A stretch of 46,450 nucleotides of DNA. It comes from Mycobacterium paraffinicum. GTDB lineage: Bacteria; Actinomycetota; Actinomycetes; Mycobacteriales; Mycobacteriaceae. The position numbers and the translations under genes were made by a program. Shown here one piece after another: positions 1 to 46,450 of the stretch (the first letter of the stretch is position 1; every line of letters begins with the position of its first letter). Below the pieces are notes generated by a model that made no database searches, was not told the DNA's origin, and was given only the letters and a program-made list of their open reading frames with translations. The stretch lies in the NCBI RefSeq assembly GCF_001907675.1, contig NZ_MPNT01000041.1:1-46450 (forward strand), written 5' to 3'.

Positions 1-1
1 C

Positions 2-178
2 CCCGGACCCGCCGGCGATCACCACCGCGCGCCGCAGCCGGCCGAACCGGCGGTCGTGGTCAGCGACGCCAGTCGAGTCCAGGACCGGCTGGCCGAAGCG
101 GTCCGGATCTACCGCGCCAGCCGCGGCGGGGGCATGGGCGGCCGCGAGGGCCGACACGCGTTGTCTGAGGCTGCCTGA
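2..178 (+). CDS. C-terminal end of an unidentified conjugation-region protein (partial)
   Basis: An open frame runs from the left edge of the window to a TGA at 176-178 and gives about 58 residues. After a Pro/His-rich linker it ends in a basic, helical-looking tail (SRVQDRLAEAVRIYRASRG, then a Gly/Arg-rich stretch). Third-position G+C is high, as in the downstream genes, and the stop lies 15 bases before the next start, so it is probably the preceding gene of the same operon. There are no catalytic motifs in the visible part. In related actinobacterial conjugation clusters a VirB4-like ATPase or a membrane channel protein often sits here, but this fragment cannot decide that. Coding is moderately sure; the product is unknown. 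Confidence 0.55.
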   Translation, partial: PGPAGDHHRAPQPAEPAVVVSDASRVQDRLAEAVRIYRASRGGGMGGREGRHALSEAA

Positions 179-193
179 CTAGGGCGGGCGCTG

Positions 194-1330
194 ATGGAGC
201 CGATGGAATGGGTGGCGATCGCCCGCACGGTATGGGCGCATCGCCGCAAGGTGTACGCCGCGCTGGCGTTGCTGGCCCCGTTCGCGTTGACCGCGCTGCT
301 GGTGATATTCGTGGTGTTCCTCGGCGGCGGGGCGCCGCCGGCCACTGCGGGGCTGACCCCGCAGTGCCAGCACCAGCTGCAGTCCCAGGGCATCAGCCCC
401 GACACCGGGGTGTCCTTTGGGCCCGGGCCGATCAACAACGGCAAAGCTGTCATCGCCGCCGGCCTACAGATGAAGGTGCCCGAGAAGGGCATCATCATCG
501 GCTTGGCCGTGGGCATGGAGGAATCCGGGCTGCGCAACCTGGCCAACTCCAATGTGCCTGAATCCCTGGGGATTCCCCACGAGGGCGTGGGACACGACCA
601 CAAGTCGGTCGGCATCATGCAGCAACAGCCATGGTGGGGCAGCCTGCGAGACCTGATGACCCCCGGCGTCGCGGCGCAAAAGTTCTTCGCCAAGCTGCTC
701 AAAGTCGGGGGCTGGCAGAACATGGCCCCCACCGTGGCCGCCCAAACAGTCCAAGGATCGGCCTATCCCGACGCCTACGCCGCATTCGTTACCCAGGCAA
801 CGGCGTTCTACCGCCAGCACTTACACGAGGTGATGGCCAGCTCTGGTCATCCCACCCCACCAGAATCCACCAAAGACGACAGCGGCCGCGACATCTGCGG
901 TGTGGTGCGCGATCCGCACGCCGGCGCTCCGAGCAACCTTGGGCCCGGCACCGCGGCCGGGGTGGCCGCCGCGCGCGCCGCAGAAGCCCAGATCGGACTG
1001 CCCTATGTGTGGGGCGGCGGGAACATCAACGGCCCCACCGGAGGCGGATTCGACTGCTCAGGTCTGGTGCTCTACGCCATCTACCAAGCCTCTGGGCATC
1101 GAATTGTGTTGCCCCACTTGACCTACGACATGGTCCACTACGGCAGCATCGTCCCGCGTACCGCCGTGCAGCCAGGGGATCTGGTGTTTTTGAACCCCGA
1201 CTCCCGCGGGCCCGGCCACGTGGCCATGGTGGTCAACCCCACCACGATCGTGGAAGCCCAAGACTTCGGGATCCCGGTGAAGCTCTCCCCGTTTCCCTCC
1301 CGCTTCGTCGTCATCAAACGCGTCCTGTGA
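194..1330 (+). CDS. Membrane-anchored VirB1-like peptidoglycan hydrolase (lytic domain + NlpC/P60)
   Basis: A 378-residue two-domain cell-wall hydrolase. A basic N-terminus is followed by one membrane segment (about residues 21-44), which places the rest outside the membrane. Residues about 80-210 resemble the bacteriophage/conjugation lysozyme-like domain, with a Glu pair at 109-110 as the likely acid. Residues about 255-378 are an NlpC/P60 endopeptidase: FDCSGL gives nucleophile Cys288 and GHVAM gives His342. The third polar residue is not certain (Gln356 is a candidate). Such hydrolases open peptidoglycan for the transfer channel, a VirB1-like role. ATG 194 is chosen for its full N-terminal anchor; ATG 203 is possible. 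It is followed 22 bases later by the next gene of the set. The hydrolase call is sure; the conjugation role is inferred from the downstream coupling ATPase. Confidence 0.88.
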   Translation: MEPMEWVAIARTVWAHRRKVYAALALLAPFALTALLVIFVVFLGGGAPPATAGLTPQCQHQLQSQGISPDTGVSFGPGPINNGKAVIAAGLQMKVPEKGIIIGLAVGMEESGLRNLANSNVPESLGIPHEGVGHDHKSVGIMQQQPWWGSLRDLMTPGVAAQKFFAKLLKVGGWQNMAPTVAAQTVQGSAYPDAYAAFVTQATAFYRQHLHEVMASSGHPTPPESTKDDSGRDICGVVRDPHAGAPSNLGPGTAAGVAAARAAEAQIGLPYVWGGGNINGPTGGGFDCSGLVLYAIYQASGHRIVLPHLTYDMVHYGSIVPRTAVQPGDLVFLNPDSRGPGHVAMVVNPTTIVEAQDFGIPVKLSPFPSRFVVIKRVL

Positions 1331-1352
1331 CCAAGAAAGAAGGCAGGCTGAC

Positions 1353-2000
1353 ATGAGCATGAGCACACAGCAGCGATCACTGCGAGCCCGATGGTGGCGC
1401 CTGCGGTGGCGGGTGCGCCGTGTCCCGCTGCGTATCCGCCTGGGCGTGATCGCTGGCATCGTGGCCGTGGCGGGACTGTGCTGGCAGTACAGCACCCACC
1501 ACGGTGACGCCGACGCCAGCGAGCGCCACCAGCAGCGGCCAGCCGCCAGCGCCACACCCGCGCCGGCGCCGGCGGCCCCGCCTCCTGATTACGGCGACAA
1601 TCCTGAGGTGGGCCAGCTACCGGCACCCACCGTGGCGCCCCAGCTGGCCTCCATCGACGCCGCGCGGGCCCTCGCCGCTCGGTTCGCCACCAATTTCGCC
1701 TCCCCCAACGACAATCACGACGACTGGTTGGCCCGCATCAGCCCCGATGTGTCCCAGCAGCTGATCGAGCAATACCGGCTCACCGACATCCGCAACGTCC
1801 CCCAGGCCGCAGTGAGCTCGCTGGACGGGCCCCTCGACGAGCTGCCCGGCGCCGTGGCGTTTCGCGCCACCTACAACGACGGGACCCAGATCGAGATCCG
1901 TCTGGCCCTGGCAGCAGACGGCTGGAAGGTCGCCAACGTCGTACCGGTCAACTCCGACACCGCGCCGGCGCCGGCCTCCCCCTCCCCGGGGGTGCGGTGA
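1353..2000 (+). CDS. Single-pass membrane protein, VirB8/TcpC-like candidate
   Basis: 215 residues. The very basic N-terminus (Arg/Trp-rich, residues 8-28) precedes one membrane segment (about 29-45). An Ala/Pro linker leads to a C-terminal domain of about 110 residues (about 95-205) with two helices followed by beta strands (AFRATYNDGTQIEIRLAL, DGWKVANVVPV). That pattern fits an NTF2-like fold. VirB8 and TcpC proteins of conjugation channels have this architecture, one membrane helix plus NTF2-like domain(s), so a channel scaffold role is likely. An AGAAGG-like ribosome site precedes ATG 1353. The stop overlaps the start of the coupling ATPase by one base (TGATG), showing translational coupling. 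The family call rests on architecture, not on a sequence signature. Confidence 0.6.
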   Translation: MSMSTQQRSLRARWWRLRWRVRRVPLRIRLGVIAGIVAVAGLCWQYSTHHGDADASERHQQRPAASATPAPAPAAPPPDYGDNPEVGQLPAPTVAPQLASIDAARALAARFATNFASPNDNHDDWLARISPDVSQQLIEQYRLTDIRNVPQAAVSSLDGPLDELPGAVAFRATYNDGTQIEIRLALAADGWKVANVVPVNSDTAPAPASPSPGVR

Positions 2001-4750
2001 TGGCGGCGAACAAGACAGCCGGCGCCAAGGCCGACACCAGGACGGCGCCGCCGCGGCCCTACGCCATCAATAACGCCGAGCTCAAACGCCCCCACATCGC
2101 CGGCGAATCCGCAGCCGAGCAGAAGCAGGCCGCCCAGGGGTGGAGATGGATCATCCTGTCCGGGCTGGGTGTGGTCGCGCTCCTGACCTACACCAAGGTG
2201 TGGCCAGCAGCCCACCACCTGCTCTATTCACCCTCACCGGTACGCGACTACCTGCTGCCCCCCTCGGCCAACCCGATCTATGTCGTCGCCGGAGTGGGCG
2301 TGGGCTGGTTTTGGATCCTGTTCATCGCCGCCCCGGCGATCGCCGCCGGCGCGGCCGCACTGTGGTGGGCCATGCTGGCGTGGTCCAACCACCGCGCCCG
2401 CACCGGCCATCTGGGCCACCTGCGTGCCGGACAGGCCTGGACCGGTGAGCAGTACCCCACCGTGCCGCTGATTCTGGGAGGAGCTGGTGTCACGCTGGCC
2501 CTGGCCGGGGCCCTGTTGCGCTGGGCCGGAATCGCGGCGAGCACCCTGCCTGGTCGGCTGTTGGTCGTTGCGCTGCTGGCCGCGACCGGCTACGGGTTCA
2601 CCCAATTCGCCTGGTGGGCTTACCTGCGCGGCACCATCACCCGCCAAATCAACAAGATCACCTACCTGGCGTCGTTCACGCTGGGCTGGACCGATGACCT
2701 GCGCGCCGGCCGCGTCAAAGTCATCCGCTGCGCCTACCCGCGCCGGCAAAAGGCGTTCCCCAAGGTGATCAAGCTGCTCTACAGTCAGCATCCCCGGGCG
2801 GTCGGCGACGACCTCCTCGCCGAAGTCGCCGCGGTGCTGCGCGAGGTCACCGGCCACACCTACACCATCGAGCATGAGGCGTTGACCCGCACACTGACCG
2901 CCACCCACACCGTCACCGTCGATGACCACGACGCCGTCGACGACGCCGAAACGGTGCTCGCTCCGCTGGTCGCCTCCTGGTTTGACGCGGCAGCCCACAT
3001 CGCCTCGGTGACCGTGGACACCCCAGCGCCGGCGATCGACGAGGCCGGTAACCCCGTCGACGGGCAGGCCGCACCCAACCCGCCCGACGATGTCGATGAG
3101 GAGCTCGCGCGGCGGGCGGCCGCCACCGGCAACGACGCCATCGCCGCGCGGATCCGCGAGTTCACCGTTGGCTTCGCCTACAACCTCAAGGTCAGCTCGG
3201 CATATCGGCGCGGAGTCATCGAAGGCATGGTCTCTGATGCGCTCGGAGGATCCTGGGAAGCCGAATGGAGCATGGCCTCGCGGCGGGTGCGATTCGTGCG
3301 CAGCCCCGGTTTGCCCACCCTGGTCGACCCGCCGCTGGCCTTCCCCACGGTCACCCGCGCAACGATCCGCGCTCTGTACAAGCACACGGTCATCCCGTTC
3401 GGCGTCGACGCCTACGGCAACACCATCAGCTGGGACTTCAAACAGTCCCCGCACATGCTCATCGCCGGCCAGACCTCCTCGGGCAAGACGTCGGCGCTGA
3501 TGACCGTGGCCACCCAGTGCGCGCGGCGAGGTTTCAACGTGGTCGAAATCGACCCGAAGGGCTTCGACTCACCCGGGATGCGGGATTGGCCGAACGTGTC
3601 GCTGGTGACCGCCGGTACCGACGAAGACGGCTTGGTCGGACACACCGCCGCGCTGCGGTTCATCGCCGACACCATGCGCGATCGGCTCTCGCAGGTCAAG
3701 ATCAATCCCAACCGCGCTGATGACTTCGACCCCATCATCGTGATCACCGACGAGTTCTCCAACCTGGTGGTGGCGTTGGCGGAGTTCTACGCGACGTATA
3801 AGACCAGCAAGGAAAAAGGGGCGCCGCCGACCACCAAAGACGTCGGGATCCTGCTGCGGACCGCGCGGGCAGTGGCCATCCATATGGCGATCGGCATCCA
3901 GCGTCCCGACACGATGTTCATCTCCGGTGAGGCGCGCGACAACACCGCATTGCGGGTGGCGATGGGCCGCCTGCGGTCCAAGGATGCGGCGATCATGATG
4001 TTCAACGACGCGGTCGCTGGCACCCGCATCCAACCGGGCATCAAAGGCCGCGGGACCGTGCAGCTACCCGACGGCCGGTTCCGGGAGATGCAAGCGTTCT
4101 ACACGCCGAAAATCCCCGCCACCGAGGAGCAGTGGGCGGCGTTGTCCGACCACGAACGCTCGATCCTCACCGAGTTGCGCAACGTCGACAGCTTTTGGCC
4201 GCGCCGGGTTGTCGACAGTGCGCTGCGCGGCTATGACCCCGAGGACGACGACCAGTCGCTGTCGTTCGCCGACATCCGCCAATCACCGATCGTGCTCGCC
4301 TCTGATCGCCCCGATCTGGACCCCCTCAGTGACCAATACGTGCGACCGTTGACCGCGGTCCGGCAGGCCACCATGGACGACGAGCATCCCGAGCTCGCGG
4401 AGGTGCACCACGGCCACGATGGGCAGGGCGCCACCGCGGCGGCGGCCGCGTCATTCGGTGCGCCCGTTGACGGTTTTGACGACGACTATTTGCCGACCAT
4501 CGAGGACGAATACGACGCCGCGATCCCGGTCGCGGCCAACGAGGTGGCCCACGGTGATCTGGTGGACGTTTCCGTTGACGGTGTCGCAGACTGGAAGTAC
4601 GTTCACGCCGAGCCTTACCTCACCGAAGATGCTGATGGTCTTGACCGGCTCGTGATCCCCTTTCGGGACCTCGAAGACGGTCACAACGCCGCCGACATCG
4701 AGGTCGATCCCTACGAGGTGATGCAGGCTCGCAAACTCCATATGCATTAG
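2000..4750 (+). CDS. FtsK/TcpA-type conjugative coupling ATPase
   Basis: 916 residues from ATG 2000 (a GTG three bases upstream is also in frame). The N-terminal third has about four hydrophobic segments (about residues 50-70, 95-130, 157-180, 183-205). The rest is a cytoplasmic FtsK/HerA-type motor. Walker A is GQTSSGKT (about 490-497) and Walker B is IIVITDEF (about 579-586), followed by the typical region with Arg and Gln (ATGIQRPDT-like: AIGIQRPDTMFISGEARDN) before the C-terminus. The last 200 residues are acidic and low in complexity. Such proteins select the DNA-relaxase complex and drive it into the channel (VirD4/TcpA role). It overlaps the upstream gene by one base, and a ribosome site for the next gene follows at once. 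ATPase class sure; coupling role inferred from membrane segments and context rather than from EccC-like features. Confidence 0.82.
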   Translation: MAANKTAGAKADTRTAPPRPYAINNAELKRPHIAGESAAEQKQAAQGWRWIILSGLGVVALLTYTKVWPAAHHLLYSPSPVRDYLLPPSANPIYVVAGVGVGWFWILFIAAPAIAAGAAALWWAMLAWSNHRARTGHLGHLRAGQAWTGEQYPTVPLILGGAGVTLALAGALLRWAGIAASTLPGRLLVVALLAATGYGFTQFAWWAYLRGTITRQINKITYLASFTLGWTDDLRAGRVKVIRCAYPRRQKAFPKVIKLLYSQHPRAVGDDLLAEVAAVLREVTGHTYTIEHEALTRTLTATHTVTVDDHDAVDDAETVLAPLVASWFDAAAHIASVTVDTPAPAIDEAGNPVDGQAAPNPPDDVDEELARRAAATGNDAIAARIREFTVGFAYNLKVSSAYRRGVIEGMVSDALGGSWEAEWSMASRRVRFVRSPGLPTLVDPPLAFPTVTRATIRALYKHTVIPFGVDAYGNTISWDFKQSPHMLIAGQTSSGKTSALMTVATQCARRGFNVVEIDPKGFDSPGMRDWPNVSLVTAGTDEDGLVGHTAALRFIADTMRDRLSQVKINPNRADDFDPIIVITDEFSNLVVALAEFYATYKTSKEKGAPPTTKDVGILLRTARAVAIHMAIGIQRPDTMFISGEARDNTALRVAMGRLRSKDAAIMMFNDAVAGTRIQPGIKGRGTVQLPDGRFREMQAFYTPKIPATEEQWAALSDHERSILTELRNVDSFWPRRVVDSALRGYDPEDDDQSLSFADIRQSPIVLASDRPDLDPLSDQYVRPLTAVRQATMDDEHPELAEVHHGHDGQGATAAAAASFGAPVDGFDDDYLPTIEDEYDAAIPVAANEVAHGDLVDVSVDGVADWKYVHAEPYLTEDADGLDRLVIPFRDLEDGHNAADIEVDPYEVMQARKLHMH

Positions 4751-4767
4751 CGACAACGGAGGTGGGA

Positions 4768-5178
4768 ATGGCGCCCAGGAAAAAGACCGGCAGGGCCGCC
4801 GCGGAGGCCGCGTATGCCAACCTGCTCAAAGACAACACCGCCTTAGTCGGTGATGTCGGAGAAACCTGGGATGCCTACGTGGCCCAGCTCCATGACGCCG
4901 CCGCGGCACGGGAGCGCTATGAAGACGCGCGCACCGCAGCGGTTAAAGGTGGTGCGGTCACCAACGATCAGCTCGACCAGATGGGCTACAAGAAGACCGC
5001 CAAGCTGCCCACCCCGCCGCCCAGAACCCCCGCCACACCCGCCTCGGAGATCTCGGCGGCGTCCAAGCCCGACGCCACCGCGGGGCGGCCCGAGCCACTT
5101 TCTGATCCACAGACCAACGGTGTATCAGCCGAGCCGGCTTTGGCCTCGGTGGGCGCCGCCAACCGAGGGGAGTACTGA
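4768..5178 (+). CDS. Hypothetical protein, conjugation/ESX-linked operon
   Basis: 136 residues, unrecognised. ATG 4768 is preceded by a strong GGAGG five bases upstream, so it is preferred over the in-frame GTG at 4762. The first 20 residues are basic (MAPRKKTGR), residues 15-65 look like two amphipathic helices rich in Ala and Glu, and the last 60 residues are Pro/Ala-rich and probably disordered. No membrane segment or signal peptide is seen. It follows the coupling ATPase by 17 bases and its stop overlaps the next start by one base. A soluble accessory factor of the transfer or ESX machinery is a guess from position only. Confidence 0.7.
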   Translation: MAPRKKTGRAAAEAAYANLLKDNTALVGDVGETWDAYVAQLHDAAAARERYEDARTAAVKGGAVTNDQLDQMGYKKTAKLPTPPPRTPATPASEISAASKPDATAGRPEPLSDPQTNGVSAEPALASVGAANRGEY

Positions 5179-5372
5179 TGAGTGCGATCGACGCGCTGGT
5201 CCAAGAGTCTCAGGACCAGCACCGCCGCTACTACGAGCTGTTCGGCCACAACCCGGTGCGTGGAGATGGGCTGCGTGAGGTCGGTGAACTGAGCCGGCAA
5301 TGCGCCGAGCAGGCCCGCGAAATCCGTCAACAGGTGTTGGATTCGAACTTCTCCACGGCGGTCCTCGGCTAA
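5178..5372 (+). CDS. Small helical hypothetical protein
   Basis: 64 residues, mostly predicted helix (LVQESQDQHRRYYELFG, then REVGELSRQCAEQAREIRQQ), charged and soluble, with no recognised domain. Start and stop both overlap their neighbours by one base (TGATG at 5176 and TAATG at 5370), so it is translated as part of a coupled chain 4768-6256. Size and helicity would suit a small adaptor or a chaperone for the Gly/Pro-rich protein encoded next, but nothing in the sequence shows this. Confidence 0.65.
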   Translation: MSAIDALVQESQDQHRRYYELFGHNPVRGDGLREVGELSRQCAEQAREIRQQVLDSNFSTAVLG

Positions 5373-6256
5373 TGGGACACCCGCACGGTGGGCCGTTTGC
5401 CCAGACAACGGGTCGTGATCACGTACCCCTGGACGGGTTCAACGGCACCGCTACCGGCGCCGGTGGTGCTGCGGATGGCAGCGCCGACGTCAACGTCAAC
5501 GGCGGCAACGCGATCGCGGGTAACTCCGCTGCCGAGGCCGCCGAGATCGCGGCAGTCCCCAATCCGCAATCGCCCGAAGGCCAACGCCAGATCTTGGCGA
5601 TCATCGAGAAATACCAGTCCAAAAGCGCTGGCACAGTAGAAGAATCCGCGGCCACACAGCAGGCCAACGGAGAGGACGCCGCCAACGGTGGTCACCACCA
5701 CCATGGAGACGACGACGATAAGGACGACTCCAAAGGCGGCAGCGGCCTGATGGACATCTTGAGCCAATTGCTCGGCTCAGGCGGTTCCGGGCTGCAGGGG
5801 ATGAACCCGCTCGGACAGGGCATGAGCCCATTCGGGCAAGGAATGGGCGGTGCTGGCGCCAACCCCTTCGGCGACCCTTACGGTGCCCAGCAGGCCGGCG
5901 CGGCCAGCCCGGCCGCCAACCCCTTCGCCGACCCGCTGGCCTCGCCGGGCGCGCCGGCGGCCACCACCGTGGGAGCCACCTCAGACCCCTTCGCCAGCTC
6001 CCCCTCCGGCGCCACCAACGCGACCCCGGCGGGCAGCAACCCCAACGCGGCCACCAACCCGTTCACCAACGCAGACAACCCCGGCGGCCAAGGCGGTGGA
6101 GCCGGCGGTGCGGGGGCTGTTCCGGCGACCGGCGGCGCAACCAAGCCCGGCGCGAGCGCGACGAACACCTCGGGTGTTGATCTGGACGCATTCTCCGGCG
6201 GTGACGGCGGCGCGGTTCCCGCTGACCCAGCCGCCAGCGGTACGGGCAGCAAGTAG
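5372..6256 (+). CDS. Gly/Pro/Ala-rich hypothetical protein with NPF repeats
   Basis: 294 residues from ATG 5372; the frame is open further upstream but that would overlap the previous gene heavily. Residues about 65-95 form one helix (PQSPEGQRQILAIIEKY). It is followed by a His/Asp run (HHHHGDDDDK) and a hydrophobic helix (LMDILSQLLG). The remainder is low-complexity Gly/Ala/Pro with repeated NPF-type motifs (NPFGDP, NPFADP, NPFTNA). The helix-plus-Gly-rich layout resembles the C-terminal half of the EspB-like protein at 8434, so it may be an exported or surface protein, but there is no signal peptide and no clear YxxxD export motif. It belongs to the coupled run 4768-6256. Function unknown. 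Confidence 0.65.
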   Translation: MGHPHGGPFAQTTGRDHVPLDGFNGTATGAGGAADGSADVNVNGGNAIAGNSAAEAAEIAAVPNPQSPEGQRQILAIIEKYQSKSAGTVEESAATQQANGEDAANGGHHHHGDDDDKDDSKGGSGLMDILSQLLGSGGSGLQGMNPLGQGMSPFGQGMGGAGANPFGDPYGAQQAGAASPAANPFADPLASPGAPAATTVGATSDPFASSPSGATNATPAGSNPNAATNPFTNADNPGGQGGGAGGAGAVPATGGATKPGASATNTSGVDLDAFSGGDGGAVPADPAASGTGSK

Positions 6257-6277
6257 GCCGGGCAGAACACACAGGTC

Positions 6278-8179
6278 ATGGTGTCCACCGCCGTCAGCAG
6301 CGTCCCGGTCACCTCATGGTGGTACGGGCAAAGCCGAGCGCGTGACGTGGCGCGGCGCCTGGAATCGCTGGCGGGGCTCTCCCCGGCGCCGGGGCCCGCC
6401 GGGGTGATCACCGCCCGCCGCGACGAACTGACGGTGACGTTCGTCGAAGGGCTCAAGGCCCCCCTGCCCCAGCCGTGGCAGCCCGCCGGACGAGAAGCCC
6501 GAATCGGTTGGGAAGCCATCGATCCCGGGCTTCCGCCCGACCCCGACCATCCGGTCTACCTGGTGGTGTTCGGCACCACCGATGACGGTGGGCTGGTGGG
6601 GTTGAACCTGGCCGCATTTCCCCGCATTCGCGTCGAAGGCGATCCCAACACCGCTGCTGGCCTGATCCGACGTTGGGTGCTCGAACTGGTGGCCACCCAT
6701 CCCGCCATCAGCGTCGGGGTCACCGACGATGTGTGGAAAGGACCATGGACCACCCGGGTGCAACCGGTGGCGCCCGGGCGTGTTCCCGGCGTCGACGTGC
6801 TGGTGTGTGGACCCGGGCTGACCTATGCCGAACGCGCCCAGATCGTGGCCGCCTCGACCAGCCCGATCCTGATTGACCTCGGTCAAGACGCGGCGATGGC
6901 GAGCACATGGGTGATCAGCTGTGGTCCCGATCGGCTCGGGCAGATCAGTCGCGGCCCCTCATCGCGGCCGATGGCGGCCACGCTGATCGTTCCCAGCGCC
7001 GAAGTCGTTGACCGCTGCGCCGAACTGCTCACCGACCAGCCTGAGCAGCCGATCGCCACCCCCGAGGCGCTGGAAGCCGAGCACAGCCTCGACGCCGGCG
7101 CAGCGCACTGGGATGACGCGGCCGTCGACGTCCCCGGCCCTGGATCCACTTTCCTCGATCACGACAGCTTGGCCGCGGAGGCTGCAGGCCTCGAGGACAG
7201 CGAGCCCGGGCCCGCGCCCGGTGCCAAGGACCCGATCGACTTCTTCGCACCCATGAGCGCACCCTCGGCGCCGGCGGCCTCTCTCGGCGCCGAGCACCCT
7301 GATGACAGCGACGCGGCGCAGGCCACCGCGTGGGCGACACCGGCAGACGAGCACCCCTCCCCCAGCCCGCCCCTACGCGCCGCACAGGCCGCTGGGGCGG
7401 CTCCGGCCCGCCCGGTCGCCGAGACCGCGGAAACCCGGCCACAGACCGATAGGCCAACGCCGGTCATCGCGCCGATATGGAACCGCATCCTGGGCCAGGT
7501 CGTTCTCCAACCGCCGCACAGCACCCAAGACCCCGGGCCCCGTGAAAAGCGGCTCAACGAACTCACCGTGTTCCTCCAGCACCGCCCCTGGGCCAGCGCC
7601 ACTGACATCATCGGCTGCGTCTACGGTGGGGCCGCCTCAGAAAAGACGGTCACCCAACAGCTCTCTCTGCTGCGCGCACGTCTGGGTGTCGTGCGCCCCG
7701 GCGGACCCAAAGCGTTGCCGCCCATGAGCGATGGTGGCTACCACCTCGACAACGCGGTGCGCTCAGACTGGATGGAATTCGAGCGACTGGTCGAAATCCT
7801 CGTCGAGACCACCCCCACCGCGAACCTGATCGCAGCAATGGATCTGGTCACCGGGCCGCCGCTGAGCAGGATCCCGCCCAAAGAATGGGCCTGGACCTCA
7901 GACTTGCGCGAAGAGTTACGGGACCGAGTGCCCGCGGCTGCGGTGGCCTTGGCGCGCCGGCACCACGAAGCCAAGCGGTTCGGCGCCGCGGTGGAAATCG
8001 CGCGCAAAGGCTTGTGGTATGACAACGTTCGACAGGACCTGTGGCAAGTCGCGCTGTCGGCGGCCCTTGACGGCCACGAAAAGGACGCATTCCGCGCGCT
8101 GCGTGGACAGTTCCTCGCCACCGTCACCGGCCCCGATAGGGATCCGGCGGTCTACGACCTCACTCGACAGGCAGGATAG
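6278..8179 (+). CDS. Protein with C-terminal BTAD-like (SARP-type) domain
   Basis: 633 residues, soluble. Residues 1-260 form an alpha/beta region (strands such as VYLVVFGTTDDGGLVGLNL, then a region around TRVQPVAPGRVPGVDVLVCG). Residues about 260-415 are a Pro/Ala/Asp-rich linker. Residues about 425-500 look like a winged helix (FLQHRPWASATDIIGCVYGG, EKTVTQQLSLLRARLG, GGYHL). The C-terminal about 120 residues are paired helices of the bacterial transcriptional activator (BTAD) type, ending DPAVYDLTRQAG. Many actinobacterial mobile elements carry such BTAD proteins near conjugation genes. No kinase or NTPase motif is visible. A regulator of transfer or ESX genes is plausible, and a structural role is also possible. 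It begins 21 bases after the previous stop with only a weak ribosome site. Confidence 0.7.
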   Translation: MVSTAVSSVPVTSWWYGQSRARDVARRLESLAGLSPAPGPAGVITARRDELTVTFVEGLKAPLPQPWQPAGREARIGWEAIDPGLPPDPDHPVYLVVFGTTDDGGLVGLNLAAFPRIRVEGDPNTAAGLIRRWVLELVATHPAISVGVTDDVWKGPWTTRVQPVAPGRVPGVDVLVCGPGLTYAERAQIVAASTSPILIDLGQDAAMASTWVISCGPDRLGQISRGPSSRPMAATLIVPSAEVVDRCAELLTDQPEQPIATPEALEAEHSLDAGAAHWDDAAVDVPGPGSTFLDHDSLAAEAAGLEDSEPGPAPGAKDPIDFFAPMSAPSAPAASLGAEHPDDSDAAQATAWATPADEHPSPSPPLRAAQAAGAAPARPVAETAETRPQTDRPTPVIAPIWNRILGQVVLQPPHSTQDPGPREKRLNELTVFLQHRPWASATDIIGCVYGGAASEKTVTQQLSLLRARLGVVRPGGPKALPPMSDGGYHLDNAVRSDWMEFERLVEILVETTPTANLIAAMDLVTGPPLSRIPPKEWAWTSDLREELRDRVPAAAVALARRHHEAKRFGAAVEIARKGLWYDNVRQDLWQVALSAALDGHEKDAFRALRGQFLATVTGPDRDPAVYDLTRQAG

Positions 8180-8186
8180 GGACCCC

Positions 8187-8420
8187 ATGCATTCCATCAC
8201 TGTGACGCAATTCCAGGACGACGACGACGAGGTCATCACCACCGCCGAGACCGACCCGGCCGCCTTGTCGGTGTCGGTGTGCACCACCGGCGCGATCGTC
8301 GACGTCGACGCCGCCGTCACTACGCTGCGTCCACTGGGCATCGAGGGATTCACCGAATTGTTCCTCACCTGCGCGCAGGCGGCGTTCGCCCACCGCTACG
8401 ACCCGCTGTTGCCCGAGTAG
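8187..8420 (+). CDS. Small protein, possible YbaB-like half domain
   Basis: 77 residues from ATG 8187; the frame stays open upstream but overlaps the previous gene. The N-terminus is acidic (FQDDDDEVITTAE). The core reads as strand-strand (LSVSVCTTGAIVDVDAAV) followed by a helix (GFTELFLTCAQAAFAHRY). That order recalls the strand-helix end of YbaB/EbfC proteins, which also appear as the espL-like gene at 10216. It lies 7 bases after the BTAD gene and 13 bases before the EspB-like gene, so it may assist that substrate. The family link is weak. Confidence 0.6.
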   Translation: MHSITVTQFQDDDDEVITTAETDPAALSVSVCTTGAIVDVDAAVTTLRPLGIEGFTELFLTCAQAAFAHRYDPLLPE

Positions 8421-8433
8421 CGGAAGGGCCATC

Positions 8434-10044
8434 ATGGGCTTGGATATCGACACCAGCGGACTGCGCCACGCCGGCGAACTGGTTCACGCCGCCGGTGAGG
8501 CCTTGCACCAGCAGTTGGATGCCGACGTGCCGCCCTGCGGGGACGATGAAGTGTCCAAGGCGCTGATGGACAACCTCAACGCCTGGCAACGCTGGCTGGT
8601 GCAGCACATCAAAGCCGGTGCCCAGCAAGCGTTTGGCGCCGCAGCCGGTATTCACAGCACAGCCAGCGGGTTCGACACCCAAGACACTGCGGCCGCGGCG
8701 GCCTACGGCGGGGCAGGCGGTCACGCACCAGCGGCCACGCCCGCCGCCGCCCACAGCGGGCCAGGCGCCGCGGGCGCAGCGCCTGCCGGGCCGCCGGTCA
8801 CCTCGCCCGTGCCTGACATCAGCGGCCGCGACGGTGAGAAGCTCGCCTTGGCGCTGCACTCCGGCGCCGGCCCCACACCGGCGCTGGCCAAGGCCGCGCA
8901 GTGGGAAGGCGTGGCTACCCAAGCAGTGACCGCCCATACCGCGCTCACCGGGGCCCGAACCCAACTTCTCGCCTCAGGTCACGCCGCGATGAGCGCACCG
9001 CTGTTGACCCGGCTGGACCGGGCCATCGGCTGGACGCAACAGGTCGCCACGCACGCCAGCGCACTAGCCAACGGCTACAGCACCGCCGCCGGCGCTCACA
9101 CCACCGCGACCACAGCAGTCGGCCACCCCACCGTGTGGCGCACGACCAAAACGAACTTGGCCGAGGCGCGCGCGGACCCGTTCGGGGCGCCTCGAGCGCA
9201 GGCCTACCAAACCCAGTTGACCGGGATGCAGCACACCGCCCGAGTCACCTTGACCGGCTATACCACCACAGGCAAAGCGGCCGGCACACCGCCGAGCACA
9301 CTTCCCCCCGGTCCTGGATTGGCCCCCAACACGCCAACCGCTCCCGGCTCACCCACGCCGAACACCGGTGACAAACCCGGCGAAACCGATCAGCAAGACG
9401 ATCCCCCAGCGCCGAAGTCGGGTGATGGCAGCCCGCAGACGTCCAAATCGTCGGCGTCCGGGGAAGGATCGGGTTTCCAAGACATGCTGGGCTCCCTAAT
9501 GGGCGCGCTCGGCCCGCTGATGCAGTCGTTTGGCCAAGGCAACCCCTTACAGTCGCTGGGCCAACTCGGTCAGCAACTCAGCCAGCAGGCCGGCAATCTG
9601 GCCAAGGCCACCAAACCACCGATCAAGCCCGCCGCGCTGACGCATGCGCACCCGGCAGGAGGCGGAGCCCACAAGGGTGGAGGCGGTGGCAGCCCGATCA
9701 AACCTGCCGCCCTCGGCGGAGTCCACTCGGCCGGGCTGACCGGAACCCCGGCCTCCTCGCCGCCTACCGGGCCGAGCAAGCCGGCGGCCAGCCCCGCCGC
9801 CGCGAGCTCGAGCGGGTCAGGCGGCATGGGCATGATGCCGATGGGACGCCACGGTGAGGGCACGGAGTCCAAGAAGGTGCACAGCTACGAGCAGCCGATA
9901 CCCGAGGTCGACTCCGAAGGGCGGCCCGGAGTTGTCGGCGCTGCCGAAAAGGCCGAGCCCGTGGTCAAACCCGACGCGCACAACGCCGTCAGGGCGCGTA
10001 TCGCTGCCCGCAAGAAGGAAACCTCGACCCGCGACGACGCCTAG
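8434..10044 (+). CDS. espB: EspB-like ESX substrate (PE-PPE-like fusion with Gly/Pro tail)
   Basis: 536 residues without signal peptide. Residues 10-95 form a helical hairpin like the PE half of EspB, ending in F80-D-T-Q-D84, which sits where EspB has its YxxxD export motif. Residues about 130-280 are a longer helical region with W157-E-G159, matching the WxG turn of the PPE half, then GFxAPxAxAYxxxL-type helices. The remainder is Pro/Gly-rich and carries GGMGMMPMG near residue 470, very like the GGMGMPMG near the C-terminus of EspB of ESX-1. A basic/acidic tail follows. EspB is secreted through the type VII channel, processed, and forms oligomers outside. A GGAAGGG ribosome site precedes the ATG. 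The neighbour at 10216 is EspL-like, the same pairing as in ESX-1. Homology is inferred by eye. Confidence 0.75.
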   Translation: MGLDIDTSGLRHAGELVHAAGEALHQQLDADVPPCGDDEVSKALMDNLNAWQRWLVQHIKAGAQQAFGAAAGIHSTASGFDTQDTAAAAAYGGAGGHAPAATPAAAHSGPGAAGAAPAGPPVTSPVPDISGRDGEKLALALHSGAGPTPALAKAAQWEGVATQAVTAHTALTGARTQLLASGHAAMSAPLLTRLDRAIGWTQQVATHASALANGYSTAAGAHTTATTAVGHPTVWRTTKTNLAEARADPFGAPRAQAYQTQLTGMQHTARVTLTGYTTTGKAAGTPPSTLPPGPGLAPNTPTAPGSPTPNTGDKPGETDQQDDPPAPKSGDGSPQTSKSSASGEGSGFQDMLGSLMGALGPLMQSFGQGNPLQSLGQLGQQLSQQAGNLAKATKPPIKPAALTHAHPAGGGAHKGGGGGSPIKPAALGGVHSAGLTGTPASSPPTGPSKPAASPAAASSSGSGGMGMMPMGRHGEGTESKKVHSYEQPIPEVDSEGRPGVVGAAEKAEPVVKPDAHNAVRARIAARKKETSTRDDA

Positions 10045-10096
10045 CGGTGGCTGACCTTGCGCCCCGGCTGTCGCACTTTTGTGCCACGCTGATGGC

Positions 10097-10216
10097 ATGA
10101 CCGATCGGCCGGTGCGCCCCCCGCACACCACAGCGCGACCCCCTCAGGGACAGCACCCGCGCCGGCACACCCGCTGCGATCCCACCAGCCCACCAGTGTT
10201 AGGCGACATCGTCTGA
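10097..10216 (+). CDS. Possible 39-residue leader ORF upstream of espL-like gene
   Basis: Starts at ATG 10097 and ends at TGA 10214-10216, overlapping the ATG of the espL-like gene by one base. The peptide (MTDRPVRPPHTTARPP, then Gln/His/Arg/Pro-rich) has no known motif and there is no clear ribosome site. The one-base overlap is the main support: the same coupling is used throughout this operon. It may simply be chance. Confidence 0.3.
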   Translation: MTDRPVRPPHTTARPPQGQHPRRHTRCDPTSPPVLGDIV

Positions 10217-10524
10217 TGGACATTCCCCTGCACCCCGCCGTGTCCGCCGAAATGGCGCGCGGCCGGCAATTCCTCGAACGAATCCGAGCGGCACGCCGAA
10301 ACCTCGAACAACTACGGGTCACGGTGAGCTGCCCCGACGGCGACAACACGCTTGTCTTCGACGGCGACGGCATGATCGTCGAGGCGTCGTTCGCCGAGGA
10401 CCTGTTTGACCGCTACCCCGGCGACAAGCTCAGTGAACTGCTGCTGGCCATGTCAGAGGAAGGATTTTCCCAAGTGTCACAACACGTCAGCGCCCAAGTC
10501 GCCGCGGTCGTGGAGCAGCGATGA
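10216..10524 (+). CDS. espL: EspL-like YbaB/EbfC-family protein
   Basis: 102 residues. A first helix (residues 8-35) is followed by beta strands (LRVTVSCPDGDNTLVFDGDGMIVEASF) and a long C-terminal helix. This is the YbaB/EbfC arrangement, in which the strands would dimerise and the helices form tweezers. EspL of ESX-1 has the same size and fold type, and in ESX-1 it also neighbours espB; there it is needed to stabilise secreted Esp proteins. Here it lies between espB-like and eccA and its stop overlaps the eccA start by four bases (ATGA). A nucleoid-binding role of ordinary YbaB is the alternative. Family fairly sure, ESX role inferred from position. Confidence 0.68.
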   Translation: MDIPLHPAVSAEMARGRQFLERIRAARRNLEQLRVTVSCPDGDNTLVFDGDGMIVEASFAEDLFDRYPGDKLSELLLAMSEEGFSQVSQHVSAQVAAVVEQR

Positions 10525-12452
10525 CAAGCAGCGACGCGCTGGACCTCTTCCTGAGCAGCTGTGCAGCACTGGGCGCCGAAGTATACGGACGCCGGCAGGT
10601 GCCCGATAAGCGCGCCGCGCGCAGCGGATTCGAGCGCCTGACCGTGCAGTACCCCGATCAGTGCGACGGATGGCTGGGCCTAGCGGCCAGCGGCGACGTC
10701 AGCCGCGCGGTCCTGGAAAACGCCTACCGCGCCCTAGACACCTGCGGTGAGTTGATCACCGCCGGTGACGTGGCTGCTGACGCAATCGATTTCGCCTTCG
10801 ATACCGGCCTGTACATCCAGCTGCACGCGCGCGGCGCCGACGGCGTCATCATGGCGTGTGCGGCCGCGCGTGCCGCCGCCGGCGACTACGCCGGCGCCCG
10901 CGATCTGCTGGACGACCGGTTGCTTGCGGCTGTGCCCGGGCCTGCCGGCTGGGTGTTGGCGGTGGTGTACTTCCGGGCCAAACGCTGGCATGACGTACGC
11001 CGGGTCCTGGCGCCGCTGGCCGCGCAGGTACGCAACGATCCGTTCCTGCACCAAGCAGTACAGGTGGCCCTCGGCTTGTCCGGCGCCTATCTGGGCCTGT
11101 GGGAGCAGGGATTTGACCAATTGAGCAGCCAAGGGCAGGGGCCGATCGAGGCTGCCAGCGCTGAAGCGCTGCTCGGGGCCGGATTGTGCGCTCGAGCGCT
11201 GGGCCGCGCTGAGGCTGCCACCGCGCTGCTCAACGAGGCCTACGCCGTGGTGGGGATCTCCGAACATGTGCGATCGACGATCGCCACGGCGCTTAGCGAT
11301 CCCGCTTTCGGCATCCACCCGACCACCGCCGCGCGCATCGACGCCCGCAACGACTACTGGGATCCCGACACCGAGCCCGGCGAACGCGACTTCGCTCGCC
11401 AGCTCGGAGCGGCTCGCCGCGAGGAGCTCAAGGGCGAAGCCGCCGCTGAACTCGCCGACTTCGTCGGCATGGTCGACGTCAAAGAGCAAATCGCGCGGCT
11501 GGAATCGAGCGTGCGCGCTGACAAGCAACGCGAAACCCTCGGGCTGCCGGTGCGCAACAAGTCGCTGCACTTGGTGCTCAAAGGGCCGCCCGGCACCGGG
11601 AAGACGACGATCGCCCGGGTGATCGCCAAGCTGCTGTGTGCCGCCGATGTGCTGCCGTCTGACACCTTCGTCGAAGCCAGCCGCTCGGACCTGGTCGACC
11701 GGGTCATCGGCGGCTCGGAAGCCAAGATCAAAGCGATCATCGACCGCATCGTCGACGACGGCGGCGGGGTGCTGTTCATCGACGAGGCCTATGCGCTCAC
11801 CGAATCAGATTCCGAGCGGGACTACGGCCGGGTGGTGATCGCAGAACTGTTGCGCGCCATGACCAACCACGCCGGCAAGCTGATGGTGATCGCTGCCGGC
11901 TACGCCGACAAGATGCAGGAATTCCTCGACTCCAACGAGGGGCTGCGGTCACGATTCACCCGCGCCATCACGTTGCCGTCCTACACCGTCGATGAGCTAG
12001 TGGAGATCACGGTGCGCAAAGCCGCCAAAGGCGGCAGCATCATCTCCGATACCGAGCCGCTGCGGGCCGCCTACGCCGAGCTCGCTGGTGCCACCGCCGT
12101 GGACACCAGCGGGCGGCGCCGTCCGGCGATGGACGTGTTGGGCAACGCCCGCTTCAGCGAGAACCTGATCCAATTCGCTGAAGAGCAGCGTGACCACCGC
12201 CTCGACGTCACCGGCAAACTCGGCCCCGGTGCCACCGCCGAGGAGTTGCAGACCATCACCGCCGAGGACGTGCGCACCGCTGTGGCGCGCGAACTCGATC
12301 GAGCCGACAAAGAACAGAACATCAAGCTATCGCGGCACGACCGCGATCAAGGACCGCTCGTGGGGGCGGCACCGCAGCACGGCGAGCCGGTGAGTTCAGC
12401 TGAACCCGACTTGTGGCGCCGCGGCAGCACACCGGCCGGCGGAGGTGCGTGA
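10521..12452 (+). CDS. eccA: EccA, AAA+ ATPase of the ESX system
   Basis: 643 residues, somewhat longer than usual (about 570-620). Residues 1-280 are TPR-like helical repeats; residues about 300-590 are a CbbX/SpoVK-type AAA+ domain. Walker A is GPPGTGKT (355-362), Walker B is GGVLFIDEAYAL (about 414-425), and sensor/arginine-finger segments follow (NEGLRSRFTRAI). A poorly conserved 50-residue tail closes the protein. EccA is cytosolic; it is thought to release substrates from EspG chaperones and deliver them to the membrane complex. The gene overlaps espL-like by four bases and eccB by one, so the set espL-eccA-eccB is translationally coupled. Identification is secure from domains and order. 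Confidence 0.95.
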   Translation: MTSSDALDLFLSSCAALGAEVYGRRQVPDKRAARSGFERLTVQYPDQCDGWLGLAASGDVSRAVLENAYRALDTCGELITAGDVAADAIDFAFDTGLYIQLHARGADGVIMACAAARAAAGDYAGARDLLDDRLLAAVPGPAGWVLAVVYFRAKRWHDVRRVLAPLAAQVRNDPFLHQAVQVALGLSGAYLGLWEQGFDQLSSQGQGPIEAASAEALLGAGLCARALGRAEAATALLNEAYAVVGISEHVRSTIATALSDPAFGIHPTTAARIDARNDYWDPDTEPGERDFARQLGAARREELKGEAAAELADFVGMVDVKEQIARLESSVRADKQRETLGLPVRNKSLHLVLKGPPGTGKTTIARVIAKLLCAADVLPSDTFVEASRSDLVDRVIGGSEAKIKAIIDRIVDDGGGVLFIDEAYALTESDSERDYGRVVIAELLRAMTNHAGKLMVIAAGYADKMQEFLDSNEGLRSRFTRAITLPSYTVDELVEITVRKAAKGGSIISDTEPLRAAYAELAGATAVDTSGRRRPAMDVLGNARFSENLIQFAEEQRDHRLDVTGKLGPGATAEELQTITAEDVRTAVARELDRADKEQNIKLSRHDRDQGPLVGAAPQHGEPVSSAEPDLWRRGSTPAGGGA

Positions 12453-13975
12453 TGACCGCACCGGTTACCCCACGTCCACGGCGGGGGTTTAAGTCCCGCA
12501 GCGTCGAGTTAGGACCCACCTCGGCGCGCAAGCGGCCATGGGGATTCGTTACCCGACACCAGGTTTCGGGCTGGCGATTCCTGATTCGACGGATCAGCAA
12601 CGGCGTCGCGCTGCGCGACACCCGGATGCTCACCGATCCGCTACGCCGGCAGGGCCGCGCCCTGAGCGTGGGCACCCTGATCGCGGCCGTGCTGGTGGCA
12701 GGGGCGTTGGTGCTGTCGATCCTCAAACCTGCCGGCGTCACCGGCACCAAGCACGTGCTGGCTGAACGGTCCACCAACGCGCTGTACGTGGTGGTCAACG
12801 ACGAACTACATCCGGTGCTCAACCTGGCCAGCGCCCGCCTGATCTCGGGCCATCCAGATAACCCGACCGTGGTGAAATCCAGCGAAATCGACAAGTTCCC
12901 CTTGGGCAACACGTTGGGCATTCCCAATGCGCCCTCACGCATGGTGCAGTCCGATGCCCGCGACGCGCGCTGGATGGTCTGCGACGCTATCGGCGGCGCG
13001 CAAAGTGGCACAACGGTGATCTTCGGCGATCCGGTTGCCGGTTCAGGCCACGCGTCTGCACTGCCGGCGTCCTCGGCGGTGTTGGCCACCACCGACGGCG
13101 GCCAGACCGCCTGGCTGATCTGGGGCGGCAAACGCAGTCAAATCGATCTGCACAACGCCGCGGTCACCGCGGCGGTAGGAATCAATGCCGACACGCCCGC
13201 ACCGCGGACCATCAACCGTTCACTGCTGAATCTAATTCCCGAATCGGCTCCGCTGGTGGTGCCGTTCGTGGCCAACGCCGGGGATCCGCCCCGATTTGTG
13301 TGGCCGGTCGCCGGCCAGACGCCGCCGCCGGTGGCCTCGGTGGTGATCGACCACGACACCAACAACCAGATTCGCTACTACGTCGTGACCGCAGAAGGGC
13401 TACAGTCCATCTCCCCGGTGGTGGCGGCGATCCTGCGAGCCAACGACGCCTATGGCCTTGTCGAGCCGCCCGCCCTGACACCAGACCAGGTCGCCAAAGC
13501 GCCCAAAGCTACACCGATTTCGGTCGACGATTACCCGGCGGCGGCGCTGCGGATCATGGATCCTGAGACCGACCCGGTGACCTGCGGACAGTGGGTGAAA
13601 CTGGCCGGCGCGCCCACGTCCAGCCTGACGCTGTTGTCCGGACAGAGCCTTCCCGTTGCCGCCGACGCCAAGCCAGTGGAGCTCACTGGGGCCGGGCCCA
13701 CCACCGCCGCGCGGGTCGTGTTACCCCGGGGCAATGGCTACTACGTGCAGGTCACCGGGCAGCAACCACAAGCGAAGACCAAAGAGTCGCTGTTTTGGGT
13801 CTCTGATCTCGGTGTGCGCTACGGGTTAGAAGACCCACCAGCTGGCCGGTCAACGACGTCCACGGCAGAAGTGCTGGGCTTGAGTTCGCCGCCGCTGCCG
13901 GTCCCCTGGTCGGTGCTGAGTCTATTTGCCCCCGGCCCCACCCTGTCCAAAGCCGATGCGCTGGTTGCGCACTGA
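12452..13975 (+). CDS. eccB: EccB, ESX membrane-complex component
   Basis: 507 residues from ATG 12452, which overlaps the eccA stop by one base and has GGAGG upstream; the longer open frame from 12413 is not needed. The cytoplasmic N-terminus contains the conserved RHQVSGWRFLIRR block, then one membrane helix (about 70-92), then a periplasmic R1-R4 repeat domain of about 410 residues. Two Cys (about 177 in MVCDAIGG and about 378 in PVTCGQWVK) match the conserved disulfide of the family. EccB forms part of the periplasmic layer of the EccBCDE pore. eccC follows after 15 bases. Identification secure. Confidence 0.95.
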   Translation: MTAPVTPRPRRGFKSRSVELGPTSARKRPWGFVTRHQVSGWRFLIRRISNGVALRDTRMLTDPLRRQGRALSVGTLIAAVLVAGALVLSILKPAGVTGTKHVLAERSTNALYVVVNDELHPVLNLASARLISGHPDNPTVVKSSEIDKFPLGNTLGIPNAPSRMVQSDARDARWMVCDAIGGAQSGTTVIFGDPVAGSGHASALPASSAVLATTDGGQTAWLIWGGKRSQIDLHNAAVTAAVGINADTPAPRTINRSLLNLIPESAPLVVPFVANAGDPPRFVWPVAGQTPPPVASVVIDHDTNNQIRYYVVTAEGLQSISPVVAAILRANDAYGLVEPPALTPDQVAKAPKATPISVDDYPAAALRIMDPETDPVTCGQWVKLAGAPTSSLTLLSGQSLPVAADAKPVELTGAGPTTAARVVLPRGNGYYVQVTGQQPQAKTKESLFWVSDLGVRYGLEDPPAGRSTTSTAEVLGLSSPPLPVPWSVLSLFAPGPTLSKADALVAH

Positions 13976-13990
13976 TAAGGGAGATCCCTG

Positions 13991-16900
13991 ATGCGAGAAC
14001 GATTCCCCCATCGGCGCCGCGTGGCCGGTCCCCAGCACAAGGCTAAGGATTTCACCCTCAACCCCCCGCCGGAGCTGCCCCGCACCGTCGAGGTCGGCGC
14101 ACTGAAAAAGGCGCTGCCATGGGTTTTCGGCGCGTCGATGGTCGTCATGGTGGTCTTCATGTTCATGACCGGGTACCGGCAGATGCAGCCGATGTACCTG
14201 TTCTTTGTGGCCATGATGGTGATCGCGCTGTTTCAGTCCATGCAGGCCCAAGGCGGCAACAGCGAACTGTCTACTCCCGAAGTCAATTCCGAACGGGCGG
14301 AATATTTGCGCTGGCTGTCGGGCAAGGGCGAAGAAATCCGGGACGTCGCTGCTGCGCAGAAAGCTAGCGCCGAGTGGTCACATCCAGACCCGGAGGTGCT
14401 TGAAGCGGTTCTTGGATCACCTCGAATGTGGGAACGTGGCGCTACTGACCCAGATTATCTGCATGTGCGCGTCGGCCGTGACGAGGTGCGGTTACAGAGC
14501 AAAATCAAGGTCAAACCCGTTGAGTCCGAACTGGATTTAGAACCGGTCACGTACACGGCGTTGCAGCACCTTAGGGCTGTGCAGCAATCAATCCCGCACT
14601 GCCCTAAGGCGATTGACCTGGCTGGATTCGGCATGATCGCCATCTACGGCGACCAGGTGCTCTTTCGGGCGATCCTGCGGGCCTGGATCGCGCAACTGGT
14701 GTGCTGGCACACCCCCAACGACATCGCTTTGGCGGTGGCCTCACCGCAACTGGAATCGCAGTGGAACTGGGCGAAGTGGTTGCCGCACACCGAAAGCCAG
14801 GACATCGATGGCGCCGGGCCAGCACGGTTGCTGGGTATCTCGTTGCGTGAGGTCGAGACCATGCTGGCCCCGCTGATCAAGGATCGCGACAAAGTGGTCG
14901 ACGACAAAGGAAATACCGACTCCGCGGCGGTGAGCAAATCGCACAAACACGTGGTGGTCGTGGTCGATGACCCCAGCGCCGGCCACGATGGGGTGCGGCG
15001 CATCGCCGCACGCGACGGCGTCACGGTGATCACCTATCGCGCGGCCGCTGGCCCTGACCGCGATTACGCGCCCCACTCACGCGAGCTGCTGCTGCGGGTG
15101 GCCCGTGACGCCCACACCCCCGACGCCGCCGTGCGAATGGACACGTGGCAGAGCTTTCGCTGGCAGACCTTTTGCGCTGAACCAGACGTGCTCGATGCGC
15201 ACGTCTCGCGGCATGTGGCGCGGCAAATGTCGAAGTGGGACGCCGCGCCCACGAGTCGGCAAAATGCCGAATCAGCTGCCGCGCAGAATCTTCTGGCGTT
15301 ACTGGGTATCTCCAATGCCGCCAAACTGGACGTCGAGGCCCTGTGGGCGCCGCGGATGCTGCCCGTGGGAACCGGAGAGCCGGTGGATCTGTCACCGATG
15401 TTGCGGGTGCCGCTGGGATTGCAGCCCAGCGGGGCACCGCAGATGCTCGACCTCAAAGATGAAGCCGACGGCGGCAATGGGCCGCACGGGCTGATGATCG
15501 GCATGACCGGTTCAGGCAAGTCCACGCTGCTGAAAACGTTGGTGTTCACGCTTTTTGCCCACCACTCCCCCGATGTCGTGCAGGCGATCCTCGTCGACTT
15601 CAAAGACGGTGCTGGATTCGACGGCTTCGCCGGTTATCCGCATGCGGTCGCGGTCATCACCAACCTCGAGGAAAAGAGATCCCACGTCGAGCGGTTCGGC
15701 GAGACGTGCCTGGGGTTGCTCGACCAGCGGGGTGTGGCGTTTGCTCACGCCGGTCGCCAGATCAGGGGCGCTGCGTTTGAGTCGCTGCGCGAATACAACG
15801 AGGCACGGGCCACTGCCGCCGGCAAAGATCTCCCACCGATCCCGTTCCTGTTCGTGATCATCGACGAATTCTCGTTGCTGCTGCGGGACCATCCGGAGAT
15901 GGCCAAGGTGTTCGACACTGTGTGCCGCAAAGGCCGCTCGCAAGGGATCTTCTTTCTGTTCGCCAGCCAGACCCTCGACCAGGGCCACATTAAGGACATC
16001 GACAAGAACACCAATTACCGCATCGGGTTGAAGGTCGCCAGCGAATCCATCTCGAGGCAAGTGATCGGCAACGGCGACGCCTACCACATCCCCGACGGCA
16101 AAAACGTCAAAGGCACAGGCTATTTCGTGCGCGCGCCCGGTGCTGAGCCGATGAAGTACCGCGGATTCATGCTGCCTGCCCGCTACGAGCCGCCGACCAC
16201 GATCAGCCGCAAGGTCATCAACGCCAAGCCCCGCGCGCGGGTGTTCACCGCCGGTCGTGTCGAGCCTGACCCCGACACAGTGATCGAAGAGGAAATCGCC
16301 GGCGAATCAGTCATCGAGGGCCCGCCGCGGTCGCTGGTATTGACCGTCGGGCCGCAGTTGGCTGCCGCCTATGGCAAGCCCTCACCGCAGCTGTGGTCGC
16401 CGCCGCTGGATGAGCCGATCCCGCTCGATGCCATGCTCACCCAGGCCGGCGCCGCGGACACGGCGGCACCCGCAGCGGCCCCATGGTGGCCGCTGGGCAA
16501 AATCGATCGACCGCGCCAATTGAGCCACAGCCTACTTAGTTACAGCGTCGATGACGGCAATGTGTCGATCCTGGGCATGCGCAAAGAGGAAGCGTCGATG
16601 GCGGTGCAGACCTTCATTCTGGCCGCGGCCGCCCGCTATTCCCCGCGTGACGTGGGCTTCTACGTCATGAGTTATGGCGGGCCGGCGGTGGGGACGCTCA
16701 ACGGCCTGCCCCACATCGGCGCGATCGGCGGCAACGAGCGCGATGAACTGAACTTGCGGATCTTCGGAGACCTCGAGGCGGTGATCGCGCGCCGGCGCCG
16801 TATCTTCGATCAGTTCAACATCGGCTCGCTCGCTGAGTTCCGGCGGCGGCGAAGCCAAGGCGATGAGCCAGGACTCGAGGACGGCTACCCCACTGACTTG

Positions 16901-18154
16901 TTCTTGGTGGTCGACGGCTGGGACAACTTCCTCGACGACAACACCTCGCTTCTGAATCCCAAGAACCCGCACGTCAAGAGTGTGGAACGGCTGGCCACCG
17001 CCGGCCGGGGTATGCATGTGCTGATTTCGGCGGCCAGTTGGTTGAAGTTCGGCAACGAGGTGCAAAACCACATCAACACCCGGTTCGAGCTGAAACTCTC
17101 GCAAGCTTCCGACTCCCAAATCAAGCCGCAGAAGACGGACGAGATGATCCGCCCGCAAGACCGCATCCCCAAGCACGATCTGGGTCGCGGCATCAACGGT
17201 GTCGGCGATGTCATCCGCTTCGCGGTCGGTCGCCTCGACGGTCAGCCCAGCATGGACAACTTGGACGAGAAGGTGCGCGAAACGGTGGCCACCGTGGCAC
17301 AGCACTACGCGGGAGACACCCCGGTGCCGAGCCCGCAATTGCTGCCGGCGATGGTCAGAGCTGCCGGGTTGAGTCAAGATCGGCTCGACGGAGAGCGGTT
17401 CGCCTTGGGCCTGCGTGGCCGCGACCTGCAGCCGTTGGTGCATGACTTCGCCCGAAACCCCCTCGTGGGCGTCTATGGCGACGACGAGAAGGGTAAGACG
17501 ACGTTCCTCACCCACTTGCTGCGCAGCGTGGTCGCGCGCCGCTCGGGTCCCGAGCAAGCGATTGTGTGCGTGTTCGACAGAGGTCTTGGGCTCAGCGCCG
17601 AGACGGCACGGCTCATCGAGGGCGAGGACTACTACGAGACCGACTTCGCTTCCATGGCGCAACGTCTTGAGCAGATGGCGCACGTCCTTGACGGCAGAAC
17701 ACCGCCGAAGGATCTGCCCTGGGAAGAAAAGCGGACCTGGAAATTGCAAGGGGCGCTGATCTACTTGTTCGTCGACGACCTCGATGCCATTCCCGCCCAG
17801 CAGCAGATCTATGACCACGTCCCTGCCGGCGGTGTCCCGGCGAGCGGATCGGGTCGGATGGTGCAGACGTGGCAGCCGATGCTGCGCCATTTCGCCTCTG
17901 CCAGCGAGGTGGGCTTGCGGGTGATCATGACCCACCGGGCGCAAGGAGCTGCTGCTGCGGAAATGTCGCCCAATACCGTGTCGGGTCAGCTGGCCAACCA
18001 AAACGCCGTCCGCATCATGCTGGGCTCCACGGCGAGTAATGACAAGGTCGGTGGAATGAAATTCCAGGACCTCGATCCCGGCCGCGGTTATGTGTTGGCC
18101 AGTGGCGGTCAGAACGAGGGATACGCCCAGTTGGCGGTCCCTGACCAAATGTAA
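13991..18154 (+). CDS. eccC: EccC, fused FtsK/SpoIIIE-type ESX motor
   Basis: 1387 residues: the undivided form, as in ESX-3 and ESX-5, not split into Ca and Cb as in ESX-1. Two membrane segments lie near residues 38-80, followed by a stalk/DUF domain and three ATPase domains. Domain 1 has intact Walker A GMTGSGKS (504-511) and Walker B FVIIDEFS (about 618). Domain 2 is degenerate: the Walker A place reads GMRKEEAS (862-869), with no P-loop Lys, and Walker B is FLVVDGWD. Domain 3 has GDDEKGKT (1163-1170) and LFVDDLD. EccC recognises the C-terminal export signal of Esx proteins in its distal domain and drives secretion. The next gene starts 200 bases downstream, past a likely internal promoter. 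Identification secure. Confidence 0.96.
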   Translation: MRERFPHRRRVAGPQHKAKDFTLNPPPELPRTVEVGALKKALPWVFGASMVVMVVFMFMTGYRQMQPMYLFFVAMMVIALFQSMQAQGGNSELSTPEVNSERAEYLRWLSGKGEEIRDVAAAQKASAEWSHPDPEVLEAVLGSPRMWERGATDPDYLHVRVGRDEVRLQSKIKVKPVESELDLEPVTYTALQHLRAVQQSIPHCPKAIDLAGFGMIAIYGDQVLFRAILRAWIAQLVCWHTPNDIALAVASPQLESQWNWAKWLPHTESQDIDGAGPARLLGISLREVETMLAPLIKDRDKVVDDKGNTDSAAVSKSHKHVVVVVDDPSAGHDGVRRIAARDGVTVITYRAAAGPDRDYAPHSRELLLRVARDAHTPDAAVRMDTWQSFRWQTFCAEPDVLDAHVSRHVARQMSKWDAAPTSRQNAESAAAQNLLALLGISNAAKLDVEALWAPRMLPVGTGEPVDLSPMLRVPLGLQPSGAPQMLDLKDEADGGNGPHGLMIGMTGSGKSTLLKTLVFTLFAHHSPDVVQAILVDFKDGAGFDGFAGYPHAVAVITNLEEKRSHVERFGETCLGLLDQRGVAFAHAGRQIRGAAFESLREYNEARATAAGKDLPPIPFLFVIIDEFSLLLRDHPEMAKVFDTVCRKGRSQGIFFLFASQTLDQGHIKDIDKNTNYRIGLKVASESISRQVIGNGDAYHIPDGKNVKGTGYFVRAPGAEPMKYRGFMLPARYEPPTTISRKVINAKPRARVFTAGRVEPDPDTVIEEEIAGESVIEGPPRSLVLTVGPQLAAAYGKPSPQLWSPPLDEPIPLDAMLTQAGAADTAAPAAAPWWPLGKIDRPRQLSHSLLSYSVDDGNVSILGMRKEEASMAVQTFILAAAARYSPRDVGFYVMSYGGPAVGTLNGLPHIGAIGGNERDELNLRIFGDLEAVIARRRRIFDQFNIGSLAEFRRRRSQGDEPGLEDGYPTDLFLVVDGWDNFLDDNTSLLNPKNPHVKSVERLATAGRGMHVLISAASWLKFGNEVQNHINTRFELKLSQASDSQIKPQKTDEMIRPQDRIPKHDLGRGINGVGDVIRFAVGRLDGQPSMDNLDEKVRETVATVAQHYAGDTPVPSPQLLPAMVRAAGLSQDRLDGERFALGLRGRDLQPLVHDFARNPLVGVYGDDEKGKTTFLTHLLRSVVARRSGPEQAIVCVFDRGLGLSAETARLIEGEDYYETDFASMAQRLEQMAHVLDGRTPPKDLPWEEKRTWKLQGALIYLFVDDLDAIPAQQQIYDHVPAGGVPASGSGRMVQTWQPMLRHFASASEVGLRVIMTHRAQGAAAAEMSPNTVSGQLANQNAVRIMLGSTASNDKVGGMKFQDLDPGRGYVLASGGQNEGYAQLAVPDQM

Positions 18155-18162
18155 CCGGAATG

Positions 18163-18191
18163 TTAAATGTGCACGATAGCGGTGTTAGCGT
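18163..18191 (+). promoter_or_regulatory. Candidate promoter for the PE-PPE-esx genes
   Basis: An extended minus-10 (TGTTAGCGT, 18183-18191, fitting TGnTAnnnT) lies 17 bases after a weak minus-35 (TTAAAT, 18163-18168). It would start transcription near 18198 and leave a leader of about 155 bases before the PE gene, containing two inverted repeats. Separate transcription of the abundant substrates is common in ESX loci. Based on pattern only. Confidence 0.35.
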
Positions 18192-18200
18192 GTTAGTGCG

Positions 18201-18220
18201 CCTGCTGCAATTACAGCAGG
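18201..18220. promoter_or_regulatory. Perfect inverted repeat in eccC-PE gap (operator or leader hairpin)
   Basis: CCTGCTG and CAGCAGG form a perfect 7-bp pair around CAATTA. It sits just at or after the predicted transcription start, so it could be an operator or a 5-prime hairpin. No T-run follows, so it is unlikely to be an intrinsic terminator for eccC. Confidence 0.45.
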
Positions 18221-18270
18221 TGTCATGTGTCGGCGGTACCGGGCATCTAACCGGGCCGTCACGGGGGCCG

Positions 18271-18309
18271 AATTGTCGGTGGCCGCAGCGAGGCGGGGCA
18301 GCGACAATT
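18271..18309. promoter_or_regulatory. Second inverted repeat in PE leader
   Basis: AATTGTCG (18271-18278) and CGACAATT (18302-18309) are perfect 8-bp inverted arms separated by 23 G+C-rich bases. The PE ribosome site (AGAGGGG, 18338-18344) lies 29 bases further. It may be a long-loop leader structure or a pair of half-sites for a regulator. Confidence 0.4.
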
Positions 18310-18354
18310 ACTACAAAACATCGCGAATAGTGAAACCAGAGGGGATGTTGTTTC

Positions 18355-18672
18355 ATGCAAGTTGATGTCACACCCGAAGCGTTAGCAGCCGCTTCAGCTC
18401 AGGTAGCTGCATTGACCGCTCGTCTCTTGGGTACCAACGCCGCGCACGCCGTGGCCACGGGTGCCATCCTGCCGCCTGGCGCAGACGCGGTGTCGGTGAA
18501 GACGGCCGCCTCCCTGGTCGCTGAGGGCGTGTCGCACCAGGCGATGGCCGGCATGGGCAACACCCAGCTCGCCGCCTCTTCGGAAGGCGTCGGCGAATCC
18601 GGTATCGGCTACACCCTGGTCGACGGCATTCAGGCCGGCGCATACGGGGCCAGCGCCGGCATCAGCGTCTAG
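18355..18672 (+). CDS. PE protein (PE5-like, ESX-3 type)
   Basis: 105 residues, the PE domain alone. The PE motif is at residues 7-8 (VTPEALAAAS), the hairpin turn is near PPGADAVS (41-47), and the C-terminal export motif is Y86-T-L-V-D90. The segment EGVGESG before the motif closely recalls PE5 of ESX-3. PE proteins pair with PPE proteins as one helical bundle for secretion, and the YxxxD is carried by the PE partner. An AGAGGGG site stands 10 bases before ATG 18355. The PPE partner begins 29 bases downstream. Family sure; ESX-3 affinity by remembered sequence. Confidence 0.92.
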   Translation: MQVDVTPEALAAASAQVAALTARLLGTNAAHAVATGAILPPGADAVSVKTAASLVAEGVSHQAMAGMGNTQLAASSEGVGESGIGYTLVDGIQAGAYGASAGISV

Positions 18673-18701
18673 CTGTCGATCATCTGGCAGAACGTGCACC
18701 C

Positions 18702-20021
18702 ATGTCCTTCGACACAGTATTAGCCCAGATTTGGGTGGCGGCGCCGCCCGAAGTCCACTCGGCGCTGCTCAACGCTGGCGCCACCGCGGCGGGAATCACT
18801 GCCGCGGGAACGTCGTGGACGCATCTGAGTGCCGAATACATGGCGGCGCTGGCCGAACTCGAAGGGATCATCGCGGCTGTCGAATCCCAGTATCAAGGCG
18901 AGGCAGCCACCCAGTTCGTGGCCGCTCATCAGCCGATGCTGTTGTGGCTGGCCGACGTCGCCGCCAAGGCGGCGTTCACGGCCGGATCCCACGGTGAGAT
19001 CGCGGCGGCCTACGAAGGCGCTGTCGGCGCGATGCCGACCATGGGGGAGCTGTTCGAAAACCATTTCGTTCACGGCGTGCTGATCGGTACCAACTTCATG
19101 GGCGTCAATACCATCCCCATCGGGCTTAACGAAGCCGATTACCAGCGCATGTGGCAGCTGGCCGCCGATGTCATGAGCACCTGGGATGGCGCTTCCAGCG
19201 CCGCCGCGACCTCCATCCCTCCCACCCCGATGTCACCGGTCACCCTGAGCGTCGGTACGGGGGAAGCGGGTTTGGCGACCGCGGTCTCAGCGGGATTCCA
19301 TACTGCCGGGTACGGCACCATTGGTGGCGGTGCGGCAACCGGTTCCGATATCTCGAGTGACAAGCTGCTCGCGGGCAAAGCCGCGAGCAGTCCGGCTTCA
19401 GTCACTGACAAACTGCCGCCGGCGCAGAACCAAGCGCAAGCGGCCGGCAACCAAGACGGCACCGCCGAGCAAGGGCTGACCCAGAACATGGCGGGCAGCT
19501 TCTTGCAGCAAGCCGCATCCATCGGCCCGCAGGCCGCCCAGGGGCTCACTCAGGGCCCCGGCCAGCTGCTGACCTCAGCGCCCCAGCAACTCTTGTCGGC
19601 GCCCCAGCAGCTCAGCAGCATGCTGGGCCAACTCACCGGAGGGGGCAGCTCCCTGGGACAGCAGGGGGTGCCGGTCGGCTTCGCCGGCACCGGGGCCATC
19701 GGCGGATTCAACCCCGCCGGCATGACCAGCCTGGCCGGCGGTGCATTCGGCAGCGGGCCCAGCAAGCCTTTGATGCCCTCCACCTGGGGTGCGGCGCCGA
19801 GCACCACCTCGTCGCTGGCCAACAGCGCGCGTGCCATCACCCCCGTCGCTACCGGACTTCCCGGCGCCGCCGGCTCCAGTGGGAGCGGCGCTGGCGGCGG
19901 CATGATGGGCGGCGGCGCCCACAACACCCGGGCCCGCGGTCAACGGGTCAACACCTACGCCGACGACGCTGTCGACGAGGACGCCGACAGCGAAAAGGAG
20001 GCGTACGCAATGACCCGCTAG
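18702..20021 (+). CDS. PPE protein (PPE4-like N-terminus)
   Basis: 439 residues. The PPE motif is at about 14-17 (APPEVHSALL), as in PPE4 of ESX-3. The usual WxG turn reads YQG (in ESQYQGEAATQF), so the Trp is absent. The EspG-binding tip is well conserved (IGTNFMGVNTIPIGLNEADY). After about residue 175 the protein is Gly/Gln/Ser-rich with no PPE-SVP or MPTR repeats, and it ends with an acidic, charged tail (DDAVDEDADSEKEAYAMTR). It should form a heterodimer with the adjacent PE, be kept soluble by the EspG at 30059, and be exported by this ESX system. Family sure. Confidence 0.92.
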   Translation: MSFDTVLAQIWVAAPPEVHSALLNAGATAAGITAAGTSWTHLSAEYMAALAELEGIIAAVESQYQGEAATQFVAAHQPMLLWLADVAAKAAFTAGSHGEIAAAYEGAVGAMPTMGELFENHFVHGVLIGTNFMGVNTIPIGLNEADYQRMWQLAADVMSTWDGASSAAATSIPPTPMSPVTLSVGTGEAGLATAVSAGFHTAGYGTIGGGAATGSDISSDKLLAGKAASSPASVTDKLPPAQNQAQAAGNQDGTAEQGLTQNMAGSFLQQAASIGPQAAQGLTQGPGQLLTSAPQQLLSAPQQLSSMLGQLTGGGSSLGQQGVPVGFAGTGAIGGFNPAGMTSLAGGAFGSGPSKPLMPSTWGAAPSTTSSLANSARAITPVATGLPGAAGSSGSGAGGGMMGGGAHNTRARGQRVNTYADDAVDEDADSEKEAYAMTR

Positions 20022-20115
20022 GACGCCTTCACCCACACTGCGGATCGCATCGACTAATCCACAAGCCAATCCAGCACCGAAAATCACCATCGGTCCCCAA
20101 GAAAGGACACCGACA

Positions 20116-20406
20116 ATGGGACTTCTTGACACCAACGTTCCAGCCATGGTCTCGGCCGGCCACAGCTTCGGTCAGAACGTGGCCATCTACAAGAGCACCC
20201 TCGCCGCCGCTGAGCAATCCGCCCAGGCCGCCCAGGCCTTCCACAAGGGCGACTCGGCGATGGCCTTCCAGGCGGCTCACGCCCGCTTCGTCGAAACCGC
20301 CAACAAGGTCAACGCGCTGCTGGCCATCGCCGAGCAGAACGTGCACGAAGGCGCGACGACCTACACCACCGCCGACACCAACGCGGCCGGCGAATACGTC
20401 ATGTAG
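20116..20406 (+). CDS. esxG: EsxG-like WXG100 protein (EsxB position)
   Basis: 96 residues forming a helical hairpin. The sequence is strikingly close to EsxG of ESX-3 (start MGLLDTNVPAMV, middle AFHKGDSAMAFQAAHARFV, KVNALL). As in EsxG, the WxG turn lacks Trp (FHKG). The C-terminal export motif is Y83-T-T-A-D87. It would pair with the next gene product in a one-to-one dimer recognised by EccC. A GAAAGGA site lies 9 bases before the ATG. It is separated from its partner by a small GNRA-loop hairpin. Confidence 0.94.
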   Translation: MGLLDTNVPAMVSAGHSFGQNVAIYKSTLAAAEQSAQAAQAFHKGDSAMAFQAAHARFVETANKVNALLAIAEQNVHEGATTYTTADTNAAGEYVM

Positions 20407-20407
20407 C

Positions 20408-20428
20408 AGCCCGGGGGCAACCCCGGCT
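20408..20428 (+). promoter_or_regulatory. GCAA-tetraloop hairpin between the two esx genes
   Basis: Starting two bases after the esxG-like stop, AGC-CCGGGG pairs with CCCCGGCT around GCAA, a GNRA tetraloop, with one bulged C. About 8 base pairs. It could protect the upstream message end or tune the ratio of the two Esx proteins. Its lack of a T-run argues against full termination. Confidence 0.45.
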
Positions 20429-20462
20429 ACACACCCACTAGACGAAGCGAAAGGTACAGCTC

Positions 20463-20750
20463 ATGAGCCAAATCACTTACCAGTACCCGGCGATGCTCGC
20501 GCACGTCGGCGAGATGCGGGGCCACAACGCCGCGCTGCGCTCGATCGGTTCCACCATCGGCACCGAGCAGGCCGCCTTGGCCGCCAACTGGCAAGGCGAC
20601 ACCGGTCAGACCGCCAACCAGTGGCTGAGCCAGTGGAACCAGGCGCAAGAGGAGCTCGCTCAGCGCCACAACAACCTGGTCGAGATCCACGAGCAGAACA
20701 CCATGAACATGATGAACTACGACCAGAACGAAGCCGCCAAGTGGGTTTAA
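20463..20750 (+). CDS. esxH: EsxH-like WXG100 protein (EsxA position)
   Basis: 95 residues. The start MSQITYQYPAMLAH and the end NTMNMMNYDQNEAAKW match EsxH (TB10.4) of ESX-3 closely. The WxG turn is intact (W43-Q-G45). Of the four metal ligands known in EsxH (His14, His70, His76, Glu77), His14, His76 and Glu77 are present. Position 70 is Asn, with a His at 69. It should dimerise with the product at 20116; the export signal lies on that partner. An AAAGG site precedes ATG 20463. A strong terminator follows 27 bases after the stop, making this the last gene of the plus-strand ESX operon. Confidence 0.94.
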   Translation: MSQITYQYPAMLAHVGEMRGHNAALRSIGSTIGTEQAALAANWQGDTGQTANQWLSQWNQAQEELAQRHNNLVEIHEQNTMNMMNYDQNEAAKWV

Positions 20751-20776
20751 CCCGGCGCAACTAGCTCCAACACAGA

Positions 20777-20816
20777 CAGGTGGGGCGGTCACCCGAGACG
20801 GTGACCGCCCCACCTG
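20777..20816 (+). terminator. Strong hairpin terminator at the end of the plus-strand ESX operon
   Basis: Two perfectly complementary 17-base arms (20777-20793 and 20800-20816, beginning CAGGTGGGGCGGTCACC) enclose a 6-base loop CGAGAC. No T-run follows, which is common for mycobacterial hairpin terminators. Being symmetric, it can also stop transcripts arriving from the convergent operon. Confidence 0.85.
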
Positions 20817-20868
20817 CGCATTGGGCGACAGGGTCTTTCGACGCTGTCTGAGCTTCCGCCCCGTCCTG

Positions 20869-20883
20869 TCTCGCTTTGCGAGA
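20869..20883 (-). terminator. Short hairpin downstream of the minus-strand ESX operon
   Basis: TCTCGC and GCGAGA pair around TTT (read on the plus strand), 13 bases beyond the stop of the last minus-strand gene. It probably assists termination of that operon, together with the larger hairpin at 20777-20816. No T-run. Confidence 0.4.
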
Positions 20884-20896
20884 GAAACGACGTCGA

Positions 20897-21874
20897 TCAG
20901 ATCTTGTCCCAGGCGGTGGTGAGGGCCGCCAGGCGGTCGAGGGCGGCAACCACGTAATCAGAAATCGCACCTCCCGAGGAGTGACCGGCGCCCGGCACGA
21001 TGTGCAGTTGCGCGCCCGGCCATTTCTGTGCCAGTTTCCAGGCGACGTCGGGTGGGCAGCTCAGGTCGAGGCGGCCGTGGATCAGAACTGCCGGAAGGTG
21101 CTTGATTCGGCTGACACCGGCAAGAAGCTCTCCCTCGGCTCGCCACGCCGTGTGTCGCCAATAGTGAGTGACCAAGCGCGCGAAGCACATTCGGAACCGC
21201 TGATCGTCATATCGCGGTATTGGCCGAGGCTCGGGTCCAAGGTTGACGTGGCTTTCCTCCCAGTCACACCAGTCACGGGCAGCCTTGTTCCGCACCTGCG
21301 CGTCGGGGCTGGCCAGCAGCCGGGGCGTATTGGTCCACCAGGGAACCGTTGCGCTCGTTGTCGGGTACGCCGTCACGGAACCGCATCCATTCAGCGGGAA
21401 ACAGCCGACCCACGTCGTGAGTAATCCATGCGACATCACTCGGGCTGGTCGTCGTGACCGCAGTGAGGACCAGTCCAGTGATGCTGCCCGGGAACGCTTG
21501 GGCGTAGGCCAAGGCCAAGGTGGTGCCCCACGACCAGCCAACCAGCAACCACTGGGGCACGTCGAGATGTAAGCGCAGCAGCTCCATGTCGGCGATGAGG
21601 TGGTCGGTGGTATTGGCGCTGAGCTCCACGGCCGGATCGCCGGCGTGCGGTGTACTTCTGCCGCAGCCACGTTGATCGAACGCCACAATGCGGTAGCGCT
21701 CAGGGTCGAAAGGCCGGCGCATCCCGGGCACACAGCCCGACCCGGGTCCGCCGTGGATGGTCAGTGCAGTGACGCCCTCGGGGTTCCGCAGGACTCCCAA
21801 TAGATTTGGTTACCGTCTCCCACGTCGAGCATGCCCGACTCATACGGCTCGATCGGCGGGTACAACGCGCCCAT
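20897..21874 (-). pseudogene. pip: Proline iminopeptidase-like alpha/beta hydrolase with two frame breaks
   Basis: The three pieces together make a full-length proline iminopeptidase (about 325 residues). Piece 1 (ATG 21874, MGALYPPIEPYE to YWESCGTP) breaks near 21779-21784, where one base seems missing. Piece 2 (GVTALTIHGGPGSGC, FDQRGCGRST, nucleophile motif GWSWGTT) breaks near 21321-21327, where an extra C lies in a C-run. Piece 3 carries HGRLD and GAGHSS, the Asp and His of the triad. The two shifts cancel, so the outer pieces share one frame and total length is exactly divisible by three. Both lie in C/G runs, so sequencing errors are as likely as true decay. The enzyme would release N-terminal proline from peptides. 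It follows the coiled-coil gene by 22 bases. Confidence 0.8.
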
Positions 21875-21896
21875 CGCCTCACCGTATCCACAACGG

Positions 21897-23384
21897 TTAG
21901 CCGGCGTCTCGCCACGGGTGCTCATCCAACATGGCAGCGACCACCTCAACGATCTCGGCATCCCGACTGTCCCCACGGCCGGCCAACCGCTCAACAGCGG
22001 CGGCGATGCGCTGCAGGAAGGCGCCGTAGACGCTGGCGGCAGCGGTGGCGTAGCTATCGGCGGCCTGCACCTGCGGTGAGCCCGTGTACCGCCCCGGCAG
22101 ACCACGCAATTGCTGAGCCAAATCCCAGGCTTGCTGCTGGACTGTGTGCACCAAGATGCGCACCCGCTCGATGTCCCACGGCTGACGCGTTTGCTGTTCG
22201 ACCACACCGGCTTCGAGCAGATAGTCGATCTCGCGGACCGCGGCCAACGCGTCTTCGATCGTGCCCGTGTGCGCCCGCAGCTCCGCTGTCGGGATGGGGA
22301 CGCTCAAGGCAATCCCCAGCTGGCCCGGTTCTGCGAGGACAGCGGCCTGGGCGTCGGCTCGTGCCCTCCCGACTCGTTCGTCGGCGTCGAGATGGGCTGC
22401 CGCGATCTGTCGCTCGGCATGCTCGTGTGCGGCGGCCACCCGCGCCGCCGCCTCCGCGCCGATGCGCTCAACTTCTGCCTGGGCCTGAGTAGTCGCAGCC
22501 TCGGCGTCGGCGAGTGCCTTCGCGATCCGTTCGTCGGCGGTCTGGCGGGCCGCGGCGACCTGTCCCTTGGCCTGGCCGTGTGCTGCGGCCAGCTCGGCGG
22601 CGTGGTCGGCGTGGGCGCGTTCGAGTTGGCCGCGTAGTTCCTCGAGGGCTTGTTGGGCGGCCGCGCGTTCCTCGGCGCGTTCGGTGGCGCGTTGTTGGGC
22701 GCGTGCTTCTGCGGCGCGGGTGCGTTCGTGTGCTGCGGCCAATTCGCTGGCGTGGTCGGCGTGTGCTTGTTCGAGTTGGCCGCGTAGTTCCTCGAGGGCT
22801 TGTTGGGCGGCCGCGCGTTCCTCGGCGCGTTCGGTGGCGCGTTGTTGGGCGCGTGCTTCTGCGGCGCGGGTGCGTTCGTGTGCTGCGGCCAATTCGCTGG
22901 CGTGGTCGGCGTGTGCTTGTTCGAGGTCAGTGCGCAACTGCTGCAAGACCTTCTGTTCGGCCAGCCGTTGATCGGTGCGCTCTGCGTCTTTGCGCGCGGC
23001 CTCAGCCTGGATTGCGCGCACGCGTTGGCGGGAATCCTCAGCCACACGTGCGGACTGCTCGGCCTCGTCTCGAGCCATCTGCGCGGCCGCGTCAGCGTCC
23101 TGCTTGTCTTGCTCAGCTTGGCGGGCCTGGCGCTCGGCCGCGACGCGCAGCTGGTCTGCCTGGACGAGCCGCATCAGCGGGGAGAGGCGCTTTGGGCCGG
23201 AGCCGAATCTGTTGCGGTGGTCGACGAGCTCCCGTTCGCTCATCGCCGCGACCCTGGCGACCTCTTCAGACGCGGGTATCCCGAGCTGGTCAGCGGCGGC
23301 CACTGCAGCCATCGCAGCACGCTTGGTTAATGCGGCCCACTCCTCGATATCGAGGTCCTCGATGTGCTGCTGCAACGTGGTCAT
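21897..23384 (-). CDS. Long coiled-coil protein with duplicated 50-residue repeat
   Basis: 495 residues. Residues 1-70 are a helical head domain (DIEEWAALTKRAAMAAVAAA). Residues about 75-350 are almost pure Ala/Glu/Arg/Gln coiled coil. Within this, two identical 50-residue units (about 155-254, EQAHADHASELAAAHERTRA and on) come from a perfect 150-bp duplication. The last 140 residues form a separate helical domain (TIEDALAAVREIDYLLE, QAADSYATAAASVYGAFLQ). No signal peptide or membrane helix. It overlaps the upstream membrane-protein gene by four bases, so the two probably act together, perhaps as a cytosolic scaffold on an anchor. No known Esp or Ecc protein is recognised. Function unknown. 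Confidence 0.8.
   Translation of the reverse strand: MTTLQQHIEDLDIEEWAALTKRAAMAAVAAADQLGIPASEEVARVAAMSERELVDHRNRFGSGPKRLSPLMRLVQADQLRVAAERQARQAEQDKQDADAAAQMARDEAEQSARVAEDSRQRVRAIQAEAARKDAERTDQRLAEQKVLQQLRTDLEQAHADHASELAAAHERTRAAEARAQQRATERAEERAAAQQALEELRGQLEQAHADHASELAAAHERTRAAEARAQQRATERAEERAAAQQALEELRGQLERAHADHAAELAAAHGQAKGQVAAARQTADERIAKALADAEAATTQAQAEVERIGAEAAARVAAAHEHAERQIAAAHLDADERVGRARADAQAAVLAEPGQLGIALSVPIPTAELRAHTGTIEDALAAVREIDYLLEAGVVEQQTRQPWDIERVRILVHTVQQQAWDLAQQLRGLPGRYTGSPQVQAADSYATAAASVYGAFLQRIAAAVERLAGRGDSRDAEIVEVVAAMLDEHPWRDAG
22621..22920 (-). repeat. Perfect 150-bp tandem duplication inside the coiled-coil gene
   Basis: Bases 22621-22770 and 22771-22920 are identical over 150 positions, so the duplication keeps frame (50 codons) and is recent or kept uniform by recombination. 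A degenerate related copy can be seen just downstream in the protein (ERAHADHAAELAAAHGQ). Confidence 0.95.
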
Positions 23385-24046
23385 CGGCGGCGCCTCCTGC
23401 CGCCGGTGGGGACTTGTTGGCGTGCAGTGCTGGGCTTGTCAGCTACTGCAACCCCGGCTACGGGATGATCCGGCTCCGAGCCGGGTGGTTCATCAGCGTC
23501 AGCGACGACTGCGGGGGTCGCAGCCGGCGCCGACGCTGCTGCGGGTGACGCTGCCTCGGTGGTTGCTGCCAGTGTGCTGCCCTGTTGGGCCAGCACCCGG
23601 GAGAACTGCTTGAGCTGTACCGCCGCGGCTGCCGCCAAGGTGGCGTCGTCGAGCTGGCGCGCCTCCTCGAGCAGGCCCTGCAGAACCGTCAGCGCCAGCT
23701 CCGGCCCGAACCCCACTGTGGCATCCGCGGCGGCGGCCGGTTCCATGCTGCCTTTGTCCACCACCCACGCCAAGCGTTCGCGGCACTCCTTGACCGCCGC
23801 TGCGTGCCGCTCGGCGTCGCGGAGCTCCTTGTGGTGACGTTCCCGTTGTTCGGTCCGCAGGCGGAACCTCTTACCGGCCTGGAGCAGCGCCACCACCGCG
23901 ATCAGGGCCACGATGAGGGCGGCCAATACTGCTGCCGCACCGCCGAACCCACCCGAGACCAGAAAGTCGCGCGCCGGCGGTAACGCCGGCATCCGCTCGG
24001 GCAGCCCGACCCCATCGGCGATGAAAGTCCCTGGCGTACACGACAT
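23381..24046 (-). CDS. Single-pass membrane protein linked to eccE
   Basis: 221 residues. A short N-terminal segment (probably outside) precedes one long membrane helix (about 31-57, FGGAAAVLAALIVALIAVVALL). A basic, charged helix follows (RFRLRTEQRERHHKELRDAER), then a helical domain of about 80 residues (about 85-165), and a Pro/Ala-rich tail ending GGRRRRR. It lies 12 bases after eccE, has AGG upstream of ATG 24046, and overlaps the coiled-coil gene by four bases. Together they may form an anchor and scaffold pair at the ESX complex. Not recognised as any named Esp protein. Confidence 0.75.
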   Translation of the reverse strand: MSCTPGTFIADGVGLPERMPALPPARDFLVSGGFGGAAAVLAALIVALIAVVALLQAGKRFRLRTEQRERHHKELRDAERHAAAVKECRERLAWVVDKGSMEPAAAADATVGFGPELALTVLQGLLEEARQLDDATLAAAAAVQLKQFSRVLAQQGSTLAATTEAASPAAASAPAATPAVVADADEPPGSEPDHPVAGVAVADKPSTARQQVPTGGRRRRR

Positions 24047-24058
24047 GACAAACCTCGC

Positions 24059-25681
24059 TTACTCGTTGGACGCGGGAACAAGGCGCGTGCTCAGCCACTG
24101 ACGGCCATGCGCGGTAGTGATGTAGAACAGGTCCGGGTGCCGGCCGTCCTGGGTAATGACGATCGTCGTCGCTGGGGCCTGAGCAGACTGAGGTCGGCGC
24201 AGTGTCACCGTGATCGCACCGGTGGGCGCATCGCTGCTGGCGTCGCTGACGACAATCGCCTCAGGTGGTGGTGTGGTAGGGCGTATCGAGAATTGTTGCG
24301 GTGCAGCGTGATTGGCCAGGGCAGTCCACTGGCGAGGATCGGAGGTGTACAGGGCAACCGGCTGGCCTGATAACGCCAGGCGGGCGATGATACCGATGTG
24401 GAACTGTCGGGTGCCGGTCACCGTGATCCGCACCGGCTCCGGTGAGGCCAGCCCCAGATATACCGGCTGGCGTGCGCGGTTGTAGCCGATCGGAACACCG
24501 ATCGCCGCCGTCGGCCACCGCAGCGCCGCCAGTGTCGAGGGCACCACCTCGGTCGCGGGCAGCTCGACGTCGGCGCCCGCATCGATGCCGGTGGCTGCCA
24601 AGGCCGGCCCGATGTGTCGATGCAATCCGTGAAACCCCGCAAGGCCGGGCAGCTGCCGGGGCGGCCGCGTCGCGGTCAGCGTGCCGACTACGGCTTCGGC
24701 GGTGGCTGGTTGGCGGCCACGCGAACGTATGGTGACCGCCACCCAGGTGGCCTTGGTGTGCAGGTTAGTGAGGGTTTCCAAGACGTCGGGCAGCGCTGAG
24801 GGATCCACCGCGTACACGGCGCGGAAGCCATCGGAATACTCCGTCCCAGTCCATGTTTCCCTGCGCACACTTGCCGACGGCGGCACGAACCGAGGAAGTT
24901 CTTCCTCGTCGCTGAGGCTGGCCAGCCAGCCCCGTTCCCGCAGTTCGGCGATGAGCCGGCGCGCCACGGTATCGGCCAGGGCAGCACGATGCGGTTGTGA
25001 CGGTGAGGCGTCGTCGTCGGAGTTGGCGCCGGTAGGACTTCCCAGGGTGGTGCGGCGGGCGGTCAACGCGCCCACATTGTCCTCGGCACGCAACGTGTAG
25101 CTCAGCCAGGTGTCGCGATGCTGGCTGTTGCGCCCGCCGACCAGCGGCGCCGAGTCGCTGCGCAGTCCACTGGCCGGTGGGGTGCGAGTGACCGAGCAGA
25201 CAGTCAGCGTGTCGGCGCGCACCCCATAGCGATCGAGCCAAGCGGTGATGAACTCCCAGGGAAGCTGGTCGCTGTGGTCGCCAGGGGCGGTCAGTGTGTG
25301 CGGATGAGTGCGCAGGTGGATGACGATACGGGCCTGCAGCGCGGCCTCGCGCGTCGACGATGGCCGCGGCGCCTCGGGCGCGCTGCGCCTGCGGTGGCCG
25401 CTGCGCTGGGCGCGTTGACGGCGGTTATGCCACGCCATCGGAGTCCAGCGGGCCACCGTCGTCGACACGTGCTGGCCGTGCCAGGACCCCACAAATGCGA
25501 CGATCACCAGCGCCGCCGCGGCGTAATGCCACCACTGGGGCGGTCGCCCTGCCGGCAGCAGCGTTGCCCACCCGAGCAGCAGCAGCGAGGCCAGCGTTGT
25601 CAGGCGCCGCCAGCTGGGCCACGCTGGGGAGAAACGGGACGATTCGCGGCTAGCGGGTACTGCGACCACGGCGCATTCCAA
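24059..25681 (-). CDS. eccE: EccE, ESX membrane-complex component
   Basis: 540 residues. Two closely spaced membrane helices lie near residues 27-45 and 50-68, followed by a large soluble domain containing typical EccE elements (PWEFITAWLDRYGVRADTLT; WTPMAWHNRRQR after the helices). EccE lies at the edge of the EccBCDE membrane complex and stabilises it. The frame overlaps the mycP end by 32 bases if ATG 25681 is used; a GTG at 25669 would shorten that overlap and cannot be excluded. The order eccD-mycP-eccE matches ESX-3 and ESX-5. Identification good. Confidence 0.9.
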   Translation of the reverse strand: MECAVVAVPASRESSRFSPAWPSWRRLTTLASLLLLGWATLLPAGRPPQWWHYAAAALVIVAFVGSWHGQHVSTTVARWTPMAWHNRRQRAQRSGHRRRSAPEAPRPSSTREAALQARIVIHLRTHPHTLTAPGDHSDQLPWEFITAWLDRYGVRADTLTVCSVTRTPPASGLRSDSAPLVGGRNSQHRDTWLSYTLRAEDNVGALTARRTTLGSPTGANSDDDASPSQPHRAALADTVARRLIAELRERGWLASLSDEEELPRFVPPSASVRRETWTGTEYSDGFRAVYAVDPSALPDVLETLTNLHTKATWVAVTIRSRGRQPATAEAVVGTLTATRPPRQLPGLAGFHGLHRHIGPALAATGIDAGADVELPATEVVPSTLAALRWPTAAIGVPIGYNRARQPVYLGLASPEPVRITVTGTRQFHIGIIARLALSGQPVALYTSDPRQWTALANHAAPQQFSIRPTTPPPEAIVVSDASSDAPTGAITVTLRRPQSAQAPATTIVITQDGRHPDLFYITTAHGRQWLSTRLVPASNE

Positions 25682-27029
25682 TCACGGTTACAGCGATGGC
25701 GGCGGCGGCGATCGCCGCGAGGCCCGCACCGAAGGCGATCAGGCGGGGCAGTCGATTGTCCGGTGGTGGTGGTGCCGGCGGAGCGACCCGCACGATCGGC
25801 ATTTGCGCCGGCAGGGCTTCACCTTGAGGGATGTCCCACGTGAGCGCGGCTACCGGGTCGATAACCCCCGCACCCACGAGGTTGGACGGTGCACGAGCGG
25901 CGTTGTGCGCCGAGGAGACCAGGCGGTTGACCACCTGACGGGAGGTGAGGTTGGGGAATTTGGAGCGGACCAGGGCTGCGGCGCCGGAAACATATGCTGC
26001 CGCGAAACTAGTCCCGTTGATGGCGACCAACGGCTCTTTGTTGGATGGCAGACCGTTGATGATGCCCGAGTTAGGGCCGTTGCCGAGCGAGACGACCTGC
26101 TCACCGGGGGCAGCGACACCCACCCATGGGCCGGCCATGGTGAAGTTCGACGGTTGCCCTTCAGGGGTCAGAGAAGCCACCGATAAGACGTAGGGCTGCC
26201 AGAACGATGGGGTGGAGATAGTGGTGGCGCCGGCCCAGTTTCGGGGATCGTCGGGGCGATTGGGATCGGTGAGCGGATTGCTGGTGCAGCTGCTCTCACC
26301 GGTGTTTCCGGCTGCGGCCACCACGACGATGTCCTTATCGATCGCGGCGTAGCGCAGGGCCGCGCCCAGCGCCGCTTGGTCGACCTGCTTGTAGACGGGG
26401 AAGCAGTCGATCAGTGAGAGGTTGATGACTCGCACGCCGGGGATATCGGCGGCGTGGCGTACCGCCCGGGCCAAGGTGGCGACGTCCCCGGCGGTCTTTG
26501 CTTGCTGGGCGTCTTGTCCCGAAGGCGTCTTGGGTGCCCACTGTGCCGAGGTTTGGCGGATGGAGACGATCGCGGCCTCGGGTGCCACGCCGGCGAATCC
26601 GTCGGGGCCTTGCTGGGCTGCGATCAGCCCAGCGACCGCGGTCCCGTGACCATCGCAGTCGAACAATCCGCCGGCCGGTGGGTCGATGTAATCGCCGCCC
26701 GGGGCGAGGTTGGGCAGGCGCGGCTGTGGCGTAACACCGGAATCGATCACGGCGACCACCACTCCCCTGCCGCGTGAGGTTTTCCACGCTTCGGGCAGAT
26801 TCAGCATGGCCTGGCTGGGAGGCACAGCGGCCGGGTCGAACCCCGGCATTGCCCCATAGACCTGGCATTGCCCGTTCTGGCGCATTTCTTGACCCGGAGC
26901 GGGCGGACCATCAGGGGGCAGCGCAGCTGGGTCGACGACGGGATATGCCAGCGCGGAGGCCTGGGGCACGGGGCTGCACACCACCAGCAGTGTGACGGTC
27001 GCGGCGATCGAGGCCAGTCGGCGGATCAT
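25650..27029 (-). CDS. mycP: MycP mycosin, membrane-anchored subtilisin-like protease
   Basis: 459 residues from ATG 27029, which overlaps the eccD stop (TGATG). It has a Sec signal peptide (residues 1-27), an N-terminal extension, and a subtilisin domain with Asp96 (VVVAVIDSGV), His128 (DGHGTAVAG), Asn242 (AAAGN) and Ser341 (NGTSFAAAYVSG). A Pro-rich linker and a C-terminal membrane helix (about 430-450) with basic tail follow. Four Cys in loops fit the family disulfides. Mycosins cap the periplasmic face of the ESX pore and are needed for its stability; some cleave EspB, of which a homologue is encoded at 8434. Identification secure. Confidence 0.96.
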   Translation of the reverse strand: MIRRLASIAATVTLLVVCSPVPQASALAYPVVDPAALPPDGPPAPGQEMRQNGQCQVYGAMPGFDPAAVPPSQAMLNLPEAWKTSRGRGVVVAVIDSGVTPQPRLPNLAPGGDYIDPPAGGLFDCDGHGTAVAGLIAAQQGPDGFAGVAPEAAIVSIRQTSAQWAPKTPSGQDAQQAKTAGDVATLARAVRHAADIPGVRVINLSLIDCFPVYKQVDQAALGAALRYAAIDKDIVVVAAAGNTGESSCTSNPLTDPNRPDDPRNWAGATTISTPSFWQPYVLSVASLTPEGQPSNFTMAGPWVGVAAPGEQVVSLGNGPNSGIINGLPSNKEPLVAINGTSFAAAYVSGAAALVRSKFPNLTSRQVVNRLVSSAHNAARAPSNLVGAGVIDPVAALTWDIPQGEALPAQMPIVRVAPPAPPPPDNRLPRLIAFGAGLAAIAAAAIAVTVIGMRRGRSTR

Positions 27030-28444
27030 CACAGGATTCCTCGGTTGCGGATGAGGCTGATCAGACCGATGAGCCACAACATGGCCGGCGGAATCGTGAT
27101 CAGCAGGGCGTTTTCGAACAGGTCCAACCATCGGCGCTGCGGGATGGAAAGCTCGCGCGGTTTGACGGCTGCAGCGCCGAGCAGCACGAGCGTCAAAGCC
27201 ACCACGGCGCCGGCCGCGTACAGGCCAGAGACCAGGTGACCGGCTGCGGTGAACGACACCGCCAACGCGACGACGGTTAGAAACGGGGCTGCCAGGAACC
27301 ACAATGCGGGGATAGCTGAATCCCAGATCCGCATACGCAGCACGGTGACGGTGGTGGTGACCACCACCAGCCACCACGCCAACAGCGGCGGCGCGTCCGG
27401 CAACCACACCACCAACACCGAGCCGACCACCGACAGAATCACCGAGGCCGCGATCAGACCGCTCTGGTAGGAGTTGCACGTCGCCGTCTTACGGGGCAGA
27501 TCTTCCAGTTCGGCCAGCGATGACGCCGCGGGCGTGGGCTCGCCTGGTGCCGGCACATTCGGAAGCGGGAAGCGCGCCCACATCGCTGACACCGTCGGGG
27601 CATTGCTGGCCAACAACAACGACACCGCCAGCACTCCGCACCCCAGGGACAAATACGGCAAATGCCACAGGATGCGGGCGCCGGCGGCGGCCGCGATCGT
27701 TGCCGCCACGGCGACGACCGCGGTGTGAGTGGCCACCCAACTATTGGTGACGGCCAGCAGCAGCAACGACCATGCGACCAGGAAAGCCGCTGCGAGGAAG
27801 ACCCGCGGCGCCGCAGCATCCCCAGGCACTACCGCGGCGCCGGCCAGCGCCAGCGGCGCAGTGGCCACTAGACCCAGGCGTGCAGCGGCGGCTTGCAGGC
27901 CGCGCCGATACAGCCAGAATGTGGCGGCGATGAAGACGACGGCGAGCGCACCCAACACTGCGGCCGACCACACCCGGTAGCCGCGGTGCCAGCCATAAAT
28001 CGCCAGGCCGCACGCTAGGGTCGCCGCGATGACCACTACCACCTGGGCGGCGGTGCGCAACATGGCGTGCTCGAAGGGCTTGAACTGGCTGGCCGAATGG
28101 ATCGCCGAGGCGTCAGCTATGTCTTCGACCACTGGTGGCGCCGTCGGGCCAGGCGGCAGCTTGCACAAGATGAGCTGTTCGCCGTCGTCGATGTTCAGCG
28201 TGGCCAGGGTGGCGTCCAAACTGAACGGTGTTCCCCCGAGTGGGGCCAGCGAGTACGGGCGCAACCCGTCGTCGTTGACGGCATCGGCTGGCACGTCGTC
28301 GTCATCGCGACCCGTGGCCAGTGTTGCGCGGATCCGCGGAATCAGTTCCCTAATGGCCAGTGTGGTCGGCAGGGCCAAGTCCACCGCGGCGTCTTCACCG
28401 ATGATGGCGACGCGGACTTGGCCGGTCGCAGCGGCCGGATCCAT
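27029..28444 (-). CDS. eccD: EccD, polytopic ESX membrane pore component
   Basis: 471 residues. The N-terminal about 95 residues form a ubiquitin-like domain (VRVAIIGEDAAVDLALP, then GGTPFSLDATLATLNIDDGE). The remainder holds about eleven membrane helices, ending LLWLIGLISLIRNRGIL. EccD dimers form the membrane rafts of the EccBCDE hexamer and bind EccC through the ubiquitin-like domain. It starts 3 bases after the espI-like stop, and its stop overlaps mycP. Identification secure. Confidence 0.95.
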   Translation of the reverse strand: MDPAAATGQVRVAIIGEDAAVDLALPTTLAIRELIPRIRATLATGRDDDDVPADAVNDDGLRPYSLAPLGGTPFSLDATLATLNIDDGEQLILCKLPPGPTAPPVVEDIADASAIHSASQFKPFEHAMLRTAAQVVVVIAATLACGLAIYGWHRGYRVWSAAVLGALAVVFIAATFWLYRRGLQAAAARLGLVATAPLALAGAAVVPGDAAAPRVFLAAAFLVAWSLLLLAVTNSWVATHTAVVAVAATIAAAAGARILWHLPYLSLGCGVLAVSLLLASNAPTVSAMWARFPLPNVPAPGEPTPAASSLAELEDLPRKTATCNSYQSGLIAASVILSVVGSVLVVWLPDAPPLLAWWLVVVTTTVTVLRMRIWDSAIPALWFLAAPFLTVVALAVSFTAAGHLVSGLYAAGAVVALTLVLLGAAAVKPRELSIPQRRWLDLFENALLITIPPAMLWLIGLISLIRNRGIL

Positions 28445-28447
28445 CGG

Positions 28448-30025
28448 TCAGAAACCCCCAGTTTCAGTCGTGCGGTGCTGATGCGGCCCACGGGCGGGAT
28501 AGTGCTGAGCGATCGCGCCGGCCAACGCCATTAGGGCCTTTCGGGCTCGCGATTTGAGTTCAACGAAGGTGACATCGCGCCCCTCGGCGAGGTGGACATC
28601 GTAGGGGATCCTGACCACGCTCACACCCGGGATCTTGGCGGTGAACTCCTGTTCGGCGTCATCGAGGTCCACCAGCGGCTTGTTCTTGAACGTCGAGTTC
28701 AACGCGATCACCGTGCGGGGCAACAGGCGCGCGAAACCGTGCGCCTGCAGCCACTGGATGGTGGTCCAGGCGCCGTTAAGGCCGTCTGGGGCTTGAGAGG
28801 ACACCACGACCAGGCTGTCGACGTGATTGGCGATGGTGGAAAACAGCGGTGATGTGATCGCCGTGCCGCAATCGAGCAGGATGACGTTGTAGTGCTTCTT
28901 CAGGATCTTCATCGTCGCTTCGAAGTCCTGCGTGTTCAACGTGTAGGAGGAGCGCGGATTATTCTGGGCGCCAAGCATTTCGAGGCGGTCTTTGTTCTGC
29001 ACGGTGAAGGTTGCGACTGTTGGATAACTGCTGGCGTCCTGCAGCGACGACAACGCCTCGATGTTGGCGTCGGCGCCGCCTTTTTGCTCGAACCGCGACG
29101 AGAGGTTGCCGAGGTCGGTGTCGACGTCCACGGCGATCACCCGGTCCCCACGCTCGCGGGCGATCGCGCTGCCCGCGGCGACGGTCATGGTCGTCTTGCC
29201 CACGCCACCCTTGGCGCTGACAAACGCCACCACGTAGACGTCGAGCAGCGGTGCGGTGATACTGCGGATGAGCTTGTCGTGCTCTTCTTGCTTGGCGCTG
29301 GGCCCGGGCGTGATGAGCCCGAAGGTCATTTGCGACACCAGCTTTCGCCAGCCCTTGCCTACCGGTCGGCGCCGCGAGGTGACGAACTGTTGGCCTTCGT
29401 CAAGCGCGCCGTAGCCGCTGGGCGCGAACGCTCCCGGTGAGATTGGCTGGTCGCCGAACAGGGGCTGGTGCGGGTCAGCGGCCGGCGGCTGCGAGGGCGG
29501 GGTCGAAGGCCAGCCCGCCGGCAGGTGCTGCTCATGCGGCTGCGGCGTGTCACTGAAAAAGCCGTCGAGGCCTTGCTCGTGCTGCGGGGGCTGGCCGCGG
29601 TGCGCGGCGATTTGGTCGAGTGAGATCTCGGCGGTCTTGTCGCTGGATGCCTCGTCGCCGGGCTGCCAAGCTGGATCCGGCTGGCGCGGTTCGGTATTGG
29701 GGCGCGCCGGGTCAGGCAGCTTGAACGTTGGCGCCCCGTGCGGGGCTGCATGTTGTGGCCGCGACGGCGGCGGGGCTGGCGCGCGGGTCGGTGGAGGTGG
29801 CAGTGGCTGATGCGGCGCCTCGGCGCCCGGAGTAGACCCCTGGTGAGGGGGCGGTGCCGCCGGCCACCGCACACGCTGGCCTGGCCCGGTGTCCGGTCCG
29901 TTGCTGGGCTGCCTGCCGTCCTCCTGGGGGGCGGCCCCAGAAGGATAGGGGTAGCGCTGGTCTGAGGTGGGCTGCTCGTGGTGGGGTGTGTCGTCTTGGG
30001 GGAAGGAATCAGAAGGTGTGCTCAT
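28448..30025 (-). CDS. espI: EspI-like MinD/ParA-type ATPase with Pro-rich N-terminus
   Basis: 525 residues. Residues 1-210 are Pro/Gln/His-rich and disordered. Residues about 262-515 are a MinD/ParA-type domain with deviant Walker A KGGVGKTT (272-279), Walker A-prime VDVDTDLGNLSS and Walker B VILLDCGT. This is the layout of EspI of ESX-1, which also stands immediately before eccD; there it down-regulates secretion when ATP is low. ESX-3 lacks such a gene, so its presence here is an ESX-1-like trait. It follows espG by 33 bases. It is distinct from the two partition ParAs further right. Confidence 0.87.
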   Translation of the reverse strand: MSTPSDSFPQDDTPHHEQPTSDQRYPYPSGAAPQEDGRQPSNGPDTGPGQRVRWPAAPPPHQGSTPGAEAPHQPLPPPPTRAPAPPPSRPQHAAPHGAPTFKLPDPARPNTEPRQPDPAWQPGDEASSDKTAEISLDQIAAHRGQPPQHEQGLDGFFSDTPQPHEQHLPAGWPSTPPSQPPAADPHQPLFGDQPISPGAFAPSGYGALDEGQQFVTSRRRPVGKGWRKLVSQMTFGLITPGPSAKQEEHDKLIRSITAPLLDVYVVAFVSAKGGVGKTTMTVAAGSAIARERGDRVIAVDVDTDLGNLSSRFEQKGGADANIEALSSLQDASSYPTVATFTVQNKDRLEMLGAQNNPRSSYTLNTQDFEATMKILKKHYNVILLDCGTAITSPLFSTIANHVDSLVVVSSQAPDGLNGAWTTIQWLQAHGFARLLPRTVIALNSTFKNKPLVDLDDAEQEFTAKIPGVSVVRIPYDVHLAEGRDVTFVELKSRARKALMALAGAIAQHYPARGPHQHRTTETGGF

Positions 30026-30058
30026 CGCTTCGGTTTCTACTTTCGGGTTGGTAGAGGG

Positions 30059-30892
30059 TCAGATACTGAAGTTTTCGTCGGGGAACCACGATCCCGAGGG
30101 GAGGCGCTCGGTCAGGTCGCGCACCGCCATGGCGATCGAAAACGGTTCAGCGGGAGCGAAAATGGACACCCCGCCGGCACGTGGCTGCCCAGGCGTGGGG
30201 CTGACGAGGATCTGCCCGACCTCAGTGCTGATGATGTTGACACTGACATCGGTGTGATGGTGAGCGCCGTTGGTGGCCTCATGGGCGGTCAGTTCGACGG
30301 TGATGCGATCGCCAGCACGGGCCACTTCCATGATCTCGGCTTCTCGTTCGGGGATGCCCAGCTCGATGAGGGCTTCCATCAAGTCAGCGCCACGGGCGAC
30401 GCGGTCGTCGAGCGCTTTGCCGGTGTCCATCGGCAGTGAGAACTCCTCGAAGCGAGCCGGCGGCTGATCGGGGGGCAATCCCGCGGTGATGATCGGCACG
30501 ATCGCTTCGCTGTGGGTCACCTGCATCGGCGTGAGCGTCACCATCTGCGCGTAGCGCAGCGCGACCACGGCATCTGGCGGTGAGGTGCGCGCCAGCACCC
30601 CCCGCAGAATCTGTTCGGGGTCGATCATGGTGCGCCATTCCAGCCACTGGCGCGGCTGACATACGGTCTTAACCGACTGCGCGACAGAGGGTTTGATGTC
30701 CCCGTCTGCGTCAATGACGCCGGCCTCAGCCAGCTCCGCAAGGCAGCGCTGGTTGAATGGTTCCCGCTCCCCTGGATCGACATAGGGGGCGGTGATCGCC
30801 AGCATCCACGGATAGGCCCCCACGCGCAGGTGGTCGGCGAGAAACCAGGCCTGGTGCGCGTCGACCTCGACCGCGTCGTACCTAGTCGTCAT
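30059..30892 (-). CDS. espG: EspG, cytosolic PE/PPE chaperone
   Basis: 277 residues from ATG 30892, chosen because GGAG stands 9 bases upstream; ATG 30907 would add five residues. EspG features are visible: an N-terminal strand-helix (VEVDAHQAWFLADHLRVG), a central sheet with helices, and a C-terminal repeat of the same half-fold (RITVELTAHE, PFSIAMAVRDLTERLPSGSW). EspG binds the hydrophobic tip of the PPE partner and hands it to the ESX machine; the PPE at 18702 has a well-kept tip. It overlaps the preceding RHH gene by 11 bases, so their expression is tied. Confidence 0.9.
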   Translation of the reverse strand: MTTRYDAVEVDAHQAWFLADHLRVGAYPWMLAITAPYVDPGEREPFNQRCLAELAEAGVIDADGDIKPSVAQSVKTVCQPRQWLEWRTMIDPEQILRGVLARTSPPDAVVALRYAQMVTLTPMQVTHSEAIVPIITAGLPPDQPPARFEEFSLPMDTGKALDDRVARGADLMEALIELGIPEREAEIMEVARAGDRITVELTAHEATNGAHHHTDVSVNIISTEVGQILVSPTPGQPRAGGVSIFAPAEPFSIAMAVRDLTERLPSGSWFPDENFSI

Positions 30893-31112
30893 CAGCACCG
30901 TCTCCATCGGTGGGTAGCTTGGCTTGCTCCAATTCGGTTAGCACAGGTTCCAGGGCGCGCTCGACGATGAACGACATCGATGTCGTCCAGCGTTTTTCTT
31001 GAGCCCGAAGGCGTTTGAGGGTCCGCCGGTTGATCCGGATCGTGGTCGGGACCTTGTCGTCCTGGGCGAGAACGCGGGCGCTCAACTCCCGTACCAGGTC
31101 TGATTCAGCCAT
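30882..31112 (-). CDS. Ribbon-helix-helix DNA-binding protein heading the minus ESX operon
   Basis: 76 residues. The segment VPTTIRINRRTLKRLRAQEK reads as a beta strand plus helix, and MSFIVERALEPVLTELEQ as the second helix: an Arc/MetJ-type ribbon-helix-helix. AAAGGGG precedes ATG 31112. As first gene of the operon with espG, espI and the rest, and next to a control region with several small palindromes (31178-31192, repeats 31305-31380), it probably autoregulates the operon. A role in partition or copy control is the alternative. Confidence 0.78.
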   Translation of the reverse strand: MAESDLVRELSARVLAQDDKVPTTIRINRRTLKRLRAQEKRWTTSMSFIVERALEPVLTELEQAKLPTDGDGADDD

Positions 31113-31177
31113 CGGCTACCCCTTTCGCAATGGGTCTTTTGCCCGCGCGCTCGCAGTAGAGCACATAAAGCGGACAC

Positions 31178-31192
31178 GGCAAATAGATTGCC
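31178..31192. promoter_or_regulatory. Inverted repeat upstream of the RHH-espG operon
   Basis: GGCAA-ATAGA-TTGCC, perfect 5-bp arms. On the minus strand TTGCCG at its edge could be a minus-35, with TCTACT 16 bases further as a weak minus-10. The location 65-80 bases before the RHH start fits an autoregulatory operator. Weak evidence. Confidence 0.3.
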
Positions 31193-31304
31193 TATCTCGC
31201 TCGCCAATCATGCCCTCGCGCAGTCATCGCAAAATGTCGCACCCCGCAGAATGTGGGAAGCGAAGTGGGCATCGCGACCGTCGCGCGCAATACGGCACAA
31301 GGCG

Positions 31305-31380
31305 CTATGCACAGATGCGGGTATGCAGTCCGCGAGTATGCGCGCTGCGCATCGTCAGGTATGCGCGGCGTATGCGCATA
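31305..31380. repeat. Cluster of TATGC-containing repeats
   Basis: TATGC occurs at 31306, 31322, 31337, 31360 and 31371. Four of these read GTATGC and three ATGCGC. Two form dyads: ATGCGC-GCT-GCGCAT (31338-31352) and TATGCGCATA (31371-31380). Spacings of 11 to 23 bases resemble a multi-site operator or short iterons. Confidence 0.5.
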
Positions 31381-31572
31381 TGTGCGTTTCCGCTGAAAGC
31401 GGGCGGGCGCGGCGGTCCACGTCTCGCCAGTGTCGCGAGGAGCTGTCATGATGGGGACCACGCGAGTGGACCCTTCAGAGCTTCCAAGTCCGTATCTCGT
31501 GCCTATCCAATCCCCCGCTCCCTAATCGTCACGTGACACGAAGGATCTGTTCGCGGTGGTCTCGAGGATTGG

Positions 31573-31591
31573 GTGATGCAGGCTGCATCAC
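31573..31591. promoter_or_regulatory. parS-like palindrome upstream of parB
   Basis: GTGATGCA and TGCATCAC are perfect 8-bp arms around GGC. The same arms with three more bases each recur at 33361-33385 between parB and parA. The two sites flank parB, so they are candidate centromere sites bound by ParB, or operators for one of the partition proteins. Confidence 0.65.
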
Positions 31592-31633
31592 TGCGGAGCC
31601 CTGGTGACCAGGAGCGCGTTGGCACCAAATGGC

Positions 31634-31674
31634 TTGCCGACCGTCGCGCGATTTATTACCCTAATACCGGTATT
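31634..31674 (+). promoter_or_regulatory. Candidate parB promoter overlapped by a palindrome
   Basis: TTGCCG (31634-31639) and TACCCT (31657-31662) are spaced by 17 bases. The perfect 12-bp palindrome AATACCGGTATT (31663-31674) lies over the expected transcription start, ideal for repression. The ribosome site AAAGGAG follows directly, so the leader is very short. Confidence 0.45.
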
Positions 31675-31689
31675 TAGAAAGGAGTGCTC

Positions 31690-33330
31690 GTGGCCCAGAC
31701 GACAGCCCGCCCCGCCCGCCGAGCCAAGCCAGCCGGACGCAAAACCGCCAACCGATTCGCGATGCTGGCCGGCGGAGACACCGCACCAAGCACCGACCCC
31801 TCCCCCGCTACCGACTCCGCGGCCTCGGAGGAAGGCACCGGCCTTATCGCGGGCATGTCAGCCATAGTCGCTAACGAAGCGCACCGGGTGGTCCAGATCC
31901 ACGTGGCCGAGATCGCGCCGCACCCGTTCAACGATCCCCGGCGGTCACAGCCGCAGCCCGGCGATCCCAAATGGGAAGAACTCCTCAACGGCGTACGTGC
32001 CAGCGGCGTACGGCTGCCCGTGCTGGTGGTCACCCGCGAGGCGTTCATGGCGGCGCGGCCATCGACCGCCGACAGCGCAACCGATGCGCGCTACGTACTG
32101 GTCTACGGTCACCGCCGACGCATCGCGGCGATCGAAGCCGGCCGAGACACCGTCCCGGCCGTCGTCGACGACGCCATCATGGTCGACGACGGCGATCTGG
32201 ACGCGATGGCTACCGAAAACCTTGGCCGCCAAGACCTCTCCGACCTTGCCGAGGGCGAGTTGTATGCGCGCTACTCAGAGATCGGACTGTCCCAACGCGC
32301 GATTGCCGAGCGGCTGGGCGTCGATCAAGCCACCGTGTCCCGCAAGCTCGCACTCAAGCTGCTGGCTCCCGAAGTCCGCGACGCCGTCGACGACGGCCGG
32401 CTGCCCAGCGCCGAGGCCGCGGCCTTGGCGGGCAAGCTGCCCTACGGCCCGCCTCGGCGCTGGCAGAAGACCAAGGACCCCGATCAGCTCAGCGACCTGC
32501 GCCACAAGGAACAAATGCAGGCCCTGCACCTGATCCTCACCCGTGGGATGATCGCCACCCGCGCCGCCGAGCGGGTCATCGCCGAGCGCACTGCCCGCGC
32601 CAAGGCCGACGAGTTAAGGATCCCCCTCGTCGAGGACCCTCGCGCCGAACTTGGCGAGAACTACCAACTCCACCGCGTCGCCGACTACGAGCCCGATGCA
32701 GAGGTCATCGGCGCCATCAACCCAGCCTCAGGCGCCCTAGATCTCTACGCACGGCACCTCGCCGGTGAAGAGTTGACGTCGACGACGTCGAGCATCGGCG
32801 ACGCGGCCGCCGCAGACCCACCCGATCAGCCGGGCGCTCCTGAAGTCCTCGACCCGCCAACCGAATCGGATGCACCCCCTCCCCGAGAAGAAACAGACCA
32901 GGATCCAGGCCAAAGTGACGAACCGACTCCGGACGCCGCCCAGCGACAGGCAGACGCCCAGGCCGCGGCCCAGGCCCAACGCGCAAGGCGGGAATTCTGT
33001 GCGGTACTGATCAATCAGCAGCCATCCAACGCCGAGCTCCTCAAGATTCTGGTGGCTCAATACCTGTCCGGTGTGGCCGCGCGCAGCGCAACATCAGCGG
33101 TAAGCGCGCTGCTACGGGACTGGGACGCCACCGCTGACGGCCCAGCGGAGAAGGCGCGAAACGCCCGGGCCTGGCACCGGGCGGTGGCCGCGGCTGAACT
33201 CCACACGGCGGAACTCAAAGACAAGGCCTGGGACGACGACGCCGCCGCCCACGTCAACCTGCTCATCAACCGAGCCGGCTACCAACCGACCCCATGGGAA
33301 CGCCGCCAGCTCGAGGCCGCCGGCGCCTAA
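31690..33330 (+). CDS. parB: ParB-family partition protein (long form)
   Basis: 546 residues from GTG 31690, five bases after AAAGGAG; an upstream in-frame GTG at 31684 overlaps that site. The N-terminal CTP-binding ParB domain holds GHRRR (about 140-144) and ENLGRQDL. A helix-turn-helix follows (about 199-221, LSQRAIAERLGVDQATVSRK), then a linker domain. After an acidic Pro-rich stretch (about 365-425) a C-terminal helical domain of about 110 residues replaces the short dimerisation domain of usual ParBs. It should load at the palindromes on either side of its own gene. The order parB before parA is the reverse of most partition operons. Family secure. Confidence 0.9.
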   Translation: MAQTTARPARRAKPAGRKTANRFAMLAGGDTAPSTDPSPATDSAASEEGTGLIAGMSAIVANEAHRVVQIHVAEIAPHPFNDPRRSQPQPGDPKWEELLNGVRASGVRLPVLVVTREAFMAARPSTADSATDARYVLVYGHRRRIAAIEAGRDTVPAVVDDAIMVDDGDLDAMATENLGRQDLSDLAEGELYARYSEIGLSQRAIAERLGVDQATVSRKLALKLLAPEVRDAVDDGRLPSAEAAALAGKLPYGPPRRWQKTKDPDQLSDLRHKEQMQALHLILTRGMIATRAAERVIAERTARAKADELRIPLVEDPRAELGENYQLHRVADYEPDAEVIGAINPASGALDLYARHLAGEELTSTTSSIGDAAAADPPDQPGAPEVLDPPTESDAPPPREETDQDPGQSDEPTPDAAQRQADAQAAAQAQRARREFCAVLINQQPSNAELLKILVAQYLSGVAARSATSAVSALLRDWDATADGPAEKARNARAWHRAVAAAELHTAELKDKAWDDDAAAHVNLLINRAGYQPTPWERRQLEAAGA

Positions 33331-33360
33331 GCCACCCCGCATCGACCGTCACAATCGCCT

Positions 33361-33385
33361 CGGGTGATGCATGCTGCATCACCCG
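33361..33385. promoter_or_regulatory. parS-like palindrome between parB and parA
   Basis: Two perfect 11-base arms (CGGGTGATGCA and TGCATCACCCG) surround TGC. The core of eight bases in each arm is identical to the site at 31573-31591. It lies 30 bases after parB and 23 before parA, so it could serve as both centromere and parA operator. Confidence 0.7.
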
Positions 33386-33408
33386 CCCCACGCCAAAGGA
33401 GATTATCG

Positions 33409-34287
33409 ATGTCCACTTATACCGTCGCCAACATGTCTGGCAGCGTCGGGAAAACGACGACCGTCGTGACCACCGCCATCCAGCTCGCAGGCTCTGGCCT
33501 GCGGGTGCGCGTCATCGATCTCGACCCCCAAGCAAACGCCAGCACCTGGCTGGGCTACCCCGACATCAGCGGTGTGACCATCGCCGACGTACTGCGCCAG
33601 CAAGCCACAATCGACGACATCGAACGGCCCGCTCGCATCATCCAGGGTTTCACCGACGCCGGCGAACCCGAATACGCCACCGACGAGGCCACCGAAATGC
33701 ACATCGGCAACCTGACGGTCGTGCCCGCCGCCCGCTCGACGCTGGACAAACTGATGGTCGAACTACCGGCCGTGACCGGAGGCGTACTACGCCTGCGGGA
33801 TGCCCTCGAAGCCGCCACTGCCGTTGACGTCACCCTCATCGACTCCCCCGGCTCCAACAGCGCACTAGTCACCACGGCACTGATCGCATCCTCAGTCGAC
33901 GAGGACGGCCCTTCCGGCGGATGGGGACTGATCACCTGCACCAAGCCAGCAGGCAAGGAATCCGAAGGCATCCAGGCACTGCTGCAAGAACTCGCGATCA
34001 TCAAAAAGACCTTCAGGATCGACATCCCGCTCCTGGCCATCGTGCCGTGCGCCGTGCCAGGTACCGGCGGCGTGTACCGCGAACAGATGGAGTACTTACA
34101 GGAAGGTTTCGGTGACAAGGTCACACCGGCGGTCCGACGCAGCTCGATCGTGGATGAGGCCTACACCAACTACCTTCCCGTCCCGTTGTACGGATACCGA
34201 GCCAAAGACGTCAGCAAAGACTACGAGAACGTCATTAACCACATGAAGCGCCAAGGAATGTTCCGCCCAGCAGCCATCAAAGCCTAG
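33409..34287 (+). CDS. parA: ParA-family ATPase with altered Walker A
   Basis: 292 residues from ATG 33409 (AAAGGAG eight bases upstream). ParA fold: N-terminal VANMSGSVGKTTTVV, then RVIDLDPQANAS (Walker A-prime), then DVTLIDSPGSNSALVT (Walker B). The usual deviant Walker A KGGxGKT reads S10-G-S-V-G-K15-T. The signature Lys that contacts the partner nucleotide in the ParA dimer is therefore Ser, while the P-loop Lys15 remains. It could bind ATP but may dimerise differently. It follows parB and a large palindrome and is followed by a small RHH-like gene 4 bases later. Partition role likely. Confidence 0.88.
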   Translation: MSTYTVANMSGSVGKTTTVVTTAIQLAGSGLRVRVIDLDPQANASTWLGYPDISGVTIADVLRQQATIDDIERPARIIQGFTDAGEPEYATDEATEMHIGNLTVVPAARSTLDKLMVELPAVTGGVLRLRDALEAATAVDVTLIDSPGSNSALVTTALIASSVDEDGPSGGWGLITCTKPAGKESEGIQALLQELAIIKKTFRIDIPLLAIVPCAVPGTGGVYREQMEYLQEGFGDKVTPAVRRSSIVDEAYTNYLPVPLYGYRAKDVSKDYENVINHMKRQGMFRPAAIKA

Positions 34288-34291
34288 CTCC

Positions 34292-34525
34292 GTGGACAGC
34301 CCCACCAAACCCAGCGACGTCAGCAAGCTCAACATCCCCACCGAGCTACACCAGAGGGCCCGCGCGGCGGTGCGCATCGTCGAGCGCGTCACAGGCCGCC
34401 GCTACACCATCGCCCAATTCACTCGGGAGGCCTTCGTCGCCCAGCTGCGCGTCATCGAGCACGACTACAACGACGGCCGCGAGATCCTCCCCGACCCACA
34501 ACCCCTCGACCCGGGTCGCCGCTAA
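34292..34525 (+). CDS. Small RHH-like partner of the first ParA
   Basis: 77 residues, starting with GTG 34292 four bases after parA. The segment VSKLNIPTELHQRARAAVRI, then TIAQFTREAFVAQLRVIEHD, resembles a ribbon-helix-helix: strand, helix, helix. Small centromere-binding or accessory proteins of this type often follow parA. With a full ParB also present, it may be a second DNA-binding partner or a repressor of the operon. Confidence 0.7.
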   Translation: MDSPTKPSDVSKLNIPTELHQRARAAVRIVERVTGRRYTIAQFTREAFVAQLRVIEHDYNDGREILPDPQPLDPGRR

Positions 34526-35284
34526 GGCGCGCTGACAGCCCCGCCGCCCCGCCCTGAGCGGTCGGGCTCATGCGGCGACGCCGCGCGCGACGCGACACTG
34601 GCGTCACGTTGCTAGCCTGACTGCGCACCGCTACCGCATTCAAGAACCCGGGCTGATCTCGTGTTACCTCATGAGAATCCGAAGCCGCGACTCTTTGCTC
34701 CGCGCCGCATCGGGAAACGAGGGACGGTGAAGGTCTCTCGCCCCGCGACCGGCTCCCCCACCGCCGCACCCCAAATAGCCCATGTGAACTGCGATATCCG
34801 GGCGATGACCGGACAACAAGACGTGTGAATCGCGGGCGTTACACCGGATAACGCGCGGGCCATCAACGGGTGACTGCCGGCCCTATGTGCGGATCTGCGT
34901 ACGTGGCAGTGACGCCTGTGGTGCCGGGTCTAGCACCGCATCATTGTCGGCTGACCGACGCGTTGCCGCACGCACGGACAACGCACGTATGCCCGTACGG
35001 CGCAACGCCCAACTACCCGTACGGCCCACCGCGTGATCACTCGCGTGAACACACGGCGGTCGCAACGCTCTAGCGACCACCCGCGCACCCGTGACATGGC
35101 CCGGGCGCGCAGACGTCCGAATTGACGGCAGCAGAGTGCCGCGACCACACGGGCCGGTCGCCGCCCGTGCCAACGGGCGAAGGATCGTCGGTCGAAACGT
35201 CCAAATAGTGGGCTAGGTAACGGTTCGACTTCACGTCCGTGCGCCTACATGACATCTCGCGGGTGGGTACGTACGTTGCGACGC
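34526..35284. other. Long non-coding region between the two partition modules
   Basis: About 760 bases with no convincing gene. Visible are two copies of palindrome CCGTACGG (34993-35000 and 35017-35024, 24 bases apart), further GTACG motifs near 34898 and 35268, and the inverted pair CACGGGC/GCCCGTG (35148-35154 and 35163-35169). This could be a second centromere, an origin, or oriT; nothing decides between these. Confidence 0.55.
34992..35024. repeat. Two direct copies of CCCGTACGG
   Basis: Identical nonamers, each containing palindrome CCGTACGG, with starts 24 bases apart (34992 and 35016), about 260 bases before the second parA. The spacing is a little over two helical turns, so a dimer of dimers could bind both on one face. 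Candidate binding sites for the protein at 36214. Confidence 0.45.
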
Positions 35285-36217
35285 ATGACAATGACTGGGC
35301 CCGATGCGCGGGCCATCCTCGTAGCGAATCAGAAAGGCGGAGTTGGAAAGTCAACGACCGTCGCCGCGGTGGCGGAAATGATCGCCGCCGCGGGGAAAAG
35401 GGGCCGTCGCGTGCTCGTGGTCGACGGCGACCCACAGGCCAACGTCACCGTCGAAGATCTCGGCGTCGACGGAGACCGCGGGCAATCGCTGGCCCAGACC
35501 CTGCAATTCGGTGCGCCCCTTGTCCCGGTTCGCAACGTACGGGCCAATCTCGACGTAGTCGCCGGCGGTCCACAACTTGCCGTCGTCGGCGCCGGCGCCC
35601 ACCTGATGGCCGAGAACGGCATTGACATGGCCGCCAACCTGGAAAACCAGCTCGCCAAACTATGCGAAGACGAGGGCTATGACCTGGTCCTCATTGATTC
35701 GGGTCCAGGTGACGTACCGCTGCTCGACACCTATCTCACCGTCGCGAACTATCTGTTGATCCCCACCCGCGACGACCAAGCCAGCCTGGGCGGTGTCGAA
35801 CGGCTGGCGCGCCGCTTCTGGCGCGCACGCAAACTTGGTGCCTCCATCCAGCTTCTGGGTGTGCTGCTGTTCGATGTCAACCCACGCGCGAAGAAGCGTA
35901 ACCAGGACGTGTTCGATCAAGTGAGCGAAATGCTCGAAGGCAGTGGGACAACGCCGTTCGACATCACGATCCGATCCGCGCCCGCGGCTGCCGTCGACAT
36001 GCGAACGCTGCACAAAACCGCCGGCGAACTCGTTGCCCTGGCCAATGACGACCGCCGAGCTCGATTGTCGAAGCTGCGCGACAACCAAAGTCCCGAGCGC
36101 GCCATGTGGACAAGTGACCCCACCGGTCTTGCCGCCGACTACCAGGAGCTCGTCCGCCAAATCGTCACACGACTCGGCCGATACGAATCTGCCACGGCGG
36201 GGGAGCGCGTCGGATGA
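35285..36217 (+). CDS. parA: Second ParA-family ATPase
   Basis: 310 residues from ATG 35285; ATG 35249 would add twelve residues, and neither has a clear ribosome site. A canonical deviant Walker A is present (NQKGGVGKST, signature Lys17), then VLVVDGDPQANVTVEDLG, then LVLIDSGPGDVPLLD. About 40 percent shorter in linker segments than EspI and clearly different from the ParA at 33409. Its stop overlaps the next gene by four bases. With its partner it forms a second partition cassette, or a MinD-like positioning pair for the transfer or ESX complex. Confidence 0.88.
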   Translation: MTMTGPDARAILVANQKGGVGKSTTVAAVAEMIAAAGKRGRRVLVVDGDPQANVTVEDLGVDGDRGQSLAQTLQFGAPLVPVRNVRANLDVVAGGPQLAVVGAGAHLMAENGIDMAANLENQLAKLCEDEGYDLVLIDSGPGDVPLLDTYLTVANYLLIPTRDDQASLGGVERLARRFWRARKLGASIQLLGVLLFDVNPRAKKRNQDVFDQVSEMLEGSGTTPFDITIRSAPAAAVDMRTLHKTAGELVALANDDRRARLSKLRDNQSPERAMWTSDPTGLAADYQELVRQIVTRLGRYESATAGERVG

Positions 36218-36891
36218 GCCCTTCACGCACCCGCGGCAAGCCGCTGTTCGACCCCCAGGCGCTAGACCAGGATCTCGACGAGATGTGGCCTGTGCGCAAA
36301 CCCGGATCCGCCACGCCAGCTCCGCCGCCGGTTACGCCACAACCGGCAGAAACTTCTGTCAACGCGAAACCGGCCCACTCTGACGCGCCACCAGCAAGCA
36401 CCCCCGCCGTCGAACCGGCCTACGCGAACACGCCAATACCGACCATCCCAGAACAGTCCACGCCGCCGAGGCCGATAACCACTGGACGGCCGACAGGGAG
36501 AACCCGTCCACCTGAGGTCTTGTTGTCGGCGGAGGTCTACGACGAGCTCTACCGAACTCAGATCGCCGAGAAAAAAGTCCGCCGCGGACTCGCCCGCACG
36601 ATGGGTGCCATCGTTTTAGACGCCATCGAAACCCACGCGGCGAAACTGGCGACGACTTGGACTACCCAGCGATACGCCGTAGGGGAGGGCCAGCTTTTCG
36701 AACGCCCTTCATCGCACGCCGTCCCGCGGCGGCGACGCCACGCAACCGCTCCACGCACCGTTGTTCTATCAGGAGTGACAGCCGCAAACGGTCAGCGGCT
36801 CGACAACCTAGTCGAAGCGTGGGCCGCCGGCACACGAAGCGCACTCGTGGAGCAAGCACTCAGATACGAGTTCGGTTTAATCCCGGACTGA
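36214..36891 (+). CDS. ParB-like small partner of the second ParA
   Basis: 225 residues, overlapping parA by ATGA. Residues 1-90 are Pro/Thr-rich and basic at the start. Residues about 105-150 are helical (PPEVLLSAEVYDELYRTQIA). The last 50 residues (RTVVLSGVTAANGQRLDNLV, then AAGTRSALVEQALRYEFGL) look like a ribbon-helix-helix. Disordered N-terminus plus C-terminal RHH is the layout of small centromere-binding proteins, whose N-terminus stimulates ParA. Identity inferred mainly from operon position. Confidence 0.72.
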   Translation: MSPSRTRGKPLFDPQALDQDLDEMWPVRKPGSATPAPPPVTPQPAETSVNAKPAHSDAPPASTPAVEPAYANTPIPTIPEQSTPPRPITTGRPTGRTRPPEVLLSAEVYDELYRTQIAEKKVRRGLARTMGAIVLDAIETHAAKLATTWTTQRYAVGEGQLFERPSSHAVPRRRRHATAPRTVVLSGVTAANGQRLDNLVEAWAAGTRSALVEQALRYEFGLIPD

Positions 36892-36934
36892 TTCAGGCGA
36901 AGCTGGCTGCGTTTATCTGTGAGGAGTAGCCCAC

Positions 36935-36962
36935 CCACCTCGACGACGAATTATCGTGGTGG
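36935..36962. terminator. Weak imperfect hairpin between convergent genes
   Basis: CCACCTCG and CGTGGTGG pair with one mismatch around a 12-base loop, between the convergent genes ending at 36891 and 36987. The position fits a shared terminator, the structure is weak. Confidence 0.25.
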
Positions 36963-36986
36963 AGAGCGTATCTCTAGATTCGGCGG

Positions 36987-37679
36987 TCAGATCGACGTGT
37001 GGCCGGGTGGGGTGGCGTCCTCATCGATGCGCACGCGCCGGGCGCGGGCCCGCAGATCGGGGTGATTGAGGAAACCGTCTAGGAGCGCAACCGGTCCTCC
37101 GACACAGGTCCAATCGTCGTCCCACAGTGTGGACACTAGCCAGGACCGATCCACTGGGAAGATCAGGTCCGGTAGGCGAGTTGACCTTGACGACCAGAAG
37201 TCACCAGAGCGCCAGTCGGCGGCCTGCGCTGGTCCGGCCTGCACCAGTACATAGGGCCAGTTTGCATATAAGTTCAGCCTCGGCGCGTCGGGGAAAACGA
37301 CGTCGGCGCAGCCGGTGTCAAGGTAACCAATCCACCACCGCTGATCCGGAGACTGCCTACGTAGCAACGCGACAACGGCCCGATCGTGCCCCTGCAGTTC
37401 CTCTTGGGTGTCGGGCAATACGACGGTGCCGTAGTTGTCAAATGTGGGTGGGATCGCCGAAGTGATTCCGACGCCGATCGGTGTAGCCGCGTTGATCCAC
37501 GCGACATCTGCGGCCGTGCCGACTATCCAACTCCGACCGTCTCGGAAGACCCGACTCACCGCAGAGACCAACGCCGACGGCGTGCACGCATCGATCATTA
37601 TCGTCGCGGTGGTGAAGGTTTTCGAGTCGACCCGAGACAAGGCCTGATTCCAGCGCCAACTATCCGAGCGCACCTTCAC
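36987..37679 (-). CDS. Hypothetical soluble protein
   Basis: About 230 residues if translation starts at GTG 37679; no clear ribosome site is seen, and ATG 37598 (MIDACTPSALVSAVS) or an upstream start cannot be excluded. The sequence looks coding: balanced composition, strands with aromatic residues (WWIGYLDTGCADVVFPD) and a conserved-looking C-terminus (FPVDRSWLVSTLWDDDWTCV, then GGPVALLDGFLNHPDLRARR-like). Proteins of this general look occur in mycobacteria as immunity or accessory proteins, but no family is recognised. It lies alone on the minus strand, 65 bases after the secreted-protein gene. Confidence 0.65.
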   Translation of the reverse strand: MKVRSDSWRWNQALSRVDSKTFTTATIMIDACTPSALVSAVSRVFRDGRSWIVGTAADVAWINAATPIGVGITSAIPPTFDNYGTVVLPDTQEELQGHDRAVVALLRRQSPDQRWWIGYLDTGCADVVFPDAPRLNLYANWPYVLVQAGPAQAADWRSGDFWSSRSTRLPDLIFPVDRSWLVSTLWDDDWTCVGGPVALLDGFLNHPDLRARARRVRIDEDATPPGHTSI

Positions 37680-37744
37680 ACCAGTTCGGCGCAAGGGGTG
37701 ACCCCGACAGTCGTCCCTTGCGTCGAACCTAAAAAGATGAAGCG

Positions 37745-38080
37745 TTATCCGGACAGGTTGATGGTTCGGCACGGGCCGCCTGGCACGCACGCGATTCCTC
37801 CGCCCGTCCCCGCTTTAGCCCACGGGCCGTCGGGGATACCGGCCCACACCTGGCCATCGGAGCGCGCCAAGGCCCCTGGGCCACCTGGAATCTCGGCACC
37901 GGCTCCCTGCGGGCCCGCCGACGGCGTGCAGGGCGTGCCGTCCGGGTTGTAGCAACCAGGAGCCGGAGGGGCCGGCGGCGGTGGTGCCGGATCGGCGAAA
38001 GCGGAGGGTGCAACTGCGATTCCTGCGGCAGCGACACCGGCGAACAGAACTGGTGTGAGCTTCGAAAGTTTCGCGTTCAT
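37745..38080 (-). CDS. Small secreted Pro/Gly-rich protein with four Cys
   Basis: 111 residues. A clear Sec signal peptide (basic MNAKLSK, hydrophobic 8-24, cleavage after SAFA at about residue 29) precedes a mature 82-residue chain starting DPAPPPPAPP. Cys43, 51, 98 and 104 could form two disulfides; the middle is Gly/Pro-rich. No lipobox. A GGGGG stretch stands about 10 bases before ATG 38080. Such small exported proteins are common in mycobacteria and their role is mostly unknown; surface exclusion or a cell-wall role would be guesses. Confidence 0.82.
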   Translation of the reverse strand: MNAKLSKLTPVLFAGVAAAGIAVAPSAFADPAPPPPAPPAPGCYNPDGTPCTPSAGPQGAGAEIPGGPGALARSDGQVWAGIPDGPWAKAGTGGGIACVPGGPCRTINLSG

Positions 38081-38236
38081 ACCAACTCATCTACCCCCAC
38101 GCACGAAATGCTTACACCAGCTAACTATGTCTCGTGCGTCACAGAGGCCAAGCAACTCTTAGCCGAACTGTATTGCCCCACCGCGACACTGCAGTGATTC
38201 GTCGTGTCCCGGTTACGAGGGGAACGAGACCGTTGA

Positions 38237-38410
38237 GTGGGTGATGTCGCTCGGAGCGCCGATAGTAGAGCAGTGCAACGAGAGGATTCGCAATTGGCCG
38301 GCGGACAGTCCGCGGTGCCCACGTCAGGTAACCACTGGGCGAACAACTCAGACGACAAACCCCGGCAGCCTCGTTTTGACGCCGGTGTGCGCACGCCCGC
38401 GGCGCACTGA
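38237..38410 (+). CDS. Possible 57-residue protein coupled to the next gene
   Basis: GTG 38237 opens a frame (VGDVARSADSRAVQREDSQL and on, ending VRTPAAH) that stops at TGA 38408-38410, overlapping an ATG at 38410 by one base. It is polar and probably disordered. Support is the one-base overlap and acceptable codon use; the ribosome site (GAGGGG) lies rather far upstream. Could be chance. The 156 bases before it show no gene. Confidence 0.35.
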   Translation: MGDVARSADSRAVQREDSQLAGGQSAVPTSGNHWANNSDDKPRQPRFDAGVRTPAAH

Positions 38411-38436
38411 TGCGGCGCACCGAGGAGCAACCCAAT

Positions 38437-38799
38437 ATGGTCCCCACCATCATCACGTTCAGCACCTCCCAAGGGGTCGTCTCGTGGAGTGCGCTCGAGC
38501 GGCGCTCATCAGGGCCGCCCGGCGGGATCGCCGGCGGCCTGCTTGGTGGTGAACCCGCCCTCGTCGCTATCGTGCGGGAGGTCCTTGCCGGCAACTTGCC
38601 CAGAAGTGTGCGCGTGGCAGAACCCAACCTCGATTACATGTTCACCAGCCATCGCGATACTGCGGCCGACGTGGCCGCAGCGATGCTCGTGGCGGGCAAT
38701 GGCAGAGGCCGGCTGTCCGACACAGGGTGGGCGGCCTTGGACGCCGCGATGGAAAGCGACACGAGTGCGGACGACTCCGATGGGCCGATCACTTCCTGA
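38437..38799 (+). CDS. Hypothetical small protein
   Basis: 120 residues from ATG 38437, which has GAGGAG nine bases upstream; an in-frame ATG at 38410 overlaps the previous ORF. The start IITFSTSQGVVSWSALERR looks like two strands and a helix. Then come ALVAIVREVLAGN and DTAADVAAAMLVAGNGRG as helices, with a disordered acidic tail. No motif is recognised. Convergent with the zinc-ribbon gene to its right. Confidence 0.6.
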   Translation: MVPTIITFSTSQGVVSWSALERRSSGPPGGIAGGLLGGEPALVAIVREVLAGNLPRSVRVAEPNLDYMFTSHRDTAADVAAAMLVAGNGRGRLSDTGWAALDAAMESDTSADDSDGPITS

Positions 38800-38866
38800 C
38801 GATGCTGAACTAAATGGGGGAGCGGTGCCGATGGGCCGAGTGCATGCAGAGGAATGCCGGCGCGTT

Positions 38867-39112
38867 CTATGCACCGTTGGTTGCACTGGCGCGCCCGTCG
38901 AAATTGCTGAACCGGCACCGCGGACCCGGCGTCGGCCTGTACACCGTGGTCGAGCATTCGCGGCAGTGAAAACTGCGATGAATAGTCCCGCAGGAACACT
39001 GCTGACTGCCCACCAGGACACGGCCGCCACCGCGCATCCCGTGGCCGTTGGGACACTGCTGTGGAGGCGGGGGTTCTTCCCAGCCCCGGCGAGTCCGGCG
39101 CAGGCCACTCAT
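38867..39112 (-). CDS. Small zinc-ribbon protein
   Basis: 81 residues with Cys20-P-N-G-H24, Cys39-S-Cys41, Cys50-R-E-Cys53 and Cys66, plus His45 and His49: enough ligands for one or two zinc ions. The pattern CPNGH...RVLVG...CSCG...HR..HCRECS recurs in small mycobacterial proteins as I remember them. It may bind nucleic acid. ATG 39112 lies only 11 bases from the divergent start at 39124, and no ribosome site is visible, so the true start or a leaderless transcript is open. Confidence 0.72.
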   Translation of the reverse strand: MSGLRRTRRGWEEPPPPQQCPNGHGMRGGGRVLVGSQQCSCGTIHRSFHCRECSTTVYRPTPGPRCRFSNFDGRASATNGA

Positions 39113-39123
39113 CAGGTCATCAT

Positions 39124-39354
39124 ATGACTAATCCGCCGCCAGAAGCGGTACGTCAAGGGCTGCTGACCGTCCTGGCCCAGGCGGCTGGGGCAATGAGTAC
39201 AGCCGACCTACGGCGTTGTCTCTCAACAGGTTTAGGTGCTGATGTTATTCACGAGCGCATCTATCACCATCTGCAGATTCTAGAGAAGCGCGGTGACATC
39301 ATCCGGGCGGGCACGGTTGGTCGGCACATGATGTGGCGCCACCGCACGGGGTGA
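39124..39354 (+). CDS. Winged-helix DNA-binding protein
   Basis: 76 residues from ATG 39124. Helix 1 (PEAVRQGLLTVLAQAAG), helix 2 (MSTADLRRCLSTG), recognition helix (DVIHERIYHHLQILEKRG) and a wing (DIIRAGTVGRHMMWRHR) make a complete winged helix. It is divergent from the zinc-ribbon gene with 11 bases between start codons. It may control that gene or the replication operon starting at 39537. Confidence 0.75.
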   Translation: MTNPPPEAVRQGLLTVLAQAAGAMSTADLRRCLSTGLGADVIHERIYHHLQILEKRGDIIRAGTVGRHMMWRHRTG

Positions 39355-39468
39355 AGGCATGTGTAGAGGGGAAGGGCCATCGCATCGCCTATGCTTGGGC
39401 ACGGCTTTATGTCAGGGGCCTCAAGTGCTGCGTCACAAGGTGTGCTTGTGGAGCGGCACAACGATTGC

Positions 39469-39497
39469 TTGTAGGTGTCGCGGTTGGTCGATAGCAT
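39469..39497 (+). promoter_or_regulatory. Candidate promoter of the Tap/Tpg-like operon
   Basis: TTGTAG (39469-39474) and TAGCAT (39492-39497) are spaced by exactly 17 bases, giving a start near 39504 and a leader of about 33 bases before ATG 39537. It fits a housekeeping-sigma promoter. Pattern only. Confidence 0.5.
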
Positions 39498-39536
39498 CGC
39501 ACACGTGTTGACCGTAGCTGCTGAGCGCAGGCGTCC

Positions 39537-39929
39537 ATGACTGCCACCGATCCGACTGTCGCGTTGATTCAGGCTGCTGCACAACGGGAATCAGGAAGTT
39601 TTGCCTCAAAGATGGCTGATTCATCCTTGGCGGCCGCAGTGGACGTGTGGCTGCGGCGCGTAGCCCGGCGCAAAGCTACACCCGCGCAGCGTGCACGGCT
39701 GGTCAAAGCTGTAGAGCGGGCCAGCTCGGCCGAGACCAAGGCGGTGCAACTGACCCGCGCTGCGCTTTTGCGGGCCGCTGGCCTGGATGAGCGGCCGGCC
39801 GCGGCAGCGGCGATCGCGGCCGGCGCCACATACACCGAAGTCGGCGCGGTCCTCGGCATGACCCAGCAGGGGGCCAGCGCGCGCATCCGTCCCTACCTGG
39901 CCGCGCGTGCGTCCGAAGGCCGCTTATGA
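39537..39929 (+). CDS. HTH protein heading the telomere-type operon
   Basis: 130 residues, helical. The C-terminal part contains a sigma-like helix-turn-helix (GATYTEVGAVLGMTQQGASA, then RIRPYL). The N-terminal half is charged helix with two basic segments (WLRRVARRK, RARLVKAV). It overlaps the large Tap-like gene by four bases (ATGA), so both are made together. Likely the operon regulator or a DNA-binding accessory of the replication complex. Confidence 0.75.
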   Translation: MTATDPTVALIQAAAQRESGSFASKMADSSLAAAVDVWLRRVARRKATPAQRARLVKAVERASSAETKAVQLTRAALLRAAGLDERPAAAAAIAAGATYTEVGAVLGMTQQGASARIRPYLAARASEGRL

Positions 39930-42900
39930 CGGATTCAAGCACCGCGTCGCTAGTAGTTGAGCGTCACGTCGTGATTGTGACCGGCGCGGGTGCGTTCACG
40001 GTCAGTGGCGACGTACTTACCGGACCGGTTGACTCCATCGACAAGCTCGCGAAATTGATCGAGTGGGCACACGACAGCCGTGGCCTACTGCAATCGATGC
40101 CCACAGGTGATGCCGATGTTGACCCTGCCCGGATATGGGTAGTTGGTGCGGGTTGTCGTCAATTGATTACCCCCAACCCCGACGTGGGGGATTCCCCCGG
40201 ACTATTCGAGCAACTAGGGCAGTCGTTGGCGCCGCTGGTAGGGCGCGGCTGGGAGCTGCGTCAAGGTAAGGGACATACGGTCGTGCTGGCTCGGGGAGTT
40301 GGGGCGCACCGTGTTTCGGTGGAAATCGTGGCCGAGATGCATCCCTGGTTGGTCGGTGAGCGCGACGATCTGGTCGAGGACGCGGTCGAGCTGGGGCGCC
40401 GCCTGCAGCGGTGGTCGTCCGTGCTGGGAGCACTGCCCGCAGGCAGTGGAGCGGCCTCGGCGGCGGCGATCAACGACCGCATCATGCGGGCGCGCGCCGG
40501 GCGCCGGGGGGCCATCGTGTCCAGACCCGGAGTGCTGCCGGCGCACGTTATGGCCGAGATTCGCATTCAGCCGCTGTGGTGCGCGCCTGCGTCAGAGGTC
40601 GAAGAGGAGTTCGAGCACAGCGATCAGCTGGTGTGGCTGGCCCAGGAATGCCCACAGCTGGCGGCCGCGGGAACCTTAACGTTCGGATACGGTCAACCTC
40701 AGGTCCTCGACGGCATAACTGCAGCTGCGGCCGGCGCCGCACAGAAGCGGCCATTCGGCTTGTGGCGCGTCACGCTCCCAGCGGCTGGTGACTTGCAATT
40801 GCCCCAGATGCTGCCGCCGCCTCACCCACAGATGCGCCTGGATGCGCCAACCCAGGCCTGGGTGACCACCGAGGATCTCGACGGGCTAGCCAAAGACGTC
40901 CGGGACGGCGGCGCCGCGCTGCCCGCAACTGGGCTCGGCATCGAGCAGGCGATCGTGTGGCCCCAGCACAGTCGTCTGCTGGAAGCGTGGTCGACGCGGC
41001 TGCGCGAAGCCCGGGAAGAGTTCGCCAACGATGCGCCACTGCGGGCGCTCGTCGATTCGGCCGCCGCGGAATATCTGCAGGCCCTGGCCAACCCCGAACC
41101 GTGGGCTCATCCAGCCTGGCGACAGCACTTCCAGCCCGCGTGGGCCGCGGCGATCGCCGCGCGTGTCCGATTCCGTGGCCGCCGAGCAGCGATGCGGATC
41201 TCGCGCGAATACCGGCTGTGGCCGCTATATGCGCGCGATGCCGCGATGATCTATGCGACTGGCCCCGACGAAGCGACTGGTGAGCCAATTGATCTGTCCG
41301 ACACCCATTCCCGACTGGGACGCATGAGGGTGACCCACCGGGCGCCGGTGACCGACGAGCTCATCCTCGAGGTCCTGACCGCGGAGAACACCGCCGAGGT
41401 CGCCGCTGCGCTGAGCGCTGCGCTCGAGGGCCACGACCAACGAGCGCCTGCCGCCGTCGCGCCCGAAGTGGAAGCCAGCGATACAAGGGGTGTGGAGAGC
41501 CCGGCATCGGAAACCCCTGCTGTGGATGCTGACCAGAGGCCCCTCGACGAAGCGTGGCCGACATCCGAAGGATCACCAGCCAACAAAGATTCGACGCCGG
41601 CGCCGGCGACCGCCGGGACTCAATCTGGCCGCACCTCGAACAGAACCGTATCTGTCGGCGCGCCGGCCGCGGTCCTACACACCGATGGGCTCTGGCTCGC
41701 CGATGGCACCCGGATCGAACTCGCCACACCGATCGTGCACGTCGGCCAGGTCGCCGAGCTTGCCTACACGCACCATCTCGGTTACCACCTGACTGCGAAA
41801 TATGCTGAGCCAGGCCAAATCTGGATCACCGAAGCGGCGTGCCAGGAATTCGGTATCGACGTCGAGGCCATTAGTCGCCGAGATCGCGCCAAGTCGCTGC
41901 GCCAACTCACCGAAAACATCGACTTCGTCACCGGCGCGGTCAACGAAGGATGGAGCCTGGGCGGGGCGGGGGAGGACCCTAATGCTCACCGGCTGGGCAC
42001 CTGGACCCGCGTCTACCGAGACGATAAGCGCGGTGTAATGATCGCACTGATCCCCGGGATGGGCACCGGCGCGGATGAGATGCCGATCCTGTCTGACGAA
42101 CCCACACCAGGCCAGATCGCTAAGCGGCTGCAGCTGCTGGCTGACGCGTTGCGGTTCCCGTGGAAAATCAACGCCGGTGTCACCGCGGTGGACTTGATGT
42201 TGCAGACCAGAACCAAGACGTGGTCCCCGCAGGAGTGGCGCGACGTTGTCTTCGCGCCGTCGACCACCGCGCCGCCGTTCGGTATCGGAGATGTGGAATC
42301 GGACTTCGATTGGTCACGCCCACCCACTAGCGACGAACGCCAACGTCGCTACATCCACGCCTATGACCGTGGCGGCTCCTATGTGGCCGGCATCGCCGGT
42401 CTGGAACTGCCCATCGGCGACCCAGTCCATCACCCCGACGGGGCGCCGTTTAACGCCAAGACACCGGGCTACTGGCTAGCCGAGATCCCCGAAACCAGCG
42501 ACTGGCGGCTGCCCTACGTTCTCAATCCGAGAGGACTGCAATTCACCGGCCCCAAGTGGGTGTGCACCCCGACGTTGGAGCGCGCTATCGAACTCGGCTA
42601 CCAGCCCCAAATTCTGGAGGCATGGCTGTGGCCGCGCCACGGCCGGGTATTGCTCGGCTGGTATGAACGGTTCCGCGACGCCAGTGCGATGCTGGACATC
42701 GACGATCCCGATGCTCAAGCCGCGCGTGATCAAGCCAAAATCATCCGCACCCACGGCATCGGCATCATCGGCTCCGATGAGCACCTCAAAGGCAAACCCG
42801 CCTACAGCCCCGAACGGCGGCTGCACGTACTCGCCAAAGCCAAGGCCAACATCGTCTACCGGCTGCACCAAATCGGTGAGAAGACGGGGCAGTGGCCCTT

Positions 42901-43138
42901 GGCGGTGGCCACCGACACGGTCCTCTACGCCTCCGATGACCCGGATCCGGTGACAGCCTGGCCCGGTGGACCAGAGTCGTTTGGCCGCGGCTTCGGGCAA
43001 TACAAGCCGGAAGGCTCTGGGCTGCTCGACGAGCACCTCGAGCACCTCAACGGACGTGACTACCGCGGCAAACGAGACTTGATCCCCGCCCGTCAGTGGC
43101 GCGCCAATCCGCTCACCGACGCTGAGGGCAGCCGCTGA
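39926..43138 (+). CDS. tap: Tap-like protein with divergent family-B DNA polymerase palm
   Basis: 1070 residues. Residues 1-530 are an unassigned alpha/beta region; 530-585 a linker. The C-terminal half (about 590-1070) contains three polymerase-B-like motifs in order. Motif A-like is Y813-D814-R-G-G-S-Y819, followed by LELPIGDP, very like the DVNSLYP...LLPYGEP of protein-primed phage polymerases. Motif B-like has K938 with G946 eight residues on. Motif C-like is A-T-D997-T-V-L-Y. Streptomyces linear replicons use Tap with terminal protein Tpg to patch telomeres, and tap precedes tpg there as here. It overlaps both neighbours by 4 and 1 bases. Palm motifs are seen; the Tap name is inferred from them and from gene order. 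Replication initiator is the alternative. Confidence 0.7.
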   Translation: MTDSSTASLVVERHVVIVTGAGAFTVSGDVLTGPVDSIDKLAKLIEWAHDSRGLLQSMPTGDADVDPARIWVVGAGCRQLITPNPDVGDSPGLFEQLGQSLAPLVGRGWELRQGKGHTVVLARGVGAHRVSVEIVAEMHPWLVGERDDLVEDAVELGRRLQRWSSVLGALPAGSGAASAAAINDRIMRARAGRRGAIVSRPGVLPAHVMAEIRIQPLWCAPASEVEEEFEHSDQLVWLAQECPQLAAAGTLTFGYGQPQVLDGITAAAAGAAQKRPFGLWRVTLPAAGDLQLPQMLPPPHPQMRLDAPTQAWVTTEDLDGLAKDVRDGGAALPATGLGIEQAIVWPQHSRLLEAWSTRLREAREEFANDAPLRALVDSAAAEYLQALANPEPWAHPAWRQHFQPAWAAAIAARVRFRGRRAAMRISREYRLWPLYARDAAMIYATGPDEATGEPIDLSDTHSRLGRMRVTHRAPVTDELILEVLTAENTAEVAAALSAALEGHDQRAPAAVAPEVEASDTRGVESPASETPAVDADQRPLDEAWPTSEGSPANKDSTPAPATAGTQSGRTSNRTVSVGAPAAVLHTDGLWLADGTRIELATPIVHVGQVAELAYTHHLGYHLTAKYAEPGQIWITEAACQEFGIDVEAISRRDRAKSLRQLTENIDFVTGAVNEGWSLGGAGEDPNAHRLGTWTRVYRDDKRGVMIALIPGMGTGADEMPILSDEPTPGQIAKRLQLLADALRFPWKINAGVTAVDLMLQTRTKTWSPQEWRDVVFAPSTTAPPFGIGDVESDFDWSRPPTSDERQRRYIHAYDRGGSYVAGIAGLELPIGDPVHHPDGAPFNAKTPGYWLAEIPETSDWRLPYVLNPRGLQFTGPKWVCTPTLERAIELGYQPQILEAWLWPRHGRVLLGWYERFRDASAMLDIDDPDAQAARDQAKIIRTHGIGIIGSDEHLKGKPAYSPERRLHVLAKAKANIVYRLHQIGEKTGQWPLAVATDTVLYASDDPDPVTAWPGGPESFGRGFGQYKPEGSGLLDEHLEHLNGRDYRGKRDLIPARQWRANPLTDAEGSR

Positions 43139-43857
43139 TGGCGCGCCGAGGCAGACGACGCAGCCAAATCAGTGCCAGCGACCTGGCGGGGTACGGCTCG
43201 GTCGCTAACGGAACGGTCGACATCGACCGCGCCGCACGGGGCTTGGGCGCATCCAAACGCGATGTCCGCCAGGCGATCCGGCAAGCACAAGCAGCGCAAA
43301 GCAACACGTTCTTGCGGCGGATTTCAGGCCGGCGTGAGGCTGACTCCGCAGAGGGCAACAGCATGCGAGGCATGTTGCAGGCAGTGTTCGGCCGGGGCCC
43401 GCGTGGTGGGGCAGTCAACGCCAGAGCCGCCGCGCAATCACTCGGAGTTTCCCAGGGCACCGTACGACGCTGGGCCGCCGGCACCCAACAACCGTCGAAG
43501 GGCAGACTGGCGTCGATCCGGGCAGCAGCGCGGCGCATCACGACGACCAAACGGGGTCGACGAGGGACCACGGCGGACTTCCGCAGCAGCACACAAGGCA
43601 GGCAGGCGCTTCGCACTGGCAGCAAAATCTGGGTCAGCGGTGAGCAAGGCGTGGGCGGCTACGACCAAGGGTATGCGCGCGATCGCCGCGTGGCCAACGA
43701 CATCAGTCCCGAAGAGATCGAAGCCCTGTTGCGCGCTTATGAGGACGGCGGCGATGAGGGCCTTCGAAAGTGGATGAAAGAGTTCTTCGACGACAAGTAC
43801 GTCGCTGGGTGGGACTTCGTCACTATCGACGATTTCGGTATCGGTACCCCTGAATGA
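43138..43857 (+). CDS. tpg: Tpg-like terminal-protein candidate with HTH
   Basis: 239 residues, overlapping the Tap-like stop by one base. A basic N-terminus holds one HTH-like segment (DIDRAARGLGASKRDVRQAI). A clearer HTH follows (about 95-118, ARAAAQSLGVSQGTVRRWAA), then an Arg/Lys-rich stretch, then GEQGVGGYDQGYARDRRVA, a helix pair (SPEEIEALLRAYEDGGDEGL) and the ending WDFVTIDDF. The order HTH, basic segment, TG/RF-type loop, helices and a final FTDIDF-like strand is that of Streptomyces Tpg (about 185 residues); this one is longer at the N-terminus. Tpg is covalently joined to 5-prime telomere ends and primes end patching. Resemblance is by eye; an ordinary DNA-binding protein is the alternative. 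Confidence 0.6.
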   Translation: MARRGRRRSQISASDLAGYGSVANGTVDIDRAARGLGASKRDVRQAIRQAQAAQSNTFLRRISGRREADSAEGNSMRGMLQAVFGRGPRGGAVNARAAAQSLGVSQGTVRRWAAGTQQPSKGRLASIRAAARRITTTKRGRRGTTADFRSSTQGRQALRTGSKIWVSGEQGVGGYDQGYARDRRVANDISPEEIEALLRAYEDGGDEGLRKWMKEFFDDKYVAGWDFVTIDDFGIGTPE

Positions 43858-44534
43858 GCCTGCCAGCCAAAGCAATACGGCCCACCGCTGGCCCCCGGTG
43901 GAGCCGCAAAAGACTCATCGGCATGCTGCTGGACTGTTACGGCGCCACCGCGCGGAACACCGTCGACGCGGCGGCGGTCGCCGCGTATGCCGGTGTCACA
44001 CCGTCCACCGTTCGGCGCTGGATCTCCAAGCGACACCCGCCATCTCGGCGTGTGGCGATCCCCAAACATCGGATCGCGCAACTGCAACGCGGTCCCGCCG
44101 ATGTCGAGCGGCGCAACGACCAGCAGTATCGATACGCGCTCAATGCGCTCGCATCGATCGAGGATGAGAGCGCAATCCTGCCGGCCTGGCGCGAACAAGG
44201 CTGGCTCGACCCGCACACCGTGGCCATCATCGCCATTCACGCCAAGCCCTGGCTGCAAGTCGCCGTCACCAACGCCAGCACACGGGCATTAGGGGAACTG
44301 CGACGCCGGGGAACGCTAGTTGCCAGCCGGACGGTGCCGACACGATTTCACGCCCAAGTCCTGGCCCACGCCGTGATGGTCCGTCAACAAGCATGGCGAG
44401 TCCACCCCATACCGCGCTATCTTGCTGCCGGCCGTACACAAGCCTGGATGGCAGACGCGCCCCCGGTCGACCTCGCCGCGCTGGCGGCTGAACTGGGAAT
44501 TGCGCACCCGGCCTCCGACCAGAACCCCGGTTAG
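43854..44534 (+). CDS. Second HTH protein of the Tap/Tpg-like operon
   Basis: 226 residues, overlapping the previous gene by ATGA. The HTH DAAAVAAYAGVTPSTVRRWI (about 40-59) closely resembles that of the Tpg-like neighbour, including the TVRRW end and a following basic Pro/Ser segment. The rest is helical with Trp-rich positions (AWREQGWLDPHTVAIIAIHA, VMVRQQAWRVHPIPRYLA) and lacks the FTDIDF-like ending. Probably a related DNA-binding partner rather than a second terminal protein. Function unknown. Confidence 0.7.
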   Translation: MSLPAKAIRPTAGPRWSRKRLIGMLLDCYGATARNTVDAAAVAAYAGVTPSTVRRWISKRHPPSRRVAIPKHRIAQLQRGPADVERRNDQQYRYALNALASIEDESAILPAWREQGWLDPHTVAIIAIHAKPWLQVAVTNASTRALGELRRRGTLVASRTVPTRFHAQVLAHAVMVRQQAWRVHPIPRYLAAGRTQAWMADAPPVDLAALAAELGIAHPASDQNPG

Positions 44535-44543
44535 GCTCAACAA

Positions 44544-44927
44544 GTGGCCCTGTTCAGGCTCATCGCCGCACGGACTCGAATCAAGCGCGCCTCCGCCCAA
44601 GCCCTGAGCCAGCCGCTCTTCGGCGTCCGGCGTCAGAGCTTGATCGACTCACCGTCGATCGACTTGCCACCATGGACGGCGCCCCCCGTCACAGCGACAC
44701 ACGCCGGATGCCCCGCGCCGCGCTCAACGGCGGTGACGGTGGCCACTGAGCCACTCAGTAGCCAGCATCACGCCGGTGCCGACGTCACTCCCGACGCATA
44801 CGGGCTGGCAGAGCCCTATCGACCCGAGCCCGATGCTCAGTGGCTTCCTGACTGCCCCAACTGGCGTTTGACCCGCCGTGCATACAGGCGACAACGACGC
44901 CGTCGACGACGAGTGGGCGCAGCCTGA
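44544..44927 (+). CDS. Hypothetical basic-tailed protein
   Basis: 127 residues from GTG 44544, 9 bases after the previous stop. It begins with a basic helix (ALFRLIAARTRIKRASAQAL), continues with a Pro/Thr-rich middle, and ends in an Arg-rich stretch (RRAYRRQRRRRRRVGAA) suited to binding nucleic acid. It could be the last gene of the Tap/Tpg-like operon. No ribosome site is clear. Some 120 bases without a recognised gene follow it. Confidence 0.5.
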   Translation: MALFRLIAARTRIKRASAQALSQPLFGVRRQSLIDSPSIDLPPWTAPPVTATHAGCPAPRSTAVTVATEPLSSQHHAGADVTPDAYGLAEPYRPEPDAQWLPDCPNWRLTRRAYRRQRRRRRRVGAA

Positions 44928-45047
44928 ACCAATTCCGGACAATCAAGCCAGCGTCGCTGTGAGCTAGCTGACGCCGCCCAAGACTATGGCGATTCCCCGC
45001 GATAAGGACCGCACGCGACACCATGAGTATTCTCCGGGCACTGGCAG

Positions 45048-45176
45048 TCACGACACGTTCGCACGCACGACTCGCTGCGCGTAGCGATCCCGCAAGTTCC
45101 AGGCGTTGAACAAGAACGAGACGCCACTCAGAATGAACGCCGCCGAACTGATGAAATCAGTAGTCATATCTGACAT
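45048..45176 (-). CDS. 42-residue single-helix membrane peptide
   Basis: ATG 45176 is preceded by a strong GGAAGG six bases upstream. The peptide is MSDMTTDFISSAAFILSGVS followed by FLFNAWNLRDRYAQRVVRANVS: acidic start, one hydrophobic helix (about 8-25), basic end, so it likely inserts with its C-terminus inside. No toxin family is recognised, though type I toxins have this look. It follows a disrupted zinc-ribbon ORF by 20 bases. Confidence 0.6.
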   Translation of the reverse strand: MSDMTTDFISSAAFILSGVSFLFNAWNLRDRYAQRVVRANVS

Positions 45177-45196
45177 TTGTTACCTTCCGCGAACCT

Positions 45197-45386
45197 TCAC
45201 CTGACGCTTAAAGCGGGGCCCATCATGCGGCCTCGGCCAGGGCGCTCACCGATCTTGTCGGCGCTGCGAGTTGGGACCAAACCGCCAGTGCCGAGATCGC
45301 TTTCACGGATCGGACCGCCGCAGTTAGGGCAGACCGATCGGCATCGGCAGCAACTCGGTGTGGCTGGGATCAGGGTTCTCGTTCAC
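45197..45386 (-). pseudogene. Possible frame-shifted zinc-ribbon ORF
   Basis: GTG 45386 (after GGTGTCAGGCA) reads MNENPDPSHTELLPMPIG, then stops. One base out of phase the sequence continues VCPNCGGPIRESDLGTGG and ends at a TGA at 45197-45199. That second part has no start codon of its own. Removing one G of a GG pair would join them into about 62 residues with a CPNC half-site. Either a decayed gene, a sequencing error or chance. Confidence 0.3.
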
Positions 45387-45538
45387 TGCCTGACACCTTC
45401 TGCTACTCGATGCTCAGTACGCATTTGGACGTAGCGCTTGATGCTGCAGCTATCCCATCAGACGCCGACATTTGACGTGCCCCTTGTCCACTGCAGCAGC
45501 ACAACGAAGTGTCACCGCGGCCGTCTAGATTCCACTGC

Positions 45539-46348
45539 ATGCAACCTGTGCGCGACCTGATCACCAGAATCCGAACTCGCTTGCCCCGCCGCGCCGCCAC
45601 CGGCAGGCTCGCCGATGTTCACATGTGGATGATCCGGGACGGGTGGACCTCACGGGCCCAGGCTTTCCGTGATGAGGCCGGCCGAACCTTCGCGGTGATC
45701 ACCCGCCGCGCTGGTGACATCGGGCCCGGACACATCAATGGCGCTGAGCTGTTCCGCGCCGACGCCTGGGCCCAGTTTTTCCCCGATGAATCGGCACCGC
45801 CGATCCTGATCGCCAACGTCCTCGATCCACGCTTCAAGTTCGAGGAGTCCCCGCAGATCGTGACGCTGGACTTCAACGTTGACGGGATATTCGACCGCCA
45901 CCACGCCACCGACCCGGCCGACATCCAGACTTTGAACCGGCTCGGCGCCGAATGGGACGAAGGAGCCGACTTCGTCCCCTATACACCGCCGCCGCCCAAG
46001 TACGCCGTTGTGTGGCGACGATTCCCGGTTAAAGACCTCCCGCCACGACGCCTCTTTCGCGATATGCACCCCTTCATGGCTGCGGACTGGGGCAAGGCTG
46101 TGCAAGTCGCCATCCAGGCCATCCGCAACGGCGGTGACATCACCGACGAGGTCACACCCAACGTGGCCTCCGCTGCGAAAACCTTGCTATACGAATCGAT
46201 CGAACTCGGCCGCAACGCAGACCACGTCTGGTACGTCAACGGCCAGCACCGCACCGAAGCAATGTTGCGCCAAGGCGTCGAAGAAACCGTCCTACGAGAG
46301 ACGAGGCTCATCGCCGAACCGCCGGTCACGTCCCGTGGAGTGGTGTAA
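45539..46348 (+). CDS. Hypothetical protein with NGQHR (ParB/Srx-like) motif
   Basis: 269 residues from ATG 45539 (a GTG at 45509 is also open). It has a basic N-terminus (RDLITRIRTRLPRRAATG), then strands with conserved-looking aromatic residues (MWMIRDGWTSRAQAFRDEAG), a Pro-rich middle (about 150-160), and a C-terminal part containing WYVNGQHRTEAMLRQGV (N234-G-Q-H-R238). The (D/N)GQHR motif belongs to ParB/sulfiredoxin-like domains such as those in DndB or ParB nucleotide-binding folds. The rest of such a domain is not obvious, so function stays open. No clear ribosome site. Confidence 0.65.
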   Translation: MQPVRDLITRIRTRLPRRAATGRLADVHMWMIRDGWTSRAQAFRDEAGRTFAVITRRAGDIGPGHINGAELFRADAWAQFFPDESAPPILIANVLDPRFKFEESPQIVTLDFNVDGIFDRHHATDPADIQTLNRLGAEWDEGADFVPYTPPPPKYAVVWRRFPVKDLPPRRLFRDMHPFMAADWGKAVQVAIQAIRNGGDITDEVTPNVASAAKTLLYESIELGRNADHVWYVNGQHRTEAMLRQGVEETVLRETRLIAEPPVTSRGVV

Positions 46349-46387
46349 GAGCATTCGCGTGTTCGCGTGAGGCTCTGCGGTTGTTCA

Positions 46388-46450
46388 CTATGCCGTGAGA
46401 GCTGCTGTGGGGGCAATCGTTTCGGCGTTCTTGTCGCTGGCGTTGAGGAG
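46388..46450 (-). CDS. C-terminal end of an unidentified gene (partial)
   Basis: Read from the right edge, the minus strand gives LLNASDKNAETIAPTAALTA and TAG, with G+C-rich third positions, 40 bases beyond the convergent plus-strand gene. Too short to identify. A plus-strand GTG start at 46395 (VRAAVGAIVSAFLSLALR, signal-like) competes for the same bases. Confidence 0.35.
   Translation of the reverse strand, partial: LLNASDKNAETIAPTAALTA

Follow-up and report, generated by a model that had tools for sequence, protein, structure and literature searches.

A Tap/Tpg-like operon on a mycobacterial ESX plasmid suggests replication and capping of linear plasmid ends

Linear replicons of Streptomyces carry adjacent tap and tpg genes, in this order, and it has been reported that Streptomyces Tap deoxynucleotidylates Tpg in vitro (PMC4513846). 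Streptomyces Tap reportedly yields short products only, unlike phi29 DNA polymerase. In mycobacteria, M. avium pS2b-type plasmids (ESX-P5) are described as linear, with gel evidence for protein-capped ends, and as carrying ESX and T4SS genes and no relaxase; their terminal protein was reported as unknown, and neither Tap nor Tpg is mentioned by name in the main text (PMC12803027). The plasmid pCBMA213_1 is also linear, with a T7SS (ESX) and 145-bp terminal repeats, and the main text names neither a terminal protein nor a telomere (PMC7478629). Both plasmids resemble, by description, the one studied here. An initial annotation of our locus knew of no description of linearity combined with ESX and T4SS genes for pRAW-type plasmids, but this combination is already known in mycobacteria from these two reports.

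The window analysed here is a stretch of 46,450 nucleotides from Mycobacterium paraffinicum. It contains the following four-gene operon.

39537..39929, + strand: hth1, first gene of the operon, an open reading frame for a small protein of 130 aa whose homologues adjoin tap
39926..43138, + strand: tap-like gene, 1070 aa (NCBIfam telomere_Tap, E 1.7e-39; similarity to a Rhodococcus telomere-binding protein)
43138..43857, + strand: tpg-like gene for a candidate terminal protein of 239 aa (similarity to Rhodococcus proteins; NCBIfam telomere_Tpg, E 7.7e-4)
43854..44534, + strand: hth2, 226-aa HTH protein (Pfam HTH_17, 6.4e-4, below cut-off)

Successive genes overlap by 4, 1 and 4 bases. All four open frames are located exactly where they had been placed initially, and their order is identical in five relatives (M. 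triplex, JOB5, pMYC1, ZUERICH-2 and M. tilburgii). The 1070-aa protein has 218 homologues, 120 of them listed, which together with this shared order shows that the frames are not due to chance. A homologue of hth1 lies beside tap, at 76–95% identity, in M. triplex, G261, G280, JOB5, pMYC1, ZUERICH-2 and M. tilburgii; some hth1 relatives are annotated as 'Fis family'. The description of the small proteins as HTH proteins holds in part, since Pfam gives weak, sub-cut-off HTH matches for the 239-aa and 226-aa proteins but none for the 130-aa product of hth1. The HTH region of hth2 resembles that of the Tpg-like protein (BLASTP E 2e-4, 34% over 89 columns).

The NCBIfam matches score well below the curated cut-offs (136 bits vs 600 for telomere_Tap and 19.5 bits vs 90 for telomere_Tpg). 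Such scores rule out the equivalog label but not homology, and we take these models to be centred on the Streptomyces type. Rhodococcus is among the closest non-mycobacterial relatives. Tap residues 579–1061 are 57.9% identical to a Rhodococcus telomere-binding protein, and the Tpg-like protein is 36.3–36.7% identical over 98% to its best-matching Rhodococcus proteins, some of which are named terminal protein. Similarity to the pAL1 proteins is 41% for Tap and 31% for Tpg. Homology of the operon to the Tap/Tpg type is supported, and the NCBIfam and Rhodococcus matches confirm the proposed order, with tap first and tpg adjoining. In Rhodococcus, tap and tpg homologues are located near one end of a linear plasmid, and the left end of pRHL2 opens with the palindrome-core pair GGCTGCGCC and GGCAAGCC, the same as in M. 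triplex. The distance from operon to end is 5.5–11.6 kb in pRHL2, whereas it ranges from 0.2 kb to more than 100 kb in mycobacteria.

Tap length differs considerably between these systems. Four Streptomyces Taps are 709–746 aa long with an N-terminal HTH, the 1070-aa mycobacterial protein includes a degenerate copy in its N-terminal half, and the Taps of Rhodococcus (pRHL2) and Arthrobacter pAL1 are longer still (about 1700–1790 aa). The mycobacterial system also differs from that of Streptomyces in its four-gene operon, and no residue of the Tpg-like protein clearly corresponds to the Streptomyces priming residue Thr114, this region aligning unreliably. T108 and T137 are invariant in 94 Tpg sequences (that of the window, listed homologues of 225–280 aa, Rhodococcus and pAL1), while S151, Y179, Y201 and Y221 are mostly retained, T137, S151 and Y179 being candidates for the residue that primes; alignment A2 comprised the window Tpg and 50 of the 120 listed homologues. 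The AlphaFold2 model of the Tpg-like protein has a pLDDT of 91.2. A structure search with this model, as initially proposed, returned no PDB match under E 0.001. Among the partial matches the better ones are to HTH domains, and no phage terminal protein is present among the 50 matches listed.

Tap can be divided into two halves, and polymerase motifs could be placed in the C-terminal one.

39971..41263, + strand: Tap N-terminal half (residues 16–446), degenerate duplicate of the polymerase half by hhalign
41648..43120, + strand: Tap C-terminal half (residues 575–1065), predicted phi29-type family-B polymerase fold
42356..42382, + strand: motif A (HAYDRGGSY, Asp814), from profile alignment to phi29-like polymerases
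42737..42763, + strand: remnant of motif B (Lys938 ... Gly946), aligned to Kx3NSxYG of phi29-like polymerases
42908..42928, + strand: motif C (ATDTVLY, Asp997), aligned to DTD of phi29-like polymerases

In the structure search proposed for the 1070-aa product, the predicted fold of the C-terminal half is of family B and nearest to phi29 polymerase, with model residues 16–506 aligned on phi29 residues 3–524 of 572, and with no Tap residue aligned past position 524. Motifs A, B and C are in register between the two. The Asp of motif A is present in 58 of 58 aligned Taps (152 of 153 by BLASTP), that of motif C in 58 of 58 (147 of 149 by BLASTP), and the Lys and Gly of motif B in 58 of 58, alignment A1 being built from the window C-terminal half and 52 chosen out of 158 Tap homologues. 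The four Streptomyces Taps share these Asp, Lys and Gly positions. In the profile alignment, motif B is reduced to its Lys and Gly, without NSxY, and DTD to its second Asp; we therefore call Tap phi29-type in fold and not a standard member of the family. The segment AKANIVY was considered as motif B and dropped, as the profile alignment sets this motif at K938–G946.

Sequence comparison with the phi29-like polymerases, with profiles on both sides, is weak (hhalign probability 19.5/100, P 0.0012; 13.6 and P 0.0021 after adding the Streptomyces and pAL1 Taps), and phi29 polymerase alone gives 0.4/100 (P 0.16). Tap has no sequence match in the PDB, no Pfam polymerase model matched any of ten Tap proteins, and no Tap relative was found in the viral contigs searched. 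The initial reading of polymerase-B palm motifs agrees with both fold and profile, though the Pfam polymerase models give no match, and the family-B character of Tap is supported by predicted structure and residue conservation. The N-terminal half aligns to the C-terminal half with probability 96.9 and E 1.9e-10 in a single hhalign comparison, in which motif A stands opposite a gap and an Ala opposite the motif-C Asp.

It has also been suggested that Tap merely tethers Tpg, which was the earlier view, and Streptomyces end patching needs DinB1 or DinB2 (both from PMC4513846). Host DinB or DNA polymerase I would then form the bond and the family-B fold would be an inactive scaffold, as the missing first motif-C Asp and most of motif B might indicate. 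However, the Asp residues aligned with the catalytic ones are kept at the frequencies given above and lost in the N-terminal copy of the window, and Tap is reported to deoxynucleotidylate Tpg in vitro (PMC4513846). We consider the scaffold explanation unlikely and favour a polymerase role for Tap.

The remainder of the window carries an ESX locus, par genes and further features.

1997..4750, + strand: FtsK/SpoIIIE-type ATPase, candidate DNA-translocation gene (Pfam FtsK_SpoIIIE 2.6e-7)
10521..30907, both strands: ESX (type VII) locus (Pfam EccA, EccB and EccE; synteny with annotated JOB5 genes and M. triplex)
ESX genes on the + strand: eccA at 10521, eccB at 12413, eccC at 13991, PE/PPE at 18355–20021 and an esx pair at 20116–20750
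ESX genes on the - strand, 24059–30907: eccE, mycP, eccD, MinD-like and espG
31684..33330, + strand: parB (NCBIfam parB_part 6.6e-17)
33364..34287, + strand: parA-like ATPase, syntenic in relatives (97.7% identity to M. triplex, 77.9% to JOB5)
35249..36217, + strand: second parA-like ATPase (Pfam AAA_31 1.5e-24)
46323..46450, - strand: IS1245-like sequence rather than a telomere at the edge of the window (megablast, about 86% to IS256-like IS1245 family elements)

An FtsK/SpoIIIE-domain gene likewise adjoins the ESX locus in JOB5. The plasmid had been compared with the pRAW type, with which it shares ESX, an FtsK-type ATPase and par genes. However, its relatives are atypical: they are linear (pMYC1 excepted), and the records searched yielded no recognisable relaxase, with no TrwC found on five Tap-bearing plasmid records and no PF03432 on JOB5 and ZUERICH-2, where TrwC was not found either. 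In genomes G001 and G004, a TrwC match falls outside the contig that carries tap. The reported lack of a circular Rep gene agrees with our Pfam search of 19 window proteins, but it carries little weight because the window is a fragment and only some of its frames were scanned.

Linearity is evident from the sequences of close relatives that share this gene block, not from the window itself, the ends of which are not replicon ends. The telomere 14-mer, with 2 mismatches allowed, matches once in the window against a chance mean of 1.4, the region from 36.8 to 46.4 kb showed no conspicuous terminal repeats or iterons, and an Rfam search of the window gave no match. The proposed inspection for terminal repeats was fruitful in the Tap-bearing relatives, where palindromes and inverted repeats are found at the ends, as in Streptomyces. 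JOB5 (183 kb, from the environmental strain M. vanbaalenii JOB5) and ZUERICH-2, both filed as circular, carry conserved palindromes at their record ends in inverted orientation, and ZUERICH-2 has an exact terminal repeat of 847 bp once 5 bases are skipped at one end. Ca. M. methanotrophicum carries the palindromes on the left, and those on the right form a diverged series. The 19,595-bp contig of M. tilburgii has exact terminal repeats of 190 bp; its sequence shows that this miniature relative retained the operon and parAB together with telomeres while ESX decayed. Telomeric palindromes are present on one or more contig ends of M. triplex, M. colombiense, G249, G261, G280 and M. aubagnense. 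The M. triplex contig combines the ESX-par-tap block with a telomeric end, its Tap being 90% identical to that of the window, and a single contig of G280 (C3) bears telomere, tap, par and eccC.

Conversely, the plasmid of the window could be circular, with the operon either a relic or co-opted for ordinary replication or regulation. The operon of pMYC1 is on a record that is filed as circular and has no telomere 14-mer at up to 1 mismatch, and the ends of that record fall within open frames; the strict telomere pattern was also not found in Tap-positive G004, G018 and G035. However, pMYC1 is collinear with the JOB5 arm as far as JOB5 base 297 and then continues into unrelated transporter DNA, and because of this break it looks like a derivative whose telomere was lost, an assembly chimera being possible. 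Together with the telomeric ends of JOB5, ZUERICH-2 and the M. triplex relative, this makes circularity improbable, and we conclude that the operon of the window very probably serves end replication and capping of a linear, probably protein-capped (invertron-type) mycobacterial ESX plasmid.

A strict two-palindrome pattern was found in 6 of 396 genus genomes, at 7 places, none more than 80 bases from a contig end, with 0 matches for the reversed control pattern built into the search tool. Tap is present in all six genomes, on the same contig in five, compared with 3 of 61 pattern-negative genomes searched (G018, G035 and G039; the 61 are the first listed, G006–G066, of 390, and G003, G004 and G005 were previously known Tap-positives outside them). 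The Tap of G018 is 29% identical, and that of G039 has the same coordinates as in pMYC1. The pattern was composed after viewing the ends of W01 and W03–W05 and single-motif matches in G001 and G002, and G284 is, judging by length and sequence, the same plasmid as W04, which leaves G249, G261 and G280, with 4 places, as the only independent cases. Overall, a telomere lies at a contig end in 7 of 12 genomes known to be Tap-positive (the six with the strict pattern and M. tilburgii) and in none of G004, G005, G018, G035 (first contig end only) and G039. Of two G005 contigs inspected, L036 bears a single palindrome of this kind close to its start and L035 an internal match only. The 437-kb plasmid of M. 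chimaera AH16, termed 'putative linear' (PMC12803027) and circular in PLSDB, was rejected: only part of the Tap N-terminal half matched, in a 663-aa frame; such palindromes are missing from its record ends.

DNA folding gave z scores of -2.7 to -6.6 for 12 of 13 telomere ends and -1.3 for the other, but folding alone does not discriminate because one of five internal controls (L034:4001-4150) reached -5.3. That control, the tendency of assemblers to stop at hairpin-rich DNA and the many draft genomes could suggest dispersed repeats that break short-read assemblies, which is hardly credible given that palindrome order and spacing are constant inward from the end, that palindromes point outward at both ends of JOB5, ZUERICH-2, M. 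tilburgii and Ca. M. methanotrophicum (diverged at the right), and that none of the 7 strict matches is internal to a contig.

Replication of these telomeric plasmids would begin internally and leave 3' overhangs, as in Streptomyces. Tap would bind this overhang in its folded state. By prediction and conservation a phi29-type family-B polymerase, perhaps without a thumb, the C-terminal half of Tap would attach the first nucleotides to the Tpg-like protein through one of its hydroxyls, by analogy with the published Streptomyces assay. Tpg would remain as the 5'-end cap and host polymerases would complete the patch. The N-terminal half, which repeats this fold in degenerate form, probably has a role in binding or in a dimer-like architecture, and the constant partners hth1 and hth2 are perhaps regulators or telomere-binding cofactors. 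Taken as a whole, it seems reasonably likely that Tap is an overlooked protein-primed family-B DNA polymerase of actinobacterial linear replicons, both chromosomes and plasmids, and that Tap and Tpg are a phi29-type pair reduced to short end patching, the mycobacterial gene having doubled and its N-terminal copy died. The mycobacterial pair would serve a class of linear ESX plasmids with no relaxase recognised, some of them deposited as circular, which the terminal protein may lead into the recipient.

If true, two published statements would need qualification, namely that Streptomyces has no gene for a B-family polymerase (PMC4513846) and that such a polymerase is typically missing in Actinobacteria (PMC12926913). 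Telomeric ends are borne by at least two plasmids whose records are circular, and the question is raised of how ESX plasmids with no recognised relaxase are transferred. Mycobacteria would gain a candidate terminal protein, a candidate polymerase and, for the recognition of linear ESX plasmids, a telomere signature.

The four overlapping frames proposed by the initial annotation are all found exactly at the positions given for them:

39537..39929, + strand, hth1
39926..43138, + strand, tap-like gene (1070 aa)
43138..43857, + strand, tpg-like gene (239 aa)
43854..44534, + strand, hth2

Each stop codon overlaps the next start, by 4, 1 and 4 bases in turn, an arrangement which, judged from the sequence, resembles an operon with translational coupling. 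Among NCBIfam families, telomere_Tap matches the second product (E 1.7e-39) and telomere_Tpg the third (E 7.7e-4), both under the curated cut-off. In the plasmid collection, Rhodococcus jostii RHA1 pRHL2 encodes a 'telomere-binding protein' that shares 57.9% identity with Tap residues 579–1061, and the gene next to this tap homologue has a product with 36.3% identity to Tpg across 98% of the Tpg length; the pair is located 5.5–11.6 kb from the left end of pRHL2, which is linear. Streptomyces or Rhodococcus account for 441 of the 489 plasmid records matching Tap. The tap/tpg-type homology claimed earlier is borne out by the NCBIfam matches and the adjacent gene pair of pRHL2. Two Rhodococcus Tap-like proteins (P0113 and P0097) are 1769 and 1792 aa in length, and one of them has a weak N-terminal match to a DnaG-type zinc-ribbon (E 0.0078). 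The M. chimaera AH16 plasmid (NZ_CP012886.2, 75000-75689) has a 663-aa frame whose match to Tap is confined to a portion of the N-terminal half.

The predicted fold of the Tpg-like protein (pLDDT 91.2) has no match in the PDB below E 0.001, and its partial matches are HTH domains. Among 94 sequences T108 and T137 are invariant and position 179 is Tyr in 84; the priming residue of Streptomyces Tpg is given as Thr114 in PMC3572947. An HTH region is common to hth2 and Tpg, and hth2 may be a Tpg paralogue.

The same gene block is present in relatives. In M. triplex contig C2 the order by tblastn is eccA-eccB-eccC-PE-PPE-esx-eccE-mycP-eccD-MinD-like-espG-parB-parA-hth1-tap-tpg-hth2, as in the window, and 21 of the 27 queried proteins are matched in the stretch compared, which begins at eccA (19 at 90% identity or more, Tap at 90%, the remaining two at 82% and 70%). 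The M. vanbaalenii JOB5 plasmid unnamed1 keeps the window order from eccC onward (16 proteins, 49–82%), with no match to the second parA-like gene in the stretch compared; beyond its eccC are annotated eccB, eccA, an FtsK/SpoIIIE gene and an 'ATP-binding protein'. The annotation of this plasmid also includes a non-homologous end-joining DNA ligase (NZ_CP126902.1, 84555-85550). At the DNA level, 29.6–44.9 kb of the window is piecewise collinear with M. colombiense, M. triplex and M. arosiense, mostly at 87–92%, with lower identity (75–79%) at 37.0–39.3 kb. Downstream of the second parA, 37652-38143 and 36982-37603 are 82–83% identical to M. chimaera AH16, where no gene is annotated, and to small M. 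avium plasmids, where the counterpart is a hypothetical protein. These stretches are a possible replication origin.

Terminal repeats and palindromes, which the initial annotation proposed to look for at the ends, are not recognised in the window and are present in Tap-bearing relatives. At its right edge (46323-46450) the window shares ~86% identity with elements of the IS1245 family, where a draft contig break would be expected, and the telomere motif is no more frequent in the window than by chance; the window itself therefore cannot reveal replicon topology.

Ends of Tap-bearing relatives
M. vanbaalenii JOB5 plasmid, 183,415 bp, filed circular: hairpin palindrome series at both record ends, inverted
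M. chimaera ZUERICH-2 unnamed 2, 154,060 bp, filed circular: JOB5-type series at both record ends, inverted
Ca. M. methanotrophicum, 282,730 bp, linear: JOB5/ZUERICH-2 series at left end, diverged series at right
M. aubagnense, 99,865 bp, linear: related left end; right end stops inside open frames

The ZUERICH-2 terminal inverted repeat is exact for 847 bp, and that of JOB5 reaches an ungapped identity of 94% across 50 bp and 81% across 200 bp. These two plasmids filed as circular, with telomere-like repeats in inverted orientation at the record ends, are NZ_CP126902.1 and NZ_CP015269.1.

A strict pattern, two palindromes a fixed distance apart, was searched in 396 genomes of the genus. It occurs at 7 places in 6 genomes, never more than 80 bases from a contig end, and a reversed control pattern gave no match in the same genomes. 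Three of the genomes (G249, G261 and G280; 4 places) had no part in drawing up the pattern. Tap is present in all six, on the telomere-bearing contig in five, and in 3 of the 61 pattern-negative genomes searched (Fisher P 8e-7; 4.8e-4 for the three independent genomes only). A single contig of G280 (C3, 218,299 bp) carries telomere, hth2, tpg, tap, hth1, parA, parB and eccC, with hth2 in the opposite orientation.

The Mycobacterium tilburgii MEPHI assembly includes a 19,595-bp contig in two copies, each the exact reverse complement of the other; an exact inverted repeat of 190 bp, with telomere-type palindromes in it, stands at both ends. The contig carries parB, parA, hth1, tap (72.6%), tpg (84.9%) and hth2, and the last match stops 218 bp short of the contig end. 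Of the ESX-locus genes, fragments of eccA, eccD and the MinD-like gene are all that is matched. The two copies have the appearance of a single linear plasmid, complete and of miniature size, whose ESX genes have eroded; par genes, operon and telomeres thus outlast the secretion genes.

The operon is also on M. adipatum pMYC1 (252,568 bp, filed circular), in which a search for the telomere motif gave no match. It is piecewise collinear with the JOB5 arm (75–89% identity) until 297 bp from the JOB5 end, apart from a ~20 kb insertion and one missing JOB5 stretch. Past this part (~232,925 in NZ_CP015597.1) it continues as unrelated DNA with an ABC transporter, and the record ends lie inside open frames. 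Damaged Streptomyces linear replicons can circularise after telomere loss. pMYC1 would fit such a natural closure of a linear plasmid; a chimeric assembly is also possible.

The combination of linearity with ESX and type IV-like secretion genes, which the initial annotation did not know to be described for pRAW-type plasmids, is already known in mycobacteria. PMC12803027 describes M. avium pS2b-type plasmids as linear, with T7/T4SS, without relaxase, with ~415-bp repeats and a terminal protein reported as unknown, and PMC7478629 describes pCBMA213_1 as linear with T7SS and 145-bp repeats. Terminal repeats of this kind are reported for only six of the 34 linear-filed plasmids from nontuberculous mycobacteria (PMC11877719). 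A term search of PMC7544198 gives no hit for telomere, terminal protein, linear plasmid, Streptomyces or actinobact. Streptomyces is stated to encode no B-family polymerase (PMC4513846), and Actinobacteria typically to lack B- and X-family polymerases (PMC12926913). No paper naming Tap as a family-B polymerase was found in the mostly open-access literature searched. As far as this literature shows, the phi29-type polymerase fold of Tap, the telomeric ends on two plasmids filed as circular (JOB5 and ZUERICH-2) and the tie of Tap/Tpg and a telomere signature to mycobacterial ESX plasmids are new. The window operon is a genuine telomere operon of linear ESX plasmids, and we infer with high confidence that the window's own plasmid is linear.
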